Of a stretch of 58,612 bases of DNA, positions 1 to 58,612 are shown piece by piece; position 1 is the stretch's first letter, and each line of letters starts with the position of its first letter. Source of the DNA: a virus. The notes under the pieces were generated by a model that saw only the letters and a program-made list of their open reading frames with translations, had not been told where the DNA came from and searched no databases. The translations under genes were made by a program, and so were the position numbers. Location: positions 1 through 58,612 of IMG/VR virus record IMGVR_UViG_3300027833_000058; one strand, written 5' to 3'.

Positions 1-78
1 CTGAGTGGTGTCATAGTACCATGCACCAGCACCACCCAGAGCTAAAAGAATCATTCCTACATATACGAAAGAAGGCAT
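1..78 (-). CDS. small membrane protein, partial
   Basis: This is the first 26 codons of a gene that runs off the left edge. The start ATG is at position 78. The visible N-terminus is a hydrophobic segment rich in Leu, Gly and Ala followed by WYYDTTQ, so a membrane-anchored or signal-bearing protein is likely. It lies 19 bases downstream of the gp67-like gene on the same strand, a neighbourhood of head morphogenesis genes in T4-like phages. The product is not recognised. Confidence 0.6.
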   Translation of the reverse strand, partial: MPSFVYVGMILLALGGAGAWYYDTTQ

Positions 79-97
79 AAGATTACTAGACTAAGAC

Positions 98-343
98 TTA
101 CTCGTCTTCGTCATCATCCTCGTCTTCGTCATCAGCTTTTTTCTTCTTTGCTTTTGGCGATTCGTCTTCGTCATCTTCTTCATCTTCGTCTTCATCTTCG
201 TCAGCTTCTTTTGCTTCCATCATTTCGATGTACTTTTCTTCAAGCTTAAGTTGAATACGAGTTTGAATTTCTTCTCCGAACGCTTCTTTCATTTCAAGCG
301 GACGACCTGCCATTGCTTCTGCAACTATTTTTTCTAAAGACAT
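98..343 (-). CDS. 67: prohead core protein, T4 gp67-like
   Basis: The protein has 81 residues. The N-terminal half is a short amphipathic helix region, including an EAMAGRPLEMKEAF stretch. The C-terminal half is almost entirely Asp and Glu with a short Lys cluster. This two-part architecture and the length match T4 gp67, a minor scaffold (prohead core) protein that is processed by the head protease. A late promoter box (TATAAATA) sits 35 bases upstream at 378-385. The identification rests on composition and layout, because such acidic sequences carry little alignment signal. Confidence 0.75.
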   Translation of the reverse strand: MSLEKIVAEAMAGRPLEMKEAFGEEIQTRIQLKLEEKYIEMMEAKEADEDEDEDEEDDEDESPKAKKKKADDEDEDDDEDE

Positions 344-377
344 GTTAATCTCCTTTATGTTATTTGATATTGTATTC

Positions 378-385
378 TATTTATA
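378..385 (-). promoter_or_regulatory. late promoter box for gene 67
   Basis: TATAAATA on the minus strand, 35 bases before the start. Confidence 0.65.
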
Positions 386-386
386 A

Positions 387-1235
387 TTATCCGTACATCT
401 TAGCTTGAGTTGCAGCACCAACAATACCGTCTGCTACTAAGCCATTAAGTTTTTGCCACTTTTTAACAGATGTTTGTGTACCAAAACCAAAGTCACCATC
501 TGCTGATATGCCGAGAGCTTTTTGCATTTTTGCTACATCGTCACCCTTCATACCTTTACGGAGTGTTCTTGAACCGCTTGATTTAGTTGGTGCTTTTGGA
601 ATATCCTTACCACCAAGAATAGCTTTAGCAGCTTTGTAACGTTTATTGCGATCTTCTAATCCAATAGTACCACCATTAATTTTCTTAGTTAGTCCTAAGT
701 TATCGTCTGCATCTGCAAAACGTTCTAATTTGTTTGTTGCCCAAAACCAGCAAGCTGATTCAATCGCGCCCTTAGGAGTAGCTACGTATTCTGCTGCTTC
801 TTCTGCTGACATTCCGACTGACTTTCCAAATGCTGTATAATTATTCCGGCCTGTAAGTTGCTTAATGCCACGACCCCTAAATCTCCACCCATCACCGGCA
901 TCGGTATTACCGAGTGCGCCTCGTTTAGAGCGGAATTCATCTTGGTAGACGTAGTTTGCAATCTCTTTAGGATTGCGCGCATAATCTTTCGCATTTCTTT
1001 TTCCTTTTCCAAAATAACGACCAAACACTGAGTTAAGTGCTTTTTCGCTATAGTTTAAATTCTCTTCAAGACGCGTAAAGTCAGCTGATTCGTGAGCACA
1101 TTGTGCCATAAATCCTGCAATGCGGTTAGGTGTATTAATTTCATATTCTTCAAATAATACTACTGCTGCATCAAACCATGCTTGTGTATCTTTATTACGT
1201 GGAATCATCGCGCCGAATTGTTCTAAAGTAATCAT
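387..1235 (-). CDS. GH19 chitinase-like endolysin with C-terminal peptidoglycan-binding domain
   Basis: The protein has 282 residues. Residues about 20-205 form a glycoside hydrolase family 19 (chitinase/lysozyme-like) domain. The catalytic Glu is expected at E49 in QCAHESADF, with a second acidic residue at E57/E58, and the GRGIKQLTGRNNY substrate-groove motif follows. Residues about 225-282 form a PG_binding_1 domain with the LRKGMKGDDVAKMQKAL and DGIVGAATQ motifs. It would cleave the peptidoglycan glycan backbone at lysis or act as a virion-borne muralytic enzyme. No signal peptide is visible, so it needs a holin or a virion route. Its start overlaps the stop of the upstream gene (ATGA). 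Confidence 0.9.
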   Translation of the reverse strand: MITLEQFGAMIPRNKDTQAWFDAAVVLFEEYEINTPNRIAGFMAQCAHESADFTRLEENLNYSEKALNSVFGRYFGKGKRNAKDYARNPKEIANYVYQDEFRSKRGALGNTDAGDGWRFRGRGIKQLTGRNNYTAFGKSVGMSAEEAAEYVATPKGAIESACWFWATNKLERFADADDNLGLTKKINGGTIGLEDRNKRYKAAKAILGGKDIPKAPTKSSGSRTLRKGMKGDDVAKMQKALGISADGDFGFGTQTSVKKWQKLNGLVADGIVGAATQAKMYG

Positions 1236-1963
1236 TTTGTAGGTACTCCTATTACATCTCTTAATCTTTTCTTCTTGTCAGATTTATTTCCTGACGTCCA
1301 CTTCTTCTGTGCTGCTTTAGACATATGACCTGCGTCCATACCAGCAATACCGCCAGCACCAACAGAGTTAGCAGCCGGCTCTTCTTCTAGACTAGGTTTA
1401 GTATTAATCTTTTTTCTGAAAGACGATAAATCTTTTTTAGCAGTGTTTGCTCTTTTCTTGGCAGCATCGGCATCTTTTACGTTTTGAGAGTGAACTTTAT
1501 CTACGTCGTGCCCTTGCTTTGCAAGATTTTGTTTTAGTCTTGCTCTGCCAAAAGCTTCTTTAATTTCTTCATTTAAAGCCTTGACATCTGCGTTTTCTTT
1601 GATATAATTGACATATCGGTCATTAAATAATAATAAGCTTTCTTCAAGTTGTTCATCAGTTAAATCTTCATTAAGTATTGATTCATCACTGAATGCATTA
1701 TACTCTTTAATTAGGAATAGAGCAGCAGCATAACTGGCTAGTTTAGAACCACCACCAGGAACCTTTGCTAACAACTTCTTAATATTAGTAACCATAACAT
1801 CAAAGACACCAAATGCTTTCTTTTGAGTAGCATCTCTGTCTTTTTTCTTAATTAGTACATTACCTTTATCATCAATAATACCTTGCTTAAATGCATCCCA
1901 CTTATTAAATGGGGTAGCTAATCTGCGTATAAACTGATAGACTAAAAATAGATCGACGATCAT
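1232..1963 (-). CDS. conserved T4-like phage protein, probably virion-associated
   Basis: The protein has 243 residues. The N-terminal 25 residues contain a hydrophobic stretch (IVDLFLVYQFIRRLATPF). Residues about 110-185 look like a charged coiled coil. Near residue 205 is an NSVGAGGIAGMDAG segment, a Gly-rich motif that I recall in several structural proteins of marine T4-like phages. The C-terminus is Lys/Arg-rich. It overlaps the endolysin gene by 4 bases, so the two are probably translated together. The start has an AGGA Shine-Dalgarno. Function is not known; a structural or head-assembly role is inferred only from its neighbours. Confidence 0.6.
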   Translation of the reverse strand: MIVDLFLVYQFIRRLATPFNKWDAFKQGIIDDKGNVLIKKKDRDATQKKAFGVFDVMVTNIKKLLAKVPGGGSKLASYAAALFLIKEYNAFSDESILNEDLTDEQLEESLLLFNDRYVNYIKENADVKALNEEIKEAFGRARLKQNLAKQGHDVDKVHSQNVKDADAAKKRANTAKKDLSSFRKKINTKPSLEEEPAANSVGAGGIAGMDAGHMSKAAQKKWTSGNKSDKKKRLRDVIGVPTK

Positions 1964-1967
1964 TGCG

Positions 1968-2342
1968 TCATATTCCTTCGAGTAATTCTTTTATAATGCC
2001 GTCTGAATCAATATTATCTATGCTCAATGCAACATCATCGTATTGGATGATAAGAGGCATGTAGTTCAAATATTCCACAAAAGGCTTTAAACAATCATGA
2101 AACTCGTGAAGCTTCATAAAGAGCATGTTAGTTGCTTCCGGACCAAATACGTTGTAGATAATGATAAGATGATTCAAAATCAACCTTTCCTTTAAGTCTC
2201 CATCCTGTCGGTACCTACCAAATAATTTGCGCAGGTACTGGAATCGCTTTAAGTCCTCTTGAAACTCAGATATATCAGAGCATTGAGGATTATCATAATG
2301 TTTTGATGCAAACAACAGAAAGGTTGATTCTGTTAATATCAT
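1968..2342 (-). CDS. small conserved phage protein of unknown function
   Basis: The protein has 124 residues and is predicted mainly helical, with the conserved-looking blocks LFASKHYDNPQCSD, LKRFQYLRKLFGRY and LILNHLIIIYNVFGPEAT. From memory this is a family found in tail/head gene clusters of large myophages, without known function. It has no signal peptide or membrane segment. It lies 4 bases upstream of the next minus-strand gene and 20 bases downstream of the 100-residue structural-type protein, in one unit. Confidence 0.6.
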   Translation of the reverse strand: MILTESTFLLFASKHYDNPQCSDISEFQEDLKRFQYLRKLFGRYRQDGDLKERLILNHLIIIYNVFGPEATNMLFMKLHEFHDCLKPFVEYLNYMPLIIQYDDVALSIDNIDSDGIIKELLEGI

Positions 2343-2362
2343 ATTATATATCTTCTTTTAAT

Positions 2363-2665
2363 TTATGCGTCAGCTACAATAGCGTCTTCAACTGCAGTAT
2401 CACCAGTAACACCCAAGTCGCCAGCAGCAACTGCGGTTACTTTCATTGGTACTAAACATTCAGCGTGGTGTCTTCCACCTGCTGTATGATATAACCACCA
2501 ACCTGGACCAGTAAGACCCTTAGCGCGGTTAGCAGGAATGCCAGCCTCTGTAAGGTCGACGAAGATTGCATTGTCGCGATCGTTTGATTTGTTTGTGTTA
2601 GTCGCAGCATCTTCTAACCAAGTTGGTACTGAAGCTAGTGCGTCTGTTTTTCCCCATAGTGCCAT
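2363..2665 (-). CDS. small virion-type protein with Ala-rich C-terminus
   Basis: The protein has 100 residues starting MALWGKTDALASVPTWL, with central GLTGPGWWLYHTAGGRHHAECLVP. The form is typical of short structural proteins in marine T4-like phages, usually annotated as virion structural or hypothetical. A perfect late promoter box lies at 2699-2706, 34 bases upstream, so it is expressed with the late morphogenesis genes. No catalytic motif is visible. Confidence 0.6.
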   Translation of the reverse strand: MALWGKTDALASVPTWLEDAATNTNKSNDRDNAIFVDLTEAGIPANRAKGLTGPGWWLYHTAGGRHHAECLVPMKVTAVAAGDLGVTGDTAVEDAIVADA

Positions 2666-2698
2666 TGTTGTTCTCCTAATTAACGGGTTTATTAAATC

Positions 2699-2706
2699 TA
2701 TTTATA
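2699..2706 (-). promoter_or_regulatory. late promoter box for the 100-residue protein
   Basis: TATAAATA on the minus strand, 34 bases before the start at 2665. Confidence 0.65.
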
Positions 2707-2711
2707 AGCTT

Positions 2712-4598
2712 TTATGCGGTTCCATTTGCCTTAGCATCGGTTCCATTTTTAGCGTCTCGTTGTTTCTTTTTGAGATCTGTAACACGCTGTTTGGCAGCTG
2801 TGATTCTTTCTCTATCTGCTGCTTTCTTTTCTGCAGCATCTGCTTTCTTTTCTGCAGCATCTGCTCTGCCTGAAGCTGAAACTCTATTAGCACCAGCTTT
2901 AGCAGCCTTTGCCGTTCCACCAACCGCTTTACCAGCAAGTCTAGCAGTACCTACAACAGCTTTAGCACCAAGTTTAAATGCTCCACCTATTGCTTTACCG
3001 ATGATCTCGTTAAGCTCTTCTTCAGTCATATCTTCGAGTTGATCTAAAGTAATATTGTTTTCATTAATATATAATGCAGTAATATCATCAATAGCAGCCT
3101 CATCTAATGACTCTTTAAAAGATTCATAGTTAGCTTGTAAGTTTTTATCATTTGCATTCTTCTTTAAGCCAGCAACATTAAGAAGTTTTTTCTTATCAGA
3201 ACCAGAAACTTTCTTCTTACTTGCATTTACACTACCACAACTGCCTTCATCTACAGTTGATTCGTTTTTAGAAACATGCTTACTTTGTATTGATCTTGGG
3301 TCAGATGCTTTATGCATATCACCAGCAGCAATAGCAGCGGCGTGGCCTTTTTTCAAAGCTTCACCAGTATTACGTGCTTTCACAGTATAACTTTTAGTTG
3401 ACTTTGTAGGATGCTGAATTTTCCAATCTGAAAATGCTTCTTCTACAGATTCTGAAGCGTCTTTAAAGTCTTGATCTGTAGGAGCACCTTTAGATCCTGG
3501 CTTCTTCATCTTTTCACCAGAACCATTTTTGATACGCTTACGTTTAGCGTGAATGTTAGCCCAAAGACCACCTTCTTCTAAATTTGTAAGATAATCATTT
3601 AATACAACACTGACTTCTTCTTTAACTTGCGACTCATGCATATGCTTTTTGTTCTTTTTTCTATAATCGCTTACTGCTTTGTTAGCGGCATGTTCGTTAC
3701 CGCCTCTACCTTTAAAGTAATGATCATGATAAGCTTGAGCTTCGCCAGCGGCATGCTCGGGCTTCTTATAAGATTTACCACCAAGATAAGAAGTCTTTCC
3801 TTCTTTATTCTTTAATTGTGCTCGGTGTCCGCCAAACTGAGATTTTTCAGAACCAGCTGTATAATCTTCTTTAACTGTTAAACTTTCAGCTCTATTTTTA
3901 TAAGGAGCTGGTTTGCCCGTCATAGAATTTGCTTTTGGATTTTTTCTTACAAGACCTTTTGGATCTTTTAAGTGAATATCAGAATCAGTTGTACGCTTAA
4001 TTTCTGAGCCAATACCTTTATGACGCTTATCAAATCTCTTTTGATGCTTGTCTTGAGCTGCCTTGGTTGCTGATCCATAATCTCCACCACCAGGCATTCT
4101 TTTATTAGCTGATTGCTTGTATTGCTTCGTAGCTTTTTTCTTATAGCTTTTTAAAGTAGCAGGAGATAACTCATCAAGTTGGTCTACAGCTTCATTCTTT
4201 GCAGCAGGATCGCCTTTAGTTACTGTGTGAGGTTTACCGTCAATGTGTACAATAGCATTACCATTTCGGTCTACATTACCATTGTAGGTACCACTTTTGA
4301 CCGCTTTACGAGCAGCCATAACCTTTGGATGTTTAGGATCAAATGTTTCATCTAAATCTAGATCTGCTTCTTCTTTAACTGAATTGCAGTTACAATGGTC
4401 GCAATCTGCGGGGCAAGGACAATCTTCTGCTTTCACATCAGAACCACAACATTCGTCTGAGCAATAAGCGTCGTTTGCTTCATTCTTTTCCCAAGGAGCT
4501 TTCTTCAATGTTACTGGCTTCTTAGGCTTTTGGGCGTCTGAAGCAAGAGCACGCTCGAGTGACTTATCTTCTGAGGTGTATTTCTTAAAACGTTTCAT
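2712..4598 (-). CDS. large Lys-rich protein with Cys cluster and targeting-like N-terminus
   Basis: The protein has 628 residues, is very rich in Lys, Ala and Glu, and is probably largely disordered. The first residues, MKRFKKYTSED, resemble the T4 internal-protein targeting sequence pattern (Met, aromatic at 4, aromatic at 7, Glu at 10). Residues about 45-75 hold a dense cluster of Cys (CSDECCG, CPCPADCDHCNC) that could bind metal. The middle is basic with repeated ESxxxEEA-type segments, possible sites for a gp21-like protease. The C-terminus is Ala/Lys-rich coiled coil with a repeated ADAAEKK unit. A co-packaged internal protein is the inferred role. It matches no family I can name. Confidence 0.6.
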   Translation of the reverse strand: MKRFKKYTSEDKSLERALASDAQKPKKPVTLKKAPWEKNEANDAYCSDECCGSDVKAEDCPCPADCDHCNCNSVKEEADLDLDETFDPKHPKVMAARKAVKSGTYNGNVDRNGNAIVHIDGKPHTVTKGDPAAKNEAVDQLDELSPATLKSYKKKATKQYKQSANKRMPGGGDYGSATKAAQDKHQKRFDKRHKGIGSEIKRTTDSDIHLKDPKGLVRKNPKANSMTGKPAPYKNRAESLTVKEDYTAGSEKSQFGGHRAQLKNKEGKTSYLGGKSYKKPEHAAGEAQAYHDHYFKGRGGNEHAANKAVSDYRKKNKKHMHESQVKEEVSVVLNDYLTNLEEGGLWANIHAKRKRIKNGSGEKMKKPGSKGAPTDQDFKDASESVEEAFSDWKIQHPTKSTKSYTVKARNTGEALKKGHAAAIAAGDMHKASDPRSIQSKHVSKNESTVDEGSCGSVNASKKKVSGSDKKKLLNVAGLKKNANDKNLQANYESFKESLDEAAIDDITALYINENNITLDQLEDMTEEELNEIIGKAIGGAFKLGAKAVVGTARLAGKAVGGTAKAAKAGANRVSASGRADAAEKKADAAEKKAADRERITAAKQRVTDLKKKQRDAKNGTDAKANGTA

Positions 4599-4655
4599 GT
4601 TAGACCTTTTAATTTATTGATGATTTACTAATATTTATTAAAAAAAGTGTTTACC

Positions 4656-5192
4656 TTACCACTTTTCTTTATCAGCCCAATATGCTGCTGACATTTTACC
4701 CTTGGCAATATTCTTGCCGTGACGTGCTTTAAATGACTTACGTTTAGCTTTCATTTTATCAGACTCACCTTTTTTAGGATCACCTGCAGTAGAAGCACCT
4801 TGCTCGCCAAAGCGAATAGTTTTAATCTTATCACCGTCTTTAGCAACAACGATGTGTGACTTAGTAGAGTGAGAAGGAGTACGTTTAGCTTTGTTAAAAC
4901 CTGAAACACCAGCGTTTGCTAAACGAGAATCTTTTTCTTCTTTTACATCATCGCCTTCTGACTTTAAATAATCTCTTGCAGTATCTAAGTAATCAGCAGC
5001 TTTAGTAATCTTTGATTGTACCCACTCAGGTAGGTTGTCATTATCGCCAATCATAGACATCATTTCTTTTGCTGCGTCACATGCAGTTTGAAGTTGACCT
5101 TTAGACATTCCAGCTTCGTCATTATATTCGGCGGAATCTTTATCTTCTACAACCGGTTCAGACTTCATTCTTAATTCTTTGTAACTTATCAT
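4656..5192 (-). CDS. DUF6321-like conserved phage protein
   Basis: The protein has 178 residues in two parts. Residues about 28-82 are a helical block (DNDNLPEWVQSKITKAADYL). Residues about 95-178 carry the conserved RTPSHSTKSHIVVAKDG and KARHGKNIAKGKMSAAYW segments, which I recognise from memory as the DUF6321 family of large phages. Function is unknown. The N-terminus MISYKELRMKSEP partly resembles the targeting motif of its neighbours. It lies one base from the ppGpp hydrolase-like gene, so the two are likely co-translated. Confidence 0.65.
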   Translation of the reverse strand: MISYKELRMKSEPVVEDKDSAEYNDEAGMSKGQLQTACDAAKEMMSMIGDNDNLPEWVQSKITKAADYLDTARDYLKSEGDDVKEEKDSRLANAGVSGFNKAKRTPSHSTKSHIVVAKDGDKIKTIRFGEQGASTAGDPKKGESDKMKAKRKSFKARHGKNIAKGKMSAAYWADKEKW

Positions 5193-5193
5193 T

Positions 5194-5763
5194 TTAGTAT
5201 TCCTTGATCTTTTTTTCGATTGCAGTCATGATCTTATTGTGAGTTTTACTTAAGTATCTATCTTTTCTAAGGCGAGCTAATGCGACTCTTGTTTGATCAG
5301 CATATCTTTTCTGAAATTCAGGAGGTCTTGTATCAATATCTTGTACGTTGGCAAGACGATCTGCAAGCTTAACTACTAATGCCCAGCTAGACATCTTAGC
5401 CATTTTACCAGCAATATATTCACCTTTACCGACGGCGTCTGATGCTGCTTTATCTGTAGTTAATTGCTGAACCATATCTGCTACTAACGCACCAAATTGT
5501 TTAACTAAATCGGAGTATGTGGTATCAGTATCTTCTAGTGTATCATGCAAATAAGCTGCTTGGATCATAGCAGTAAGGTTATTTGATTTTTTGAATTTAG
5601 CAACAAACCTAGCAACTTCTTTAGGATGTTCAATGTACTGCCCACCACTTTTTCTAGATTGGCCAGAATGCGCTGCCGTTGCAACTCTTAGTGCTTTGAG
5701 TGCACTTTCATTCATAGATTGATCGTTAACGCCTTCACTAATGAAAGTCTTAAAATTAAGCAT
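5194..5763 (-). CDS. SpoT/MESH1-type HD phosphohydrolase (ppGpp hydrolase-like)
   Basis: The protein has 189 residues. Residues about 26-140 form an HD domain of the RelA/SpoT hydrolase type. Seen are HSGQSRKSGGQYIEHP (R37, H46), YLHDTLEDT (H73, D74, E77, D78) and KLADRLANV (D135), so the metal- and substrate-binding set of (p)ppGpp 3'-pyrophosphohydrolases is complete. There is no synthetase, TGS or ACT domain, as in MESH1-like small alarmone hydrolases. The N-terminus MLNFKTFISEG fits the T4 capsid targeting sequence with an I-x-E|G cleavage site. It may therefore be packaged and injected to cancel the stringent response (inference). An HD enzyme acting on another nucleotide is the alternative. 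Confidence 0.85.
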   Translation of the reverse strand: MLNFKTFISEGVNDQSMNESALKALRVATAAHSGQSRKSGGQYIEHPKEVARFVAKFKKSNNLTAMIQAAYLHDTLEDTDTTYSDLVKQFGALVADMVQQLTTDKAASDAVGKGEYIAGKMAKMSSWALVVKLADRLANVQDIDTRPPEFQKRYADQTRVALARLRKDRYLSKTHNKIMTAIEKKIKEY

Positions 5764-7339
5764 TTGGAGTATCTTTTTTAAACTTATTAACTAACTCATC
5801 AGTGCCTTCTTCGCCAGCACCAGATTCTTTTTTCATAGCAATTAATTCAGAAGGTTTATGATTCATTGTCTTTTTACCAACACCAACCTTAACACTATCT
5901 TTAGTAACACTCAGAACTGTACCAATTCCGCCGTGCTTCATTTTAACTTTAGATCCTTCAGGAAACTGAGATGCCATTTGCGCAATTTGCTTGCGTAGAT
6001 TCTCATCTAGGTTCTCTTCTTTTTTAGCATTAAGCTTATCTCTTAAAGCTGCAATATCTTTTTTGATTGAATCTTTTTGTGGTTTAAAATGTTTGCTTAA
6101 AGGATTATCTTTCTTTACATCATTTGCTTCTTCAGTTGATTCTATTAAATCAAATATTTCTTGACTAACATCTTCAGTAACATGCTTTTTCTTAAACATT
6201 TTGAAACGTGCATCTAATTTTGGTTTATTATTTTTATCTAATAACATGTGTGGTTTTTTTAAAACTCTTTGATCTTTAATAGATGCTTCGTTAATATCTT
6301 CTTTCTTAACTACTGATGAAGAAGATCCACCGCTCATCATTGACTTACGACGCTCACGTTCTTTTTGTTTAACTACGGGTAATAATTTACGAGCAATTTG
6401 TTCTATACGCTTCTTATTAAGTTTAGAGATACGCTTATCAATTACTTCTTTTTCACCAGCCGATAGGTCAGCATAACGTCTGCTCTTTGAAAACTTTTTC
6501 TTAAATATATTAATAGCAGCTTTACGTGCTCTTCCTTTTAATACTTCTTGAGAAGCTGTTCTTTTCTTAGCTTTTTCTCTGCCACGTTTAATCTTAAAAC
6601 GGGCTTTCCTCATAGCAAGACCACGTTTACGTCTTTGCATACGGTTTAAAACTTCTGATATATCATTTGTTTCTTCTGTCATATTCATACCTTTACGTAC
6701 TGCTGTCATAATAGCTTTAGCAGATGATCTTAGCTTTTTAGGTAAACCTTTTGTAAACTGTAGAATATCGTTTTCAACGGCTAATGCTCTCATTTTAGAA
6801 GCAGACATTCCATCTACATTATCTGAGTCTGGATCTCTAGCACCAGCAGAAACTACTGCAATCGAATCAAAAGAATAATCTTTACCATTGTAATCATTTA
6901 ATAATTGTTTGAATTGATTAACTCTATCTGATCCAACAACCATTATAAGATTATCAAATTTCTCAACAGCTTGTAATACCTTAACGATAGTATTTGCCGG
7001 AGACTTTTGAACGATAGGACCAAATGCTTTTTGCGCAAACTTTACCTTATCGTTATACTGTAACGGGTTTTTCTTTTTGTCATTAGAATGAGTTAAGAAT
7101 ACCATAGGAGTTGCTTTATATTTTTTAGCAACCGTTATCATTCTTTGTACTAACAACTCGTGGCCAGCAGTAATAGGATTCATTCTTGCAAATGTAATTA
7201 CTACAGTACTACCTGCAGCTTCCTTTATTCCACGTCCACGATCATGATCGTCAAGCTCAGGTTCTATGTTGATAAATTTACTTCCATCAAACTCTTTAAA
7301 ACCTTTTACTTTTTTCTTTTTATCTTCTGGCTGGGCCAT
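5756..7339 (-). CDS. nucleotidylyltransferase-domain protein with long basic tail
   Basis: The protein has 527 residues. Residues about 44-210 form an HxGH-type nucleotidylyltransferase fold. FARMNPITAGH (TAGH at 57-60) is the nucleotide-binding signature, VGSDRVNQF follows in the middle, and MSASKMRAL corresponds to the ISxTxxR motif. This resembles NMN or pantetheine-phosphate adenylyltransferases, but the substrate cannot be read. Residues about 230-340 are extremely rich in Arg and Lys. A small beta segment near residue 455 (SKVKMKHGGIGTVLSV) looks like an SH3/KOW module. It overlaps the HD hydrolase gene by 8 bases and has a late promoter box at 7378-7385. Confidence 0.8.
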   Translation of the reverse strand: MAQPEDKKKKVKGFKEFDGSKFINIEPELDDHDRGRGIKEAAGSTVVITFARMNPITAGHELLVQRMITVAKKYKATPMVFLTHSNDKKKNPLQYNDKVKFAQKAFGPIVQKSPANTIVKVLQAVEKFDNLIMVVGSDRVNQFKQLLNDYNGKDYSFDSIAVVSAGARDPDSDNVDGMSASKMRALAVENDILQFTKGLPKKLRSSAKAIMTAVRKGMNMTEETNDISEVLNRMQRRKRGLAMRKARFKIKRGREKAKKRTASQEVLKGRARKAAINIFKKKFSKSRRYADLSAGEKEVIDKRISKLNKKRIEQIARKLLPVVKQKERERRKSMMSGGSSSSVVKKEDINEASIKDQRVLKKPHMLLDKNNKPKLDARFKMFKKKHVTEDVSQEIFDLIESTEEANDVKKDNPLSKHFKPQKDSIKKDIAALRDKLNAKKEENLDENLRKQIAQMASQFPEGSKVKMKHGGIGTVLSVTKDSVKVGVGKKTMNHKPSELIAMKKESGAGEEGTDELVNKFKKDTPNA

Positions 7340-7376
7340 AGTTAAATCCTAAGATGTAATTTGAGTCAATATTGCT

Positions 7377-8060
7377 TTATTTATAAAATCTTTGAAAAGA
7401 AGGTATAAAATTATAATTTCTGGCTGCTGAATCTGTCCAAATAGTTGATTTTCTTAACCATCCCATTGCTGGTGTAGGAGATGCTATTGATAATGGAACA
7501 ACTGTTCTTCTTTGATTTAATATGAAGTAATCGTTATCAACGGCGCTTCTTACACCCTTTTCAAGTAATTCATCTATTAATATTTGTGCAGTTTTTTTAG
7601 TCATAGCATAAGCATGTGCACCTTCGTGACCTGCTATTTTAATAAGTTCTGTTGGTGGTCCTGCAGATGTTGAATCATATCTGCTAGGATCTTGCAACTT
7701 GTATCCAAGTGTTACAATTTCATTGTCTGGTATATTTATTGTTATTGGGTGTAGCATTATAGCATCGTGCTCAAGTATCACTCCAACCTCATCTGGCCCA
7801 TCTGCGATGGCTTTCCAGATAGCAAAGTGTCCTGCAGTACAGCACATCGCTTTATCAGCAGGACTAGGAGATTCAATGTATTGATATTCTTCAACAACGC
7901 TGGTTCTAAGTCCAATTTTCCTAAATGCCATTCTACCAGACATGTTCTGAAAACCATTAACTACTACATATTCTAAATTTACTTTACGGCAAGACTCAGC
8001 ACATATGCTAGCATACTCGTTTGATACAGGAGTATCTATTTTTAAAATGTAAGCTTTCAT
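7377..8060 (-). CDS. glycosyltransferase family 25-like protein
   Basis: The protein has 227 residues resembling GT25 (LOS/LPS-type) transferases. The N-terminal MKAYILKI strand is followed by CTAGHFAIWKAI, equivalent to the conserved SH-x-W/L helix, and by the metal-binding-type VILEHDA motif (EHD 97-99). It would transfer a sugar from a nucleotide sugar, acting in the cytoplasm on host surface glycan precursors, phage DNA or a virion protein; the acceptor is unknown. It abuts the next glycosyltransferase without a gap, which suggests they act in the same pathway. Confidence 0.75.
   Translation of the reverse strand: MKAYILKIDTPVSNEYASICAESCRKVNLEYVVVNGFQNMSGRMAFRKIGLRTSVVEEYQYIESPSPADKAMCCTAGHFAIWKAIADGPDEVGVILEHDAIMLHPITINIPDNEIVTLGYKLQDPSRYDSTSAGPPTELIKIAGHEGAHAYAMTKKTAQILIDELLEKGVRSAVDNDYFILNQRRTVVPLSIASPTPAMGWLRKSTIWTDSAARNYNFIPSFQRFYK
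7378..7385 (-). promoter_or_regulatory. late promoter box for the nucleotidyltransferase and ppGpp hydrolase genes
   Basis: TATAAATA on the minus strand, 39 bases before the start at 7339. Confidence 0.65.
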
Positions 8061-8714
8061 TTAAGTGCCTTCGCTATAGCCTTTAATCTGCAAGCCTGCA
8101 CCAGTTGAGCCGAAATATTGTTCAGCATATACTTTTCCTGGACCGTCATATCTAGTATTAGATCCGTACCATTGTGGTATTAGAGTATACGAAGGCCAAA
8201 TAGTAACTGAGTTACCAATATAAGGAAGCAAGAATTTAGATAAGAAAAAGTTACCAGTTGAAATATAAGGGTGATCACTTAACTGGTTTGGTCTTAATCT
8301 ACTTAGGTGATCAATAATAGCACCTGTTACTACATTACCTGCATTAGCAGCAAGAATAGGAGAACAATATCCTGGCTTTGCTTTTTCACTTTCATAGACT
8401 GTATATGCATGATTAGCAGGACTACTAAATAATTCATCACATCTTTCTAAACATACTGAGTCTGCGGCTGGCCAAAACCCGCCTTGTTCGTGTATCAATT
8501 CATAACGAATTAAATCGTGTGCACCTGCGTACTTTTGTCTTCTGTAATATTCTTCAATTAAAGCTTGATTTTTCCATTTACGAGCCCATAACATTTCATC
8601 AGTGAATACACTATATTCCCAATCCGGATGTTTGTCTCGCCAAGTATTCATCCACTTCAATGGCGCTGGTTTAGGGCCAATCCATATGTGGGTCATTTTC
8701 TTTTCAATATTCAT
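8061..8714 (-). CDS. GT32-like glycosyltransferase with altered DXD motif
   Basis: The protein has 217 residues. MTHIWIGPKPAPLKWMNTW and HDLIRYELIHEQGGFW (residues 66-81) match the Gly_transf_sug (OCH1-like/GT32) family. In that family the segment is followed by a DXD that holds the divalent metal. Here the corresponding residues are A83-A84-D85, so one Asp of the DXD is replaced. Activity may be altered or the metal site rebuilt. A late promoter box lies at 8761-8768. It is paired with the GT25-like gene downstream. Confidence 0.7.
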   Translation of the reverse strand: MNIEKKMTHIWIGPKPAPLKWMNTWRDKHPDWEYSVFTDEMLWARKWKNQALIEEYYRRQKYAGAHDLIRYELIHEQGGFWPAADSVCLERCDELFSSPANHAYTVYESEKAKPGYCSPILAANAGNVVTGAIIDHLSRLRPNQLSDHPYISTGNFFLSKFLLPYIGNSVTIWPSYTLIPQWYGSNTRYDGPGKVYAEQYFGSTGAGLQIKGYSEGT

Positions 8715-8731
8715 TATATACCTCTTAATAC

Positions 8732-8757
8732 AAAAAAAGGTAGACTTTCGCCTACCT
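8732..8757 (-). terminator. terminator of the atpE-pseudoazurin operon
   Basis: On the minus strand AGGTAGGC-GAAA-GTCTACCT forms an 8-bp stem (one wobble) with a GAAA tetraloop, followed by TTTTTT. Confidence 0.88.
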
Positions 8758-8760
8758 CTT

Positions 8761-8768
8761 TATTTATA
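8761..8768 (-). promoter_or_regulatory. late promoter box for the glycosyltransferase pair
   Basis: TATAAATA on the minus strand, just upstream of the terminator hairpin, which would lie between this box and the start at 8714. Confidence 0.5.
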
Positions 8769-8782
8769 TTATTTTAGTGAAA

Positions 8783-8845
8783 CTACTTACCGCCTTTTTT
8801 CTTCTCACCTTTAGGCTTTACATAAGTGTGGTCTGGATCTATCAT
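8783..8845 (-). CDS. possible 20-residue basic peptide
   Basis: A short reading frame (MIDPDHTYVKPKGEKKKGGK) starts with ATGA overlapping the stop of the pseudoazurin gene, the spacing typical of translational coupling in this genome. It ends 25 bases before a strong terminator. It is too short for any family assignment and could be noncoding. Confidence 0.35.
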   Translation of the reverse strand: MIDPDHTYVKPKGEKKKGGK

Positions 8846-9282
8846 AGGTCAGCCAGTACGATTAACGCTTTAAGCTTTTTCTTTGATTTACCTTTTACTT
8901 TAACATCTTTTAAACGATCCTTGGCTTCACCATCTGGTTTACCTACAACAACAATTGCAATCATGCCCATAGACTTATGCGGTGAACATTGATATAGATA
9001 CACACCTGGTACATCAAATGTAATTGCAACTTCTTTGTTTAGCTTTGATTTCTTTGGTGCTTTCCAACCGTCTGGGCCAGAGATAAACTCTACGTTATGG
9101 CCTTTTGATGTTGGTACCCAAGTAATAGTCTCGCCTACTTCGATACGTGTAATGTCTTCTGAGTAAACCATTTTGGCTCCATCATCACGTTTGTTTAACA
9201 TTTCAACTGTTACGTCGGCGTGTGCTGCAGTCACGGTAAATACTGCTGCGAAAATTGCTAGATAAAAGTATAAAGTGTTCAT
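8842..9282 (-). CDS. pseudoazurin-like type I blue copper protein, exported
   Basis: The protein has 146 residues. Residues 1-22 are a signal peptide ending AAHA, so the protein is periplasmic. The mature part aligns with pseudoazurin: VEMLNKRDDGAKMVY, VGETITWVPTSKGHNV, then QCSPHKSMGM. The four copper ligands are visible as H62, C99, H102 and M107. Pseudoazurins carry single electrons between the cytochrome bc1/c pool and terminal reductases or oxidases. The Lys-rich tail after residue 115 is longer than usual. It is the last sizeable gene of the operon that carries ATP synthase subunit c. A strong terminator follows at 8732-8757. Confidence 0.93.
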   Translation of the reverse strand: MNTLYFYLAIFAAVFTVTAAHADVTVEMLNKRDDGAKMVYSEDITRIEVGETITWVPTSKGHNVEFISGPDGWKAPKKSKLNKEVAITFDVPGVYLYQCSPHKSMGMIAIVVVGKPDGEAKDRLKDVKVKGKSKKKLKALIVLADL

Positions 9283-9290
9283 TGTATATC

Positions 9291-9425
9291 CTAACTTGTT
9301 TTGTACATGTTGTGTTTGAATTCTGAGATTTCATTGGCTTTATCATTCATGCCCATATCTCTTAACTGTTTAATACTCATACAGTAACTACGATATTCCA
9401 TTAGTTTTAAAAATCTTGTAAACAT
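9291..9425 (-). CDS. 44-residue protein, possibly DUF1127-related
   Basis: A small open frame with a good Shine-Dalgarno (GAGGAAACGCA before ATG at 9425) lies between the 73-residue membrane protein and pseudoazurin. It contains SIKQLRDMGMNDKANEI, which faintly recalls the ELxDIGIsRxDI core of DUF1127. That similarity is weak. Its position and ribosome site support it being a real gene of the operon. Confidence 0.5.
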   Translation of the reverse strand: MFTRFLKLMEYRSYCMSIKQLRDMGMNDKANEISEFKHNMYKTS

Positions 9426-9440
9426 TGCGTTTCCTCTTTC

Positions 9441-9662
9441 TTACATCTTTTTACAGTCAAAGACTGATTTTTCTAATTGTACTGGTACACCGCCTTTTGC
9501 GATACATACCTCTTTCCAGTTTGGCTCATTAAACTTTTGAATTACTGCATAGAACCCGAATGCTGTACATATTAATAATAATGAAGTCATTACCACAAAC
9601 ATATAGAAGCCTAACTTCTGTACGACTTGGGCTGATATTTCAATATGTTGATCGCCTACCAT
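9441..9662 (-). CDS. 73-residue single-pass membrane protein next to subunit c
   Basis: Residues about 17-41 form one membrane helix (FYMFVVMTSLLLICTAFGFYAV). The C-terminal region has two Cys (VCIAKGG and FDCKKM) that could form a disulphide if periplasmic. The start codon overlaps the stop of the ATP synthase c gene as TAATG, so translation is coupled. No family is recognised. The coupling suggests it works with the phage c subunit, for example in membrane insertion or ring modification (inference). Confidence 0.7.
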   Translation of the reverse strand: MVGDQHIEISAQVVQKLGFYMFVVMTSLLLICTAFGFYAVIQKFNEPNWKEVCIAKGGVPVQLEKSVFDCKKM

Positions 9663-9886
9663 TAGATGGCAAACATTAATAAGAGTGCTACTAAGAATGC
9701 AAAGATTCCTAATGCTTCTGCAAATGCAACTCCTACAAACATTGTGCCAGTATCTGGCTTCTTAGGCATTACCTTTAGTACACTACCTACAATTATTCCT
9801 ACGCCGATGGCTGCGCCACCCATACCAATTGTTGCTAACCCTGCGCCAATTAAGGCACCCATTGTTGCTATATCACCTGTAATCAT
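9662..9886 (-). CDS. atpE: F0F1 ATP synthase subunit c homologue
   Basis: The protein has 74 residues, the normal size for subunit c. Helix 1 (about residues 8-36) has the Gly/Ala pattern [21 protein letters not shown]. Helix 2 (about 48-74) contains the proton-binding carboxylate E57 in [19 protein letters not shown], closely resembling alphaproteobacterial c subunits. The polar loop, normally R-Q/N-P and contacting the F1 stalk, reads MPKKPD here, so the conserved Arg is replaced by Lys-Lys. The protein could join the host c-ring and change proton coupling (inference). Both ends are coupled to neighbours by TAATG. Confidence 0.93.
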
Positions 9887-10092
9887 TATTTGCTCTCCAC
9901 CATTAATCTTCTTGCTTCTTCTACATACCCTTGACGGTATAACTCACTAGCAGCTCTTGCTCGACCTGCTGATTCACCAAACGCCCATAGGAACATTCCT
10001 GTTGCTACGATTGCTTTACTTAATATTTTTAAAGTTGTTTTTAAAGTTGTTTTTAAAGGATTGCTTACATATTCTGCATTTGCTAATTCCAT
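9886..10092 (-). CDS. 68-residue small protein with a hydrophobic segment
   Basis: The N-terminal part contains [13 protein letters not shown], encoded by a threefold direct DNA repeat (TTTTTAAAGTTG-like). A short hydrophobic stretch follows ([13 protein letters not shown]), then a basic amphipathic helix ([25 protein letters not shown]). The protein is unrecognised. The start overlaps the stop of the DUF1127 gene and its own stop overlaps the atpE start, both as TAATG. A role linked to subunit c is inferred from this strict coupling only. Confidence 0.65.
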
Positions 10093-10370
10093 TATACGAA
10101 ACCTCTTAAGTTAGGATTCCTACGTACTGGAGATCTATCACGAAGATTATTATCTTCCCAAGTATCATTAGCAATAGAACGAATATCACCACGGCTAATG
10201 CCGATGTCGTTGAGTTCTCTGTCTGTTAGTTTGTGGAGGGATTTAAATGTTTCGCGCTGTTCTTTCCATTTAGCAATTGCTGCTGAACGATTTTCAAAGA
10301 ACATTACAACCTTGTAGGCTGCAACTGCGAGAATGGATGACTGTGATGAAATGTTGTTAATGTGTAACAC
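10092..10370 (-). CDS. DUF1127 (YjiS-like) protein
   Basis: The protein has 92 residues. Residues about 33-66 form the DUF1127 domain, with the diagnostic LTDRELNDIGISRGDI segment. The family is abundant in alpha- and gammaproteobacteria, especially alphaproteobacteria, where small Arg-rich DUF1127 proteins have been tied to regulation of nutrient uptake and RNA metabolism. It is the first gene of the atpE operon and supports an alphaproteobacterial host. A long inverted repeat lies upstream at 10432-10529. Confidence 0.85.
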   Translation of the reverse strand: MLHINNISSQSSILAVAAYKVVMFFENRSAAIAKWKEQRETFKSLHKLTDRELNDIGISRGDIRSIANDTWEDNNLRDRSPVRRNPNLRGFV

Positions 10371-10431
10371 GGAATTCCCTTTCCTAATAAATGTTTCATT
10401 GTTTTACAATAATATTTATTTAAGAAATAGG

Positions 10432-10529
10432 TAACTAAGGGTTACTCATTTTATATAGCCGGTAGTCACCTACGGAATATGTGACAAAGTGTCAATTTGA
10501 CATTTAAGAATATCCATTAACCTTAGTTA
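10432..10529. repeat. long-range inverted repeat upstream of the atpE operon
   Basis: TAACTAAGG (10432-10440) and its complement CCTTAGTTA (10521-10529) bracket about 80 bases. With one bulged G the pairing extends to 12 pairs. The right arm is followed by TTTTTATT on the plus strand. Inside are smaller inverted repeats, including TGTCAATTTGACA. On the minus strand this would be the leader region of the DUF1127-atpE operon. It could be a structured RNA, a boundary terminator or a regulatory leader. Confidence 0.5.
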
Positions 10530-10532
10530 TTT

Positions 10533-10724
10533 TTATTCATCTGGATCATCTAAATCTGGATACTGATCAGGGAATTGTTCTTTATGTGCTGCAAGCATTA
10601 ATGCCTCAGTATCAAACTCCTGTACAGTAGCGTCATCACGATACGATACAACATTAGATTCACTTAATGAAATTGCTCCATCGTTGATAATAAAATAGCC
10701 TTCTGTTTTAGTTAATATAGCCAT
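10533..10724 (-). CDS. 63-residue acidic protein downstream of the repeat protein
   Basis: The start chosen is ATG 10724 (MAILTKTEGYF). It overlaps the stop of the repeat protein as TAATG and has GGAGGAAC upstream, so the longer in-frame start at 10754 is unlikely. The protein ends in an acidic FPDQYPDLDDPDE tail. It is unrecognised. Small partners downstream of fibre-like genes are often assembly factors, but nothing here proves that. Confidence 0.6.
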   Translation of the reverse strand: MAILTKTEGYFIINDGAISLSESNVVSYRDDATVQEFDTEALMLAAHKEQFPDQYPDLDDPDE

Positions 10725-12400
10725 TACGCTGTTCCTCCATCTGAAATTGTCCATCCGTCTGTACTAATTAGATTAGCTCTTGCTGCTTCTGCAGCACCAC
10801 CTGCGGTGTATTGACTGTACCCAAAGTGAGCAGACAGACCATCAAATGGATCCTGAGCATCCCAGTTGATTAAAAGTGCATCATAACGTGCGGTGGGTAA
10901 TGTTACACTACTCATAAAGATATTCAAAGCATAGGTACTGTTAAGGGCTTCAATATTAAAGTTCTCAACGCCATTGATATCTGTGAGACTGGAGCAAGAT
11001 GTGAACATCATTGACATATTTGTAACAGATGATGTATTAAAACTACTTACATTGAGTGATGTGAGACCGGAGCAAACCATAAACATTTGACTTATATTTG
11101 TAACAGATGATGTATTAAAACCACTCACATCGAGTGATGTAAGACTTCGACAATTATAAAACATCACGCTCATATCTGCAACACTTGATGTATTAAAACC
11201 ACTCACATCGAGTGATGTAAGACTTCGACACTGTGTAAACATCCTGCTCATAGTTATAACTGATGAGGTATCAAAATTACTTACATCGAGTGATGTGAGA
11301 CTGAAGCAATTATAAAACATATTATTGAAATGGGTAGCAGATGATGTATTAAAGTTGCTCAAATCAAGAGACGTGAGATCATACATTCGATTAAACATAC
11401 CACCAAATCCAATGCCAGAAACAGATGAGGTATCAAAACTACTTACATCGAGTGATGTGAGACTTCCACAATCATAAAACATGTTGTACATAGTTATAAC
11501 AGATGAGGTATCAAAACTACTTACATCGAGTGATGTTAAATCTTTATTTTCATTGAACATATAGCTCATATCTGTAACAGATGAGGTATCAAAGTTACTC
11601 AAATCAAGCGTTGTTAAATCTCTACAAGCGTGGAACATTCGCAGCATATTTGTAACAGATGAGGTATCAAAACTACTTACATCAAGCGTTGTTAGTTTGA
11701 TCATAACGAACATATAGCTCATATCTGTAACAGATGAGGTATCAAAGTTACTCAAATCAAGCGTTGTTAGTAGATGAGGACCATTGAACATTCCATGCAT
11801 ATTTGTAACAGATGAGGTATCTGTAACACCAACATTAAAGCTAGTCATGTTACCACATGACTTAAATGCGTTTACAAAGCTTTGCCAGCCGACTGTACCA
11901 AGGTTAGTTACTGTGATGACTTTTCCAGCGTTTGTTGAATTGTTACCAAATTTGATATTAGGGAACGTACCACTGATACTGATTGAGTGATCTCCAGCCG
12001 ATGCGTAAGTATGTGCTAGATTAGAATCATTATATGTTGTAACTGTAGATGATGAACCATCACCCCAATCAACAGTTGCGTTAAATGTTCCTACATTGTC
12101 ACAAGGTATGGTAAATGTCTCGCTGGCTGCTGTAGTCCTAACGGTCATGTCAAATGATGTACTTACATCATCCTCATCACCTCTTGCGTCCCAAAAGGAT
12201 TTACTTAATTCACCTCTGCTTGTATCAGCAGTATCACCAACTCTACGAACTTTAATATAAGTTAGTTGAACACTACCACCGGTAGGTGTAAATGTTCTAA
12301 TACCTGATACACATGATCCGTTTGCACCAACACAATCTGCTGACGTGGCCATATCATCATATTCCCAATCAGGGCTATTTGGAATTGCTACCCATGTCAT
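10724..12400 (-). CDS. BspA-like (DUF285) leucine-rich repeat protein with PKD-like domain
   Basis: The protein has 558 residues from ATG 12400. That start overlaps the upstream stop as TAATG and has GGGTGGA as Shine-Dalgarno. Residues about 95-150 contain VDWGDGSSSTVTTYND and HTYASAGDHSISI, a PKD-like beta domain. From about residue 175 to 500 there are roughly a dozen repeats of about 25 residues of the form FDTSSVTDMSYMFxxCxxLTSLDLSN, the BspA/DUF285 type. Such repeats occur in surface adhesins, so a virion surface or receptor-binding role is likely. There is no signal peptide. Confidence 0.8.
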   Translation of the reverse strand: MTWVAIPNSPDWEYDDMATSADCVGANGSCVSGIRTFTPTGGSVQLTYIKVRRVGDTADTSRGELSKSFWDARGDEDDVSTSFDMTVRTTAASETFTIPCDNVGTFNATVDWGDGSSSTVTTYNDSNLAHTYASAGDHSISISGTFPNIKFGNNSTNAGKVITVTNLGTVGWQSFVNAFKSCGNMTSFNVGVTDTSSVTNMHGMFNGPHLLTTLDLSNFDTSSVTDMSYMFVMIKLTTLDVSSFDTSSVTNMLRMFHACRDLTTLDLSNFDTSSVTDMSYMFNENKDLTSLDVSSFDTSSVITMYNMFYDCGSLTSLDVSSFDTSSVSGIGFGGMFNRMYDLTSLDLSNFNTSSATHFNNMFYNCFSLTSLDVSNFDTSSVITMSRMFTQCRSLTSLDVSGFNTSSVADMSVMFYNCRSLTSLDVSGFNTSSVTNISQMFMVCSGLTSLNVSSFNTSSVTNMSMMFTSCSSLTDINGVENFNIEALNSTYALNIFMSSVTLPTARYDALLINWDAQDPFDGLSAHFGYSQYTAGGAAEAARANLISTDGWTISDGGTA

Positions 12401-13635
12401 TATTTCATCCACCCTTTAATGTATTTGTCTGAAAAGTTTGCGTTACTAAATTCAAGTCTATCAATTAATTTAACTGCGTTCTTACCCATCTTATCGATAG
12501 CAACAAATCCTTCTTGGGATGTTACTTGGTAACCGTCTGCAGTTCTAAGTAGTGTGCCAACTTGCTTTGCTTTATCTAATTTTTGAATTACTTTATGTTT
12601 AGCATCAATGATTAGATTATATAATTCGAATACTGCTACTAATTGAGCAGGTTTTGTTTTTCTAAAATATTCTAACGTAGCATCTCTTTTACCACGTTGT
12701 GCTACTTTACCTTTTTCAGATTTACGTTTCTCTTCTTCGTTCTTATAGAATCGAGTAATGTAGTTCTGTAAATCTCTTACGAATGCTTTTGGATTCTTAA
12801 TTCTTTCGCCAGCACGGATTTTAGTGTTAACGAATACTTTTGTTTTTGCAAGAGTATCTGGTTCTAATGCAATACCGTCAAGTGTTTCTTTACGGATTGT
12901 TCTAAATAATTTACCAGCAGAAGATAGAATCTTGTTAAGCTCTTCTGTTTCTTTCTTTGTAAAGTTTGCTGTACCTGATATATCTTGGTAAGATGCGTCT
13001 ACTGACCAGACCGATTTTGTTCTCTTAAGATCAGAAGCAATCTCCTCTCCAAAACTTGCAGACATTTCTTCAAAGCTTGATCCTCTGTAGACTGTGTGCC
13101 ATACCACACCGACCTTGGATCCGAGAATTTGTTTGCCGAGTTCTGAGTTCTTAGGTACCGCGTAAACAATCGTATTAGGATGGAAAGTAATGTGCGGTTC
13201 ACCTTCAATATCCACCACCTTGAGATCAGCCTTATCATATAAAAAATCACCTTGTACTACGCCCTTGATACCGAGTTTTGAAAACTCAGCCAGTGCTAGC
13301 TTTAATTTAGAATTTAAACTATCTTTGCCTACTGTATCAGCATCGATATCTGCATTAGTCTTATATACCATTGGGTTCTTATTAAAGATACCCTTCTTAG
13401 CAACGAAGAACTTACCATCTGATGGATCAGTTCCACAAAATATAGCAGGAGCTCCGTCCCATTTAACCGAAACATTAACTTTGGATTTAGCAGTGCCGGC
13501 TAACATATCTCTCAACGAACGTAAGAAATTGATAGCGTCTCTTGTGCCATTTACACCGTGATTCAATATAGAATCTTCAAGATGTTCCATATGCGTGTTT
13601 TTATTTTCAGTAATATACTGTTTGAAGCCGTGCAT
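12400..13635 (-). CDS. DUF6267-like protein with ligase-type KxDG motif and targeting-like N-terminus
   Basis: The protein has 411 residues. VSVKWDGAPAIFCG near residue 60 matches motif I (KxDG) of nucleic acid ligase/adenylyltransferase folds. GVVQGDFLYD near 140 could be motif III/IIIa and GIALEP near 255 motif IV/V. Together they suggest a covalent nucleotidyltransferase, such as an RNA or DNA ligase, belonging to what I recall as DUF6267. The start MHGFKQYITEN fits the T4 capsid targeting pattern with an I-x-E cleavage site, so the enzyme may be carried in the head. Activity is inferred from motifs only. Confidence 0.65.
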   Translation of the reverse strand: MHGFKQYITENKNTHMEHLEDSILNHGVNGTRDAINFLRSLRDMLAGTAKSKVNVSVKWDGAPAIFCGTDPSDGKFFVAKKGIFNKNPMVYKTNADIDADTVGKDSLNSKLKLALAEFSKLGIKGVVQGDFLYDKADLKVVDIEGEPHITFHPNTIVYAVPKNSELGKQILGSKVGVVWHTVYRGSSFEEMSASFGEEIASDLKRTKSVWSVDASYQDISGTANFTKKETEELNKILSSAGKLFRTIRKETLDGIALEPDTLAKTKVFVNTKIRAGERIKNPKAFVRDLQNYITRFYKNEEEKRKSEKGKVAQRGKRDATLEYFRKTKPAQLVAVFELYNLIIDAKHKVIQKLDKAKQVGTLLRTADGYQVTSQEGFVAIDKMGKNAVKLIDRLEFSNANFSDKYIKGWMK

Positions 13636-14934
13636 TTAATTAGTTACCTTCATTTTAAAACCTAACTTATTCTTAGCTGCATATCCTGCCCAACCAAATT
13701 GGAAGTCAGCATCTTTAAAGTAGTTATGTTTAATCTTAATTGCTGTTTTTGATACGTTAACATTAACCTGTATTAACGTAACCTGTCTTGCCACTCTTGT
13801 AAGTGAATCTTGAATCGCTTTATCGGCGTTTAAAACTTTCCATATGTTTTCTCCTAATGGTGATAACACAAGTCTTAAAGCATCATTCTCGTCATTCTTA
13901 ATTCTATCTGTAAGAACCGTATTCATTGAGCGCCAAAATGGTTCTAGTTTTCTTATAAGATCTTCACGTGGTGTATTATCAGTAAAGTTTAGTACAGTAT
14001 CCAAATTAATATTTGGAACTCTTACACCCATAATTCCAGCAAGTAATCTTACCGGCTCTGTATCCATATATTTATGGAGTTCAAACATCTGCTCTTTCAT
14101 AGGGTATTTATTAACGATATTAAATATGGCCAATGATGGTTCACTAGCCATATCGCTTCTATCAGCAGATTTAGCCCTACGCTGAATTGCATCAATAATG
14201 TTTTGTATAGTAACTTTACCGCCACCGCCAGATTTTACTGATATTGGATATTTGATTCCAAAGCGAATTGCATAGAAGTCAATAAGTCTTTCGTTACTTG
14301 CTTTTGGAAAATGAGCTTCTTTAAATCTTAAGTTAGATATAGTCCAAATAGCAGAAAGTATTTCACCAAAGTCTGCAGATACTTTTGCAAGATCTTTAAC
14401 AGAAAAATTGTTTTCGTTTCGTATATCGTTACCAGCACCTGCTGCTCGCCACATCATATCATTAAGTTGTTTAGCAGTTGCAGGATCGTATTTCCTACGT
14501 AGTTGTCCACCAACAGTTTGAATTATATTCGGTATAGTAAGAGTCTTACCGGCAATGCCTAAATTATCTGGTGATAACGCTTTGTTAGCAAACAGTTGTG
14601 CTCCTTTAACAGAAGCTGAAGGAGCATTGTTTACCCAAGGTATTGATGAGCCACGTGGTAGCTTTGGAGATAATTGTTTAGTAGCAACTAATAGAACAGT
14701 AGGATACTTATCAGAAATTGGTGTAGGCGAGTACTCACGTACTTCGATGCCATACTTCTTTAGAAGTTTTCTATGTTCAGCCTCGTCACCTGGAACAGGA
14801 AAACGAATGTGAAAGGCACCTCTTGAAGACTGTGTAAACTTAATCTGCGGGAAAGACCTACGAATATAAGCTTTGAATTCTATTTGCTGCTGTCTCAACG
14901 TAGCCTCTATTAAATAAGATGTAAATGATTGCAC
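13636..14934 (-). CDS. large protein with targeting-like N-terminus, possible nuclease
   Basis: I place the start at GTG 14934. It has AGGA eight bases upstream and gives MQSFTSYLIEA, an exact fit to the T4 capsid targeting pattern including L-x-E|A. The ATG at 14961 would begin almost at the transcription start of the late box at 14969-14976. The protein then has 432 residues. Near residue 225 LIDFYAIRFGIKYPISVKSG has the spacing of a PD-(D/E)xK nuclease core, but the Glu is Val, so this is weak. It abuts the KxDG protein gene, and the two probably act together. It is otherwise unrecognised. Confidence 0.55.
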   Translation of the reverse strand: MQSFTSYLIEATLRQQQIEFKAYIRRSFPQIKFTQSSRGAFHIRFPVPGDEAEHRKLLKKYGIEVREYSPTPISDKYPTVLLVATKQLSPKLPRGSSIPWVNNAPSASVKGAQLFANKALSPDNLGIAGKTLTIPNIIQTVGGQLRRKYDPATAKQLNDMMWRAAGAGNDIRNENNFSVKDLAKVSADFGEILSAIWTISNLRFKEAHFPKASNERLIDFYAIRFGIKYPISVKSGGGGKVTIQNIIDAIQRRAKSADRSDMASEPSLAIFNIVNKYPMKEQMFELHKYMDTEPVRLLAGIMGVRVPNINLDTVLNFTDNTPREDLIRKLEPFWRSMNTVLTDRIKNDENDALRLVLSPLGENIWKVLNADKAIQDSLTRVARQVTLIQVNVNVSKTAIKIKHNYFKDADFQFGWAGYAAKNKLGFKMKVTN

Positions 14935-14968
14935 TTGCAATATTCCTGCGTTAATTACCATTTAACCT

Positions 14969-14976
14969 TATTTATA
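14969..14976 (-). promoter_or_regulatory. late promoter box before the 432-residue targeting-motif protein
   Basis: TATAAATA on the minus strand. It places transcription start near 14962 and supports the GTG start at 14934. Confidence 0.65.
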
Positions 14977-14980
14977 AAGC

Positions 14981-16402
14981 CTATGAAATACCACCTGCAC
15001 TAAACATTGTCTTCTTACTACTACCTTGGCCAAATGCTGTTTTGTCAAATGCTGCACCGTCATTAGATGGAGCAAAAGATGCAGTGTTAGCCGCACTTGT
15101 ACCACCAATACCACGTTGAGCACTTTCTTCAAGATCAAAGATTTGCATTTTAGATCGATCGATACCAACTACAAACCTACGATAATAACCAAGATCACCC
15201 CAACGATTTTTAAGTTGTTTGATCATTAACTGACCAAGATTGTCAAGTTCTTCAGTAGTTACAAGACCTAAGATACAATCGGCGGTGTGAGTAATACCCA
15301 TAGACTCAGAAGTATTTGTAAGATCTACATCTGAATTGCCATAACCATCACGGTTGAACTGAGATGATGAAACAACTGCACAATTATATTCCATAGCAAG
15401 ACCACGAATTTCTTCAGCAATAGATTTTACTAGAGTATAACTGTTTGCGGCTGCTGCACCTTTAATACGAGATGATGCACAAATATTAAGATAATCAATA
15501 AAGATTACGTCAGGAGTAAAGTTCTTCTTAAGTTTTAATTCATTAAGTAAGTGTCGGAAGTGACCAGCATGTGCAGAACCAGTAGGATATTCTTTAATGA
15601 CTAATTGACCAGTACACTTTGATTTGATACGATCCATACGTTTTTGATATACATCGCGTGGTAACAATTTCAATTCATCGAGTGTAACATCCATCATATT
15701 AGCATCAATACGCTCGGCTACACGTTCTTCAGCCATTTCCATAGTAATATAGAGGCAGTTCTTACCGGTCATTAGATAGCTTGCAGCAGCATGGCATTTA
15801 ACAAGAGATTTACCGCCACCTGTAGTAGCTAGCAATACTGTTAATGATTTACGAGGCAAACCACCTTTGGTAACTTTGTTGAGAAGATCAATATCGAACG
15901 GCATGCGTTCTTCTTTACGGTGGTAAAAATCATAACGATCAGCCGAGTCTTCAATGAAATCGTGACCTACCGAGCTATCAAAACTGATACCTAAAGAATC
16001 AGACAACAAATTTGGAATTGAACCCTTATCATTATCTTTGTCTTCACCATCCATAATTAGAATGGCTTTACGAATAGAATTAAATAAATCTTTATCTTGA
16101 CAGAACTTTTCAGTTTCTTTTACGAGAAAATCGAAGTTAGTATCATCATCACGTTGAAGATCATCAACCGTACCCATAACATTTTTATATGAGTCTTCGT
16201 TTAGATCTTTGCGTTTATCGAGAGATATTTTAAGAGCTTCGATTGAAGGAGGAGCTTTGTATTGCTCAACATATTCAGAATACGTCGAGAATATTTTCTT
16301 ATATGATTGATCATCAAAATACTCATCCTTAATGTAAGGATATACTTTGCGATAATATTCTTCATTAAATATAAGATTTGATAGTACAGTTGTTTCGATC
16401 AT
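14981..16402 (-). CDS. 41: replicative DNA helicase, T4 gp41-like (DnaB family)
   Basis: The protein has 473 residues, like T4 gp41. The Walker A motif LLATTGGGKS is near residue 195. DVIFIDYLNI is Walker B, and VSSSQFNRDGYG and KQLKNRWGD follow as the later DnaB motifs. It is the hexameric 5'-3' helicase of the replication fork, loaded by gp59 and paired with a primase that is outside this window. It has its own early promoter at 16470-16498 and a hairpin in its leader. Confidence 0.95.
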   Translation of the reverse strand: MIETTVLSNLIFNEEYYRKVYPYIKDEYFDDQSYKKIFSTYSEYVEQYKAPPSIEALKISLDKRKDLNEDSYKNVMGTVDDLQRDDDTNFDFLVKETEKFCQDKDLFNSIRKAILIMDGEDKDNDKGSIPNLLSDSLGISFDSSVGHDFIEDSADRYDFYHRKEERMPFDIDLLNKVTKGGLPRKSLTVLLATTGGGKSLVKCHAAASYLMTGKNCLYITMEMAEERVAERIDANMMDVTLDELKLLPRDVYQKRMDRIKSKCTGQLVIKEYPTGSAHAGHFRHLLNELKLKKNFTPDVIFIDYLNICASSRIKGAAAANSYTLVKSIAEEIRGLAMEYNCAVVSSSQFNRDGYGNSDVDLTNTSESMGITHTADCILGLVTTEELDNLGQLMIKQLKNRWGDLGYYRRFVVGIDRSKMQIFDLEESAQRGIGGTSAANTASFAPSNDGAAFDKTAFGQGSSKKTMFSAGGIS

Positions 16403-16429
16403 TTAAATATCCAGTGTTTAAGTTGAAAA

Positions 16430-16450
16430 CTGGCGAGAAACCCCGCCAGT
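16430..16450 (-). terminator. hairpin in the gp41 leader
   Basis: ACTGGCG and CGCCAGT form a 7-bp stem, followed on the minus strand by TTTTC. It lies between the gp41 promoter and the gp41 start, and also downstream of uvsX. It may end uvsX transcripts or attenuate gp41. The T-run is short, so strength is doubtful. Confidence 0.5.
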
Positions 16451-16469
16451 CTTTTCAATTATTAAGTAT

Positions 16470-16498
16470 ATAATAACATACATTATATAGATTGTCAA
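16470..16498 (-). promoter_or_regulatory. early sigma70-type promoter for gene 41
   Basis: TTGACA, 17 bp, TATTAT read on the minus strand, with AATAG before the -35. Transcription would start near 16463. Confidence 0.8.
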
Positions 16499-16501
16499 CT
16501 A

Positions 16502-17599
16502 TTAACTTGCAATCGCTGCATCATCGTTATCATCAATGACATCGTCAAGCTCTTCAACTGTGTCTTCTCGCATGATCGCGCCAGATGCACCAATAGTGTA
16601 AGCATTCTTGATATAGGTACTGAAGTCAGTTTTCTCAAACATCATCATCCAGAAGTCTTTGCTGTTTTGTACTTCCTTAGCACGCATTAACTTTTCAGAT
16701 AGAACTTCACCTGTTGCAGGATTAATAGCTTCATACCAACCAACTTTAGGCTTAGTAAGATAACCACCTTTCTCAGCAATATCCATCAATCCAGACCACT
16801 TAACAATGCCACCTTCCCAAGATACCGAGACTGGAATCTTAGACTTCTCTTTAACATGTCGAGATTTCTCAACGTTAATAATGAAGTGATAGCCTTGAAT
16901 TTCAGTACCAACCTTATCTTGTTGACGACCAATAATCCAGATAGCATCTGCTGAGTAGTAAATACCTGTACCACCAGAAACAACAGCCTTAGGGAACAAT
17001 CCAATTTCTTGATATGTGTGGTTAACAGCAATCAATGGAATATCTTTAAGGTTTAGATGTGGTGTTACAATACGGAACAGAGATTTAAGAGCCTTAGCTC
17101 GTGACATATCTGCTACTGATTTACCGTCGAGTGCGTCAGCAACTTCTTTCTTAGAAGCAAGGTTACCAATTGAATCAATAACAATAATTACTTTTTCAGC
17201 CTTAGTAATACTATCTAACTGATGGGCAATATCAAACTTAAGTTCTTCAACATTAGTAATTGGTGTATGAACTACGCGATCCATATCAATACCAAAGCTT
17301 TCGAAGTAAGCCTGAGGTGTACCAAATTCTGCATCATAGAATAACAATACAGCATCTTTGTTTTTTTGCATATAAGCACCTGCCATCAACAATGCGAATG
17401 CTGATTTAAAGTGCTTTGATGGACCTGCCAAGACGAGTAGTCCTGGAGAAACACCACCGTCAATACGACCCGATAGTGCAACGTTTACCATTGGCACATT
17501 AGTTGGTGCCATATCTTTTTTACCGTACACTTTAGATTCCATTAATGGTGCTGACATCTTAATTGTACTGTTTTTCACCAGCCTGTCTAATAGACTCAT
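16502..17599 (-). CDS. uvsX: RecA-like recombinase UvsX
   Basis: The protein has 365 residues. The Walker A motif GPSKHFKS is at 59-66, and IVIDSIGNL is Walker B. AVNHTYQEIGLFPKAVVSGG covers the loop region typical of T4 UvsX. It forms the strand-exchange filament on gp32-covered DNA with the help of UvsY, which is also encoded here (32322-32759). A GAAGGAGA Shine-Dalgarno precedes the start. It follows gp32 and a 108-residue protein in one unit. Confidence 0.95.
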   Translation of the reverse strand: MSLLDRLVKNSTIKMSAPLMESKVYGKKDMAPTNVPMVNVALSGRIDGGVSPGLLVLAGPSKHFKSAFALLMAGAYMQKNKDAVLLFYDAEFGTPQAYFESFGIDMDRVVHTPITNVEELKFDIAHQLDSITKAEKVIIVIDSIGNLASKKEVADALDGKSVADMSRAKALKSLFRIVTPHLNLKDIPLIAVNHTYQEIGLFPKAVVSGGTGIYYSADAIWIIGRQQDKVGTEIQGYHFIINVEKSRHVKEKSKIPVSVSWEGGIVKWSGLMDIAEKGGYLTKPKVGWYEAINPATGEVLSEKLMRAKEVQNSKDFWMMMFEKTDFSTYIKNAYTIGASGAIMREDTVEELDDVIDDNDDAAIAS

Positions 17600-17600
17600 A

Positions 17601-17927
17601 TCAATCTCCTTCTACGATTGTTAACAATTTAGCTTTATATCCCTGAATTTTAGTAACTCGGTCTGGCCAGTAAATTGTTGATTTATCTGGGTTCTTACAT
17701 AGATTATCTAAGAACGGTGTTATAGATTTGTAAAGGAGTTCCAACCTATATTCAAGGTCGTCAGCAGCGAGCTTTTGATCATTCAATTGATCTTGAATGG
17801 TCGCCTTCTCACTGCTAACTTTTTGAATAGCATCTTTGGCTTCAGCTTCTTTCTCTTGAATTTCTTCATCGATAAAGCTGAAACCAAAGTCAAAGTCTAG
17901 AACTTCTTCATAGACTTTGTTAGCCAT
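17601..17927 (-). CDS. 108-residue coiled-coil protein between gp32 and UvsX
   Basis: Residues about 15-65 form a charged coiled coil. The C-terminus contains KSTIYWPDRVTKIQGYKAKL, a block I recall from proteins at the same place in marine T4-like phages. Function is unknown. It overlaps the gp32 stop by 8 bases and lies one base before uvsX, so an accessory role in replication or recombination is plausible. Confidence 0.65.
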   Translation of the reverse strand: MANKVYEEVLDFDFGFSFIDEEIQEKEAEAKDAIQKVSSEKATIQDQLNDQKLAADDLEYRLELLYKSITPFLDNLCKNPDKSTIYWPDRVTKIQGYKAKLLTIVEGD

Positions 17928-18849
17928 TCGCTAGCTCCTTAAAGATTGATAGATCGTCGTCATCATCATCCATTGATAGAGATGTTGATGTTGGCGCTGG
18001 CATTGCTTCTGTTAGCGTTGGCTGTGGTGCTGCAGCTGTTGCATTACCCATAGAGCTTAGATCAAATTCATTATCTTGCTCTGCCGTAGCAGGTGTAGAA
18101 GCTTCTTCATCTAGCGCTAGTACACGATAGAGTTTCGCTTTCAATTCAGCATAAGACTTGAAGTTCTTTGGATCTACTAAATCTTGCAGTTTGTGTTCTG
18201 CATTGTAGATCTTTTCCAACTCTGCATCATCTTCTGATACTGCCGATGGGCCATCAAATTCTGATTTATCATAGTTAGGATAACCTTCAAACTTACGAAT
18301 TTTCAAACGGAAGTTAGCACCTTCCCATAGATCGAATGGGTTTACTGGAGTTTCATCTTCAAACTGAGGATTCATTAGATCATTCAATTTATCGAAGATT
18401 TTCTTACCAAACTGGTACATAAAGACTTTACCATCATTATCTGAGTTGGCTGAGTCTTTAACAACTAGTACGTTGGCAAAATATTTCAAGCGACGCTTTT
18501 GCTTACGTGCGAGTTCTTTATCAGATTCGAGACCTGAGTTCCACAACTTGCCGTTGTATTCCGAGACTGGATCGTCTTGGTTAATAGTAGTAAGGGAGTT
18601 TTCGATGTACCATTGTCCTGTTGGACCTTGGAAACCGTGATCCCATACGCGTACAAAAGGCATTTCTTCACCTTGTGCTGCTGGAAGGAAACGAATGATT
18701 GCAAAACCGTTACCTGCTTTATCGCGGGTTGGCTTCCACATTTTACCTTCATTGGGATCTGAGTAGCTCTTTTGAGTAATCTTTTCGAGCTGTGAGTTCA
18801 ATTTGTTTAAAGAACTTGAACGATTCTTTTTGAGTGCGTCAAATGACAT
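17920..18849 (-). CDS. 32: single-stranded DNA-binding protein, T4 gp32-like
   Basis: The protein has 309 residues. The N-terminus (LKKNRSSSLNKL) carries the basic, Ser-rich cooperative-binding (LAST-like) segment. The OB core includes VRVWDHGFQGPTGQWYIE and YFANVLVVKD, as in T4 gp32. The C-terminus is the acidic protein-interaction tail (SMDDDDDDLSIF). The three Cys that bind zinc in T4 gp32 are absent; this protein has no Cys at all. A late box at 18925-18932 and an early promoter at 19015-19042 both lead into it. Confidence 0.93.
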   Translation of the reverse strand: MSFDALKKNRSSSLNKLNSQLEKITQKSYSDPNEGKMWKPTRDKAGNGFAIIRFLPAAQGEEMPFVRVWDHGFQGPTGQWYIENSLTTINQDDPVSEYNGKLWNSGLESDKELARKQKRRLKYFANVLVVKDSANSDNDGKVFMYQFGKKIFDKLNDLMNPQFEDETPVNPFDLWEGANFRLKIRKFEGYPNYDKSEFDGPSAVSEDDAELEKIYNAEHKLQDLVDPKNFKSYAELKAKLYRVLALDEEASTPATAEQDNEFDLSSMGNATAAAPQPTLTEAMPAPTSTSLSMDDDDDDLSIFKELANG

Positions 18850-18924
18850 ATGTACTTCTCCTAGTTTTGCTGTATATAGCGATTGTTTATATTGCGATGT
18901 ATGTGCAGGTTTGTACCTACCATC

Positions 18925-18932
18925 TATTTATA
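18925..18932 (-). promoter_or_regulatory. late promoter box before gene 32
   Basis: TATAAATA on the minus strand, 76 bases before the gp32 start. The leader contains a small AGGT/ACCT hairpin. Confidence 0.65.
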
Positions 18933-19535
18933 TCAGAAAAAACGATCACGGATCAAATCTTTGAACTTTTTTTCATCAATTTCTAAGAAAGGTTTATACT
19001 TTCTTATTAACCTTATTATATCACTTGCTACGATTTTGTCAACTATTTCTTTATCCCAATAGGGAAAAATATTAGCGATGTAACAAAGGATAGTAATAGT
19101 TTCCAAACTAATTTTCTTTTGCATATATAAAGTCATAAGCAACGGATGCTGCCCATTCACTGAAGTAAAATTAGCTTGGAAGTTGTCGTCAAGAAGATTA
19201 ATCTCGGTTTTGAATGTACGCGATAGAGTATCTATTCTACGCTGCCAATCAACATATCGATCTTCACCTTCTTGTTCGAGTATTTCACGGATCCATGCAT
19301 TAGGCTTTACTATCATATTAGATAGCATAAGCTTTTCTGGATCATCTCTTTGTGAAAGCTTTTCGAAAAAATATGCATCATTACGAGTTCTATACTTATC
19401 GTATGATGCTCTTATTTTTCCGTGGTATTTAATGTAGTCATAACCGTCAGAGGTAAAATGTTTCTTCATTGCAAGGTACTTTACGTACCATATGAAACTA
19501 CCTTCGTTAGCATAACTTAGTGAGGTCTTGATCAT
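18933..19535 (-). CDS. 59: helicase loader, T4 gp59-like
   Basis: The protein has 200 residues, all-helical in character. YDYIKYHGKIRASYDKYRTR and DAYFFEKLSQ correspond to T4 gp59 segments (DVIKYNW, DKYFFQKLSE), and KPNAWIREI to the conserved DAWIGDI. It loads gp41 on gp32-coated forks. The gene overlaps gene 33 by 29 bases. Confidence 0.88.
   Translation of the reverse strand: MIKTSLSYANEGSFIWYVKYLAMKKHFTSDGYDYIKYHGKIRASYDKYRTRNDAYFFEKLSQRDDPEKLMLSNMIVKPNAWIREILEQEGEDRYVDWQRRIDTLSRTFKTEINLLDDNFQANFTSVNGQHPLLMTLYMQKKISLETITILCYIANIFPYWDKEIVDKIVASDIIRLIRKYKPFLEIDEKKFKDLIRDRFF
19015..19042 (-). promoter_or_regulatory. early promoter inside gene 59, reading into gene 32
   Basis: AGTTGACA, 16 bp, TATAAT on the minus strand, within the last part of gene 59. 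It gives gp32 a separate early transcript. Confidence 0.75.
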
Positions 19536-19767
19536 CTTTAATTACCAATTTTGCATCTACTGCTTCAGATCTTACTTTTTCTTTTAGAATAGAAGATTTC
19601 TTAACAATATTAGCTACTGTTTCAATTTCTAACTCGTTTACGCGAGCGTATTCACACAATGCATCTATATAACCTATACCACTTTTGAGCATGTATTGAA
19701 TATCATGATGTACCTTTTCAGGTGTTCTTGGTGCTACTAGTGCAGCTTCATTCATGTCTTTATCCAT
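19507..19767 (-). CDS. 33: late transcription co-activator, T4 gp33-like
   Basis: The protein has 86 residues. The C-terminal half, ETVANIVKKSSILKEKVRSEAVDAKLV, parallels T4 gp33 (ETQFAKFIPSGIIEKIQSEAIDENLL). gp33 binds the RNA polymerase flap and links it to the sliding clamp at late promoters. This fits the presence of gp55 and TATAAATA boxes in this window. The protein is shorter than T4 gp33 at the N-terminus. Confidence 0.8.
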   Translation of the reverse strand: MDKDMNEAALVAPRTPEKVHHDIQYMLKSGIGYIDALCEYARVNELEIETVANIVKKSSILKEKVRSEAVDAKLVIKDDQDLTKLC

Positions 19768-19960
19768 TAAGTGTCTTTATCCCTGCAAGCCAATTTTCAG
19801 CTGCTGATTGAGCGAAGTGAATACTTTTACCTTCATAAACTTCCTCTTTAATAAAGTCGTTATTAATAAAGAAGCGAACGCCGGCACCGTTTTCTGTAGC
19901 GAAGTAGTCTACCTTTAGTGATTGACCATCCCTCTCAGATATTAATGTTTTACCTATCAT
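19760..19960 (-). CDS. 66-residue protein of unknown function
   Basis: A small, probably beta-rich protein (LKVDYFATENGAGVRFFIN) with a GGAGAATAAACA ribosome site, overlapping gene 33 by 8 bases. No family is recognised. It is co-transcribed from the early promoter at 20081-20109. Confidence 0.55.
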   Translation of the reverse strand: MIGKTLISERDGQSLKVDYFATENGAGVRFFINNDFIKEEVYEGKSIHFAQSAAENWLAGIKTLNG

Positions 19961-20193
19961 TGTTTATTCTCCTTAATACTTGAAGTTGCTTTAACACTGC
20001 CACAATTGGCGCAATAAACAATTGTTGCAATAAACTGGTGTTTACCGATTTTAATGTTTCTTTTACCAGTTGATATATCTATTATATCACAACAGCCATT
20101 AACTGTCAACTGTTTATTTGAATTATTATTAACTCCTGATATCTTAGAGATAGGCTTAATTTCCAGTCCAAAATTACGTCTGTTAATCATCAT
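19957..20193 (-). CDS. 78-residue protein with Cys pairs
   Basis: It contains CCDI and a CANCGS pair that could form a small metal site. GAGGAAC precedes the start and the gene overlaps the end of the bilin reductase gene. Two adjacent ATGs (20193, 20190) are both possible. Function is unknown. Confidence 0.5.
   Translation of the reverse strand: MMINRRNFGLEIKPISKISGVNNNSNKQLTVNGCCDIIDISTGKRNIKIGKHQFIATIVYCANCGSVKATSSIKENKQ
20081..20109 (-). promoter_or_regulatory. early promoter for the 66-residue gene, 33 and 59
   Basis: AACAGTTGACA, 17 bp, TATAAT on the minus strand, a near-perfect sigma70 site inside the 78-residue gene. Confidence 0.8.
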
Positions 20194-20872
20194 CTAGTTC
20201 CTCAAATAATACATTGTTAACATACTTTTCTTTATCTTCTTCTGATATTCCCATTGCTAAAATAGAACGGTGTAAGTGTGGATTAAGCTTTTGATTTTGA
20301 CAATACTTGTTTAGTAATGGTTTTATATTACGATGACTATCGAGAGCATTTGTATCTATGTTATCTAGGTAGTGATCTACTAAGTCAGTTGTTACTGCGA
20401 TAAACTGATTAAGCTCTTCGTCAGTCTTAATGTTACCGACTGCAAGCATGTCTTTTGAAAATATCTCTTGAGCCCACGGTGGTAATTCTCTAGGTTTGTT
20501 CCATTCTAAGTCTTTAACTCGCCTTTCCATATATTCATTATACGGATGCGGAAAACCACGCAAAGGACTGTAATCCATAAACGAACCTGTAATCTTTTTA
20601 GGTCCTGCTACAATATCAAATCCAAGTATAGGCAATTCGTAGCTTGGATCTGGAAACACATTCACATGCATTAGCCACAAACCTTTACCATCTGCCGGTA
20701 CAATTGTTTTTAAATGAGCTTTTGATACTTGATCAGAGTGCCAAAAAGTATCATTCCAATCTTTAAATTTAAGATCATCTGTATACTTTTCGTTATCATA
20801 ACGAGTAAAATGTTTATCGAAGCTTGCTGAAATATAATCAGCATAACCGTTTAATCTATCCCATAGTTCCAT
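20183..20872 (-). CDS. ferredoxin-dependent bilin reductase (PcyX/PebS/PcyA family)
   Basis: The protein has 229 residues, the usual size. The family core is seen as HVNVFPDPSYELPILGFDIV followed by KKITGSFMDYSPL. D100 in MDYSP corresponds to the catalytic Asp105 of PcyA-type enzymes. The family reduces biliverdin IX-alpha to phycobilins with electrons from ferredoxin. Phage members (PebS, PcyX) make phycoerythrobilin; which product is made here cannot be read with certainty. It lies in the same operon as heme oxygenase, which supplies biliverdin. The host appears not to be a cyanobacterium, which favours the PcyX group. Confidence 0.88.
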   Translation of the reverse strand: MELWDRLNGYADYISASFDKHFTRYDNEKYTDDLKFKDWNDTFWHSDQVSKAHLKTIVPADGKGLWLMHVNVFPDPSYELPILGFDIVAGPKKITGSFMDYSPLRGFPHPYNEYMERRVKDLEWNKPRELPPWAQEIFSKDMLAVGNIKTDEELNQFIAVTTDLVDHYLDNIDTNALDSHRNIKPLLNKYCQNQKLNPHLHRSILAMGISEEDKEKYVNNVLFEELDDD

Positions 20873-20884
20873 TATTCTTACCCT

Positions 20885-21058
20885 CTATATTACATCATCT
20901 TTTATTACTTTGGTTAATGTTGCGCTGAGATTGTCTTCACTTATACTCCACACAACATCATCACCAATATTAATATTGGACGCTAGTAATACAGAATCAG
21001 GGAGAACAATAAAATGCTCTCCCGTCTCAGATACTTGAACTTCAAGTTGATGATTCAT
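20885..21058 (-). CDS. 57-residue AbrB/SpoVT-like small protein
   Basis: The frame starts at ATG 21058, overlapping the upstream stop as ATGA. The sequence LEVQVSETGEHFIVLPDSVL then INIGDDVVWSISED resembles the beta-hairpin DNA-binding domain of AbrB/MazE proteins, with an LP-x-x-x-L turn. It may be a small transcription regulator. It sits between heme oxygenase and the bilin reductase. Confidence 0.6.
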   Translation of the reverse strand: MNHQLEVQVSETGEHFIVLPDSVLLASNINIGDDVVWSISEDNLSATLTKVIKDDVI

Positions 21059-21243
21059 TTTTTCTTTTTAGCTCGCCGAGCTGCAGCATATTCGTTTTGC
21101 AGTAGCTGTTCGCGAACACTCTTTGTTTCTTGCCTACGGCTTCTAGCCGTTTCTGAACTAGCCATACGTTTTTGACGTTTTAAATCTTTTTCGATTCCAA
21201 AGTCAGTTTCAAATTCAATTTCATCTTGCATATTATTTTGCAT
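21055..21243 (-). CDS. 62-residue basic helical protein
   Basis: Acidic at the N-terminus and strongly basic at the C-terminus (ARRAKKKK). It starts with MQNNMQDEIEFETDFGIEKD. No known family. It lies directly downstream of the early promoter at 21281-21309 and is coupled to the AbrB-like gene by ATGA. Confidence 0.55.
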   Translation of the reverse strand: MQNNMQDEIEFETDFGIEKDLKRQKRMASSETARSRRQETKSVREQLLQNEYAAARRAKKKK

Positions 21244-21280
21244 GAGATAGTCTCCTTTATTAACTGTTTGTTATGGTATA

Positions 21281-21309
21281 ATTATACTATGTAATAGTAG
21301 CTTTGTCAA
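21281..21309 (-). promoter_or_regulatory. early promoter before the 62-residue gene and bilin reductase
   Basis: GGTTGACA, 17 bp, TATAAT on the minus strand. It overlaps the end of the heme oxygenase gene. Confidence 0.78.
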
Positions 21310-21856
21310 CCATTTCTTTTGAAAGTTCATCAAATAATTCTGAAGCAAAATCAAAACATATTTTTGCCTCATCAGCCATATCGTCTGATAACAATGTTCT
21401 AAACTGTTCAATAAGAACTTTAGTGTCACCTTCGAATTCGTACATCAAGCCATTGCCTGGAGTTTTCTTTTTGATAATTTGTCCACCGTGTAATTCACCA
21501 AAGTGGCGAACATACATATGCGCAAGTAAAGCTTCGTTATCATCAGCTTCTGCTAATCCATTAACATATGCTGCATACTTACTTACTGATGGAGGAAACA
21601 CGCCTGTAGGAGAGTAACCGAAGACTTCTTCTAGTTCTCTAATATCTTCAAAGATACGTCTATGACGTTTGATAGCGTGTAAGTTTGGGGGGATGATAGT
21701 GTGTCGTTCTAGTACTTCGTAATTCATGTACTGACAACATAGGAATTTGTGATACAAGGCTGTATCGATTTTTCCTGAAATAAGTTCTTTAGCAAATGCT
21801 CTTCGCTCAGCAGACTGATGGTGAGCCCAAGTTAATTCTTTCAATTTGTTTGACAT
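21287..21856 (-). CDS. heme oxygenase
   Basis: The protein has 189 residues. The proximal heme ligand is H13 in AHHQSAERRAF, matching the family HxxAE motif. The distal helix motif is GELHGGQIIKK. The enzyme opens heme to biliverdin, CO and iron. It is followed in the same unit by the bilin reductase, giving a heme-to-phycobilin route. It could also serve iron release alone. The gene starts just after the tmRNA coding piece and may be transcribed from the tmRNA promoter. Confidence 0.92.
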   Translation of the reverse strand: MSNKLKELTWAHHQSAERRAFAKELISGKIDTALYHKFLCCQYMNYEVLERHTIIPPNLHAIKRHRRIFEDIRELEEVFGYSPTGVFPPSVSKYAAYVNGLAEADDNEALLAHMYVRHFGELHGGQIIKKKTPGNGLMYEFEGDTKVLIEQFRTLLSDDMADEAKICFDFASELFDELSKEMVDKATIT

Positions 21857-21879
21857 AATATCCTCTTTAATAATTAAAG

Positions 21880-22175
21880 TGCCACTTTTCTGTTGCTAAG
21901 TAAGTGGCCAACTCCCTGTGATTATGCCGCTAGGGCTAATCCAGATGGTGCGAAATTTTCATTTGCATTTAGTTTAATTGATCTATGCGCGATCATCCGG
22001 TAAACTCCACTTCACTACAACACCTGTCGATCCTAGTTCAGCCCCATCAAAAACACACTACCCGCTTTATCAGATACGTTCCAGAATTAACTGGAATAGT
22101 GTGTTTTTGGTGGAGCTGTCGGGTACTGCCCCCGAGTCCAGCATGTTTTCACGTTGCTTCAACGTTTACAATATT
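21880..22175 (-). ncRNA. ssrA: circularly permuted, two-piece tmRNA (alphaproteobacterial type)
   Basis: On the minus strand the acceptor piece comes first: a T arm TCGGG-GGCAGTA-CCCGA, then CAGCTCCACCA ending at 22108. An intervening segment follows that folds through AAAACACACTA and TAGTGTGTTTT. The coding piece starts at 22045 with GGGGCTGAACTAGGATCGACAGG. GGGGCTG pairs with CAGCTCC in 7 bp including a G3-U70 wobble, the alanine identity pair. The tag frame is at 21966-21922 and reads ANENFAPSGLALAA then TAA. AGTTTA/TAAACT closes a stem just before the tag, and a pseudoknot (GTTG/CAAC with GCCACTT/AAGTGGC) follows it. The exact outer ends are approximate. Confidence 0.93.
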
Positions 22176-22210
22176 ATTTATATAATATACTAGTAACAGA
22201 CGCTTGTCAA
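22175..22210 (-). promoter_or_regulatory. combined early and late promoter of the tmRNA
   Basis: AACTGTTGACA, 17 bp, TATTAT on the minus strand (22182-22210). A perfect late box TATAAATA (22182-22175) overlaps the end of the -10. The gene can thus be read by both host sigma70 and gp55 polymerase. Confidence 0.78.
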
Positions 22211-22217
22211 CAGTTAT

Positions 22218-22463
22218 TTAATCATAACCTAAAACGGCAACTTTAGACATCTCTGCAATGCGTAATTCTGTTACACGATCTTCATATGCTACATCGAAAC
22301 CTTCTTCGGCATATTGGCATCTCTCGTGATTGCCCCATAATCTTTTAAAATAACTATCATAAAGGTATTCAACTACAGAGTCAGGTTCTGCTTTATCAAT
22401 TAGTTGACCTTTTACCATCCAATTCAAACGGTTGGCTTCTTTACGTACTTCTGGTGAGCACAT
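22218..22463 (-). CDS. 81-residue protein of unknown function
   Basis: I chose ATG 22463 (MCSPEVRKEANRLNW) because GGAGG lies eight bases before it; the ATG at 22490 has no ribosome site. The protein is mixed-charge and helical, with no signal or known motif. A CATAAATA sequence, one base off the late box, lies about 30 bases upstream. Confidence 0.55.
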   Translation of the reverse strand: MCSPEVRKEANRLNWMVKGQLIDKAEPDSVVEYLYDSYFKRLWGNHERCQYAEEGFDVAYEDRVTELRIAEMSKVAVLGYD

Positions 22464-22507
22464 GGTGGGACCTCCAAATATTAACTGCATGATTTATTTA
22501 TGAGGTA

Positions 22508-22560
22508 TGTTACCGGCAATAGCAAACTGTTACCGGTAACACTTGTAACAAATTGTTACA
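22508..22560. repeat. cluster of GTTAC/GTAAC palindromes after the phosphate permease
   Basis: TGTTACCGGTAACA (22528-22541) is a perfect 14-bp palindrome. TGTAACAAATTGTTACA (22544-22560) is an 8-1-8 inverted repeat reaching into the permease stop. A third half, TGTTACCGG, is at 22508-22516. This is either a run of operator sites or an elaborate 3' hairpin; there is no T-run. Confidence 0.6.
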
Positions 22561-23515
22561 GTCCGTTGGGAACGATAACATAGTGGATCATAAGTACTAG
22601 AGCAACCGAAGCGCCTAGACCAATCATCATTTTCATAAAGTCTCTTCCAACTAATGGGAATACACTCTTGAACTTCATCTTGCCAGTAAACGATGCAATA
22701 GCAAGTTCACGTCCTGCAAGCATACCAACAAATACCCACGTTGTCGACATTGGAATGTCATTAAGTTCTTTAAAGAAGTATAGACACAACCAGTAGAATA
22801 AGTCAATCAATGTTGCAGATCTTACATATCTTGTATTGTGTTTCTCTAATACAATTTCTTGTATCTTACCTCCACGTTCTCTAAACATAAAGAACAATCC
22901 AATCACGAATACACCACTTACCATAATCATTAGATCTACTGGTACTTCTCTCGGAAGGAACACTGCAATGTTAGCCATATCGTGAGACAACCAAGTCCAC
23001 CATAAACCACCTGTTGCAAACCACTGAGCAATTCGCCAATAGTTTTTATGTTCTTCTTTAACTGGTGCTGCTTCATCAAGTGTTCTACTTATAACATACC
23101 ATGCTGCATAAGCAAACAAAGCTGCAATACCGTATCCCATAATAGATTTCATTAGCATTTTTTCCAACACAAAGGTTGAAGCAAACACAGATAATACTAA
23201 AAATGATGTTGAAACAGGTACACCAAAACGTGTTAATAATACAAGTATGCCTGGTGCGGCTGCATGATACCACTGGATTTCTTGCCACGGAATTTTGTTT
23301 AATCTACCGTATGATATATCACCGCCATTTACAACCCATCCATACCAAAGAGTTGCTAATAGTACTGCTGATGCAGCAATCCATAATGTTTTATAATTAT
23401 ATCTCTCATTGTTTGATGCCATCCAAGTACCGAGAGTCTGTACTGAATCGTTAGCAATAACTGCGTATGCAGCAAATAGGAACCCGACAAGGCTCCATAA
23501 AGTTAACATTTCCAT
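22556..23515 (-). CDS. PiT-family inorganic phosphate transporter
   Basis: The protein has 319 residues with about eight hydrophobic segments. The family signature appears twice in inverted-repeat fashion: AVIANDSVQTLGTW near residue 19 and LSHDMANIAVFLPR near 180. TRFGVPVSTS and NDIPMSTTWVFVGML are the paired substrate-loop motifs. PiT permeases bring in phosphate as a metal-phosphate with protons or sodium. The protein is shorter than bacterial PitA. Together with MazG next door it points to phosphate or nucleotide economy during infection. A terminator lies upstream and a palindrome cluster downstream, so it forms its own unit. Confidence 0.88.
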   Translation of the reverse strand: MEMLTLWSLVGFLFAAYAVIANDSVQTLGTWMASNNERYNYKTLWIAASAVLLATLWYGWVVNGGDISYGRLNKIPWQEIQWYHAAAPGILVLLTRFGVPVSTSFLVLSVFASTFVLEKMLMKSIMGYGIAALFAYAAWYVISRTLDEAAPVKEEHKNYWRIAQWFATGGLWWTWLSHDMANIAVFLPREVPVDLMIMVSGVFVIGLFFMFRERGGKIQEIVLEKHNTRYVRSATLIDLFYWLCLYFFKELNDIPMSTTWVFVGMLAGRELAIASFTGKMKFKSVFPLVGRDFMKMMIGLGASVALVLMIHYVIVPNGL

Positions 23516-23565
23516 TTAATCTTCCTTTTCTTTATTGGTGCTTTTACCACACCGGTTAAGTAAAT

Positions 23566-23594
23566 AAAAAGAGCTGGCTTTGACCACCAACTCT
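23566..23594 (-). terminator. terminator after mazG and the 51-residue gene
   Basis: On the minus strand AGAGTTGG and CCAGCTCT pair (8 bp with one wobble) around a 9-base loop, followed by TTTTTATT. Confidence 0.75.
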
Positions 23595-23601
23595 CCTTTA
23601 T

Positions 23602-23757
23602 TTATTCGTCACCTACCCACAAGTTGATAGTTATTAGGTTTTTGTCTTTTTTACTTATTGCATATTCTATATCTAAATCAAATAACGCTTTTCTTAATGC
23701 AATTAACTTATCGGGTTCTTTAGGTTTTATCCATTGTTTTATCGGATGTTCGTCCAT
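23602..23757 (-). CDS. 51-residue small protein coupled to MazG
   Basis: The frame starts at ATG 23757, overlapping the MazG stop as TAATG, and ends just before a terminator. It contains EHPIKQWIKPKEPDKLI and NLITINLWVGDE. It is unrecognised; the coupling makes it a convincing gene. Confidence 0.6.
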   Translation of the reverse strand: MDEHPIKQWIKPKEPDKLIALRKALFDLDIEYAISKKDKNLITINLWVGDE

Positions 23758-24170
23758 TATAAAGCTTTCTCTAAATCACCGTGGTTACCTTCGTGAGATG
23801 GAGCTACCCAACCTTCAGGTTTAATCAAATCAGGCAACCCAAACGGATTCGGACGGCCTTCTTTAACGCCAACAGATTTTTCCATATTAGCGTTGTAAAC
23901 CCTTTGCCAAGCAGCAGTAGCATCAATACCAAAGACATCGAGAGTCCCAATAGCAAAAACACACATGTCGATAAGACCATCGACAATTTCTTCAGGGTCT
24001 CGAGCTTCGATTGCATCCATTGTTTCATCTAGTTCTTCCTTACACATTGAAAGTCGGAAACGCAAATACTTATCCATCAAGTCTTTGTTGTCTTTATTGG
24101 CTTCAAACCAATCTTTTACACCAAACTTGTGGTGCATGTCGTTAATGTCTTTAGACCAGTTATAGCTCAT
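23757..24170 (-). CDS. mazG: MazG-like NTP pyrophosphohydrolase
   Basis: The protein has 137 residues. CKEELDETMDAIEARDPEEIVDGLIDMCVF has the EExxxE plus ExxD helices of the all-alpha NTP-PPase superfamily. Phage MazG proteins hydrolyse (d)NTPs and have been proposed to affect nucleotide or alarmone pools. The C-terminal 40 residues (NPFGLPDLIKPEGWVAP) are a non-catalytic tail seen in phage versions. It has its own early promoter at 24196-24224. Confidence 0.82.
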   Translation of the reverse strand: MSYNWSKDINDMHHKFGVKDWFEANKDNKDLMDKYLRFRLSMCKEELDETMDAIEARDPEEIVDGLIDMCVFAIGTLDVFGIDATAAWQRVYNANMEKSVGVKEGRPNPFGLPDLIKPEGWVAPSHEGNHGDLEKAL

Positions 24171-24195
24171 AGTATACTCCTATTTCATTTAATTA

Positions 24196-24224
24196 ATTAT
24201 AATACTGAATTGTGAAAATGTCAA
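24196..24224 (-). promoter_or_regulatory. early promoter for mazG
   Basis: TGTTGACA, 17 bp, TATAAT on the minus strand, 26 bases before the mazG start. Confidence 0.8.
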
Positions 24225-24227
24225 CAA

Positions 24228-24428
24228 TTAATCTTCAATTCGTCGTTGCCAATTTGCCGTAGGGTCTCTACTAATACCTCGAGTAGCAAGTTGGTCTCTA
24301 ACATTTAACTTTTCCACCTTTAGTTTTTTAACAAACTCTTCAGGTGCTTTTTCAGCTTCAGCAGCTTCAATTAGTGCATGAAGCTTTTCGTGCCGTGCTG
24401 CTAGTGCTTCTAGTTCTTCAATATTCAT
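24228..24428 (-). CDS. 66-residue helical hairpin protein, DUF465-like
   Basis: EELEALAARHEKLHALIEAA followed by FVKKLKVEKLNVRDQLA resembles the short antiparallel coiled coil of DUF465/YdcH proteins (H-x-x-L, then LKxxKLxLKDxI). Function of that family is unknown. It is the next gene after the DNA polymerase. Confidence 0.55.
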   Translation of the reverse strand: MNIEELEALAARHEKLHALIEAAEAEKAPEEFVKKLKVEKLNVRDQLATRGISRDPTANWQRRIED

Positions 24429-24437
24429 TTTGTACTC

Positions 24438-26981
24438 CTATACAAAGAAATCATCAAGTGTTGCAATTTTTACTGCAGACCAACCAACTGCTTCTAGGAT
24501 AGCTTCTAGAGGCGATAGGAATACTTTTTCAAATTGCTTTTCGTAGTCAATATAATCGTGTAAACCAAATTCTTTAGGAAGAACACCTGGAAACGAGATG
24601 ATGTTTTCTTTAATCGGGTTTGGTGTTTTTAGATAGCAGAATTTGATCTTGTCGCCACCTGATATAGATGTAAACTTTTTAGTTAGACCATTTTCATTTA
24701 GATAGTAATTAAACAAGATACAACCACGAACGTGCATTGGGCAACCTTTCTTATATAGATTACCACGATCGCGATACTTATCAATGTTATCAGTACCAGA
24801 GTTGCGGCCAATATCTTCTGGAGGAAGCTTATAGAATTCTTGTCTGAAGTCTTCGATAAACTTTTGAACTGCAGCTTCATCGCCATTCATAATAACTGAG
24901 AACGATTGCTTTAGTTTGTTACGACATACTTCTGGTGTAGAAGACCGTACAGACTCAAGACCTGTTACAGAAATCTTTGGTTCTTCGTAGTGAACACCTT
25001 CTGAGTTGAGAGTATTCATAATGTAACGCTTCTTAGCAATGAACACAGATTTATCAGTAATCTTTTCTCGTTTCATTACCATCGCTTGACGATAAGAACC
25101 CATCTTAGATGCAAGTTCGATATAACCATTTTCGATTACTTCTTCGATTTTAGAAGAGCAAACTTTATCAAGGAACTCTTCGCCTTGCTTACGGCTTATA
25201 TCTGTTGTACCGAAAGATGCTTTAACTAGTGGACCAAAGTCAACATAGATTGAATCGGTATCGATATATACGATATAGTCTTTGTCGTTTGTTTTGAGTA
25301 TCTTATTAAGATATGTGTTTACAGAGTTTTGTGCATATCGAATAGATAACTGACCTGATGTTGTAATAGCTTCGGCCATGTCATTAATATAATACAAGAA
25401 GTAAATATTAGCAGTAGCACCATAAAGAGAGTTCATAGCAATCTTGATAGCCATTTGCTGGTTATGTAGATTGTTTGCTTCACGTTTAAGAGCAGCTTTA
25501 TGAGTAGGATCAGTAGCATTCTCAAGTTCTTGTTCGACACCAAGCATCTTCTTCTTGATTACAGAACGGTTACCGTAATATTCATCAATGATTTCAGGAA
25601 TAACACCTTTGAATTCATTTGTAAAACATGCGCCGTTTGCTGCAACTGATACAGACTTATCATCATTTTGATAATTGCCGCCGAGTACCATATCTTGAGA
25701 TACGTATTCACGACGATCATCAATATAAGTTTCTGGTGACATATTATATTGTAACATTAAGTGTGGATACAGAGAGTTAAGATCGAATGATACAATCCAA
25801 GGATGCATACCAACCTTTGGACTTTTAACATAACCACCTACGAGTTCACCTGCTCGAGCACCAGGACCACCTTTAAGTGGTGGGACACGACCTTCTTCGA
25901 TAAGTTTACGATATAGAGTTGTTTCCCATATGCCAACTGTACCGAATGCATCATTAAAGTTTACACCGCCACCATAAGCAACAGTCATAACTAGAGATAA
26001 CAAACCAGTTTCATCTTCAAAGCGTTGAATAAGCCACGTGTCTTTAAGGTTATAATCGAGATATAGTTGTGGGTTTTGTTCATACAATTCAGTAAGTGTA
26101 CCATACTCTGAGTAATCAAGTTTCTTTTCACCGAGTACTACATTAGCAATATGGTCTAGCTTCCAGGATTCTTGTGGGCCATACTTATAACCAAACTTCT
26201 TGAATGCATCCATATAATCGACTACAGCAACACCAGATATTTCATATGTTTGCTGCATCTTACCAAAGAATTCACGACCTGTTTGACGAATAGATCGCCA
26301 AGGAGAAAGATCTCGTGCAAACTCTTCGCCGAATAGACGAGACATACGTGTTATAATATATTGAATATCGAAGTAAGCTACGTTCCAGCCGGTTACAATA
26401 TCAGGATAATCATTACACCACAATTGTCTGAACCTACGAAGCAATGCTTCTTCAGTATCAAACTTCATAAAGTGAATGTTATCTGGATCGATATCAAGTA
26501 ACGTTTGTGATTTGTCGTAGTCTTTACGACCGAGTAGATGGTAATCATCAGACTTAGAAGATTTAAAAGCAATCGATGTGATTTCTTTATCAGCAGAATT
26601 CATATCAGGATAGCCGTCAGCAATATCAACCTCGATATCGAAAGAAACAATGTTTACTTTAGAAACATCGTAATTGACTTTACCTGGATATTTTTGCTGA
26701 ATGAACTGTGCTACGTAATTAGTGGAACCACCAATTTCAAAGCCGTGAACATCTTTATACTGTTCAATCCAATCTTTAGCCTCTCGCATAGTATCCATAA
26801 CAACAGAAGTCATAGGACGACCAGTTGTAAGAGATTTATGTTGGCTGGTACCAGATTTATCGCCACCGACAAATAAGGTAGGTGAGAACTTTACTTTACG
26901 TTCAAATCGCTTGTTATTTTCATAACCGCGCCATAATATGTTGTTGCCGTATCGCTCGACAGATGTGTAAAAGCTAGACAT
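24438..26981 (-). CDS. 43: family B DNA polymerase, T4 gp43-like
   Basis: The protein has 847 residues in one uninterrupted frame. The 3'-5' exonuclease motifs are seen as VSFDIEVDI (Exo I, near residue 113) and [14 protein letters not shown] (Exo II). The polymerase motifs are [11 protein letters not shown] (motif A, near 400), [13 protein letters not shown] (motif B) and [11 protein letters not shown] (motif C, near 600). It is the replicative polymerase. AAGGAATATC precedes the start, and a promoter with an inverted repeat at its -35 lies upstream. Confidence 0.97.
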
Positions 26982-27008
26982 GATATTCCTTGTGATTCAA
27001 TATAATTC

Positions 27009-27037
27009 ATTATATAACAGTTTCTGTGATATGTACA
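27009..27037 (-). promoter_or_regulatory. promoter for gene 43
   Basis: TGTACA, 17 bp, TATAAT on the minus strand. The -35 lies inside an inverted repeat CTGTG-N7-CACAG that could be a regulatory site. Confidence 0.6.
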
Positions 27038-27040
27038 CAG

Positions 27041-27247
27041 TTATTTTCGTGGGTCTATCTGTGATTCGATTCCACCTTGCCTGTTGTCTTTAGCAATTAG
27101 CAAAGCCATTGATTGTATATCATCTAAGATATTTTGACAAGCACTCTCGTCAAAATCCGGGTGTTCATTTCTTTTACGATGAAGCTGCATAGCTTTATCA
27201 TGCATTACGTTTATTCGTTCTATAAGTTGCTCTATAGTATGGTTCAT
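27041..27247 (-). CDS. 68-residue helical protein of unknown function
   Basis: A charged helical protein (IEQLIERINVMHDKAMQLHRK) with GGAGCACA before ATG 27247. It sits between gp46 and gp43. No family is recognised. Confidence 0.55.
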   Translation of the reverse strand: MNHTIEQLIERINVMHDKAMQLHRKRNEHPDFDESACQNILDDIQSMALLIAKDNRQGGIESQIDPRK

Positions 27248-27254
27248 TGTGCTC

Positions 27255-28967
27255 CTACGCTGCTATTTGTGAGAAGTTTTTAATCTTATCAAACTTAACG
27301 TGGGACATAAACTTGTCGCCAAACTGATGGCCACGGTGTGAGATAACAAAGATGTTATCATCGGAGTTAAGATTATGTAGTGTATCAATCAACATTTCGA
27401 TACCAACACCATCAAGTGCACCATCTAAAGTTTCGTCTAAGATTAAGAGGTTAGTTGAGACTGAGTTACGTAGCTTAGCAACTGCTCGCCAAGACAACAT
27501 AATAGCCAACGTGATACGTAGCTTCTCACCTTCTGAGAATGAAGCATAAGAAAATGCATCACGGAAACGAGACTTAATTACTTCGTTAAAGTTTTCATCA
27601 AGCCTAAAGTCTACAAACAAATCAAATGCTTGAAGATACTTATTAATTAACTTATTCATTACAGGAACATATTGTTTAATGATCTTGGCTTTGATACCAC
27701 CATCTTTAAGCATTTGTGCTGTAACACTATTTACTTCTTTTTCTGCAAATAGTTCTGTTTGACGAGCATTGATTTCATTTAGAGTGTTACTATATTCTAA
27801 CAACTTAGTCATATCAACTGCTTCAGCTTCTTCTTCAGCCATATCTAATTCATTCTTATATGAAACTAATGCATTCTTAGCAACCTTGATTGTTGCACGT
27901 TGATCACCAATACCAAGATTAATATTACGCATTTTATCTTCAAGTTTTGAGATATCACCAAGACGATCATCGTACTCTTTAGATTTTACAGCCAGTTTCT
28001 CAAGCCCATCCATCAACTCAGTTACTTTAATATCTTTATCTGATATGATCCCTGCTTTGAAAGCTTGCTCAATACCTTGCTTACATGTAGGACAATCATC
28101 GTGATCCTTATAGAAAGATAACTCTTTTTGATGTGAACGCATTTGGCTTTCGATATCACGACGTAATGACTTAGCTTTTTCTGACTTCTTTTGCATATCA
28201 GGTTTATCTTTAATATCATCTAATACAGCTTCAAGCTCAACATTCTGTGTCTCAATAACAGCTTTAGCATTCTCAATATCTTTAAGGTGAGCACCCATCT
28301 TATCACGAATCTTTTCAGCTTCAACTTCTTTCATCTCACGAATAGAGTCATTATGATCTTTAGCCGCTTCGATACGAGTTTCAACCATATCTTTTTGGTA
28401 TCCGTTTTCTTTTATGCTTTCTTTATTAGAACTCACAATATCTTTCAATAACGTATTCATTGTACTAAACACTTGGATATCAAGAAGATCTTCAATAATT
28501 TCACGACGACCGTGTGCTGGTAGCTCCATAAAAGGAACGTATGTAGCACTACCAAGGATAACGATCTGTGTAAATGATTTATAGTTAAGCTTAAGAATGT
28601 TTTGTTCTAAGTAAGATTGATAATCTCTAACTGCAGCATCTTGGTCAATCAACACATCATTAAGAGCAATCTCAAAGAAGTTTGGCTTTATTCCACGCCT
28701 AATCTTATAGTTCTTTGCACCAATGTTAAACTCAATTTCTGTTTCGAGTTCTTTCTGATTAATAGAATTAACAAGCTGTGGCTTTGTAATCTTACGAAAT
28801 GGTTTACCATATAAAGCAAATGTTATTGCATCAAGCAATGTAGATTTGCCACTACCGTTTGAACCACTAATTAAAGTGGTCTTACTTTTATCTAACAGGA
28901 TCTCAGTCCAAGCATTACCCGATGATAAAACGTTTTTATAACGTACTTTCTTAAAATGAATCTTCAT
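27255..28967 (-). CDS. 46: recombination nuclease subunit gp46 (Rad50/SbcC-like)
   Basis: The protein has 570 residues. Walker A SGSNGSGKST is at 34-43. A long coiled coil carries the zinc-hook CPTC near residue 298. The ABC signature FSEGEKLR and Walker B LLILDETLDGALD are near the end. With gp47 it resects ends for recombination-dependent replication. Its start overlaps the gp47 stop as TAATG. Confidence 0.95.
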   Translation of the reverse strand: MKIHFKKVRYKNVLSSGNAWTEILLDKSKTTLISGSNGSGKSTLLDAITFALYGKPFRKITKPQLVNSINQKELETEIEFNIGAKNYKIRRGIKPNFFEIALNDVLIDQDAAVRDYQSYLEQNILKLNYKSFTQIVILGSATYVPFMELPAHGRREIIEDLLDIQVFSTMNTLLKDIVSSNKESIKENGYQKDMVETRIEAAKDHNDSIREMKEVEAEKIRDKMGAHLKDIENAKAVIETQNVELEAVLDDIKDKPDMQKKSEKAKSLRRDIESQMRSHQKELSFYKDHDDCPTCKQGIEQAFKAGIISDKDIKVTELMDGLEKLAVKSKEYDDRLGDISKLEDKMRNINLGIGDQRATIKVAKNALVSYKNELDMAEEEAEAVDMTKLLEYSNTLNEINARQTELFAEKEVNSVTAQMLKDGGIKAKIIKQYVPVMNKLINKYLQAFDLFVDFRLDENFNEVIKSRFRDAFSYASFSEGEKLRITLAIMLSWRAVAKLRNSVSTNLLILDETLDGALDGVGIEMLIDTLHNLNSDDNIFVISHRGHQFGDKFMSHVKFDKIKNFSQIAA

Positions 28968-30028
28968 TATATATTCTGTGCCTCTACATAAAGTTCGTCA
29001 ATTAATCGTTTAATTTGTATCTTATCAACTTTTGTTTCTAAAGAGTTAATATAGTCATGCAAGATATCTTTTGTATCTTTAGTTTCATCTAACATTTCAT
29101 CAAGACCTTCAGACTCTAAACTAAGAGAATCTTCGATAGCTTTAACATCGGCTGCACCAGCATCAGTCAACTTATTTAGGAACAAGTCATAGATGTATGG
29201 ATTAGTTCTGTTCTTAACAATAACTTTAATAAACGTATCTTTAAGAGCGCTTACATCCAAGTTAGCAATATCTTCGATAGTCATATCAGCATCATCATAT
29301 TCAATTTTATGGAAGATAACGTTAGGATTTAAAATCCATTCTAACTCACGGGTTTCTGTATCTAATACACGGAAGCCACGTTTGCCCTGATGATCTGACC
29401 AAGTCATTTCGTAAGGAGAACCAAGATATGAAATATTGTTATATGTAGATGGATGATGGAAGTGACCTGAGTACACCGCTTCAAAGTTTGTAAATACATC
29501 TCTTGTTAAACCGTGATCACACAAGTGGCCTTTATCCATTTCAAAGCCTTGAATAGAAAAGTGGCCCATACACATATCAGCATCAGACTCACGAATATCT
29601 TTCATCATATCTTTATAGTTACTATTATTAATCCAAGGAACCATCAAGAATTTTGTAGATCCAAGAGTAAGTTCTGCACATTTATCTTCGTAAATATTAA
29701 AATTGTTATACTCACGTAATAGCAAATTCATAGAGTTTACTTCATTCGTGTTTGTATAATATGTTGTATGATTACCTACTAGTGCATGATATTCAATACC
29801 GCGATTAGCGATTTGATCAAAGAAGAACTTCTTACCACGCTCTAGTGATACATAGTTGATAAACTTACGACGATCGAAAGTATCACCAAGATCAAATATG
29901 ATTTTAATATCATGTTCATCAATATAAGGAAAGAACACCTCTGAGAAGAAACGTTCTTGATGATCTAAAAATAATTTAGAATCACCACGAACACCGATAT
30001 GCATATCTGTTACAATTGCTATTTTCAA
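28967..30028 (-). CDS. 47: recombination nuclease subunit gp47 (Mre11/SbcD-like)
   Basis: The protein has 353 residues. Metallophosphoesterase motifs are visible in order: TDMHIG (D8, H10), LGDTFDRR, LVGNHTTYY and SGHFHHPSTY. It is the nuclease partner of gp46, stoichiometrically coupled by the TAATG junction. Confidence 0.95.
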   Translation of the reverse strand: MKIAIVTDMHIGVRGDSKLFLDHQERFFSEVFFPYIDEHDIKIIFDLGDTFDRRKFINYVSLERGKKFFFDQIANRGIEYHALVGNHTTYYTNTNEVNSMNLLLREYNNFNIYEDKCAELTLGSTKFLMVPWINNSNYKDMMKDIRESDADMCMGHFSIQGFEMDKGHLCDHGLTRDVFTNFEAVYSGHFHHPSTYNNISYLGSPYEMTWSDHQGKRGFRVLDTETRELEWILNPNVIFHKIEYDDADMTIEDIANLDVSALKDTFIKVIVKNRTNPYIYDLFLNKLTDAGAADVKAIEDSLSLESEGLDEMLDETKDTKDILHDYINSLETKVDKIQIKRLIDELYVEAQNI

Positions 30029-30037
30029 GATTTTATC

Positions 30038-30604
30038 CTATTTTGTTTTTGGGTCTGCATCTTTTTCTGTATTAGCGTCTTTTTCAATTTTATCAGCTTT
30101 TTTCTTAGCTTTGTCTCTTGCTAATTTATCTTCAAAGTCTTCAATAAAATCATTCATGTAATCTGCTGCTGTACTGAGATGAATATTAAGATCTTCACCA
30201 GAAGAGTATGTACCACCAGTAGTAATCATATGTTGAGAAGACTTGAAACGAATATACATTTGCTTCTTCTCTTTAGCGATTCTACGTAGGAAAGCATACC
30301 AGATAATTTGCGTAAAATATGCAAACGGATTCTGAGATTTTTCTTCATTAAAGTTCATTATATATAATAGACAGTTTTCGATACCGTCTGAGATCATATC
30401 TTCTTTATAAGAATATCCAGAGAAATTTGGTTTTGTTGCTAATCTTGTCGCTATCTGAAATATGCAAGTACCTATGTAATCTGGTACTCTTGGTCTTCCT
30501 TCACCTGCGTCTTCTGCTTCTCTGCAGAGTTGCTTGTATGCGACCAAAGCGTCAAGAAGGTCTCTGTTATTCACGTAATTGCGAGTGGCTCGTCTTTTTG
30601 CCAT
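30038..30604 (-). CDS. 55: late sigma factor, T4 gp55-like
   Basis: The start is placed at ATG 30604 (MAKRRATRNYVNN), because GGAGG of the ribosome site overlaps the longer start at 30619. The protein has 188 residues. DMISDGIENCLLYIMNFN and NPFAYFTQIIWYAFLRRIAKEKKQ correspond to sigma region 2 as in T4 gp55. The Lys-rich tail would reach the sliding clamp. It directs polymerase to TATAAATA boxes, at least ten of which occur in this window. Confidence 0.92.
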   Translation of the reverse strand: MAKRRATRNYVNNRDLLDALVAYKQLCREAEDAGEGRPRVPDYIGTCIFQIATRLATKPNFSGYSYKEDMISDGIENCLLYIMNFNEEKSQNPFAYFTQIIWYAFLRRIAKEKKQMYIRFKSSQHMITTGGTYSSGEDLNIHLSTAADYMNDFIEDFEDKLARDKAKKKADKIEKDANTEKDADPKTK

Positions 30605-30646
30605 TGGAAATACCTCCATTGATGTAGTTAAAATCTATTTAAATCT

Positions 30647-30675
30647 AATATAACACAGTTATGCACAGGTGTCAA
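30647..30675 (-). promoter_or_regulatory. early promoter for gene 55
   Basis: AGTTGACA, 17 bp, TATATT on the minus strand, 43 bases before the start of gene 55. Confidence 0.78.
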
Positions 30676-30721
30676 CTAGTTTGTTGAAAATAATTAATTT
30701 TAAAATAATTGAAAATAACAG

Positions 30722-30750
30722 TTGACAACCTTATCAAGTAGGTGTATAAT
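30722..30750 (+). promoter_or_regulatory. sigma70-type promoter antisense to uvsW
   Basis: AACAGTTGACA, 17 bp, TATAAT on the plus strand. It is followed at the likely start by the inverted repeat AGGATTATATCCT. No plus-strand gene lies downstream; it reads into the 3' end of uvsW on the opposite strand. Confidence 0.65.
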
Positions 30751-30786
30751 AGGATTATATCCTTTAAACCATTATAGTCCCAGTCA

Positions 30787-32280
30787 TTATATATCTACTG
30801 TGTAGACCTTAAAGTTAAACTGCTGGGTACCATATATCTCAATTCTCTTCTTAAAATGTTGTAAAGTATAGTTCTCGAATGATCCATGTGTCAAGTCATC
30901 AGTAATATCATATAGTGTAGCCTTATCGGCGTCGTTGCCCTTTCTTAGGGCACGACCAATTGATTGCAATACTTTGACTTCAGATTTAGAACCAGAAGCA
31001 AATATGATGTTATCAAGCTTCTTCAAATTTACACCTGTTGAGAATACTCCATAAGAAGCAAGGATGTTATGTTGTTTGATAGGATCATTTTCAATGAGAT
31101 GTCTGATGCGTTCTCGTTCATCACCCTTAGTAGCACCATATATGAAGTGCAGGTTTCTGCCTTCTTTTTGAAGCATAGGTTCTAAGATCTTTCCGTGTTT
31201 CTCAACAAGATCAAACAAGACTAAATTATTCTGTCCTTCGAGAGACCACAATAAATTTCTAATGAAAATATTTCTTTTGTCATTATTAACTAAGAATTCT
31301 CGCTCAGCAGGATAACGTTTCTGAGACTCTTTAATCTTCTTAAATTCTGTGTAAAAATTCTTACGAGCATCTTTACTATGTGAAAGAACAATTGCTTTAA
31401 TATTAAAATCAGCAACAGTACCAGCATCCATAAGATCTTTTGTAGTAACGTGACTACGAACAGAACCAAAACAACCCTCTAGAACAAGACGGTGTGTTTT
31501 ACTTTCTTCTGATTTTAAAGTACCGGTAAAGCCGTGACGATAATAACATTCATCAAGACCTTCCATAATTTTTTGAAGTGATTTAGCTTGGAATAAGTGT
31601 GCCTCATCTCCAAGCACAACTTTGAATTGGCTTAACCAATCTTTACCAACTTTCATTAGTGACTGCCAAGTTGATATAACTATAGGGGAAGATGTATTCT
31701 TATCAACACCACCTTGAATTTTATATATCATAGATGGGTCACAACCATAGTCCTGAAAATCACCGGCCATCTGATGCACCAACGAAATAGTTGGAACAAT
31801 AATCAATGTACGATGTTCAAATGCTCTATAGTAATGTTGTTGTATTAGATAGATAATTAATGATTTACCTGAAGATGTAGGAGATAATGATAATGATCTG
31901 TTATCTCTGATAGCATCTACGACATATTGATTTTGATAATCTCGTGGTGTGAATGGACAATTTACTTCTTTAGCCATCTCATATCCATAATCATCTGGAA
32001 CAGATTCACCATTCATTAAATGATCTGGAGCATTAAGCTGATAACCACGTTCTTCACAGAATTTTTTAAGGCGAGGAAATAGACCTACGTATAGAACAGG
32101 ACGCATTGGCTGATATAATCTAATTACACCATCCCACATACGATTCTTGTAAGCCGGGCTAAACTGATATCCAGCAGGTTTAAAAGAAAAGTAGTCTGAG
32201 AGTTCCATGCGAACACCAGAATCACCTGTCACAAGTAAGTGTACAGCATTCTTTTGTTCTACGTTTAGTACGTCTGGCAT
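30787..32280 (-). CDS. uvsW: DNA/RNA helicase UvsW
   Basis: The start is placed at ATG 32280 (MPDVLNVEQKNAVH), which has an AAAGGTGATC ribosome site; the frame extends upstream to 32304. The protein has 497 residues. SF2 motifs are SPTSSGKSLI (I), LGDEAH (II), TGTLK (III) and QSIGRALRKG (VI). UvsW dissolves R-loops and D-loops and drives the switch from origin- to recombination-dependent replication. Confidence 0.93.
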   Translation of the reverse strand: MPDVLNVEQKNAVHLLVTGDSGVRMELSDYFSFKPAGYQFSPAYKNRMWDGVIRLYQPMRPVLYVGLFPRLKKFCEERGYQLNAPDHLMNGESVPDDYGYEMAKEVNCPFTPRDYQNQYVVDAIRDNRSLSLSPTSSGKSLIIYLIQQHYYRAFEHRTLIIVPTISLVHQMAGDFQDYGCDPSMIYKIQGGVDKNTSSPIVISTWQSLMKVGKDWLSQFKVVLGDEAHLFQAKSLQKIMEGLDECYYRHGFTGTLKSEESKTHRLVLEGCFGSVRSHVTTKDLMDAGTVADFNIKAIVLSHSKDARKNFYTEFKKIKESQKRYPAEREFLVNNDKRNIFIRNLLWSLEGQNNLVLFDLVEKHGKILEPMLQKEGRNLHFIYGATKGDERERIRHLIENDPIKQHNILASYGVFSTGVNLKKLDNIIFASGSKSEVKVLQSIGRALRKGNDADKATLYDITDDLTHGSFENYTLQHFKKRIEIYGTQQFNFKVYTVDI

Positions 32281-32321
32281 ATGATCACCTTTATTCATTA
32301 TCAACTATATACTACTATTTA

Positions 32322-32759
32322 TTAGTATTCGCCATGTTGAAATTTCAGTATGGCAATCATGTTATTGATAATGAAGTTTCTGCTGTGGATAGTTTTTACA
32401 ATATCCTCTAGGAAATCAGCATTTGCTGTATGAAAATCAATTTTAAGACTCAGACGGATAATATCAGCATCTGCTTGTAAATGCTTATCGAGATCTTGTC
32501 TAATGATTTTCTTTTGCTGCGGTTTCCATCCACGATCACGTAGATCTTCTTCAGCCATAGAACCATCAAGCCACTCACGTTTAGCAAGCTCAAGTTCTTT
32601 GTAATCATAACGAAGCTTCTTTACTTTCAAAGCTTCCTTATAATACATACCATAATACTTGTTGTGTAAGATGGGAATTTTCTTAGCTTCCCCACCGAGA
32701 TTTGATTCGTCGATCTTAACATCTTCAGCCCAGATCGCGCTAATTTCTTCAGTACTCAT
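32322..32759 (-). CDS. uvsY: recombination mediator UvsY
   Basis: I take ATG 32759 (MSTEEISAIWAEDV), with GAGGA upstream. The protein has 145 residues, the size of T4 UvsY. KKIPILHNKYYGMYYKEALKV and KIDFHTANADFLEDIV match the T4 pattern, with a helical C-terminus. It loads UvsX onto gp32-covered DNA. An early promoter lies at 32796-32824. Confidence 0.82.
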   Translation of the reverse strand: MSTEEISAIWAEDVKIDESNLGGEAKKIPILHNKYYGMYYKEALKVKKLRYDYKELELAKREWLDGSMAEEDLRDRGWKPQQKKIIRQDLDKHLQADADIIRLSLKIDFHTANADFLEDIVKTIHSRNFIINNMIAILKFQHGEY

Positions 32760-32795
32760 TATAACTATTCCTCTATTCACGTCACTTTATAATAT

Positions 32796-32824
32796 ATTAT
32801 AACACAGGAATGCACTAATGTCAA
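32796..32824 (-). promoter_or_regulatory. early promoter for uvsY
   Basis: CTTGACA, 17 bp, TATAAT on the minus strand. The spacer resembles that of the gene 55 promoter (GTGCAT then CTGTGT). Confidence 0.8.
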
Positions 32825-33309
32825 GGCATTTTTTCAAAGCTCATATTTGTATATCTGAAAGTAACGTTAACTTCTGGGTATTGAACATCAGTATTCGTTA
32901 CGTCTAGAGGAACACCACTGATGGATGTTGGAAAGGCTTCTGTGAAAGTAAATTTAAGATTTCCAATTCTAGCACTATTCTCAATTATGACTGATATATC
33001 AGATCTCTCGCCTGCCTTACTAGCTTGTAGGTCAGCTCTTTGTTTGGTATTTTCAGGAGTACCCATTCCTTCCATCCACCTTAAAATCTCTTCATAATTA
33101 GACATGTTCTCATCTGCTATAAAGGAGAGGTCAAGATCTGCGTATTCCACGCGATCCGGTGTTTGATAAATACGATGAATAGGGGATTGCTGCTCTGGAG
33201 CATTCATACTAAGACTAGGCAAAGTTACCCTTTGTGTAAAAAATTCTACATGAGGGAGCCTATCTATAACGATCTTAAATGAGATCGGTGACAAATAATT
33301 TGTAATCAT
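32821..33309 (-). CDS. T4-type tail-tube or baseplate tube-fold protein
   Basis: The protein has 162 residues, the size of T4 gp19. PISFKIVIDRLPHVEFFTQRV, VTLPSLSMNAPEQQSP and YADLDLSFIADENMSNYEEI are the strands and loop typical of tail-tube and tube-initiator folds. In T4, uvsY also borders baseplate genes. It has a late box at 33348-33355. Which tube protein it is (gp19, gp48 or gp54 equivalent) cannot be decided. Confidence 0.7.
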   Translation of the reverse strand: MITNYLSPISFKIVIDRLPHVEFFTQRVTLPSLSMNAPEQQSPIHRIYQTPDRVEYADLDLSFIADENMSNYEEILRWMEGMGTPENTKQRADLQASKAGERSDISVIIENSARIGNLKFTFTEAFPTSISGVPLDVTNTDVQYPEVNVTFRYTNMSFEKMP

Positions 33310-33322
33310 TCTAAATTTCCTA

Positions 33323-33359
33323 TTGACATTATGTTAAGCTTATGGTATATTTATAAATA
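33323..33359. promoter_or_regulatory. bidirectional late promoter nested in an early promoter
   Basis: The palindrome TATTTATAAATA (33348-33359) holds a late box on each strand: minus for the tail-tube gene and plus for the 23-residue frame. On the plus strand TTGACA (33323-33328), 17 bp, TATATT (33346-33351) overlaps it. Confidence 0.65.
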
Positions 33360-33387
33360 CAACACCTGATCAATGGTAGGAAAGCAC

Positions 33388-33459
33388 ATGTCTGACGAAA
33401 AACCAATAGGTTATGATGACCCTTTTGATGACTGTACACATTGGCTGGGTAAAATATAA
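33388..33459 (+). CDS. possible 23-residue acidic peptide
   Basis: ATG 33388 has AGGAAAGC upstream and encodes MSDEKPIGYDDPFDDCTHW plus LGKI. It lies downstream of two plus-strand promoters. It is too short for family assignment. Confidence 0.4.
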   Translation: MSDEKPIGYDDPFDDCTHWLGKI

Positions 33460-33503
33460 TATAAAGGAATATATATAATGATGAAATTAAATGAAAATAA
33501 CTG

Positions 33504-33532
33504 TTGACATTACTGTGTCTATGGTATAGAAT
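33504..33532 (+). promoter_or_regulatory. early promoter for gene 39
   Basis: ATAACTGTTGACA, 17 bp, TAGAAT. It shares its long upstream element with the promoters at 35633 and 48253. Confidence 0.75.
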
Positions 33533-33560
33533 GGCTATATAAATTAATGGAGATTAAGCT

Positions 33561-35393
33561 TTGAGTGAAGATTTTAGAATATTAACTGCACGACAACACG
33601 TCAGAGAACGTATTGGAATGTATATGGGTTCAAGCTCTAAAGAAGATATTGAACGTTTTGTTATGGGCGAGTGGAAAACATCTTACTATGTTCCTGCCTT
33701 ATCTAAAATGGTAGATGAAATTCTTGATAACGCAATTGATGAAGCAATCCGTACTAACTTCAAGTTTGCTAATAAAATTGACGTGTCTGTTAAGAATGGT
33801 GTGGTTGTTGTAACAGACAATGGCCGTGGTATTCCACAGGATGAAATCTTTGACGAAGCTTCAGGCGATAAAATTCTTCGCCCAGTTGCTGCTTGGACAC
33901 GAGTTAATGCCGGTACATCGTTCGATGATGAACGAGTAACTATTGGTACTAACGGCGTTGGTTCAGCAGCTACTAACTTCTTATCTTCTAAGTTTGTTGG
34001 TAAAACTTGGTGTAAAGGTAAGCGAGTTGAAGTTCGTTGTAAAGATGGTGGTGACTCTATTGATGTACAAGTAAAAACTGGTATTGATGGAAGCGGTACT
34101 GAAGTTTCTTTTGTACCAGATTATTCTCTCTTTGAAGTAGAAGATTTAGATGCTCTTGATACAGTATCTCTTATCGAAGATCGTATGATCAGTCTTCAAA
34201 TGGCATTCCCTGAAATTGCATTCTCATTTAATAAGCGTCGTATTAAGGTAAATGATCTTAAGAAATATGCTAAGTTATTTGTAGGTGAAGAAGGTGAATT
34301 CATTATAGAAAAAACTGAGAACCTTTCATTCTTCTATGCTTCTTCTGAAGATGGCTTCCGTTCTAATTCATTCGTTAATGGCGTTAACACTCGTCAAGGC
34401 GGTACATATGTTGACTTCCTTACTAACGGCGTATTAGACGAACTTGGTACAATGATTAAACGTAAGCATAAGATTGAAGTTGCTAAGTCGACTATTAAGA
34501 ATGGTCTTACGTTTGTAATGTTTGCAAGAAACTTTACTAATCCAAAATTTGATTCACAAACAAAAGAACGTTTAACGAATCCAATGACTAACGTTCGTGA
34601 GCATACTATTCAAGCAGGTATTAAAGATGCTGCTTCTATTGCTCGTAAAATTCTTAACACACCATCAATCATTGATCCTATTGTTGAAGCACAACTTGCA
34701 AAGAAAATTGCTGCTGATCGTAGGGCTGCTACTCTTGCACAGAAAAAGCTTCGTAAAGTTAAAGTAGCAAAACATATCTCAGCAAACCGTGATGATGCCA
34801 CTCTTAAAATTGTAGAGGGCGATTCAGCGATGGGATTCCTGCTGAAGGTACGTGATCCTAATAAGGTTGGTGCTTACCCATTACGTGGAGTTATCATGAA
34901 CACCTGGGACATGAAACCAGCAGATGTTCTAAAGAATAAAGAATTATCAGAATTAGTATCAGTTCTTGGATTAGATATTACTGATCCAAATAGCATTGAC
35001 GATATGACATATAAACATATTGCAATTCTAACTGACGCCGATCACGATGGTATTGGACACATTAGTCCTTTGCTTATCGCTTTCTTTTACAAGTTTTGGC
35101 CACGGCTATTACTCGAAAAGAAAGTTAAGATCACTCGAACTCCGATTATGATTTCTACTAAAGCTAAATTAGTTAAGTGGTTCTATGCATACGAGGAAGC
35201 AAGTGAATTTAAGTCTAACCAATCTGGATGGAAGCATCGATATATTAAAGGACTGGGTAGTTTACAAGAAGAAGAATATTCAACCATCATCAATCAACCT
35301 GTATATGATACGGTTACAGTTGACGACGCTAAAACATTCGAAATGATGTTTGGCAAAGAAAGTCAACTCCGTAAAGATTACATGATGGCATAG
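33561..35393 (+). CDS. 39: type II DNA topoisomerase large subunit (gp39 with gp60 part)
   Basis: The protein has 610 residues with a TTG start and GGAG eight bases before it. The GHKL ATPase motifs are EILDNAIDEA (N57), VTDNGRGIP and GTNGVGSAATNF. The TOPRIM motifs VEGDSAMGF and LTDADHDG follow in the C-terminal part. In T4 these portions are split between gp39 and gp60; here they form one polypeptide. With gp52 it makes the active enzyme, important for replication initiation and untangling. Confidence 0.93.
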   Translation: MSEDFRILTARQHVRERIGMYMGSSSKEDIERFVMGEWKTSYYVPALSKMVDEILDNAIDEAIRTNFKFANKIDVSVKNGVVVVTDNGRGIPQDEIFDEASGDKILRPVAAWTRVNAGTSFDDERVTIGTNGVGSAATNFLSSKFVGKTWCKGKRVEVRCKDGGDSIDVQVKTGIDGSGTEVSFVPDYSLFEVEDLDALDTVSLIEDRMISLQMAFPEIAFSFNKRRIKVNDLKKYAKLFVGEEGEFIIEKTENLSFFYASSEDGFRSNSFVNGVNTRQGGTYVDFLTNGVLDELGTMIKRKHKIEVAKSTIKNGLTFVMFARNFTNPKFDSQTKERLTNPMTNVREHTIQAGIKDAASIARKILNTPSIIDPIVEAQLAKKIAADRRAATLAQKKLRKVKVAKHISANRDDATLKIVEGDSAMGFLLKVRDPNKVGAYPLRGVIMNTWDMKPADVLKNKELSELVSVLGLDITDPNSIDDMTYKHIAILTDADHDGIGHISPLLIAFFYKFWPRLLLEKKVKITRTPIMISTKAKLVKWFYAYEEASEFKSNQSGWKHRYIKGLGSLQEEEYSTIINQPVYDTVTVDDAKTFEMMFGKESQLRKDYMMA

Positions 35394-35411
35394 TAAAAAG
35401 GGAAACAAAAG

Positions 35412-35618
35412 ATGACGTTACGCGAACAAATTCTAGAATCACTGAAATCTCATGCTGTTGGACATATCAATAAGCATAAGATGAATGTTGAAATCTATCT
35501 AACCAATCCAGCCGGTATTGGTGAACACCCAGATGTTCTAGAAGCTATTGAAGCAGAACTCAAAGTTATTGCAGAATACGAAGATCAACTGCAATTGATT
35601 GACAAATATTTCAAATAA
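35412..35618 (+). CDS. 68-residue helical protein between the topoisomerase genes
   Basis: NVEIYLTNPAGIGEHPDVLEAI then ELKVIAEYEDQLQLIDKYF. From memory this matches a small protein common in marine T4-like phages near replication genes, without known function. AAAGGGAAAC precedes the ATG. Confidence 0.65.
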   Translation: MTLREQILESLKSHAVGHINKHKMNVEIYLTNPAGIGEHPDVLEAIEAELKVIAEYEDQLQLIDKYFK

Positions 35619-35632
35619 GTTGAAATTAACTG

Positions 35633-35661
35633 TTGACAAACACGTAGAACTAGTATAGAAT
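35633..35661 (+). promoter_or_regulatory. early promoter for gene 52
   Basis: ATTAACTGTTGACA, 17 bp, TAGAAT. Confidence 0.75.
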
Positions 35662-35687
35662 AGTACTATATTAAATAAGGAACCAAT

Positions 35688-37043
35688 ATGAGTTTAGATC
35701 AGTTCATATCACAAGAAGACAATAAGACCTCTCTAGGTGAATACCCTATAAGTAAGGTAGCCTCGAACGAGTGGAAATCTTTCGCAATGTATACTGTGGA
35801 ATCTAGAGCGATTCCTAATATGATAGATGGATTAAAACCAGTTCAACGCTTTTATCTTTACTCGTCACTTATCAACTCAAAGCGAGACTTCAAGAAAGTG
35901 TCCGCTGTAGCTGGTATCATTAGTGACTATGGATATAACCACGGAGAGGCTAGCGCAGCAGGGGCGGGTCAGTTGATGGCCGCAACGTGGAATAATAACA
36001 TTTGCTTAGTCGAAGGCCGTGGTTCCTTTGGTACTCGACTAATTCAAGAAGCAGGTGCACCACGTTATGTATATACAAGGCTCAGTGAAAACTTTGAGAA
36101 GTATATCCGGGATATCGATCTCGCCCCTGCTCACGACGATCCTGAGCATGAACCACCATCGTTCTATGTACCTGTGATACCTCTAGTGTTAGCTAATGGT
36201 ACTAAGGGTATTGCTACTGGGTTTGCTACAAACATCCTTCCACGAAGCCAGAAATCACTCTCACGTGCTGTTAGTGAATATTTGTCAAGTGGTACTATTA
36301 AGAAGCGTATTCCAATTACTTTCCCAGACTTTAAAGGTAAAGTTGTATGGGATACTGCTAACGATCGCTATAGCATTCTTGGTGTTTATGAAAAGAAATC
36401 CAAGACTGTTATGGAAATTACTGAAGTACCATACGGATATGATCGAGAGTCTTATGTTAAGATCCTTGATAAACTAGAAGACGATGGTGATATAGTATCC
36501 TATGATGATCTATGTGACAAAGCTGGTTTCTCTTTTGAGATTAAGCTTAAGCAAAATACTAGTGCTAACTGGGATAATGAAAAGATCATTCGTAAATTCA
36601 AGCTAAGTAAACCTGCATCTGAGAATATTACTGTTATTGATTATGATGGTAAGCTTCGTGAGTATGATGATGAACGTGAGCTTGTTAAACACTTCTGTGA
36701 TTATCGTCTTGGTATACTACATAAGCGTATTGAACTTCGTCAAGCAGAAGCCTCAGAATTAGCTCGTTGGTTGAAGATTAAGATGGAATTTATCCAATCT
36801 GTCCTTGATGATAAAATCATTTTCAAGAATCGTAAGAAAGCAGATGTCGGTAAACAGATCTTAGATAATACCGATGCTATTGATTCAGATGTGGATAAGT
36901 TACTACGTGTTAACATTATGAGCCTCACAGATGAAATGGTAAGGGAACTATCCAAGGAAATTAAATCAGCTCAAGCAGAACGTACGTTTTGGAGTAAAGA
37001 AACACCTAAAAACCAGTTTACAACAGATTTAGAAGGATTATAG
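35688..37043 (+). CDS. 52: type II DNA topoisomerase medium subunit, gp52-like
   Basis: The protein has 451 residues. The winged-helix and tower core includes MIDGLKPVQRFYLYSS and GRGSFGTRLIQEAGAPRYVYTR. Y127, after R126, is the DNA-linking tyrosine. VANGTKGIATGF-type sequence follows (residues about 167-180). It performs the cleavage-religation half of the topoisomerase. It has its own early promoter. Confidence 0.93.
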   Translation: MSLDQFISQEDNKTSLGEYPISKVASNEWKSFAMYTVESRAIPNMIDGLKPVQRFYLYSSLINSKRDFKKVSAVAGIISDYGYNHGEASAAGAGQLMAATWNNNICLVEGRGSFGTRLIQEAGAPRYVYTRLSENFEKYIRDIDLAPAHDDPEHEPPSFYVPVIPLVLANGTKGIATGFATNILPRSQKSLSRAVSEYLSSGTIKKRIPITFPDFKGKVVWDTANDRYSILGVYEKKSKTVMEITEVPYGYDRESYVKILDKLEDDGDIVSYDDLCDKAGFSFEIKLKQNTSANWDNEKIIRKFKLSKPASENITVIDYDGKLREYDDERELVKHFCDYRLGILHKRIELRQAEASELARWLKIKMEFIQSVLDDKIIFKNRKKADVGKQILDNTDAIDSDVDKLLRVNIMSLTDEMVRELSKEIKSAQAERTFWSKETPKNQFTTDLEGL

Positions 37044-37046
37044 CCT

Positions 37047-37208
37047 ATGAAATATCGATTGTATATGTTTGCATACGATCAACATCAGCGTCGCAGAGAT
37101 AAGAAATTAAATCTAGCTTGGTTGGTTAATTTATTCTATAGGAATAATCCAGATTATTGTCTTGAAGTTTGGGTAGAAAGAACTCTATCCAGTAAGCGGG
37201 TAACATGA
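37047..37208 (+). CDS. 53-residue basic protein
   Basis: The frame starts 4 bases after gp52 (MKYRLYMFAYDQHQRRRDKK) and ends with TGA overlapping the next ATG (ATGA). It is basic, with no recognised family. Confidence 0.55.
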   Translation: MKYRLYMFAYDQHQRRRDKKLNLAWLVNLFYRNNPDYCLEVWVERTLSSKRVT

Positions 37209-37594
37209 AAATTGAAGTTACTGATCTCGACGTTAGTTTAACAGAAAACTTTATCAATTTTTGTTGTGATGATCTAGGTGTATATCCTGATTTAATTACC
37301 GTAGAAGGATGGGACGAAAAGTTTCCAAGTGGTGCTACTGGTCTTTGCTATGAGGTAGACTTTAAAGAAGAATATATTATTATGGTATCAAAAGAAGGTC
37401 GTAATACAACAGAGATATATGATACCATTGCACATGAAATGATTCACGTTAAGCAGTTCATGGTAGATAATCTAAGTAAGAATTTATGTCAAGAATCACG
37501 CCCACATTATACTGAACGTTGGTGGGAAATAGAAGCTAAAGAAAATAGTTTTGATATGGTGAAAAAATATGTTGACATTCTAATGAACGTGTGA
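37205..37594 (+). CDS. zincin-type metallopeptidase-like protein
   Basis: The protein has 129 residues. The zinc-binding HExxH motif is H77-E78-x-x-H81 in IAHEMIHVKQF, and a downstream WWEIEAKE supplies the likely third ligand Glu. The protein at 48310-48741 has the same layout, so they are paralogues. No signal peptide is seen, so it acts in the cytoplasm. The substrate is unknown; SprT-like or DUF-type zincins are alternatives. Confidence 0.65.
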   Translation: MKIEVTDLDVSLTENFINFCCDDLGVYPDLITVEGWDEKFPSGATGLCYEVDFKEEYIIMVSKEGRNTTEIYDTIAHEMIHVKQFMVDNLSKNLCQESRPHYTERWWEIEAKENSFDMVKKYVDILMNV

Positions 37595-37600
37595 TAGTAT
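37572..37600 (+). promoter_or_regulatory. early promoter before the small membrane gene and tRNAs
   Basis: TGTTGACA, 17 bp, TAGTAT, at the end of the zincin gene. It is the nearest promoter for the tRNA cluster. Confidence 0.7.
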
Positions 37601-37619
37601 AAACTATAAGGTGGAAATA

Positions 37620-37741
37620 ATGCAAGACTTAATAACAGCAAATATATTATTCTGGATTTTTTGGGGATTTATTTCCTACCTTCCATATATGATTTTTCAA
37701 TCAGCCATAGACTCATATGGTATTGAAGATGATGAAGATTA

Positions 37742-37742
<1 letters not shown>
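37620..37742 (+). CDS. 40-residue membrane peptide
   Basis: ATG 37620 has AAGGTGGAAATA upstream. The peptide is one hydrophobic helix (ILFWIFWGFISYLPYMIF) with an acidic tail. Its last stop base is the first base of the tRNA-Arg gene. Confidence 0.55.
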
Positions 37743-37818
<76 letters not shown>

Positions 37819-37976
37819 GAAAACCCTCACAAGGGGTTAATCTTATCTTCCGATTGTACACGGTTTAGATAAGTGGGTATATCATCTGGTACCGACGGAA
37901 ACCCAGGCGCTTCTATTGGCGGGACAATAGATAAGGGGAGGGGCAAGCTGCAGCAAACCCCTCCCTTGATTATTAA
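37819..37976 (+). ncRNA. unrecognised structured RNA between two tRNAs
   Basis: Successive stems can be drawn: AACCC/GGGTT, CTTATC/GATAAG, TGGGT/ACCCA, CTATTG/CAATAG and GGGAGGGG/CCCCTCCC, the last with GCTGCAGC in its loop. There is no open frame with a ribosome site. It is G+C-richer than its surroundings and would be released by tRNA processing. It matches no RNA class I know. Confidence 0.5.
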
Positions 37977-38054
37977 TGGATCGTAGCACAGCCTGGTAGT
38001 TGCGCCTGTCCCTGCGGCAGGAGGTCGTAGGTTCGAATCCTATCGATCCAGCCA
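37977..38054 (+). tRNA. atypical tRNA, probably Gln (anticodon CTG)
   Basis: Acceptor TGGATCG/CGATCCA with T1-A72 and G73, as in tRNA-Gln; T arm GTAGG-TTCGAAT-CCTAT; CCA is encoded. The anticodon arm CCTGT-CCCTGCG-GCAGG gives CTG but has C instead of T at position 33. The D stem needs a bulged T. The D loop AGCCTGGTA resembles tRNA-Pro. Identity is uncertain. Confidence 0.6.
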
Positions 38055-38076
38055 ATTAAATTTTAAGAGGAAAATT

Positions 38077-38343
38077 ATGAAAGATAATGACGTAGTAACA
38101 GTTGTAGCACCTACTGGCGAATATGTAGGTAGGATGCTTAAGTTTGATGAAACCGGTATTGTATTACAAAATCCCAGAATGATTACTTATTCAGAAGATG
38201 GTATGGGATTCGCAGCAGGTATTGCAGCAACAGGTAATCCAGATCCAAAAGAAGTAACTATTATGAATATTGTATTTGTTACTGAGTGTAATGTTGAGAT
38301 TGTTAAAGCTTGGCATCAAGCAACATCAGGAATTATCTTGTAG
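38077..38343 (+). CDS. 88-residue conserved phage protein, Sm-like beta fold suspected
   Basis: VVTVVAPTGEYVGRMLKFDETGIVLQNPRM has the alternating strands of an Sm/LSm-like barrel. GMGFAAGIAATG and VEIVKAWHQATSG follow, blocks I recall from marine myophage proteins of unknown function. AGAGGAAAAT precedes the start. It is flanked by tRNA genes. Confidence 0.6.
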   Translation: MKDNDVVTVVAPTGEYVGRMLKFDETGIVLQNPRMITYSEDGMGFAAGIAATGNPDPKEVTIMNIVFVTECNVEIVKAWHQATSGIIL

Positions 38344-38345
38344 TA

Positions 38346-38522
38346 ATGTGGGTTTTAGTTTTTATATATTTCTATGAAACCATGCCATTTGTAGAAAAAG
38401 TAACTGTTGCTGATACAATGGAAAATTGTTTTCTAGCAAGAGAAGCTCTTTCAATGGATGTTGGTAAAGGAGATGGATATTTTATTGAAGGCCAACAAGC
38501 AGTTTGTATTAAAATAGAATAG
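38346..38522 (+). CDS. 58-residue protein with N-terminal membrane segment
   Basis: I take ATG 38346, two bases after the previous stop. It starts MWVLVFIYFYETMPFVEK, a hydrophobic anchor, followed by a soluble part with two Cys. A longer frame from 38310 would overlap the previous gene. Function is unknown. Confidence 0.5.
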   Translation: MWVLVFIYFYETMPFVEKVTVADTMENCFLAREALSMDVGKGDGYFIEGQQAVCIKIE

Positions 38523-38523
38523 T

Positions 38524-38607
38524 GCCCGCGTGGTGGAATGGTAGACACTACAGACTTAAAATCTGTTGCTTTACAGCGTACCGGTTCGAGTCCGGTCGCG
38601 GGTACCA
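38524..38607 (+). tRNA. tRNA-Leu (anticodon TAA)
   Basis: Acceptor GCCCGCG/CGCGGGT, anticodon stem ACAGA/TCTGT around CTTAAAA, a long variable arm as in class II tRNAs, T arm ACCGG-TTCGAGT-CCGGT. CCA is encoded. Confidence 0.95.
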
Positions 38608-38612
38608 AAAGG

Positions 38613-38689
38613 ACTCCTCTAGCTCAACTGGTTAGAGCTGAGCGCTCATAACGCTTAGGTTACAGGTTCGAGTCCTGTGGGGAGTACCA
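38613..38689 (+). tRNA. tRNA-Met (anticodon CAT)
   Basis: Acceptor ACTCCTC/GGGGAGT, anticodon stem GAGCG/CGCTT around CTCATAA, T arm ACAGG-TTCGAGT-CCTGT. CCA is encoded. It lacks the three G-C pairs of initiator tRNA. Whether it is elongator Met or Ile2 (lysidine-modified) cannot be told. Confidence 0.92.
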
Positions 38690-38699
38690 AATAAACGGT

Positions 38700-38866
38700 T
38701 CTATTCCCGTTCTAAAACAATTGAATAGATGGTGCCCAGGAGACCTAAGCAGGTCAGGAAACTGCTTATAAATATATTTAAGGATGATGTTCTACGTATC
38801 AAGTGGTACGTACCATAGTAGTGGAAAGGAACCCACAGCCGGAAATACTATAAATGAGGGATTTAA
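38700..38866 (+). other. structured leader with late promoter before the lipoprotein gene
   Basis: TCTATTC/GAATAGA form a 7-bp hairpin. GACCT/AGGTC and AAGCAG/CTGCTT are overlapping, mutually exclusive hairpins. TACGTA repeats flank TCAAGTGG, and GTGG/CCAC pair. A late box TATAAATA is at 38767-38774, and a second near-match TATAAATG is at 38850-38857. The lipoprotein start follows at 38868. Confidence 0.5.
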
Positions 38867-38867
38867 T

Positions 38868-39074
38868 ATGCATAAGCTATTTGCATTAATGACCGTAGTT
38901 TTATTAGTTGGTTGTAATACCGTAGATTCTGTCATTGGCGGAACTAAAAGTATTGTTGGTGGAGTTGCTTCAGATGTTGTTGGAGTTACTGCGGGCACTT
39001 TAGATGTTGTATCTGGTACAATCAAAATTGCTGCTGATAAGACTGGTGTTGAAACTAAAAACACTGCCGAGTAA
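38868..39074 (+). CDS. small entericidin-like lipoprotein
   Basis: The start is ATG 38868 with GAGGG seven bases before. The protein has 68 residues. MHKLFALMTVVLLVGC is a lipoprotein signal with Cys16 as the acylated residue. The mature part CNTVDSVIGGTKSIVGG resembles the Gly-rich helices of entericidin-type lipoproteins. Such proteins sit in the cell envelope and some affect lysis or stress. A role at the envelope in infection is inferred. Confidence 0.7.
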   Translation: MHKLFALMTVVLLVGCNTVDSVIGGTKSIVGGVASDVVGVTAGTLDVVSGTIKIAADKTGVETKNTAE

Positions 39075-39103
39075 AGTTTTAGGAGCTAGCTTGCCACGGA
39101 TGG

Positions 39104-39670
39104 CTACTCTTTACTTTCTCTAATTATCTGTCTGATATTTGCATTTATTATAAACTTTTCTGTTACTCTTCTAATGCTTAATACAGAACTTGCAGGAAAA
39201 GCTTTTAAATTTACTGCATTGTTTTGATTACCACCAAGGATGTTATACATCTTAGTTCCATTAGCAGATATACTTGTGCTTGAATAGAACCCAACATGTC
39301 CTTGCCATTCTGAATTTCCTCTTGGTAAAACTACAATGTCACCTTGTTGTGGCTCAGTTACTTCTTCACCATATTTTAAAAAACTTCTGGCTAAAAGATA
39401 ATTGCTTGATACTGATTCTGATGTCGGTAAACGTTCTTCTAATAAAACCATATTAACAAACGCAGCACACCACTCAGTTGTTACAGGATCTACTCCCATA
39501 ATTTGTTTAATAAGCTCTCTATCACGAGCTTCATTTAAACCGTAATAGTAATACGCTTTGTGTGTTAAAGTTGTTTTAAGAGGAACCATTCGTTCTTTTG
39601 GATTTATCTGTTCTATTGCAGAACATCCCAATAGTAGAACGAACATCACAGAAAAAATAATATATTTCAT
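39104..39670 (-). CDS. CHAP/TIGR02594-like cysteine hydrolase lipoprotein
   Basis: I use ATG 39670 (MKYIIFSVMFVLLLGC), a lipoprotein signal with lipobox LLGC; the frame also extends to 39682. The domain at about residues 55-175 has TEWCAAFVNMVL (catalytic Cys), GDIVVLPRGNSEWQGHVGFY (catalytic His) and ILGGNQNNAVN, the pattern of TIGR02594/CHAP amidase-like enzymes. It probably cuts peptidoglycan from an envelope-anchored position. A late box is at 39701-39708. It is convergent with the entericidin-like gene. Confidence 0.8.
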   Translation of the reverse strand: MKYIIFSVMFVLLLGCSAIEQINPKERMVPLKTTLTHKAYYYYGLNEARDRELIKQIMGVDPVTTEWCAAFVNMVLLEERLPTSESVSSNYLLARSFLKYGEEVTEPQQGDIVVLPRGNSEWQGHVGFYSSTSISANGTKMYNILGGNQNNAVNLKAFPASSVLSIRRVTEKFIINANIRQIIRESKE

Positions 39671-39700
39671 AAGGCCTATCATTATTATTAATTTTACCTT

Positions 39701-39708
39701 TTATTTAT
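39701..39708 (-). promoter_or_regulatory. late promoter box for the CHAP lipoprotein
   Basis: TATAAATA on the minus strand, back to back with the plus-strand early promoter at 39711-39739. Confidence 0.65.
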
Positions 39709-39710
39709 AT

Positions 39711-39739
39711 GTTGACATTACGCTAAATACATGTTATAA
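39711..39739 (+). promoter_or_regulatory. early promoter for the epimerase gene
   Basis: TGTTGACA, 17 bp, TATAAT. Confidence 0.8.
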
Positions 39740-39766
39740 TATAAACTAATATTACAGGAGATTACA

Positions 39767-40651
39767 ATGGCAAAAGTTCTAGTAACGGGTGCAACAGGCT
39801 ACATCGGCAGTCACGTTTGCAAACTCTTAAAATTAAATATGCACGAAGTAGAAGCTTGGGATACTAACATCCACGGCGAATATAATGAGATATCAGAATA
39901 TGTAGATCGATTTGAGAAAATTGATATTACTAATATTCCATATGCTTATGCTCACTTTGATGCAGTAGTTCATCTAGCAGGTCGTAGTGTTGTACCACAG
40001 AGTCTAAAAGAACCAACAGAATACTATAGAGTTAATGCTATGGGTACTTCACATATTCTTGATAAGGTAGCAACACCAAATTTCATTTTCGCTTCTACAT
40101 CTAGTGCTTGGGAAATGGCTTCGCCATATGCAAAAAGTAAAGTAGCAGCAGAAGATATTATTAAGGAAAAAGCAGATGGGCACACTATTTTTAGGTTTTT
40201 TAATGTATCTGGTACTGACGGTACTAATAGGCAACTTGGCCCTCCCAGTCATCTTATCCGTGTTGCTGCTATGGCTAGTCTTGACAAATCTCCCTCAATT
40301 AATATCTTTGGCAATGACTATACTACTCGCGATGGTACTTGCGTCCGGGATTACATTCATGTTCTCGATCTTGCTACTGCTATAGTACAAGCTGTAGAGA
40401 ATGGTCCACGTAACACAGATTACGAATGTCTTGGTAGTTACCAAGGTTTCACTGTTCTAGAGGTTCTAGATATGATGGAGAAAGTAACTGGTGTTAAGTT
40501 GGAAAGAAATATTTCTGGCAGAAGAGAAGGTGATGCTGTATCTTCTGTAGTTGACGAGTTATCAGAGTATGCAGTACTTACTAAAACTCTAGAAGATATG
40601 TGCAGAGATCAATTTAATTTAGAAAAAGGGTTGACAAACACCCAGAACTAA
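39767..40651 (+). CDS. NAD-dependent nucleotide-sugar epimerase (GalE/WcaG-like SDR)
   Basis: The protein has 294 residues. The Rossmann GATGYIGSHVCKLL motif is at 7-20, the Ser/Thr site STSSAWEMASPYAKSK contains the catalytic YxxxK, and RFFNVSGTDGTNRQLG matches GalE-type enzymes. It would interconvert UDP-sugars for the glycosyltransferases encoded in this genome. ACAGGAGATTACA precedes the ATG. Confidence 0.9.
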   Translation: MAKVLVTGATGYIGSHVCKLLKLNMHEVEAWDTNIHGEYNEISEYVDRFEKIDITNIPYAYAHFDAVVHLAGRSVVPQSLKEPTEYYRVNAMGTSHILDKVATPNFIFASTSSAWEMASPYAKSKVAAEDIIKEKADGHTIFRFFNVSGTDGTNRQLGPPSHLIRVAAMASLDKSPSINIFGNDYTTRDGTCVRDYIHVLDLATAIVQAVENGPRNTDYECLGSYQGFTVLEVLDMMEKVTGVKLERNISGRREGDAVSSVVDELSEYAVLTKTLEDMCRDQFNLEKGLTNTQN

Positions 40652-40659
40652 GTTATAAT
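40631..40659 (+). promoter_or_regulatory. early promoter of the closed-stem RNA
   Basis: GGTTGACA, 17 bp, TATAAT, at the end of the epimerase gene. Predicted transcription start is near 40666, exactly at the base of the RNA stem. Confidence 0.8.
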
Positions 40660-40666
40660 GGCTATA

Positions 40667-40766
40667 TTAAGTTAATGGTATGGAACGAGACGGCGAGAAG
40701 TTATGTAAGTGGTTTTCCCCAGCAACTTTTAGGACCCACGATGTATACCGCCATTAACTTAATTTT
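40667..40766 (+). ncRNA. about 100-nt structured RNA with a perfect 12-bp closing stem
   Basis: TTAAGTTAATGG (40667-40678) pairs perfectly with CCATTAACTTAA (40751-40762), followed by TTTT. The transcript of the promoter at 40631-40659 would begin at the stem base, so this is probably a discrete small RNA. Internal pairings include GAAGTT/AACTT and GTGG/CCAC. No frame with a ribosome site is present. Its class is unknown. Confidence 0.65.
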
Positions 40767-40775
40767 AATTATATT

Positions 40776-41000
40776 ATGAGTACAAAGATTATGAAGTGGT
40801 TAGCTACAGCATTATTCTTAACAGCAGGCACCCTACTATCTCTCAACATTGAGATATCCCGTTTTGGTTTTTTGTTGTTCTTATCCGGACACGTCTTATT
40901 AAGTTATTACTTTTATAAGCAGAAGGATTGGGCAATGACTACTCAAAACGGGTTTTTTCTGTTCATTGATGGTCTAGGAATTTACCGATGGTTTTTCTAA
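40776..41000 (+). CDS. 74-residue three-helix membrane protein, PnuC-like fragment
   Basis: It has three hydrophobic segments: ATALFLTAGTLLSLNI, FGFLLFLSGHVLLSYYF and TTQNGFFLFIDGLGIYRWFF. The last resembles the end of PnuC/half-SWEET-type transporters (QNxxFxxINxxGIYRW). It may be a short transporter-like or membrane-remodelling protein. No catalytic residues are visible. Confidence 0.55.
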   Translation: MSTKIMKWLATALFLTAGTLLSLNIEISRFGFLLFLSGHVLLSYYFYKQKDWAMTTQNGFFLFIDGLGIYRWFF

Positions 41001-41012
41001 GAGGAAAGGATT

Positions 41013-41153
41013 ATGGCAGTTAAATTTGCATCTACTGTAAATATAGTAAAGAACAACAAGAAAACTTCACAAGGCGATAAGAATGTAAAGATGGCTTCAA
41101 TGAATAAGTCAAAGAAACGTTCTTTTAAGAAGTATAGAGGGCAGGGAAAGTAA
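41013..41153 (+). CDS. 46-residue strongly basic protein
   Basis: GAGGAAAGGATT precedes ATG 41013. MAVKFASTVNIVKNNKKT then KSKKRSFKKYRGQGK. Lys/Arg-rich; it could bind nucleic acid. Function is unknown. Confidence 0.6.
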   Translation: MAVKFASTVNIVKNNKKTSQGDKNVKMASMNKSKKRSFKKYRGQGK

Positions 41154-41163
41154 GTAGGAAAAT

Positions 41164-41264
41164 GGTCGGCGCTTTAGGAGTTAAGGGTAGCGAATCCTAA
41201 CTCCAAGGTGGCCGACCCACCTACGCCTAGCTCATCGGCCCAAAACGGCTAACGGTCCTAGGTG
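41164..41264. ncRNA. double-hairpin structured element between convergent genes
   Basis: Hairpin 1: GGTCGGC (41164-41170) with GCCGACC (41211-41217), enclosing GGAGTTA/TAACTCC. Hairpin 2: CACCTA (41218-41223) with TAGGTG (41259-41264), enclosing GCC/GGC. It is G+C-rich and lies between plus- and minus-strand genes that converge. There is no T-run on either side, so it is either a two-way stop or a small RNA. Confidence 0.5.
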
Positions 41265-41267
41265 ATT

Positions 41268-41426
41268 CTACGCTTCAGGCTTCCATATAGTCCAAGCACC
41301 GTAAGCAATCATAACGTAAGCTACTAAAGCAACAGGTGCTAGTAACATCATTACTCCACCACCAATAAGCATTGCTCCATCAGCGGATGTTCTTTCTTTT
41401 AGTCTGTTTTTAATAAAATTTATCAT
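41268..41426 (-). CDS. 52-residue membrane protein
   Basis: ATG 41426 has a strong AAGGAG ribosome site that overlaps the end of the upstream gene. One hydrophobic helix (MMLLAPVALVAYVMIAYGAW) follows a Gly-rich turn. It is the last gene of the late minus-strand operon. Function is unknown. Confidence 0.55.
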   Translation of the reverse strand: MINFIKNRLKERTSADGAMLIGGGVMMLLAPVALVAYVMIAYGAWTIWKPEA

Positions 41427-41428
41427 GT

Positions 41429-41764
41429 CTATGTCTCCTTTTTTTGACGAATTATTTTAGCCTTTTTTCCATTCTCTAACGACTTAATTCTCAATTCAAG
41501 TACATTGATATCTGACACAAGACCGTCGATTTTTTTAGTTACTTTAGGATAACGCTTGCGCCACGCTTCTGGGTCGTCTTGTAACCAAGTCCAACCCCAC
41601 CGAACAGCGAGATAATCTAAACAGTTGTCAAATTTCCCCATTGCCCATAATGCCATATTTGTATTTCGAAACCATGCTAGAAATGCTGCACCAAGAATAG
41701 ATCCGGCGATTGCGGTATAAATCCACAGTGTATCTCCGAACATTGCATTAAGTGTATCAATCAT
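41429..41764 (-). CDS. 111-residue membrane-anchored coiled-coil protein
   Basis: An N-terminal membrane helix (IYTAIAGSILGAAFLAWF) is followed by a Trp-rich linker (WGWTWLQDDPEAWRKRYP) and a short coiled coil. The architecture would fit an inner-membrane lysis or spanin-like protein, but there is no direct evidence. It overlaps the lipase gene by 8 bases. Confidence 0.5.
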   Translation of the reverse strand: MIDTLNAMFGDTLWIYTAIAGSILGAAFLAWFRNTNMALWAMGKFDNCLDYLAVRWGWTWLQDDPEAWRKRYPKVTKKIDGLVSDINVLELRIKSLENGKKAKIIRQKKET

Positions 41765-42464
41765 TTAGTTTCTCCGTATGCTTAACATAGTTTTGCATTC
41801 CGTGATCTTCAGCGCCGTCGAGAATACCAGATCTCCAACCACGCCATTTATCTTTTATCATCTGCCAAGTAGTAAGCTTTCTAATATTACCATAGAAGTT
41901 AATATATTGTTGATCACCGTGATGCTTATATCCCATTATGAATAACGGAACTTTTGTCACTAGATCATTATTATTAACGAATCTTTTATGTGGTGTAGAA
42001 ATAGCTTTAACAAACTTTCGTGTGCCAACTCTTGGAGATCCGAATGTTGTTAGTGATTCTACTTCGGTATATTCTTCCATACGTGAAGTACATATAGTTG
42101 CCATTGCAGCACCTAAAGAATGTCCTGTAATATGTAAGGTTTTCTTTTCATGTGTTAATTGATGCTTTGATATAACGCTCCACAGCTTATCACATTCATT
42201 TCTAAATCCTGAATGAACTAAACCGTGAGTCATTGCTCCACGAGGAATTGCATTTAAATCTGCTAATAAGTCAGATAACTCTGAAGGCTCGGTACCTCTA
42301 AAAGCTAATACATATTCTGTTTTATTCCAAAATGCATGGCACTGAGCACCGTCATCTTCGAAAAATTTATGTCCTGTGTAACCTAATTTCTTTTTGAATG
42401 CTTTGGCTTCCTTGCTATCGAGATACGCAATCTCTGCAAGTTGAGCCATTTTATTACTCCACAT
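41757..42464 (-). CDS. class 3 lipase/esterase-like protein
   Basis: The protein has 235 residues. The alpha/beta-hydrolase nucleophile elbow GHSLG has the catalytic S116. FVNNNDLVTKVP supplies the catalytic Asp region and GAEDHGMQNYVKH the His, the arrangement of the Lipase_3 family. FRGTEP near residue 55 is the family oxyanion segment. It would hydrolyse acyl lipids. There is no signal peptide, so it would act in the cytoplasm or be released at lysis. It sits in a late operon with envelope proteins. Confidence 0.87.
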   Translation of the reverse strand: MWSNKMAQLAEIAYLDSKEAKAFKKKLGYTGHKFFEDDGAQCHAFWNKTEYVLAFRGTEPSELSDLLADLNAIPRGAMTHGLVHSGFRNECDKLWSVISKHQLTHEKKTLHITGHSLGAAMATICTSRMEEYTEVESLTTFGSPRVGTRKFVKAISTPHKRFVNNNDLVTKVPLFIMGYKHHGDQQYINFYGNIRKLTTWQMIKDKWRGWRSGILDGAEDHGMQNYVKHTEKLND

Positions 42465-42478
42465 TTTAACTTCTCCGT

Positions 42479-42625
42479 TTAGGGTATTATATCATATTTA
42501 TTAGGATTCATTGTCTGGTCCATATTAGGTCCGACCTCTTCCCAATACTGTTCACTTCTTTCTGCTGCTATTTGCATGGATATAAGAAGTATCAAAATTC
42601 CAGCCGCCCATATTAACTTACTCAT
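42479..42625 (-). CDS. 48-residue signal-anchored peptide
   Basis: ATG 42625. An N-terminal hydrophobic segment (LIWAAGILILLISMQIAA) is followed by ERSEQYWEEVGPNMDQTM. It overlaps the preceding gene by 8 bases. Unknown, probably exported or membrane-anchored. Confidence 0.5.
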   Translation of the reverse strand: MSKLIWAAGILILLISMQIAAERSEQYWEEVGPNMDQTMNPNKYDIIP

Positions 42626-43007
42626 ATCTATTATCCCAAGGGGCGTTTTCGTTACATCCTGCTGGCAAATGATCTTTATACCAAACGGAAGCTGTCATTC
42701 CACTGGCATTAACAGATATTGTACTTTTTTCAAATGGCATTTCTCTAGGTTTACCCCAGCACCGGTTCATGCTTTGTCCAGGATACAAATATCTTGGATT
42801 GGCCTTTATAAAGCTTTGATATTCTATAAGCTTTTTATTATTGTCAACATCTTTCCAGTCGAAATAACAAGACGCAGCAGCGTTATAATCCCCAGCATTT
42901 TCTAAATTACATTGTCCTATTACTTTGTTATTTTCCGACTGTACGTTTGCGCTAGTAGCAGTCGCTATAAACAGTGGCAAAGCAATTATTCTAATTAGTT
43001 TTCTCAT
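42618..43007 (-). CDS. 129-residue exported protein
   Basis: I place the start at ATG 43007 because MRKLIRIIALPLFIATATSA is a clean signal peptide; the longer frame to 43088 runs across the Cys-rich gene. The mature part has four Cys (QCNLEN, SCYFDW, RCWG, GCNEN), fitting two disulphides in the periplasm. It resembles no family I can name. Confidence 0.6.
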   Translation of the reverse strand: MRKLIRIIALPLFIATATSANVQSENNKVIGQCNLENAGDYNAAASCYFDWKDVDNNKKLIEYQSFIKANPRYLYPGQSMNRCWGKPREMPFEKSTISVNASGMTASVWYKDHLPAGCNENAPWDNRYE

Positions 43008-43119
43008 CGTCTTTACACTCACACTTTGTACATACATCATTAACACATTTAGAACAGTCTGTAGCATAGCAGTGACATCGGTGGCCACAACTTTTACAAT
43101 ATCTTTCTGTTCCTTGCAA
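42991..43119 (-). CDS. 42-residue Cys-rich zinc-ribbon-like protein
   Basis: TTG start at 43119 with AAAGGT upstream. YCKSCGHRCHCYATDCSKC and VCTKCECK give nine Cys and two His in 30 residues, a pattern of zinc-binding knuckles. Similar tiny Cys-rich proteins occur in marine myophages. It overlaps the start of the next exported protein in another frame. Confidence 0.55.
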   Translation of the reverse strand: MQGTERYCKSCGHRCHCYATDCSKCVNDVCTKCECKDDEKTN

Positions 43120-43130
43120 TAAATCTACCT

Positions 43131-43772
43131 TTAATTTGCTAAAGGATTGTCGAGAGCACGCTGCAATGTTTTATTTAGAGCAGCATCTAGTTCATCCATT
43201 TTACGTTGTAAAGAAGATCGTAACGCTTCGTTGTCTCGCTCAACCTTGCTTTCTAAATCGGTCATGCGCGAATTATTAGAGTCTCTTAAAGCGTTAGCCT
43301 TTGTGTCATAATCATTTTGCAATGCATCTCTTTTGTTTTCAAAACGTTCTTCAGCATTTTGAATTACTGCACGATTATCTTCTTCTTGTTCTCTAACTTT
43401 ATCATCCATACGATCTACTTGTTTTTCAATTCCAAGTATATCATCTCGTAAACCTGACTTAATATCCCGTGTATATTCTATAGCTTCGTCGATTCTTAAC
43501 ATAGCATCATTAAGTTTAACAATAACTTTGTCGTTTTCTACTTGTATAGCTTCTACATCTATGTTTTGTACAATCTCTTTCATTGCCATATAATCATCAT
43601 ATACTTTAAATGATCCATATAAACCACCGAGGATTGTACTGATCAAGGCAAACAACATACCGATTGTCGTTGGCGTCATAGTGATACCAAAGATTTTCAT
43701 CTTTGTATTCTTTAAATTCTCTATTTCTGCTTCGAAGTTTTCTATGCCTTCGCCTAAATCTTTTTTTGCCAT
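43131..43772 (-). CDS. 213-residue membrane protein with long coiled coil
   Basis: One membrane helix (TTIGMLFALISTILGGLYGSF, about residues 34-54) is followed by about 150 residues of heptad-rich coiled coil (DDKVREQEEDNRAVIQNAEE). It probably projects into the periplasm. It could bridge membranes or hold the exported proteins encoded upstream. No family is recognised. Confidence 0.6.
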   Translation of the reverse strand: MAKKDLGEGIENFEAEIENLKNTKMKIFGITMTPTTIGMLFALISTILGGLYGSFKVYDDYMAMKEIVQNIDVEAIQVENDKVIVKLNDAMLRIDEAIEYTRDIKSGLRDDILGIEKQVDRMDDKVREQEEDNRAVIQNAEERFENKRDALQNDYDTKANALRDSNNSRMTDLESKVERDNEALRSSLQRKMDELDAALNKTLQRALDNPLAN

Positions 43773-43784
43773 CTGATTATCCTG

Positions 43785-44219
43785 TTAGTTTTCAAACTCT
43801 GCGCTTGTACCTGAGGCATTCAAACGTTTTAAAGCTTCCAGTTCTTGTTGTAGTTTAAGAACTTCTAAACGTTTCTTTCTCAACTCTAATTGGTATAGCG
43901 AATTACAATTAATTCTTTCTTTTGGTTTATCGAGTGGTATAGTAATCCTCGCATAAACACCTATATCTTTTTCTGTATTACCAAAGGGGTCTGAATTATT
44001 TCCTCCAAACGGCGATTGATAATTATCAATAACTCCTGTCACACCAAATTCTAGATTAGTCGCGCCACCAATAGAGTTTTTACAATCTAAGTCTCCTGCA
44101 CGAATACTGTCTTGGCCATATGTACCGCTCATTCCTGGTAATGATATACCTACGCCACTACTTTGGGCATAAGATATACTAGGCACAGAAAGTAAAAGTA
44201 CTAATATCAACTTTTTCAT
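43785..44219 (-). CDS. 144-residue exported protein with C-terminal coiled coil
   Basis: A signal peptide MKKLILVLLLSVPSISYA ends at residue 18. The mature part is Gly/Ser-rich (SGVGISLPGMSGTYG), has two Cys, then YARITIPLDKP, typical of an outer-membrane beta strand. A C-terminal coiled coil (LRKKRLEVLKLQQELEALKRL) follows. Unknown; likely periplasmic or outer-membrane associated. Confidence 0.6.
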   Translation of the reverse strand: MKKLILVLLLSVPSISYAQSSGVGISLPGMSGTYGQDSIRAGDLDCKNSIGGATNLEFGVTGVIDNYQSPFGGNNSDPFGNTEKDIGVYARITIPLDKPKERINCNSLYQLELRKKRLEVLKLQQELEALKRLNASGTSAEFEN

Positions 44220-44231
44220 TTTATAACCTTT

Positions 44232-44615
44232 TTATTTTACACGCGAACAGATTCTTGACTTTATTGCTGTTCTCGTAATTTCTTTTTTCCTTAATTTGGA
44301 CATTGAGCAAATATAAGTTATTCTTTTCTTATCTTCGTTTCTTATATAGATCTCAACTGATACTGTGCTTAAATACGGTATTTTATAAATTTTGTAATTA
44401 GACACAAATGGAATAGGTTTCCAGTCCTTGGTAAACACTCCTAATTCGTAATATTCTACTTCTGCTCGTTTATTAAAAATTGTCATAGTAGTCTTCTGTA
44501 ACCCATCAATATGTGATATTGAAAGCTCCGGATAAGTTGGAACCATCTCGTGCGAGTAGGCTACAGAAGATATTGTTAATACCATAGCAGCTATAATGTA
44601 TTTCATTTTAGTCAT
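44232..44615 (-). CDS. 127-residue exported protein, pilus-chaperone-like features
   Basis: I take ATG 44615 with GAGATTT upstream; a further ATG at 44606 and a TTG at 44624 are alternatives. A signal peptide (IIAAMVLTISSVAYS) is followed by beta-strand-rich sequence: KTTMTIFNKRAEVEYYELGVF and YLSTVSVEIYIRNED. The N-terminal beta domain and conserved hydrophobic alternation recall periplasmic fimbrial chaperones, but key residues cannot be assigned. Confidence 0.55.
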   Translation of the reverse strand: MTKMKYIIAAMVLTISSVAYSHEMVPTYPELSISHIDGLQKTTMTIFNKRAEVEYYELGVFTKDWKPIPFVSNYKIYKIPYLSTVSVEIYIRNEDKKRITYICSMSKLRKKEITRTAIKSRICSRVK

Positions 44616-44632
44616 AAATCTCAATCTTTTAA

Positions 44633-45157
44633 TTATTTAGCTATGCAATCAGCCTGTACTAATGCTGTATAGTTACCACCTGGGAATGCTTTGTTGCCGC
44701 CCATAGTAGCTACTGAACTTGTTTGGAACCAAGTTGAACCAGTTGCTGTTAGGTCATAACGATCCATCATACCTAATTCTATTTTACTTGATTCATAAGC
44801 ACCCATTGTTGTAGCATCTGATACAGTTTTTACAGTTGTATCTCCAGTCCACGTTACTTGATCTGGCAATGTTGGTGATGTGCTAAATTCTTGCGGTCCA
44901 GTAATCTCTGCATAGTATGAATCAGCCAAAGTAACATCAATACGAATTACTGACTGCTCACCACCATCTGAAGATGATGTTGTAAGTGTGTAAGCATTCG
45001 GGTTACCAAAAGTACCTGACGTATCTGTTTGAATAATGCAACGAGATTGTACTGTACCGTTGATTGGTGTTTCATCTGCTTGTGCTATTCCAGCGGGTGC
45101 GGCTAATAAAAACCCCATAAATGCAGTCGCTGTAATCATATTTTTATTGTTAAACAT
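44633..45157 (-). CDS. 174-residue exported protein, fimbrial/spore-coat-U-like
   Basis: A signal peptide ends near residue 28 (APAGIAQA). The mature chain starts ETPINGTVQSRCIIQ and ends ALVQADCIAK, giving one Cys near each end as in pilin-type or SCPU beta sandwiches. The chain between is Ser/Thr-rich and strand-forming. With the chaperone-like gene just downstream, a secreted fibre or surface protein is a reasonable guess. Confidence 0.55.
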   Translation of the reverse strand: MFNNKNMITATAFMGFLLAAPAGIAQADETPINGTVQSRCIIQTDTSGTFGNPNAYTLTTSSSDGGEQSVIRIDVTLADSYYAEITGPQEFSTSPTLPDQVTWTGDTTVKTVSDATTMGAYESSKIELGMMDRYDLTATGSTWFQTSSVATMGGNKAFPGGNYTALVQADCIAK

Positions 45158-45172
45158 ATTAGTGTCTCCTAA

Positions 45173-46090
45173 TTATTTTGTAGTTAAATTGTATTGCATG
45201 TCAACCATTTGTTTGTGTAGCAATTGTTGCGCTAATCCATTACGTAAACCACTTTTTCCATCAGGTATATCACCACCAGCCATTACTACCGTTTCATTGT
45301 ATTCACCACCTGGTATATTTACAGGAAAGTAATTACTTATAATAGCAGCTTGTGCAGTACTGTTCATTCTATTTATCGTTTGGTTTTCAGCAAATAGTGC
45401 TGCAGTATCTCCAACCGACATTGCTTTTTCTAAGCGGTATTTTCTATCTTCTTCTTCTTGCGCTTCTAACTCTGCAAGTTCTTCATCTGTTAAACCATCT
45501 TGCTCATTATATTCATCATTAGGATCCCATTCAGCTTGACTTGAATCCCCTTCTTCAACAGCATCATAAATCTTATAATCTATATCCGGTATAACTGGAA
45601 CCGGAGTCTTATAGTTAGGACAATTAGAGTCGAACTGTGGATCGAAACAAGGTGTTACTTTATATGTGTATACAACACTTGCTTCATCAACTGATCCATT
45701 ACCGTCAACTTGTATGCTTCCGTCGCCCCATAAGGCACGTGGAATATTTCCTACTGGTATTGCTCTTTGAATTCTAGTTCCACCTAATGATCCAGGTTTC
45801 CAGTCATCACGTGATCTGAAAACATAACCTTCTCCATTAGCTAATTCATTTTGAACATATACTGTAACCCACTCACCTGTTTCTTTTTGAATACGATAAC
45901 CGTATATTACGTTCTGTATATCCAATCCTGGATTATCAGGCAGAATGTTACCCATTGTCCATTTCAATGCTTGGTCGGCAACTGCATTGCCAGTGTAGCC
46001 GTAATATGGCGTTATGCTTTTACTTTCCTCAGAGGAAGAGTAAGAAGGCCAAAATCCCAGCGCCAATAGCAGGAGCAGCTTTTTCTGCAT
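45173..46090 (-). CDS. 305-residue exported protein with acidic segment
   Basis: A signal peptide of about 18-20 residues (MQKKLLLLLALGFWPSYSS) is followed by a domain with VYVQNELANGEGYVFRSRDDW, two Cys (PCFDPQFDSNC) and an acidic stretch (TDEELAELEAQEEEDRKY). No family is recognised. It overlaps the next gene upstream by 62 bases in a different frame, an unusually long overlap. Confidence 0.6.
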   Translation of the reverse strand: MQKKLLLLLALGFWPSYSSSEESKSITPYYGYTGNAVADQALKWTMGNILPDNPGLDIQNVIYGYRIQKETGEWVTVYVQNELANGEGYVFRSRDDWKPGSLGGTRIQRAIPVGNIPRALWGDGSIQVDGNGSVDEASVVYTYKVTPCFDPQFDSNCPNYKTPVPVIPDIDYKIYDAVEEGDSSQAEWDPNDEYNEQDGLTDEELAELEAQEEEDRKYRLEKAMSVGDTAALFAENQTINRMNSTAQAAIISNYFPVNIPGGEYNETVVMAGGDIPDGKSGLRNGLAQQLLHKQMVDMQYNLTTK

Positions 46091-46601
46091 CTATAGGTCC
46101 CATTCCTTTTAATTCTTTTTCAGTAGTCTCAACATGTGATTCCCAGCCAAGTTTAGCAGCCTCACCAATTTGCCCATCGTACGGACACGGAGTGCCTGCT
46201 TGCATCATAGCATCGAATACGCCTCTATCTTGGCACATCACAGATACTGCTGCAACTTTCATTCCCATATCGTATAATACTTTTGCGTTCTTTAGTCGTT
46301 GGCAGTTTTCCTCGGTGAATGTACCACCCCCGGAAATACCAAGAATTTGTGTTTGCACAGCAGCAGATACTCCGATCGTACAAAGATCGCTGTTGTTTCC
46401 TGAATTAAATTGTGGTGCAATCGCGCTTGGCGGTGTTTGTTTGATAGTCGTTGTCATACTACCAGACGAAGTAACATTGCTGTCAGTTCCTGAATACGTA
46501 CAAACATAACCTTCTGGACAGTCAATAGTTTCTTGAGCAAGTCCAACATTAGCGAATATCAATAACATCCCGGCGATCGCAGCCATTAGTGTATATCTCA
46601 T
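46029..46601 (-). CDS. 190-residue exported protein with C-terminal membrane anchor
   Basis: A signal peptide ends near residue 22 (IFANVGLAQ). There are several Cys (DCPEGYVC, LCTIGV, NCQRL, MCQDRG, PCPYDG). The extreme C-terminus APAIGAGILAFLLFL is a hydrophobic tail. It is the first gene of the late operon, read from the late box at 46653-46660. Unknown; it may be anchored at the inner or outer membrane with disulphide-bonded periplasmic loops. Confidence 0.6.
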   Translation of the reverse strand: MRYTLMAAIAGMLLIFANVGLAQETIDCPEGYVCTYSGTDSNVTSSGSMTTTIKQTPPSAIAPQFNSGNNSDLCTIGVSAAVQTQILGISGGGTFTEENCQRLKNAKVLYDMGMKVAAVSVMCQDRGVFDAMMQAGTPCPYDGQIGEAAKLGWESHVETTEKELKGMGPIDAEKAAPAIGAGILAFLLFL

Positions 46602-46652
46602 TTCATTCTTCTCCAGTATACTTCATCATTTTACATTACTACTTACAGTTAT

Positions 46653-46660
46653 TATTTATA
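46653..46660 (-). promoter_or_regulatory. late promoter of the exported-protein operon
   Basis: TATAAATA on the minus strand, 52 bases before the first gene. All genes from 46601 down to 41268 are close together on this strand. Confidence 0.75.
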
Positions 46661-46738
46661 AACAAAAAGTATTGGTAATAATAAATAAGTTAATTATACA
46701 TATACGTGTAATTAAACAATCACTCAAGGATTATTAAA

Positions 46739-47251
46739 ATGAACACTAACGAATATGACGTCAAAGTACTTAAGGTAGTTGATGGAGATACAATAGACGT
46801 AGATATCGATCTTGGATTCGGTATTACATTAACAGATGAACGAGTAAGAATTATGGGTATTGATACTCCTGAATCTCGTACATCTGATAGAGTAGAAGAT
46901 CTGTTTGGAGAAGCGGCTAAGCTTAGATTAAAGCAGCTTATGAAGAACGGCGGCAAGCTTATCACCACTGAAGACAGAAAAGGTGAGGATATGAAAGGCA
47001 AATTTGGTCGTGTTCTTGGCGATTTCAAGGTAGAGTATAACGGTGAAATGAAAAAAGTAACTGAAATAATGGCTGAAGAAGGCCACTGCGTACCATACTT
47101 TGGCGGATCTAAAGAAGAAACCCAAGCTGCTCATATAGTAAACCGAGTAAGATTACTCAAAGAAGGCCTTGTTACTCAGGCTAAATACGACAAAGCTGTC
47201 ATACAGATGGAAAAAAAGGCTGCAAAAGAGGCTAAAAAGGCTGCAAAATAG
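46739..47251 (+). CDS. staphylococcal-nuclease-like (SNase) protein
   Basis: The protein has 170 residues. VVDGDTIDVDIDLGFGI is the first OB strand pair with the calcium-binding Asp. RVRIMGIDTPESR places R37 and E45 at the spacing of the catalytic Arg35/Glu43, and GKFGRVLGDF gives R91 for Arg87. The last 30 residues are Lys/Ala-rich. There is no signal peptide, so it may degrade host DNA or RNA in the cytoplasm. Confidence 0.88.
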   Translation: MNTNEYDVKVLKVVDGDTIDVDIDLGFGITLTDERVRIMGIDTPESRTSDRVEDLFGEAAKLRLKQLMKNGGKLITTEDRKGEDMKGKFGRVLGDFKVEYNGEMKKVTEIMAEEGHCVPYFGGSKEETQAAHIVNRVRLLKEGLVTQAKYDKAVIQMEKKAAKEAKKAAK

Positions 47252-47305
47252 TTATAAGAGTGGTCTTCTTTATAACAAAATGATCTAAGAAGTACTCAAA
47301 ATTAG

Positions 47306-47334
47306 TGTACTTTTGTTCTGAAATGATGTATAAT
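47306..47334 (+). promoter_or_regulatory. probable early promoter for the GNAT-like gene
   Basis: TGTACT, 17 bp, TATAAT; the -35 matches consensus at four of six positions. Confidence 0.5.
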
Positions 47335-47365
47335 ATACCTATATTAAACAATAGAGATATACATT

Positions 47366-47905
47366 ATGGATCGGATCACAATGAAGAAGAAGGCTGCTCT
47401 AGGTTACTTTGATACCAATGCCAATGATGATGTTTGGCGTAAAATAGGTAGCTTCTCTAAGCTTGCTGTTTGGGTTGACGATTCTGATGAAGGTTATCTT
47501 GACGTTGAAGTGGTAGATAACAGTGTATCTCATAAAAGAAGCCCACAGCGTGTGAAGAGAGTGCTTAGAGTGCAGCTATCTGTTGGCAGTTTCAAGAATG
47601 CTTTCCATATTGATATGACTCAACTCGATCACAGATATGGTGGCCGTGGTATTGCTGCTAAGGCATACCGTTATATCATTAAGAAGTTAGGACTTACAAT
47701 ACAAGCTGGTACTGCTCAATCAAAAGGTGGCCGTAAAGTTTGGTTTGATCTTGCACAAATTAATGATTTGAATGTCTATGTTCAATCAAAGTATAGCAAA
47801 AAATATGTTGTTGGTATCGATACAGAAGAGCGTGAAGTATGGCATCCAATGAAAGAAATATATGACGGAGAAAAAGAAATGTATGTCTTTGCTACCGCAG
47901 CATAA
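47366..47905 (+). CDS. GNAT-like acyltransferase-fold protein
   Basis: The protein has 179 residues. HRYGGRGIAAKAYRYIIKKLG resembles GNAT motif A (R-x-x-G-x-G/A) that binds the CoA pyrophosphate, and AQSKGGRKVWFDLAQ resembles motif B. The N-terminal half is unusual. It may modify a host protein or be a catalytically silent relative. The acceptor is unknown. Confidence 0.55.
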   Translation: MDRITMKKKAALGYFDTNANDDVWRKIGSFSKLAVWVDDSDEGYLDVEVVDNSVSHKRSPQRVKRVLRVQLSVGSFKNAFHIDMTQLDHRYGGRGIAAKAYRYIIKKLGLTIQAGTAQSKGGRKVWFDLAQINDLNVYVQSKYSKKYVVGIDTEEREVWHPMKEIYDGEKEMYVFATAA

Positions 47906-47916
47906 TAAATAGTATT

Positions 47917-48243
47917 ATGGCTATTACATTATCAGCTGCTGCTGAAAAACATATTATCAGAAATCTATCTGAGCGAAAGCAAGGTGTGGGTGTCCGTCTT
48001 GGTGTTAAAACTACGGGATGCTCTGGTCTTGCTTATGTGATAGAATTTGTAGATACTGCTGAAGAACAAGACATTCTTTATAAGTGCGGCGAAATAGATG
48101 TGTTTGTTGATCCTAAAAGTAATGTGTATTTAAACGGAACTCAATTAGATTTTGTTAGAGAAGGTTTAAACGAAGGATTCATATTTAAAAATCCTAATGT
48201 AAGTGCTGAATGCGGATGTGGTGAAAGTTTTACAGTAAACTGA
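47917..48243 (+). CDS. iscA: A-type Fe-S cluster carrier (IscA/HesB family)
   Basis: The protein has 108 residues. The three cluster-binding Cys are present as C35 in TTGCSG and C99, C101 in ECGCGESF. It inserts Fe-S clusters into apo-enzymes. It could support the phage's two radical SAM proteins and the ferredoxin-dependent bilin reductase (inference). No Shine-Dalgarno is visible; the gene follows the GNAT-like stop by 11 bases. Confidence 0.92.
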   Translation: MAITLSAAAEKHIIRNLSERKQGVGVRLGVKTTGCSGLAYVIEFVDTAEEQDILYKCGEIDVFVDPKSNVYLNGTQLDFVREGLNEGFIFKNPNVSAECGCGESFTVN

Positions 48244-48252
48244 AATTAACTG

Positions 48253-48281
48253 TTGACAACCACTTTAAACTGTGATATAAT
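48253..48281 (+). promoter_or_regulatory. early promoter for the second zincin gene
   Basis: ATTAACTGTTGACA, 17 bp, TATAAT; the upstream 14 bases are identical to those of the gene 52 promoter. Confidence 0.82.
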
Positions 48282-48309
48282 ATATACATAATGATTAAGG
48301 AAGTTACTT

Positions 48310-48741
48310 ATGAATTTTGTTGAAGTTACTGGCGGTAAAGCTAAAGAGAGACAACTAGTTGAAGAAGTAACGTGTTGGTGTGTAAACAATATGCTACCTC
48401 GATACAGAACTTTAAATATAGAAGTTAATCTCGGTAATCTTAAAGATAGAGCAATGGGATATTGTTTAGAAGGCGATCATAATAGAGAGTTTAGAATAGA
48501 CATAAGAAAAGGTCTAGGTCTTTATGATCTAATAAGCACAGTGTGCCACGAGATGGTTCATGTTAAGCAATACGTAAAAGGTCAACTTAAGCATAGAACA
48601 GACGGTAGTCAAATGTGGAAAACCGAGCCTGATCTATCACAGGAAACTAACTACGAAGATACTCCTTGGGAACTTGAAGCTTTTGCTTTAGAGGAAGAAC
48701 TCGCTAAGCAATGTTTTAAAGAATTAAAATTCAACTTTTAA
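48310..48741 (+). CDS. zincin-type metallopeptidase-like protein, paralogue of 37205-37594
   Basis: The protein has 143 residues. HExxH is H80-E81-x-x-H84 in VCHEMVHVKQY, and PWELEAFALEE supplies a downstream Glu ligand. The VKQ after HEMxH and the WExEA block are shared with the other zincin here. It has four further Cys. Cytoplasmic; substrate unknown. Confidence 0.65.
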   Translation: MNFVEVTGGKAKERQLVEEVTCWCVNNMLPRYRTLNIEVNLGNLKDRAMGYCLEGDHNREFRIDIRKGLGLYDLISTVCHEMVHVKQYVKGQLKHRTDGSQMWKTEPDLSQETNYEDTPWELEAFALEEELAKQCFKELKFNF

Positions 48742-48744
48742 TGG

Positions 48745-48773
48745 TTGACAATTATAAATAAACATGTTATAAT
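48745..48773 (+). promoter_or_regulatory. early promoter with a late box in its spacer
   Basis: TTGACA, 17 bp, TATAAT. The spacer contains a perfect late box TATAAATA (48753-48760). The gene at 48798 can thus be read early and late. Confidence 0.75.
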
Positions 48774-48797
48774 ATATTTAAATAAGGAATTAAACGA

Positions 48798-49094
48798 ATG
48801 CCAGAAAATGTGCAAACACTATCATTGACAAGAATCAATGAGTTAATGGTAGAAGCTGGACACGAAACAATTGAGATACTAACTGCTACTTTTGTGGAAG
48901 TCAATGCCTCTAACGAAGCTCAGTACCAAGTAACTCATTTTAGTCCAGTAACAAGTGGCAATGTCCAAAATCACGTATTTGTAGATATTGATTTGCAAGG
49001 TGATACGAGACTGTTGTTTAATCCTATAGAAGAAGGTGAATTGTGGTTGCGACGTACTGAAGAAGAAATCGCTGCTGACAACGAAACAGAATAA
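48798..49094 (+). CDS. 98-residue acidic protein of unknown function
   Basis: It contains LTRINELMVEAGHETIEIL, then beta-type sequence YQVTHFSPVTSGNVQNHVFV and an acidic tail. AAGGAATTAAACG precedes the ATG. No family is recognised. Confidence 0.55.
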   Translation: MPENVQTLSLTRINELMVEAGHETIEILTATFVEVNASNEAQYQVTHFSPVTSGNVQNHVFVDIDLQGDTRLLFNPIEEGELWLRRTEEEIAADNETE

Positions 49095-49099
49095 CTATT

Positions 49100-49237
49100 C
49101 TCTGCGACCAGCCTTGAGCCAAATTATATTCGGGCCAAGCGCAAATTACGCAGAGCGGTAAAAGCAATATAGGCTGTTTATTGCTTTATATCGTAACCTA
49201 GGTAACAGCCTATACCTGTATTGCCCGTCGGTACAGG
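49100..49237 (+). ncRNA. structured RNA upstream of the GroES-like gene, pseudoknot or switch
   Basis: CTCTGCG (49100-49106) pairs with CGCAGAG (49149-49155), enclosing CTTG-A-GCC/GGC-CAAG. AGCAATA/TATTGCT forms a hairpin whose loop TAGGCTGTT pairs perfectly with the downstream AACAGCCTA. This is a pseudoknot or two exclusive folds. CCTGTA/TACAGG follows. It lies in the 220-base gap before groES, so it may be its leader or a separate RNA. Confidence 0.55.
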
Positions 49238-49314
49238 ATTAAATCAAATCAGGGAGACCAGATAGTCACTTGATAGGGCGGGCCAAATTCAAATACACTT
49301 TATTATGGAGACTT

Positions 49315-49575
49315 ATGAAGCCCACAAAACGTAACATACTGGTAGTAGATGCTGGTGAAGATACGAAAACCACTGCAGGTGGTATTATACTACAAACAAC
49401 TCTTGACACAGGATCTAAACCTGGATTTGTATTGGCAGTTGGTCCTTTAGCCGATCACATTAAACCTAAAGATAAGGTTGCACTAGATTGGAGCAAAGGA
49501 ATGCCTATAACAGTAAAGGGTGAAAAAGCTATACTGATAAATGAAGATTTTATTTTAGGTGTTTATAACGAGTAA
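49315..49575 (+). CDS. groES: GroES-like co-chaperonin
   Basis: The start is ATG 49315, with GGAGACTT before it; the frame extends upstream into the structured RNA. The protein has 86 residues. MKPTKRNILVVDAGEDTKTTAGGIILQ matches the GroES N-terminal strand and mobile loop, and KPGFVLAVGPLAD matches the barrel strand G-x-V-x-A-V-G. It would cap host GroEL, like T4 gp31, to fold phage proteins. Confidence 0.88.
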   Translation: MKPTKRNILVVDAGEDTKTTAGGIILQTTLDTGSKPGFVLAVGPLADHIKPKDKVALDWSKGMPITVKGEKAILINEDFILGVYNE

Positions 49576-49585
49576 AATGTTAAAG

Positions 49586-49624
49586 AATAGGGAGAGTCAT
49601 TATTTGGCTTTCCCTATTTTTTTA
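49586..49624 (+). terminator. strong terminator after groES
   Basis: AATAGGGAGAG and CTTTCCCTATT pair over 11 bp with one wobble around an 11-base loop, followed by a run of seven T. Confidence 0.88.
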
Positions 49625-49627
49625 TTC

Positions 49628-49957
49628 TTAATTCTTGTTCTTGATTGCGTCAGCACCAAAGAATGCTGCAACTAAAGCTGAGATAGCGATAAAGTATGTC
49701 GGAGCAATATTTCCTACAATACCTGCTGCTTCATCTAAACCTAAGAATGATGTTGCCACGATGGCGAACGGATATAGTAACATGCCGAATAAAGCAAACC
49801 AAGTCATTTTACGCATGGCATCACGTTGAGCATCAGCGTCTTCCATTTCTTTGCGTTTAAACTCTAGGTGCATTGACATTTCTTCGGCTGAAATATGCCC
49901 GTCATTGTTTGCATCCATACCTTCAACTGCTGCGGCGTCGATTGTTTTCTTTGCCAT
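49628..49957 (-). CDS. EF-hand membrane protein
   Basis: The protein has 109 residues. One canonical calcium loop DANNDGHISAEE lies at about residues 15-26 (D, N, D, G, I, E positions kept). Two hydrophobic helices follow (FALFGMLLYPFAIVATSFL and TYFIAISALVAAFFG). The size and two-helix form would fit a holin-like or regulatory membrane protein with a cytoplasmic calcium sensor. A late box at 50013-50020 drives it. Confidence 0.75.
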   Translation of the reverse strand: MAKKTIDAAAVEGMDANNDGHISAEEMSMHLEFKRKEMEDADAQRDAMRKMTWFALFGMLLYPFAIVATSFLGLDEAAGIVGNIAPTYFIAISALVAAFFGADAIKNKN

Positions 49958-50012
49958 TAGTAATTCTCCTAATATAATTTAAATTCACATAACAAAGATC
50001 GACTCAATGTAG

Positions 50013-50024
50013 TATTTATAAATA
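50013..50024. promoter_or_regulatory. palindromic bidirectional late promoter
   Basis: TATTTATAAATA gives TATAAATA on both strands: minus for the EF-hand gene and plus (50017-50024) for the tail-fibre block. Confidence 0.75.
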
Positions 50025-50067
50025 GAATTAACACCCCCGCTAATAGTCAATTTAAGGAGAGACGAAG

Positions 50068-50259
50068 ATGGCAATTAAAATAGCTAATCAAACAATAATC
50101 AGTGATGCACGTGAGTTGCAAAATATTGCGTCAACAGACGTAGATACACGAAATGCAATTAATAACGCGATTGCTTTACAAAGTAATGTTCTTACAATTT
50201 ATGATTCTTTAGGCAGCCCTGTTAGAGTGTTTTACGCAGCCAACGCCGTTATAACTTAA
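50068..50259 (+). CDS. 63-residue protein at the head of the tail-fibre operon
   Basis: AAGGAGAGACGAAG precedes ATG. MAIKIANQTIISDARELQN then SNVLTIYDSLGSPVRVFYAAN. It resembles short beta-rich fibre-associated proteins. Function is unknown. Confidence 0.55.
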   Translation: MAIKIANQTIISDARELQNIASTDVDTRNAINNAIALQSNVLTIYDSLGSPVRVFYAANAVIT

Positions 50260-50284
50260 ATCATTAATATGTGAGGAATAAAAA

Positions 50285-52468
50285 ATGGCGATAAGAAGAC
50301 CAGTATATTTGTTTGCTGACCCTACGCTGACCCCAATAACATCAGATTTTTATGAATATAACGATAGCTTTATGGCAGATATTCTGGCATTTGCTTCTTA
50401 CGTTCACGCACAAGATCCTGGACCAAAACTAGAAGTTAATACTTCAAACGGCACTCAGATGCCGAATCAAGGGTTTACAGATACTTATTATATTGCAGGT
50501 GCATCAACAACTCGAACAGAAAGATTTTCTACTGCAGCTGAAACACCTAATGTTTCTATGTCAACTGACACATATAATAGAATACGTATTGTTAATAATC
50601 AAGGTACGCTTCCAACAACGGATGCAAACAACTTAGAATATCCTTTGTATCTAACTGATGATACACCTAGACAATTACGAGCAATGACTCGACAAGATTT
50701 TCTGGATACATTTGTTACACCTGCTTTAGATAATTGGCTTGGTACAGTTGCAAACGAACAAGGTGGTACTTATTTCTTAACAACATCTGCTAACCCAGCA
50801 AATGCTACTATTGTTGGATCTGTTCCTGCCGCAGTAAACTCTGTTGCTAACTTAAGTGCATATTCATCTGGTGGTATTGGAGAAGCGGTCAAGCAAACAA
50901 CTGATATAAATTATTGGCTTGCTAAAGTAGATTATTCAGAAGTTGATTTTGATCCTATGGAAGACTCATTACCAATGTATTTCGACGCCGGTACTGAAAC
51001 AATCAGAATGCATACTCTCGCCAGTTGGACTGCTTTATTAGGTCCTTTCTTAAGATACTATCTTGGAGGCGGTTCTCCAACTCATACTATTTCATATAAC
51101 ATTAATGGAAGTGGTACAACACAAGGCTCAATCTTTACAGATTCTCGCCGTACTCCAACAGGTACTGGTTATACTACACGATATGTTAATGTAGACGATT
51201 ATAGAACTCAAGAATTTCCTACTGGTACAGAATCTACGATAGCAGGAACTGAGAAAAGATTAAAAATGCAAATTGGAGTGACTGAATCTATTGCTCTACT
51301 TGGTTCGTCTGCTACTCCACAAGAGTTCGACAGCTCTGGTCCTATAGATGATGGTGGATGGAAAGCACAAAACGGATTTACATTTACATCTTCAGGTAAT
51401 ATCGAAGAAAAAGATTATTTTTATGACGGAGCACAACAAACATTTAGTACTAGCGAATGGTGCAATGTTACTCCAACGGGTAATTACTGGATAAGATTTA
51501 CTGATGACACTGCTGCAACATCTGGTGGAACATCTCGTGTCCCTGCTACAGGTCAGAATTTCACAGAAACTGGTTCAACTGCAACGTATTGGAGAATATT
51601 ACAAGATTTCTTTGGTGTTTGGACAGATCTTAGTATAGTTGATAACGGTACACAGGTTTACTATCAACGATTCACGGGTCCAGACCGTCAAACTAATGCG
51701 GCGGCGGTTACATCGAAATACGTAGGTGCTAAGCAGTACTTCAGAGGAACAGTCGGGTCGTCTTACTCTTACACTGTAAATTATGGTATTTACTATACAC
51801 AACAGACCTCAACACGTGTTACTGCTAATGCTGGCTCTTCGTTTGGTACTTGGCTTGCTATGACTTCTGATAGAAGCATTTACTGGAACGATACGTCGGC
51901 GGCAGGTGCTTATGCCAGTCGTTTTATGCAAGTTAAAGTAGAAATTTCTGATGACGCAGCCGGTTCTAATATTTTAGACACTGGATATTATCGAACATCC
52001 TGGCATGGTGACCAAGCTGTAGAAGTACAGTTACCTTCTGCAATGAGTGCGGTCGCAGAAAGCAACGGCTTAAGCGGTTCCTGTAGTGCTTATATAGAGT
52101 GGAATCCATCCGGCACTACCGGTACCGCATTGGTGACTGGACTTGGTAATCCAGGCAGCGGTACTGGAACAGTTAGTTGGCTTAGTGCCGGTGCTACTGC
52201 TAGTGATTACGAAGTAAGATTTAGTTATACAGAATCTTTAACTGGTGGTGGTAGTACAACAGGATATACAAACACCACAAGCAACACCGGAATACCTACA
52301 ACAGGAGCTTGGTATGCTGCAGAGTCTCAACATCAATGGAAAGTCATCGATTCAGGGACACCATCGACAAACAGTAGCATAATCGGAACTGTTCAAATTA
52401 GACAACAATCTACTGGTACAGTACTAGCAACATCAAATGTCTCGCTTTCAGCGAATAACGACCCGTAA
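50285..52468 (+). CDS. tail-fibre-like virion protein
   Basis: The protein has 727 residues, rich in Thr, Ser, Gly and Tyr, and low in Lys. Several similar beta-type modules follow an N-terminal region with LEYPLYLTDDTPRQLRAMTRQDFLDT. Repeated Gly/Thr/Ser motifs (GGGSTTGYTNTTSNTG) near the end are typical of fibre tips. GAGGAATAAAAA precedes the start. A host-recognition fibre is the likely role. Confidence 0.7.
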   Translation: MAIRRPVYLFADPTLTPITSDFYEYNDSFMADILAFASYVHAQDPGPKLEVNTSNGTQMPNQGFTDTYYIAGASTTRTERFSTAAETPNVSMSTDTYNRIRIVNNQGTLPTTDANNLEYPLYLTDDTPRQLRAMTRQDFLDTFVTPALDNWLGTVANEQGGTYFLTTSANPANATIVGSVPAAVNSVANLSAYSSGGIGEAVKQTTDINYWLAKVDYSEVDFDPMEDSLPMYFDAGTETIRMHTLASWTALLGPFLRYYLGGGSPTHTISYNINGSGTTQGSIFTDSRRTPTGTGYTTRYVNVDDYRTQEFPTGTESTIAGTEKRLKMQIGVTESIALLGSSATPQEFDSSGPIDDGGWKAQNGFTFTSSGNIEEKDYFYDGAQQTFSTSEWCNVTPTGNYWIRFTDDTAATSGGTSRVPATGQNFTETGSTATYWRILQDFFGVWTDLSIVDNGTQVYYQRFTGPDRQTNAAAVTSKYVGAKQYFRGTVGSSYSYTVNYGIYYTQQTSTRVTANAGSSFGTWLAMTSDRSIYWNDTSAAGAYASRFMQVKVEISDDAAGSNILDTGYYRTSWHGDQAVEVQLPSAMSAVAESNGLSGSCSAYIEWNPSGTTGTALVTGLGNPGSGTGTVSWLSAGATASDYEVRFSYTESLTGGGSTTGYTNTTSNTGIPTTGAWYAAESQHQWKVIDSGTPSTNSSIIGTVQIRQQSTGTVLATSNVSLSANNDP

Positions 52469-52483
52469 ACAAGGAAATGAATA

Positions 52484-53065
52484 ATGGCAATTTTTAGTGA
52501 CAAAATAATAAATGCGGTTTACGCAAATCCTGAATATACTTTGATTAAAATCAGATACGAAGATGATGATGGCAATGTTTGCCCTCACGTGATAGACGTT
52601 GATCCAAACCATTCTGACTTTAAGGCTTTAGAAGCTGAGGGTTGGAACACTGAAAAATTAATTGATGAAACCGCAGAATTTCTTCGTGCACAATCTGCTG
52701 CTTGGAATACAGAAGTTAACGCAGCGGCACAGCAAATTGCACAAGAAATGATTGGTACAACTGTGCTTATAAAAGAAAAAAGTGAATTGGACGTAAAAGT
52801 TAAAGACGCTAAGATTGCTCTTGATAAGAGTCAAGAAAAGCTTGATAAACTTGGCAGTCAAGAGTTTGACACGATTCAACGTTCCAAGAATGCTATTTTC
52901 CAATTCTTGTGGGATGCAGATGATAACAAAGATGAGCTATTTAAATTTAAGCTTTGGGCGTTAGAGCTAGACTTTGTTAAGAGCGCAGATAAGTCTGTTA
53001 AATCATCTCTACGTAAAGCAAAAACAATTATTGATGGTTTAGTAATTTTAAAATCCATTAAATAA
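52484..53065 (+). CDS. 193-residue coiled-coil protein, possible fibre assembly factor
   Basis: The N-terminal beta region (YTLIKIRYEDDDGNVCPHVI) is followed by long helical, coiled-coil-like sequence and a Lys-rich end. The position directly after the fibre gene is where assembly chaperones often lie. AAGGAAATGAATA precedes the start. Function is inferred from place only. Confidence 0.55.
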   Translation: MAIFSDKIINAVYANPEYTLIKIRYEDDDGNVCPHVIDVDPNHSDFKALEAEGWNTEKLIDETAEFLRAQSAAWNTEVNAAAQQIAQEMIGTTVLIKEKSELDVKVKDAKIALDKSQEKLDKLGSQEFDTIQRSKNAIFQFLWDADDNKDELFKFKLWALELDFVKSADKSVKSSLRKAKTIIDGLVILKSIK

Positions 53066-53066
53066 A

Positions 53067-54137
53067 ATGTGGTTTAATAATTATGAACGTGGTAAGCTCA
53101 CGTTAGATATAGAGCTTACCACAAATTGCAACGCGAAGTGCCCTCAATGTACTCGTACAGATACTGATAATAACCTTAATAGAATGTCGTGGCTAAAACT
53201 TAACCAAGTTTCAATCGACGATTTTAAGTCGTGGTTTACTCTGTCAGAAATCCAAAAAATTAAGCAATTCCATTTCTCAGGCACGTATGGTGATCCTGGA
53301 ATGTGCAAAGACTTGTACTTGATAGTAGAACATATTATTAATAATTCAAATGCGCATGTTTCTATTAACACCAACGGTGGTATGCGAGATGCTGACTTTT
53401 GGTTTGATTTGGGTGCTATTGGCCAAAAGCGTTTATCATTAATATTTGATGTTGATGGTATTAATCAGGAAATGCATCAGTTTTATAGAAGAGGTGTTAA
53501 ACTTGAAAAGGTATTAGAAAACCTCGAAGCTGCAGCAATGACCCCTGCTAAAATTGAAGTGCTTACTGTGTTATTTAAACATAACGAAGACTACCTTAAT
53601 GAAATACAAGAAATGTGCAGAGACTTAGGCGCAACTCACTTTGATAGTGTTGAAGGTAATAACTTTAAAGCTGGTCCAATATATAAATTTAATAATGAAC
53701 AAGGTAAGCCTGAACAACTAGAACAAATTATTAAAATAGAAAGCCATCAAGACGCAGCCAGACTTGACCGTAGAGTAAGAGATCATAGGCACGAAGCTGT
53801 TGCTAAAAATATTAAATGTGCGGCAGCCGAAAACTTTAATTTAAAAATTAATAGCGATGGAATGATTACACCGTGTTGTTATGTTTCAACAGCATTGGGA
53901 TGGGCATCAGGTATGCGAGACACTCATCCCATAGATGGTTATATAACTGATAGCGGAAATCATGGCGATGATATTAATCCGTTAATGAAAGAGTTTGTTG
54001 ATAGACGTGATGATTTTACATTAGGTAAAACTCAATTTGAAACAATTTTAAAAGATTCGTGGTTTTCTAAACAATTAGAAGAATCATTTAAATCTAGACC
54101 AGCGTTTGCTTGTAAAAAGGTGTGTAGTATATGTTAG
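53067..54137 (+). CDS. radical SAM protein with SPASM-type C-terminus (first of a tandem pair)
   Basis: The protein has 356 residues. CNAKCPQC near residue 20 is the CxxxCxxC [4Fe-4S]-SAM motif. HFSGTYGDPGM and INTNGGMRDADFWFDLG match radical SAM core strands. KCAAAENFNLKINSDGMITPCC and CKKVCSIC supply auxiliary-cluster Cys. Such SPASM enzymes modify peptides, proteins or sugars. It overlaps the next gene by 7 bases. Confidence 0.85.
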   Translation: MWFNNYERGKLTLDIELTTNCNAKCPQCTRTDTDNNLNRMSWLKLNQVSIDDFKSWFTLSEIQKIKQFHFSGTYGDPGMCKDLYLIVEHIINNSNAHVSINTNGGMRDADFWFDLGAIGQKRLSLIFDVDGINQEMHQFYRRGVKLEKVLENLEAAAMTPAKIEVLTVLFKHNEDYLNEIQEMCRDLGATHFDSVEGNNFKAGPIYKFNNEQGKPEQLEQIIKIESHQDAARLDRRVRDHRHEAVAKNIKCAAAENFNLKINSDGMITPCCYVSTALGWASGMRDTHPIDGYITDSGNHGDDINPLMKEFVDRRDDFTLGKTQFETILKDSWFSKQLEESFKSRPAFACKKVCSIC

Positions 54138-55255
54138 CAGCTTGGGACTCAAATGACATTAGTGTCTTTATGGATATATCAACATATTGTAATGCTGGGT
54201 GTCCACAATGTCATAGGACAGATAACAACGGCTTGGGTAAAGTTGATTGGTTACCATTAGTACAATGGACAATTGATCAATTTAAAACTGCGTTCTCTGC
54301 AAAAACTATGAGTCATATTAAAAGATTTCATTTCTGTGGTACGTGGGGCGATCCCATTATGGTTAAAGATATTTTAAAAATTGTTAAGTACATTATTCAA
54401 TATAGCAATGCTCGAGTATCATTTGATACTAACGGAAGTATGCGTAGCGAAGAATTTTGGTGGGACCTCGGAGTATCTGGTGGTGATAGATTAACGTTGC
54501 GCTTTGATGTTGACGGTATTAATCAAGAGATGCATCAACACTATCGTAGATTTACAGACTTAAGTAAAGTTCTTAATCATATGAGTATTGCTTCACAAAC
54601 AAATTGTAAAGTTGCTGCTCAAACTATTTTGTTTAAACATAACGAAGATTATAAAAATGAGATTAAATCTTTATGCGAAAAGCATGGATCTAAAGCTCAC
54701 GTATTTGTATCAAGCGACAGATTTAAACCCGGCCAAAACGCAACACAGCACACAGATGAAAACGGTAATGCTTTTATACTCGAAAAAGCCGGTACTAAAG
54801 TTATAGCAACGGACAATATAATACCTGTTAAATCAATTAAAGAACAACCAAAAAATATTGTAATACCTGTTAAGCCAGCACCAGTTAAAGAACAACCAAA
54901 GGTATCTGCAGCAGTAACTCAACCAAAACATGATATTGAGTGTGCTTGGGCTAAACCTCGTAATGAAATTATAGTAAGCTATGACGGTCAGGTGTTACCT
55001 TGTTGTTATCACCAAAACAATTATCATACAAATAGAAATTACTTTATAGACAGAGATCCATTATATACAGAATACGAAGATAATAAATTAAAATATAATG
55101 TTTTGCACGAACCTTTAAAAGATATTATAGATAGCAAATGGTGGAGCGGCACACTTGTTGATAGCATAGCAAACAATCCCATAAGAACTTGTATTGTAAA
55201 CTGTGCTAAGAAAACAGGTAATGCTAAAAACCAAAAAAGAGTACATATGAAATGA
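54131..55255 (+). CDS. radical SAM protein with SPASM-type C-terminus (second of the pair)
   Basis: The protein has 374 residues and is a clear paralogue of the previous one (CNAGCPQC; HFCGTWGDPIM; FDTNGSMRSEEFWWDLG; FDVDGINQEMHQ). It contains an extra Pro/Lys-rich linker near residues 230-275 with a duplicated IPVK...KEQPK unit. The auxiliary Cys are CAWAKPRNEIIVSYDGQVLPCC and CIVNCAKK. The two may form a heterodimer or act in sequence. Confidence 0.85.
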   Translation: MLAAWDSNDISVFMDISTYCNAGCPQCHRTDNNGLGKVDWLPLVQWTIDQFKTAFSAKTMSHIKRFHFCGTWGDPIMVKDILKIVKYIIQYSNARVSFDTNGSMRSEEFWWDLGVSGGDRLTLRFDVDGINQEMHQHYRRFTDLSKVLNHMSIASQTNCKVAAQTILFKHNEDYKNEIKSLCEKHGSKAHVFVSSDRFKPGQNATQHTDENGNAFILEKAGTKVIATDNIIPVKSIKEQPKNIVIPVKPAPVKEQPKVSAAVTQPKHDIECAWAKPRNEIIVSYDGQVLPCCYHQNNYHTNRNYFIDRDPLYTEYEDNKLKYNVLHEPLKDIIDSKWWSGTLVDSIANNPIRTCIVNCAKKTGNAKNQKRVHMK

Positions 55256-55872
55256 ATATTATTTTTGTCAAGCACGGTGATAAGTATAGTGCAGAACACG
55301 TGAATAAGTTGTACCATCAACTAATGCAATATTATCCAGATGCAGATTATCTATGTTACACAGACGATCCAACCGACGTTTGTATTCCTTGTATGCCGGT
55401 TTTAACTAAACCAACTCTAAAGTTCTGGTGGAATAAGCTTGCTTTATTTAGCGAGGATCTTGTTCTTGCTGGCATTAAAGGTAAGTGTTTATATTTTGAT
55501 TTGGATATGGATATTAAAGAAGATCCAACTAATTTTATTAAGTGGGGTGGGCTTAACATACTTGACGCGTATTGGAAAGCTGATATGTATATACCCAAAC
55601 ATGCTTACGACGTTCGTATAAATAGTTCTGTAATCACTTGGACTGTCGGTGAACAAAATCATATCTGGGATCACTTTCTGTCTAACAAAGACTACTTTAT
55701 GAGAAAGTATGCTGGGATTGATAGATTCTTAGTACACGAAAACATAGAATTTAATACTCACTACGATGGCATTGTAAACAGTGTTGCGAATGAATTTAAA
55801 AATGCACCAATTGATATGTATAATGGAATAAAATATGACGTTGAAAGAAACACTATACAAGAATGCTCTTAA
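55252..55872 (+). CDS. GT8-like glycosyltransferase
   Basis: The protein has 206 residues. CLYFDLDMDIKEDP holds the metal-binding DXD, and LKFWWNKLALFSEDLV and NSSVITWTVGEQ match nucleotide-diphospho-sugar transferase folds. The start overlaps the radical SAM stop (ATGA). Donor and acceptor are unknown. Confidence 0.75.
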   Translation: MNIIFVKHGDKYSAEHVNKLYHQLMQYYPDADYLCYTDDPTDVCIPCMPVLTKPTLKFWWNKLALFSEDLVLAGIKGKCLYFDLDMDIKEDPTNFIKWGGLNILDAYWKADMYIPKHAYDVRINSSVITWTVGEQNHIWDHFLSNKDYFMRKYAGIDRFLVHENIEFNTHYDGIVNSVANEFKNAPIDMYNGIKYDVERNTIQECS

Positions 55873-56479
55873 AGCAATAGAAGAAATATACGTTAACTCA
55901 AAGTATGATCCTAACGTAGATTTGTATCGTAGCTTTGATATAATCAATTCTGTAAACGAAAATCAAATCAAAAACAAAGAATGGTTAGTAGATACTTTGC
56001 TGCCATACATTGACCAAGATAAGCTCAAGCACGTAGTAATACTTGGCAGCTGGTACGGCTTGCTATCAGTAATGTTACAACCAAAACTATCACCTGATAT
56101 TGAAATACGTAATGTTGATTCCGACAAACAAACACTTATGTTTGGAAGAAAGTTAATACAAGATATGGATTTTAATAATATTGTATTTGAAGAGGATGAT
56201 GCTGGAGAATACTTTTTTGAAAAGTCTGATAAATTCCAACTCATTATAAACACTAGCTGCGAGCACATGGAACAAGATGATTTATCTCTTATAATATCTA
56301 TGAAACCTAGAGATACATTAATATGTTTTCAAGGCAATAACTATGATAGCATACAAAGCCATATTAATACACACGATAGTTTAGAAAGCTTTGTTGACTC
56401 ACTGGGGTTATATAAAGTTTATCACAGTGAAACTCTCGAGATGGAAAACTACAATAGATACATGGTGATTGGTATATGA
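55835..56479 (+). CDS. class I SAM-dependent methyltransferase-like protein
   Basis: The protein has 214 residues. HVVILGSWYGLLSVML is the Gly-rich SAM-binding motif I. IEIRNVDSDKQTL gives the acidic residue at the end of strand 2, and FQLIINTSCEHMEQDDL is motif IV. It overlaps the glycosyltransferase gene by 38 bases and the next gene by 4. It probably caps or methylates a sugar or protein. Confidence 0.7.
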   Translation: MTLKETLYKNALKAIEEIYVNSKYDPNVDLYRSFDIINSVNENQIKNKEWLVDTLLPYIDQDKLKHVVILGSWYGLLSVMLQPKLSPDIEIRNVDSDKQTLMFGRKLIQDMDFNNIVFEEDDAGEYFFEKSDKFQLIINTSCEHMEQDDLSLIISMKPRDTLICFQGNNYDSIQSHINTHDSLESFVDSLGLYKVYHSETLEMENYNRYMVIGI

Positions 56480-58179
56480 AAAGAATTATATTTACTATAT
56501 TTGATGATATTGATTCTGGCACAGATCGGTGGGGTGTTGCAGACGCTGCGAAACATATGCATAACGAGTACTTTGACAAACTTGTGGCAAACAAAGAAGA
56601 GTATGCTAATAGCTTAATTAATGTAGAATTTAAATTATATCATAACACAATGAATGATTTTGATGTTGCTGGCGAGTTAGAGTTTACTAAAGTTAATCTA
56701 TATAAACACCATCTTATGGCTAAGTTGGCTGAAGAATATGACGAAGTAATGTATGTTGATATGGATGTTCTTTTTAATACAGACGAAAACGTGTTTGACG
56801 AATTAGATTTAAATAACGGCATTCATATTATAGACCAGGACGACGCAGTTGAAAATAAAAATGTTGATGAAGTAATATTTAAAATGATTGGGCTGAGAAA
56901 TCCAACGTTAAAGTACCACATTACAAAAGATTTATTGAATGGTAAAGAAAATCATGTAATGAACACTGGTATTGTGATCGGTAAAAGCGAACATATCAAA
57001 CAAATTAAGTTTATTGAACGTCTTCCAGGTATTATCGAAAAGATTAATAAGCTTAAAGAATCACATACTGTTTATTTAAGAGCACATTATTATCCAAACA
57101 ATGAATCAGTATTTTCGTATATAATGGAAGAATATAATATACCATATGTTATTATGGATAAAGAATGGAATTATATTGTAGACCACTATCCAAACGAAAT
57201 AGATCCTAACGCAAAGATATATCACTTCATAAATAAAAAGTTTAATGCATTCTTTAAAGATAAGACTCAAGCAATCTTTTCTATATACATTGATATTCCC
57301 GATGAAGATTTAGACTCTCCTTCTGATTTTAAAGATGATGAGGTACCTAAAAGTAAACGCACAAAAGAAAGATTCGCAAAATATAAAGACCGATTGGAAA
57401 ACAACCATAAAGAATATGCTAATGCAATTAATGCTGAATATTTAATATTCGGTAGAGATAAACAATACGAAGATTTTAAATCTAGGTTTCCTATGTTATC
57501 CGAGTATGATGTTATTAATTTATATAAGATATACTTGTTAGATAAGTTAGTTAACGAATATGATTTAGTTATGTATATTGATATGGATGTTTATTTCAGA
57601 CGTAATATTAATGTATTCAATTACGTTCCATGCGAAAGCATTTGGTGTTGTATGTATGAAACACCGGAAGCTGCTGGTGTTATGTTTAATAGTAGTGCGT
57701 ATTTGAAATGGTACAGGCATGACTTTAGAAATCCAGAGTCTAAGTTTTGGAATGCACATGCTCTTTTAACTGAAGAAGATTTAGATACTAATGATTTAGT
57801 TATCTTTAATACCGGTGTTATAATGTCGAGTAAAAGAGTAATGGATAAGATTGATTACTTTTCTGATATTGACAAAGTTATTGAAACAATGACTGAAGTA
57901 AAAGAATACTCTATGTATACTGATAAAATTAGAGATTCATTTGGATATGATAACGAAACTATTATGTCATACAAGGTTTGTAAAAATGAAGTACCAATAT
58001 ATGATATGCCAAAATGGTGGCATCATAAAAATCATTATTGGAGCAAGAAATCTTTTGATCCAACTCACAGAGATTACACATTAGCAAAACACGAATATGA
58101 TTCGAAAACAAAACAAGCAAATTCTGTTATAATACATTTTATCTCTAAACATTTTGAGTTAGCTTTTGATGAAAACTAA
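56476..58179 (+). CDS. double-domain GT8-like glycosyltransferase
   Basis: The protein has 567 residues. Two homologous halves each carry the strand-DXD motif: YVDMDVLFN near residue 98 and YIDMDVYFR near 370, preceded by LAEEYDEVM and LVNEYDLVM. Each half also has a MNTGIVIG or FNTGVIMS segment. It may add two sugars or act as a polymerase. It ends the readable glycosylation block. Confidence 0.78.
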   Translation: MKRIIFTIFDDIDSGTDRWGVADAAKHMHNEYFDKLVANKEEYANSLINVEFKLYHNTMNDFDVAGELEFTKVNLYKHHLMAKLAEEYDEVMYVDMDVLFNTDENVFDELDLNNGIHIIDQDDAVENKNVDEVIFKMIGLRNPTLKYHITKDLLNGKENHVMNTGIVIGKSEHIKQIKFIERLPGIIEKINKLKESHTVYLRAHYYPNNESVFSYIMEEYNIPYVIMDKEWNYIVDHYPNEIDPNAKIYHFINKKFNAFFKDKTQAIFSIYIDIPDEDLDSPSDFKDDEVPKSKRTKERFAKYKDRLENNHKEYANAINAEYLIFGRDKQYEDFKSRFPMLSEYDVINLYKIYLLDKLVNEYDLVMYIDMDVYFRRNINVFNYVPCESIWCCMYETPEAAGVMFNSSAYLKWYRHDFRNPESKFWNAHALLTEEDLDTNDLVIFNTGVIMSSKRVMDKIDYFSDIDKVIETMTEVKEYSMYTDKIRDSFGYDNETIMSYKVCKNEVPIYDMPKWWHHKNHYWSKKSFDPTHRDYTLAKHEYDSKTKQANSVIIHFISKHFELAFDEN

Positions 58180-58612
58180 ATTCACATTATGGTTTAACCC
58201 AAAAGTAAATGTTACTGATAGTTTGTTTTGTAATGTATTAAAAAAATATGACTTAGACTTACTTGGTGTTGAAATAAAACAACTCTTCTCGCATAGCAAG
58301 GTTGACTCTGCTCACACTAATCTATACATGATATCTGTAGTAAGCAAATATTATAGTCGTACTCGAAGTATAGATGAATTTGATTTTACAGGCGATGAAA
58401 CCTTTATTGATATGGCTACTAATAAAGGAATACGATGTATCATTGATTATTCGTGGGAAGCATCTAGCGTTAAGGCTATAACTAGCTATAAGTTTTGGAA
58501 ACGCAACGAACGAATAATACAAGATTATGATATTCAATTTTTGAGTAATACATCATCTGATATTAATCATAAACTAAATTCTGGGAAAGACTTCTTCCTA
58601 AACTTTCCAATG
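58169..58612 (+). CDS. unrecognised protein, partial at right edge
   Basis: ATG 58169 overlaps the previous stop by 11 bases; 148 codons are visible before the window ends. FIDMATNKGIRCIIDYSWEA and YKFWKRNERIIQDYDIQFLS are visible. It may be a further sugar- or surface-modifying protein by position. No family is recognised. Confidence 0.55.
   Translation, partial: MKTKFTLWFNPKVNVTDSLFCNVLKKYDLDLLGVEIKQLFSHSKVDSAHTNLYMISVVSKYYSRTRSIDEFDFTGDETFIDMATNKGIRCIIDYSWEASSVKAITSYKFWKRNERIIQDYDIQFLSNTSSDINHKLNSGKDFFLNFPM

Follow-up and report, generated by a model that had tools for sequence, protein, structure and literature searches.

In pelagimyophages, a host-recognition island has been described that holds radical SAM (rSAM) cassettes together with GT8 genes, and its authors suggest a role in LPS modification (PMC7029224). 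A T4-like marine EVG genome is reported to carry up to 12 rSAM genes as well as an A-type Fe-S carrier (PMC5332604). The presence of rSAM genes in phage host-recognition islands is already known. What we describe here, a module that combines a constant frame with a variable slot, and the split enzymes, was not found in the literature searched. Searches for split Twitch rSAM enzymes, for rSAM modification of virions and for this module returned nothing from the open literature, subscription journals lying mostly outside the search.

The stretch of DNA analysed here (the window) is an IMG/VR virus record of 58,612 bases from a marine bacteriophage with a T4-like gene content. It carries a permuted, phage-borne tmRNA gene of alphaproteobacterial type (21831-22225, minus strand; RF01849, 115 bits; tag ANENFAPSGLALAA), so that the host is probably an alphaproteobacterium; L092, one close relative, was binned as a Rhodobacteraceae genome. 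The GC content drops to 0.30-0.33 between 54001 and 58000, the region of rSAM B and the glycosyltransferases, from about 0.37 elsewhere. The locus of interest lies near the right end of the window and is made up of the following features, in which TATAAATA is the T4 late-promoter consensus:

50013-50024, both directions: palindromic TATTTATAAATA, a match to TATAAATA each way, 43 nt before the plus-strand 63-aa ORF
50068-50259, plus strand: ORF of 63 aa that precedes FIB; most relatives that share this gene order have a small ORF here
50285-52468, plus strand: FIB, 727 aa, probable tail or receptor-binding protein
52484-53065, plus strand: CHAP, 193 aa, a partner always near FIB; putative chaperone, judging from position only
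53067-54137, plus strand: rSAM A, 356 aa, radical SAM core with a fused C-terminal Twitch-like domain
54131-55255, plus strand: rSAM B, 374 aa, radical SAM core, disordered Pro/Lys linker and C-terminal Twitch-like domain
55252-55872, plus strand: GTa, 206 aa, DxD glycosyltransferase, PHROG 1962 (7e-11)
55835-56479, plus strand: MT, 214 aa, probable SAM-dependent methyltransferase, with a weak Pfam MTS match below the cut-off
56476-58179, plus strand: GT8x2, tandem fusion of two GT8-like glycosyltransferases, with DMD in each half

Relatives were collected by a scan with an alignment of four rSAM sequences; DNA-pattern scans with single proteins gave only 0 and 3 relatives. Among viral contigs the alignment scan returned 112 rSAM relatives, 80 of which were retained, and among 84,980 genomes of bacteria and archaea it returned only 4, two counts that are not strictly comparable because the viral and cellular scans used different short patterns. 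One of the four cellular relatives sits on what is plainly a phage contig within a bin. When 295 genomes of the L092 family were searched, strong matches outside the phage-bearing bin appeared in two genomes only. The Rhodobacteraceae bin G004 (L092 and contig C173), several contigs of which carry phage-type rSAM genes, is probably contaminated or carries phages.

With near-copies removed and two added isolate phages included, 60 non-redundant rSAM loci formed the neighbourhood set. GTa is present in 31 of them, MT in 30, the CHAP family in 27, the FIB family in 25 and a carbamoyltransferase cluster in 17. An earlier note on this DNA had proposed co-occurrence with the fibre gene in relatives as a check, and the FIB count, reached in varied orders and orientations, bears it out strongly. 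The order seen in the window, FIB-CHAP-rSAM-GTa-MT-GT8x2, is accompanied by others, such as GTa-MT-GT8b-GT8b-rSAM facing CHAP-FIB on the opposite strand, or FIB-GTa-MT-rSAM-Twi-CHAP. Conserved neighbours in a changing order argue for a shared job over the simple descent of one block. As these loci had been chosen for having an rSAM, a control scan was anchored on CHAP only and was blind to rSAM; it recovers the window-type gene order only. FIB-CHAP-slot-GTa-MT-GT8x2 was found in about 15 divergent phages, and all CHAP-anchored loci long enough to reach GT8x2 have this arrangement. The slot holds no rSAM in L110, one in L101 and L114-L117, two in L102, L107, L113 and L119, three in L098, L108 and L103 (one of those of L103 is split), four in L097 and L118, and five in L106, which is the same record as L057; an unrelated ORF is also present in some slots. 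The rSAM genes are the changeable part of an otherwise stable cassette. Three architectures occur among the slot enzymes, namely a core with a C-terminal Twitch domain (as in rSAM A and rSAM B), a core with a separate Twitch gene, and a core with an N-terminal Twitch domain. In L057, five tandem rSAM genes (5473-11170) lie between CHAP and GTa, four of them with an N-terminal SPASM/Twitch-like region and one of A-type.

The rSAM genes of the window had been noted earlier as two overlapping tandem paralogues with SPASM auxiliary cysteines. Both ORFs are present, overlap by 7 nt and encode proteins that are 34% identical over 377 columns (E=2e-73), an alignment that marks them as paralogues. Membership of the radical SAM superfamily is supported for both by the profile and by the core CX3CX2C motif (C21/25/28 in rSAM A, C20/24/27 in rSAM B), the three cysteines of which are invariant across 40 relatives. 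Against Pfam Radical_SAM (PF04055; cut-off 29.5 bits), rSAM A scored 52.9 bits (6.4e-14), and rSAM B scored 28.8 bits (1.6e-6) in the protein scan, just below the cut-off, and 30.1 bits in the genome search, above it. The SPASM assignment has to be revised. Each copy does have auxiliary cysteines (CX13GX4CC and a C-terminal CX3CX2C in rSAM A, CX14GX4CC and CX3C in rSAM B), but the scores of 16.8 and 19.5 against the SPASM profile PF13186 lie under the Pfam cut-off of 21.5, and the seven-Cys SPASM pattern with its two auxiliary clusters (CX9-15GX4C ... CX2CX5CX3C ... C) is absent from both. A Twitch-like domain with a predicted single auxiliary cluster fits better than a full SPASM domain; in rSAM B the motifs amount to one auxiliary site with about four Cys ligands in a C-terminal extension, and the predicted fold aligns to BtrN and MoaA over its whole length. 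The family NF033640 (N_Twi_rSAM) is not a home for either protein, since their Twitch domain is C-terminal and not N-terminal; rSAM A reached 48 bits (9.3e-13) against a cut-off of 170, and rSAM B gave no match. An A-type Fe-S carrier is encoded about 5 kb before the pair (47917-48243, plus strand; PF01521, 1.6e-19), its cluster (k27) lies near the module in several relatives too, and it could supply the Fe-S clusters of the rSAM enzymes.

On the tree of cores, rSAM A belongs to a clade with copies from L057, L079, L089, L013 and L092 (99/99 support), and rSAM B to another group (90/88). The ordered A-B pair is confined to the window, L013 and L092; of the two types, only B occurs in L012, L014, L015, L016 and L023, and only A in L057 and L089. 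This distribution describes the two as old paralogues, neither a recent duplication nor an obligate pair. A heterodimer had been raised with the first description of the pair; an obligate one is rejected in view of the separate clades, the single-type loci and the existence of a locus, L110, that has no rSAM. The Pro/Lys linker of rSAM B with its duplicated motif (IPVKSIKEQPK / IPVKPAPVKEQPK), also pointed out at that time, is indeed there and is missing from L001, the nearest relative of rSAM B; residues 227-250 and 255-260 are predicted to be disordered (pLDDT<50).

The core with a separate Twitch protein, as judged from gene structure, is a two-polypeptide arrangement that is common in relatives, unlike the A-B pairing. 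Separate ORFs for the two parts are found in 33 relatives, including L030, L041, L058, L061 and L077. In the isolated Pelagibacter phage Mosig they are Mosig_00084 (211 aa, annotated 'molybdenum cofactor biosynthesis enzyme') and Mosig_00085 (112 aa, 'hypothetical'), which overlap by 8 nt. The Twitch ORF begins at the position of rSAM B residues 258-268, just before the auxiliary Cys271, in 49 of 59 copies, and the others have longer called starts and aligned elsewhere. The linker of rSAM B (residues 227-260) thus sits at the joint where split relatives separate core and Twitch. Sequencing frameshifts and programmed frameshifting were rejected as explanations. The second frame is +1 in 20 cases, +2 in 12 and 0 in one, and the overlaps range from 0 to 86 nt, a variation that speaks for two genes; the Twitch ORF also has its own start, and the split form is present in the isolate Mosig. 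The distribution of split and fused forms requires only 2 changes on the core tree (shuffled mean 19.0; one change is possible too), which indicates that the state is old and stable and is a further argument against frameshifting.

Within nine genes of the split enzymes, 25 of the 33 relatives have neither FIB nor CHAP, some of these contigs being short, and many split forms have gp46/gp47, a carbamoyltransferase and an SGNH-like gene as neighbours. A second context of this kind, gp47-gp46-rSAM-Twi-carbamoyltransferase-SGNH-VWA, away from FIB, is seen in L032, L039, L041, L053 and L061. Phage rSAMs and glycosyltransferases are known from DNA-modification loci, and the adjacency of related split rSAMs to the gp46/gp47 recombination genes would suit a pathway of DNA hypermodification, or one acting on another small molecule, the closeness to tail genes then being an accident of hypervariable islands that collect such genes. 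We regard this as very improbable, given that FIB-CHAP-slot-GTa-MT-GT8x2 recurs across the divergent phages of the CHAP-anchored scan and that the same families lie beside FIB in other arrangements.

A model of rSAM B was built from an alignment of 40 sequences (pLDDT 85.5). Its fold matches were SuiB (Z = 20.0), BlsE (19.5), SkfB (18.8), anSME (18.5), MoaA (17.7) and BtrN (15.3), a set with mixed substrates, comprising peptide, sugar-nucleoside, nucleotide and aminocyclitol. The model thus resembles peptide-acting and sugar-type Twitch/SPASM enzymes almost equally, and since the best matches mix substrate classes, the fold alone does not name the substrate. With the rSAM sequence profile, the best PDB match was the cytosylglucuronate decarboxylase BlsE (1.5e-7); single-sequence searches of the PDB gave no match for rSAM A, rSAM B, GTa and GT8x2, and one weak match for MT.

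FIB consists of a core of about 330 aa (50285-51337), which homologues share, and a C-terminal extension. The core contains three homologous repeats of about 105 aa (hhalign probability 96, 93 and 69), was modelled with a pLDDT of 85, and carries near its end a conserved YRxQEFPxG motif in which Y306, Q309 and P312 are strictly conserved. The earlier note had seen a fibre gene and its putative assembly protein before the rSAM pair; a tail-type gene and a small partner are present, but no known family or fold could be assigned to the 'fibre'. Family and fold searches with FIB gave no family and no convincing fold match, the weak best being the MVB12B MABP domain (Z = 5.1), and a missing match does not show a new fold. 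FIB homologues adjoin VrlC/baseplate genes, and from this synteny a tail role is probable. CHAP has a central, variable, coiled-coil-like part and a C-terminal LFKFKLWALE motif; a tblastn search with it found none in phage isolates, and its profile nonetheless matches in Mosig.

These data bear on the possibility that the rSAMs act directly on FIB residues, by crosslinking, epimerisation or C-H functionalisation in the style of RiPP maturases, with the glycosyltransferases either working independently or adding to the modified residue. The peptide modifiers SuiB and SkfB at the top of the fold comparison, the strictly conserved FIB residues, and the position of the slot next to CHAP and FIB in all loci of the window's gene order are what such an activity would lead one to expect. 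We nevertheless consider it unlikely. BlsE and MoaA fit the fold about as well as the peptide enzymes, the FIB of L110 keeps the same conserved motif though this phage has no rSAM, and most split-type relatives are away from FIB. Furthermore, the core motif begins about 20 residues from the N-terminus in rSAM A and rSAM B, leaving no N-terminal RRE-like extension, and no RRE (PqqD-like) domain was recognised in either protein or in the module proteins scanned. Of the two options in the earlier note, a modification of fibre residues or of a sugar that is then extended, the sugar appears the better. It is favoured because other phages have the rSAM families of the module in company with carbamoyltransferases, a DegT aminotransferase and an epimerase, because the two best host-genome relatives stand beside a probable glycosyltransferase (named by eye) and a carbamoyltransferase, and because of the many split relatives away from FIB and the lack of a recognised RRE-like domain. 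In the isolate Mosig EXVC030M, whose FIB is Mosig_00097, the neighbours of the same genes include a DegT sugar aminotransferase and a carbamoyltransferase of the NodU/CmcH type.

The genes behind the rSAM pair had been read as a series of GT8, methyltransferase and double GT8. The methyltransferase and a duplicated GT8-like pair hold, but the first gene, GTa, is a PHROG 1962 glycosyltransferase and is not GT8 by Pfam. GT8x2 is a true internal duplication whose halves match at 1.9e-19, and its counterparts are two separate genes in other phages. We call it GT8-like because 3 of 11 orthologues match PF01501 (Glyco_transf_8; best 5.3e-7), although the protein of the window is not among them.

The window contains 16 copies of TATAAATA where 9.5 would be expected, and 13 of these sites are located at most 90 nt upstream of a same-strand ORF. 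The two palindromic TATTTATAAATA sites, at 33348-33359 and 50013-50024, both lie between divergent genes and look like bidirectional late promoters. An intrinsic-terminator match (49582-49622) closes the preceding operon, and from CHAP through GT8x2 each gene overlaps the next or is separated from it by 1 nt. Of the 16 module loci examined, 12 have TATAAATA at a distance of 226-296 nt upstream of FIB (among the remaining four is one that begins within FIB), and from this the cassette is probably expressed late together with the tail gene. No close, position-conserved TATAAATA was found just after CHAP in the module loci; several have one inside GTa at a similar place, a possible extra internal start before MT-GT8x2.

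The main rival places the chemistry on the host surface: the cassette would alter the host LPS core or capsule recognised by FIB, and so block superinfection, in a manner like seroconversion, or keep virions from sticking to debris. The GT8 family contains LPS-core transferases, and a receptor-binding protein and a modifier of its receptor would be expected to co-evolve as well. A host-directed role is also the published view of the GT8 genes in pelagimyophage host-recognition clusters, where they are interpreted as LPS modifiers (PMC7029224). The TATAAATA site before FIB and the tight gene packing, which suggest late expression with the tail gene, tell against it, and neither a sugar flippase nor a membrane or polyprenol-linked glycosyltransferase, of the kind present in gtrABC-like serotype-conversion cassettes, could be recognised in the module proteins that were scanned, the contig ending inside the next gene. 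Overall, remodelling of the host surface strikes us as rather unlikely, if a serious contender.

The reading we favour, with a confidence that falls slightly short of even, is a late cassette that glycosylates a virion protein and in which the rSAMs tailor the sugar. One late operon, reaching from 50068 to at least 58179, would produce the tail, probably receptor-binding, protein FIB, with CHAP helping its assembly. GTa and the two GT8-like domains would build a short glycan on FIB, which MT would methylate, and the slot rSAM/Twitch enzymes would tailor the sugar, for example by oxidation, deoxygenation or epimerisation via H-atom abstraction, with the Twitch cluster binding the substrate or passing electrons. 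As the slot is swapped freely (0-5 enzymes, three architectures) while the rest is constant, it may be an exchangeable chemistry module through which the surface shown by the virion is varied. We infer in this scheme that FIB is in the virion and is the acceptor, that transcription is late, and that the rSAM substrate is a sugar rather than a peptide. Several points weigh against glycosylation. The enzymes also occur independently of FIB, as the split relatives without nearby FIB or CHAP, many of them beside gp46/gp47, demonstrate; the top places in the fold comparison, though tied, go to rSAMs that modify peptides; no homologue of FIB with a proven role is known, and most phage isolates lack the protein; and the pelagimyophage precedent points to LPS. 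The wider proposal, that a swappable set of rSAMs, some of them naturally divided between a core and a free Twitch Fe-S subunit, installs and varies unusual chemistry on the virion receptor-binding protein, whether on peptide or on glycan, and so changes host recognition chemically and not through sequence, is possible but doubtful.

With its constant frame and variable slot, the module is a testable case in which phages with 0, 1, 2 and 5 rSAMs can be compared. What the auxiliary cluster contributes is an old question in the study of Twitch/SPASM enzymes, and the natural split core/Twitch pairs would allow it to be tested by subunit add-back. The module also offers a concrete alternative to the 'LPS modification' view of many glycosyltransferases in marine phage islands, and a variable slot in a stable cassette suggests that the phage tail or the host surface receives a chemical decoration that can be varied.

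Among known systems, the pelagimyophage host-recognition cluster shares a hypervariable island downstream of VrlC, tail-fibre genes, GT8 and rSAM-related cassettes; it differs in that its description, as far as the available text goes, favours host LPS and does not define a module, a constant frame with a variable slot, a late promoter or split rSAMs (PMC7029224). The T4-like marine genome resembles the window in its many rSAM genes and A-type carrier, whereas the accessible part of that work views the rSAMs as Fe-S metabolism and draws no tie to tail modification (PMC5332604). The N_Twi_rSAM family has its likeness in the slot enzymes of L057, with SPASM/Twitch N-terminal to the core, unlike rSAM A and rSAM B. 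With MoaA, BtrN, BlsE, SkfB, SuiB and anSME, rSAM A and rSAM B have in common the CX3CX2C core and a C-terminal auxiliary Fe-S domain with CX13-14GX4C, and the predicted fold of rSAM B is similar (Z = 15-20) at only 11-17% identity by fold; unlike these enzymes, the window-type family often has Twitch as its own gene and is almost restricted to viruses. Finally, the Campylobacter phages CP220 and F379 have tandem rSAM genes and NDP-sugar-transferase-like genes, lying roughly 2 kb downstream of the baseplate genes gp5/PAAR, but their rSAMs show no more than 25-29% identity, over part of their length, and an amidinotransferase-like gene is included. In CP220 (L006), the rSAM array, the amidinotransferase-like gene and two nucleotide-sugar-transferase-like genes occupy 9276-17859, and this array is possibly a parallel system.
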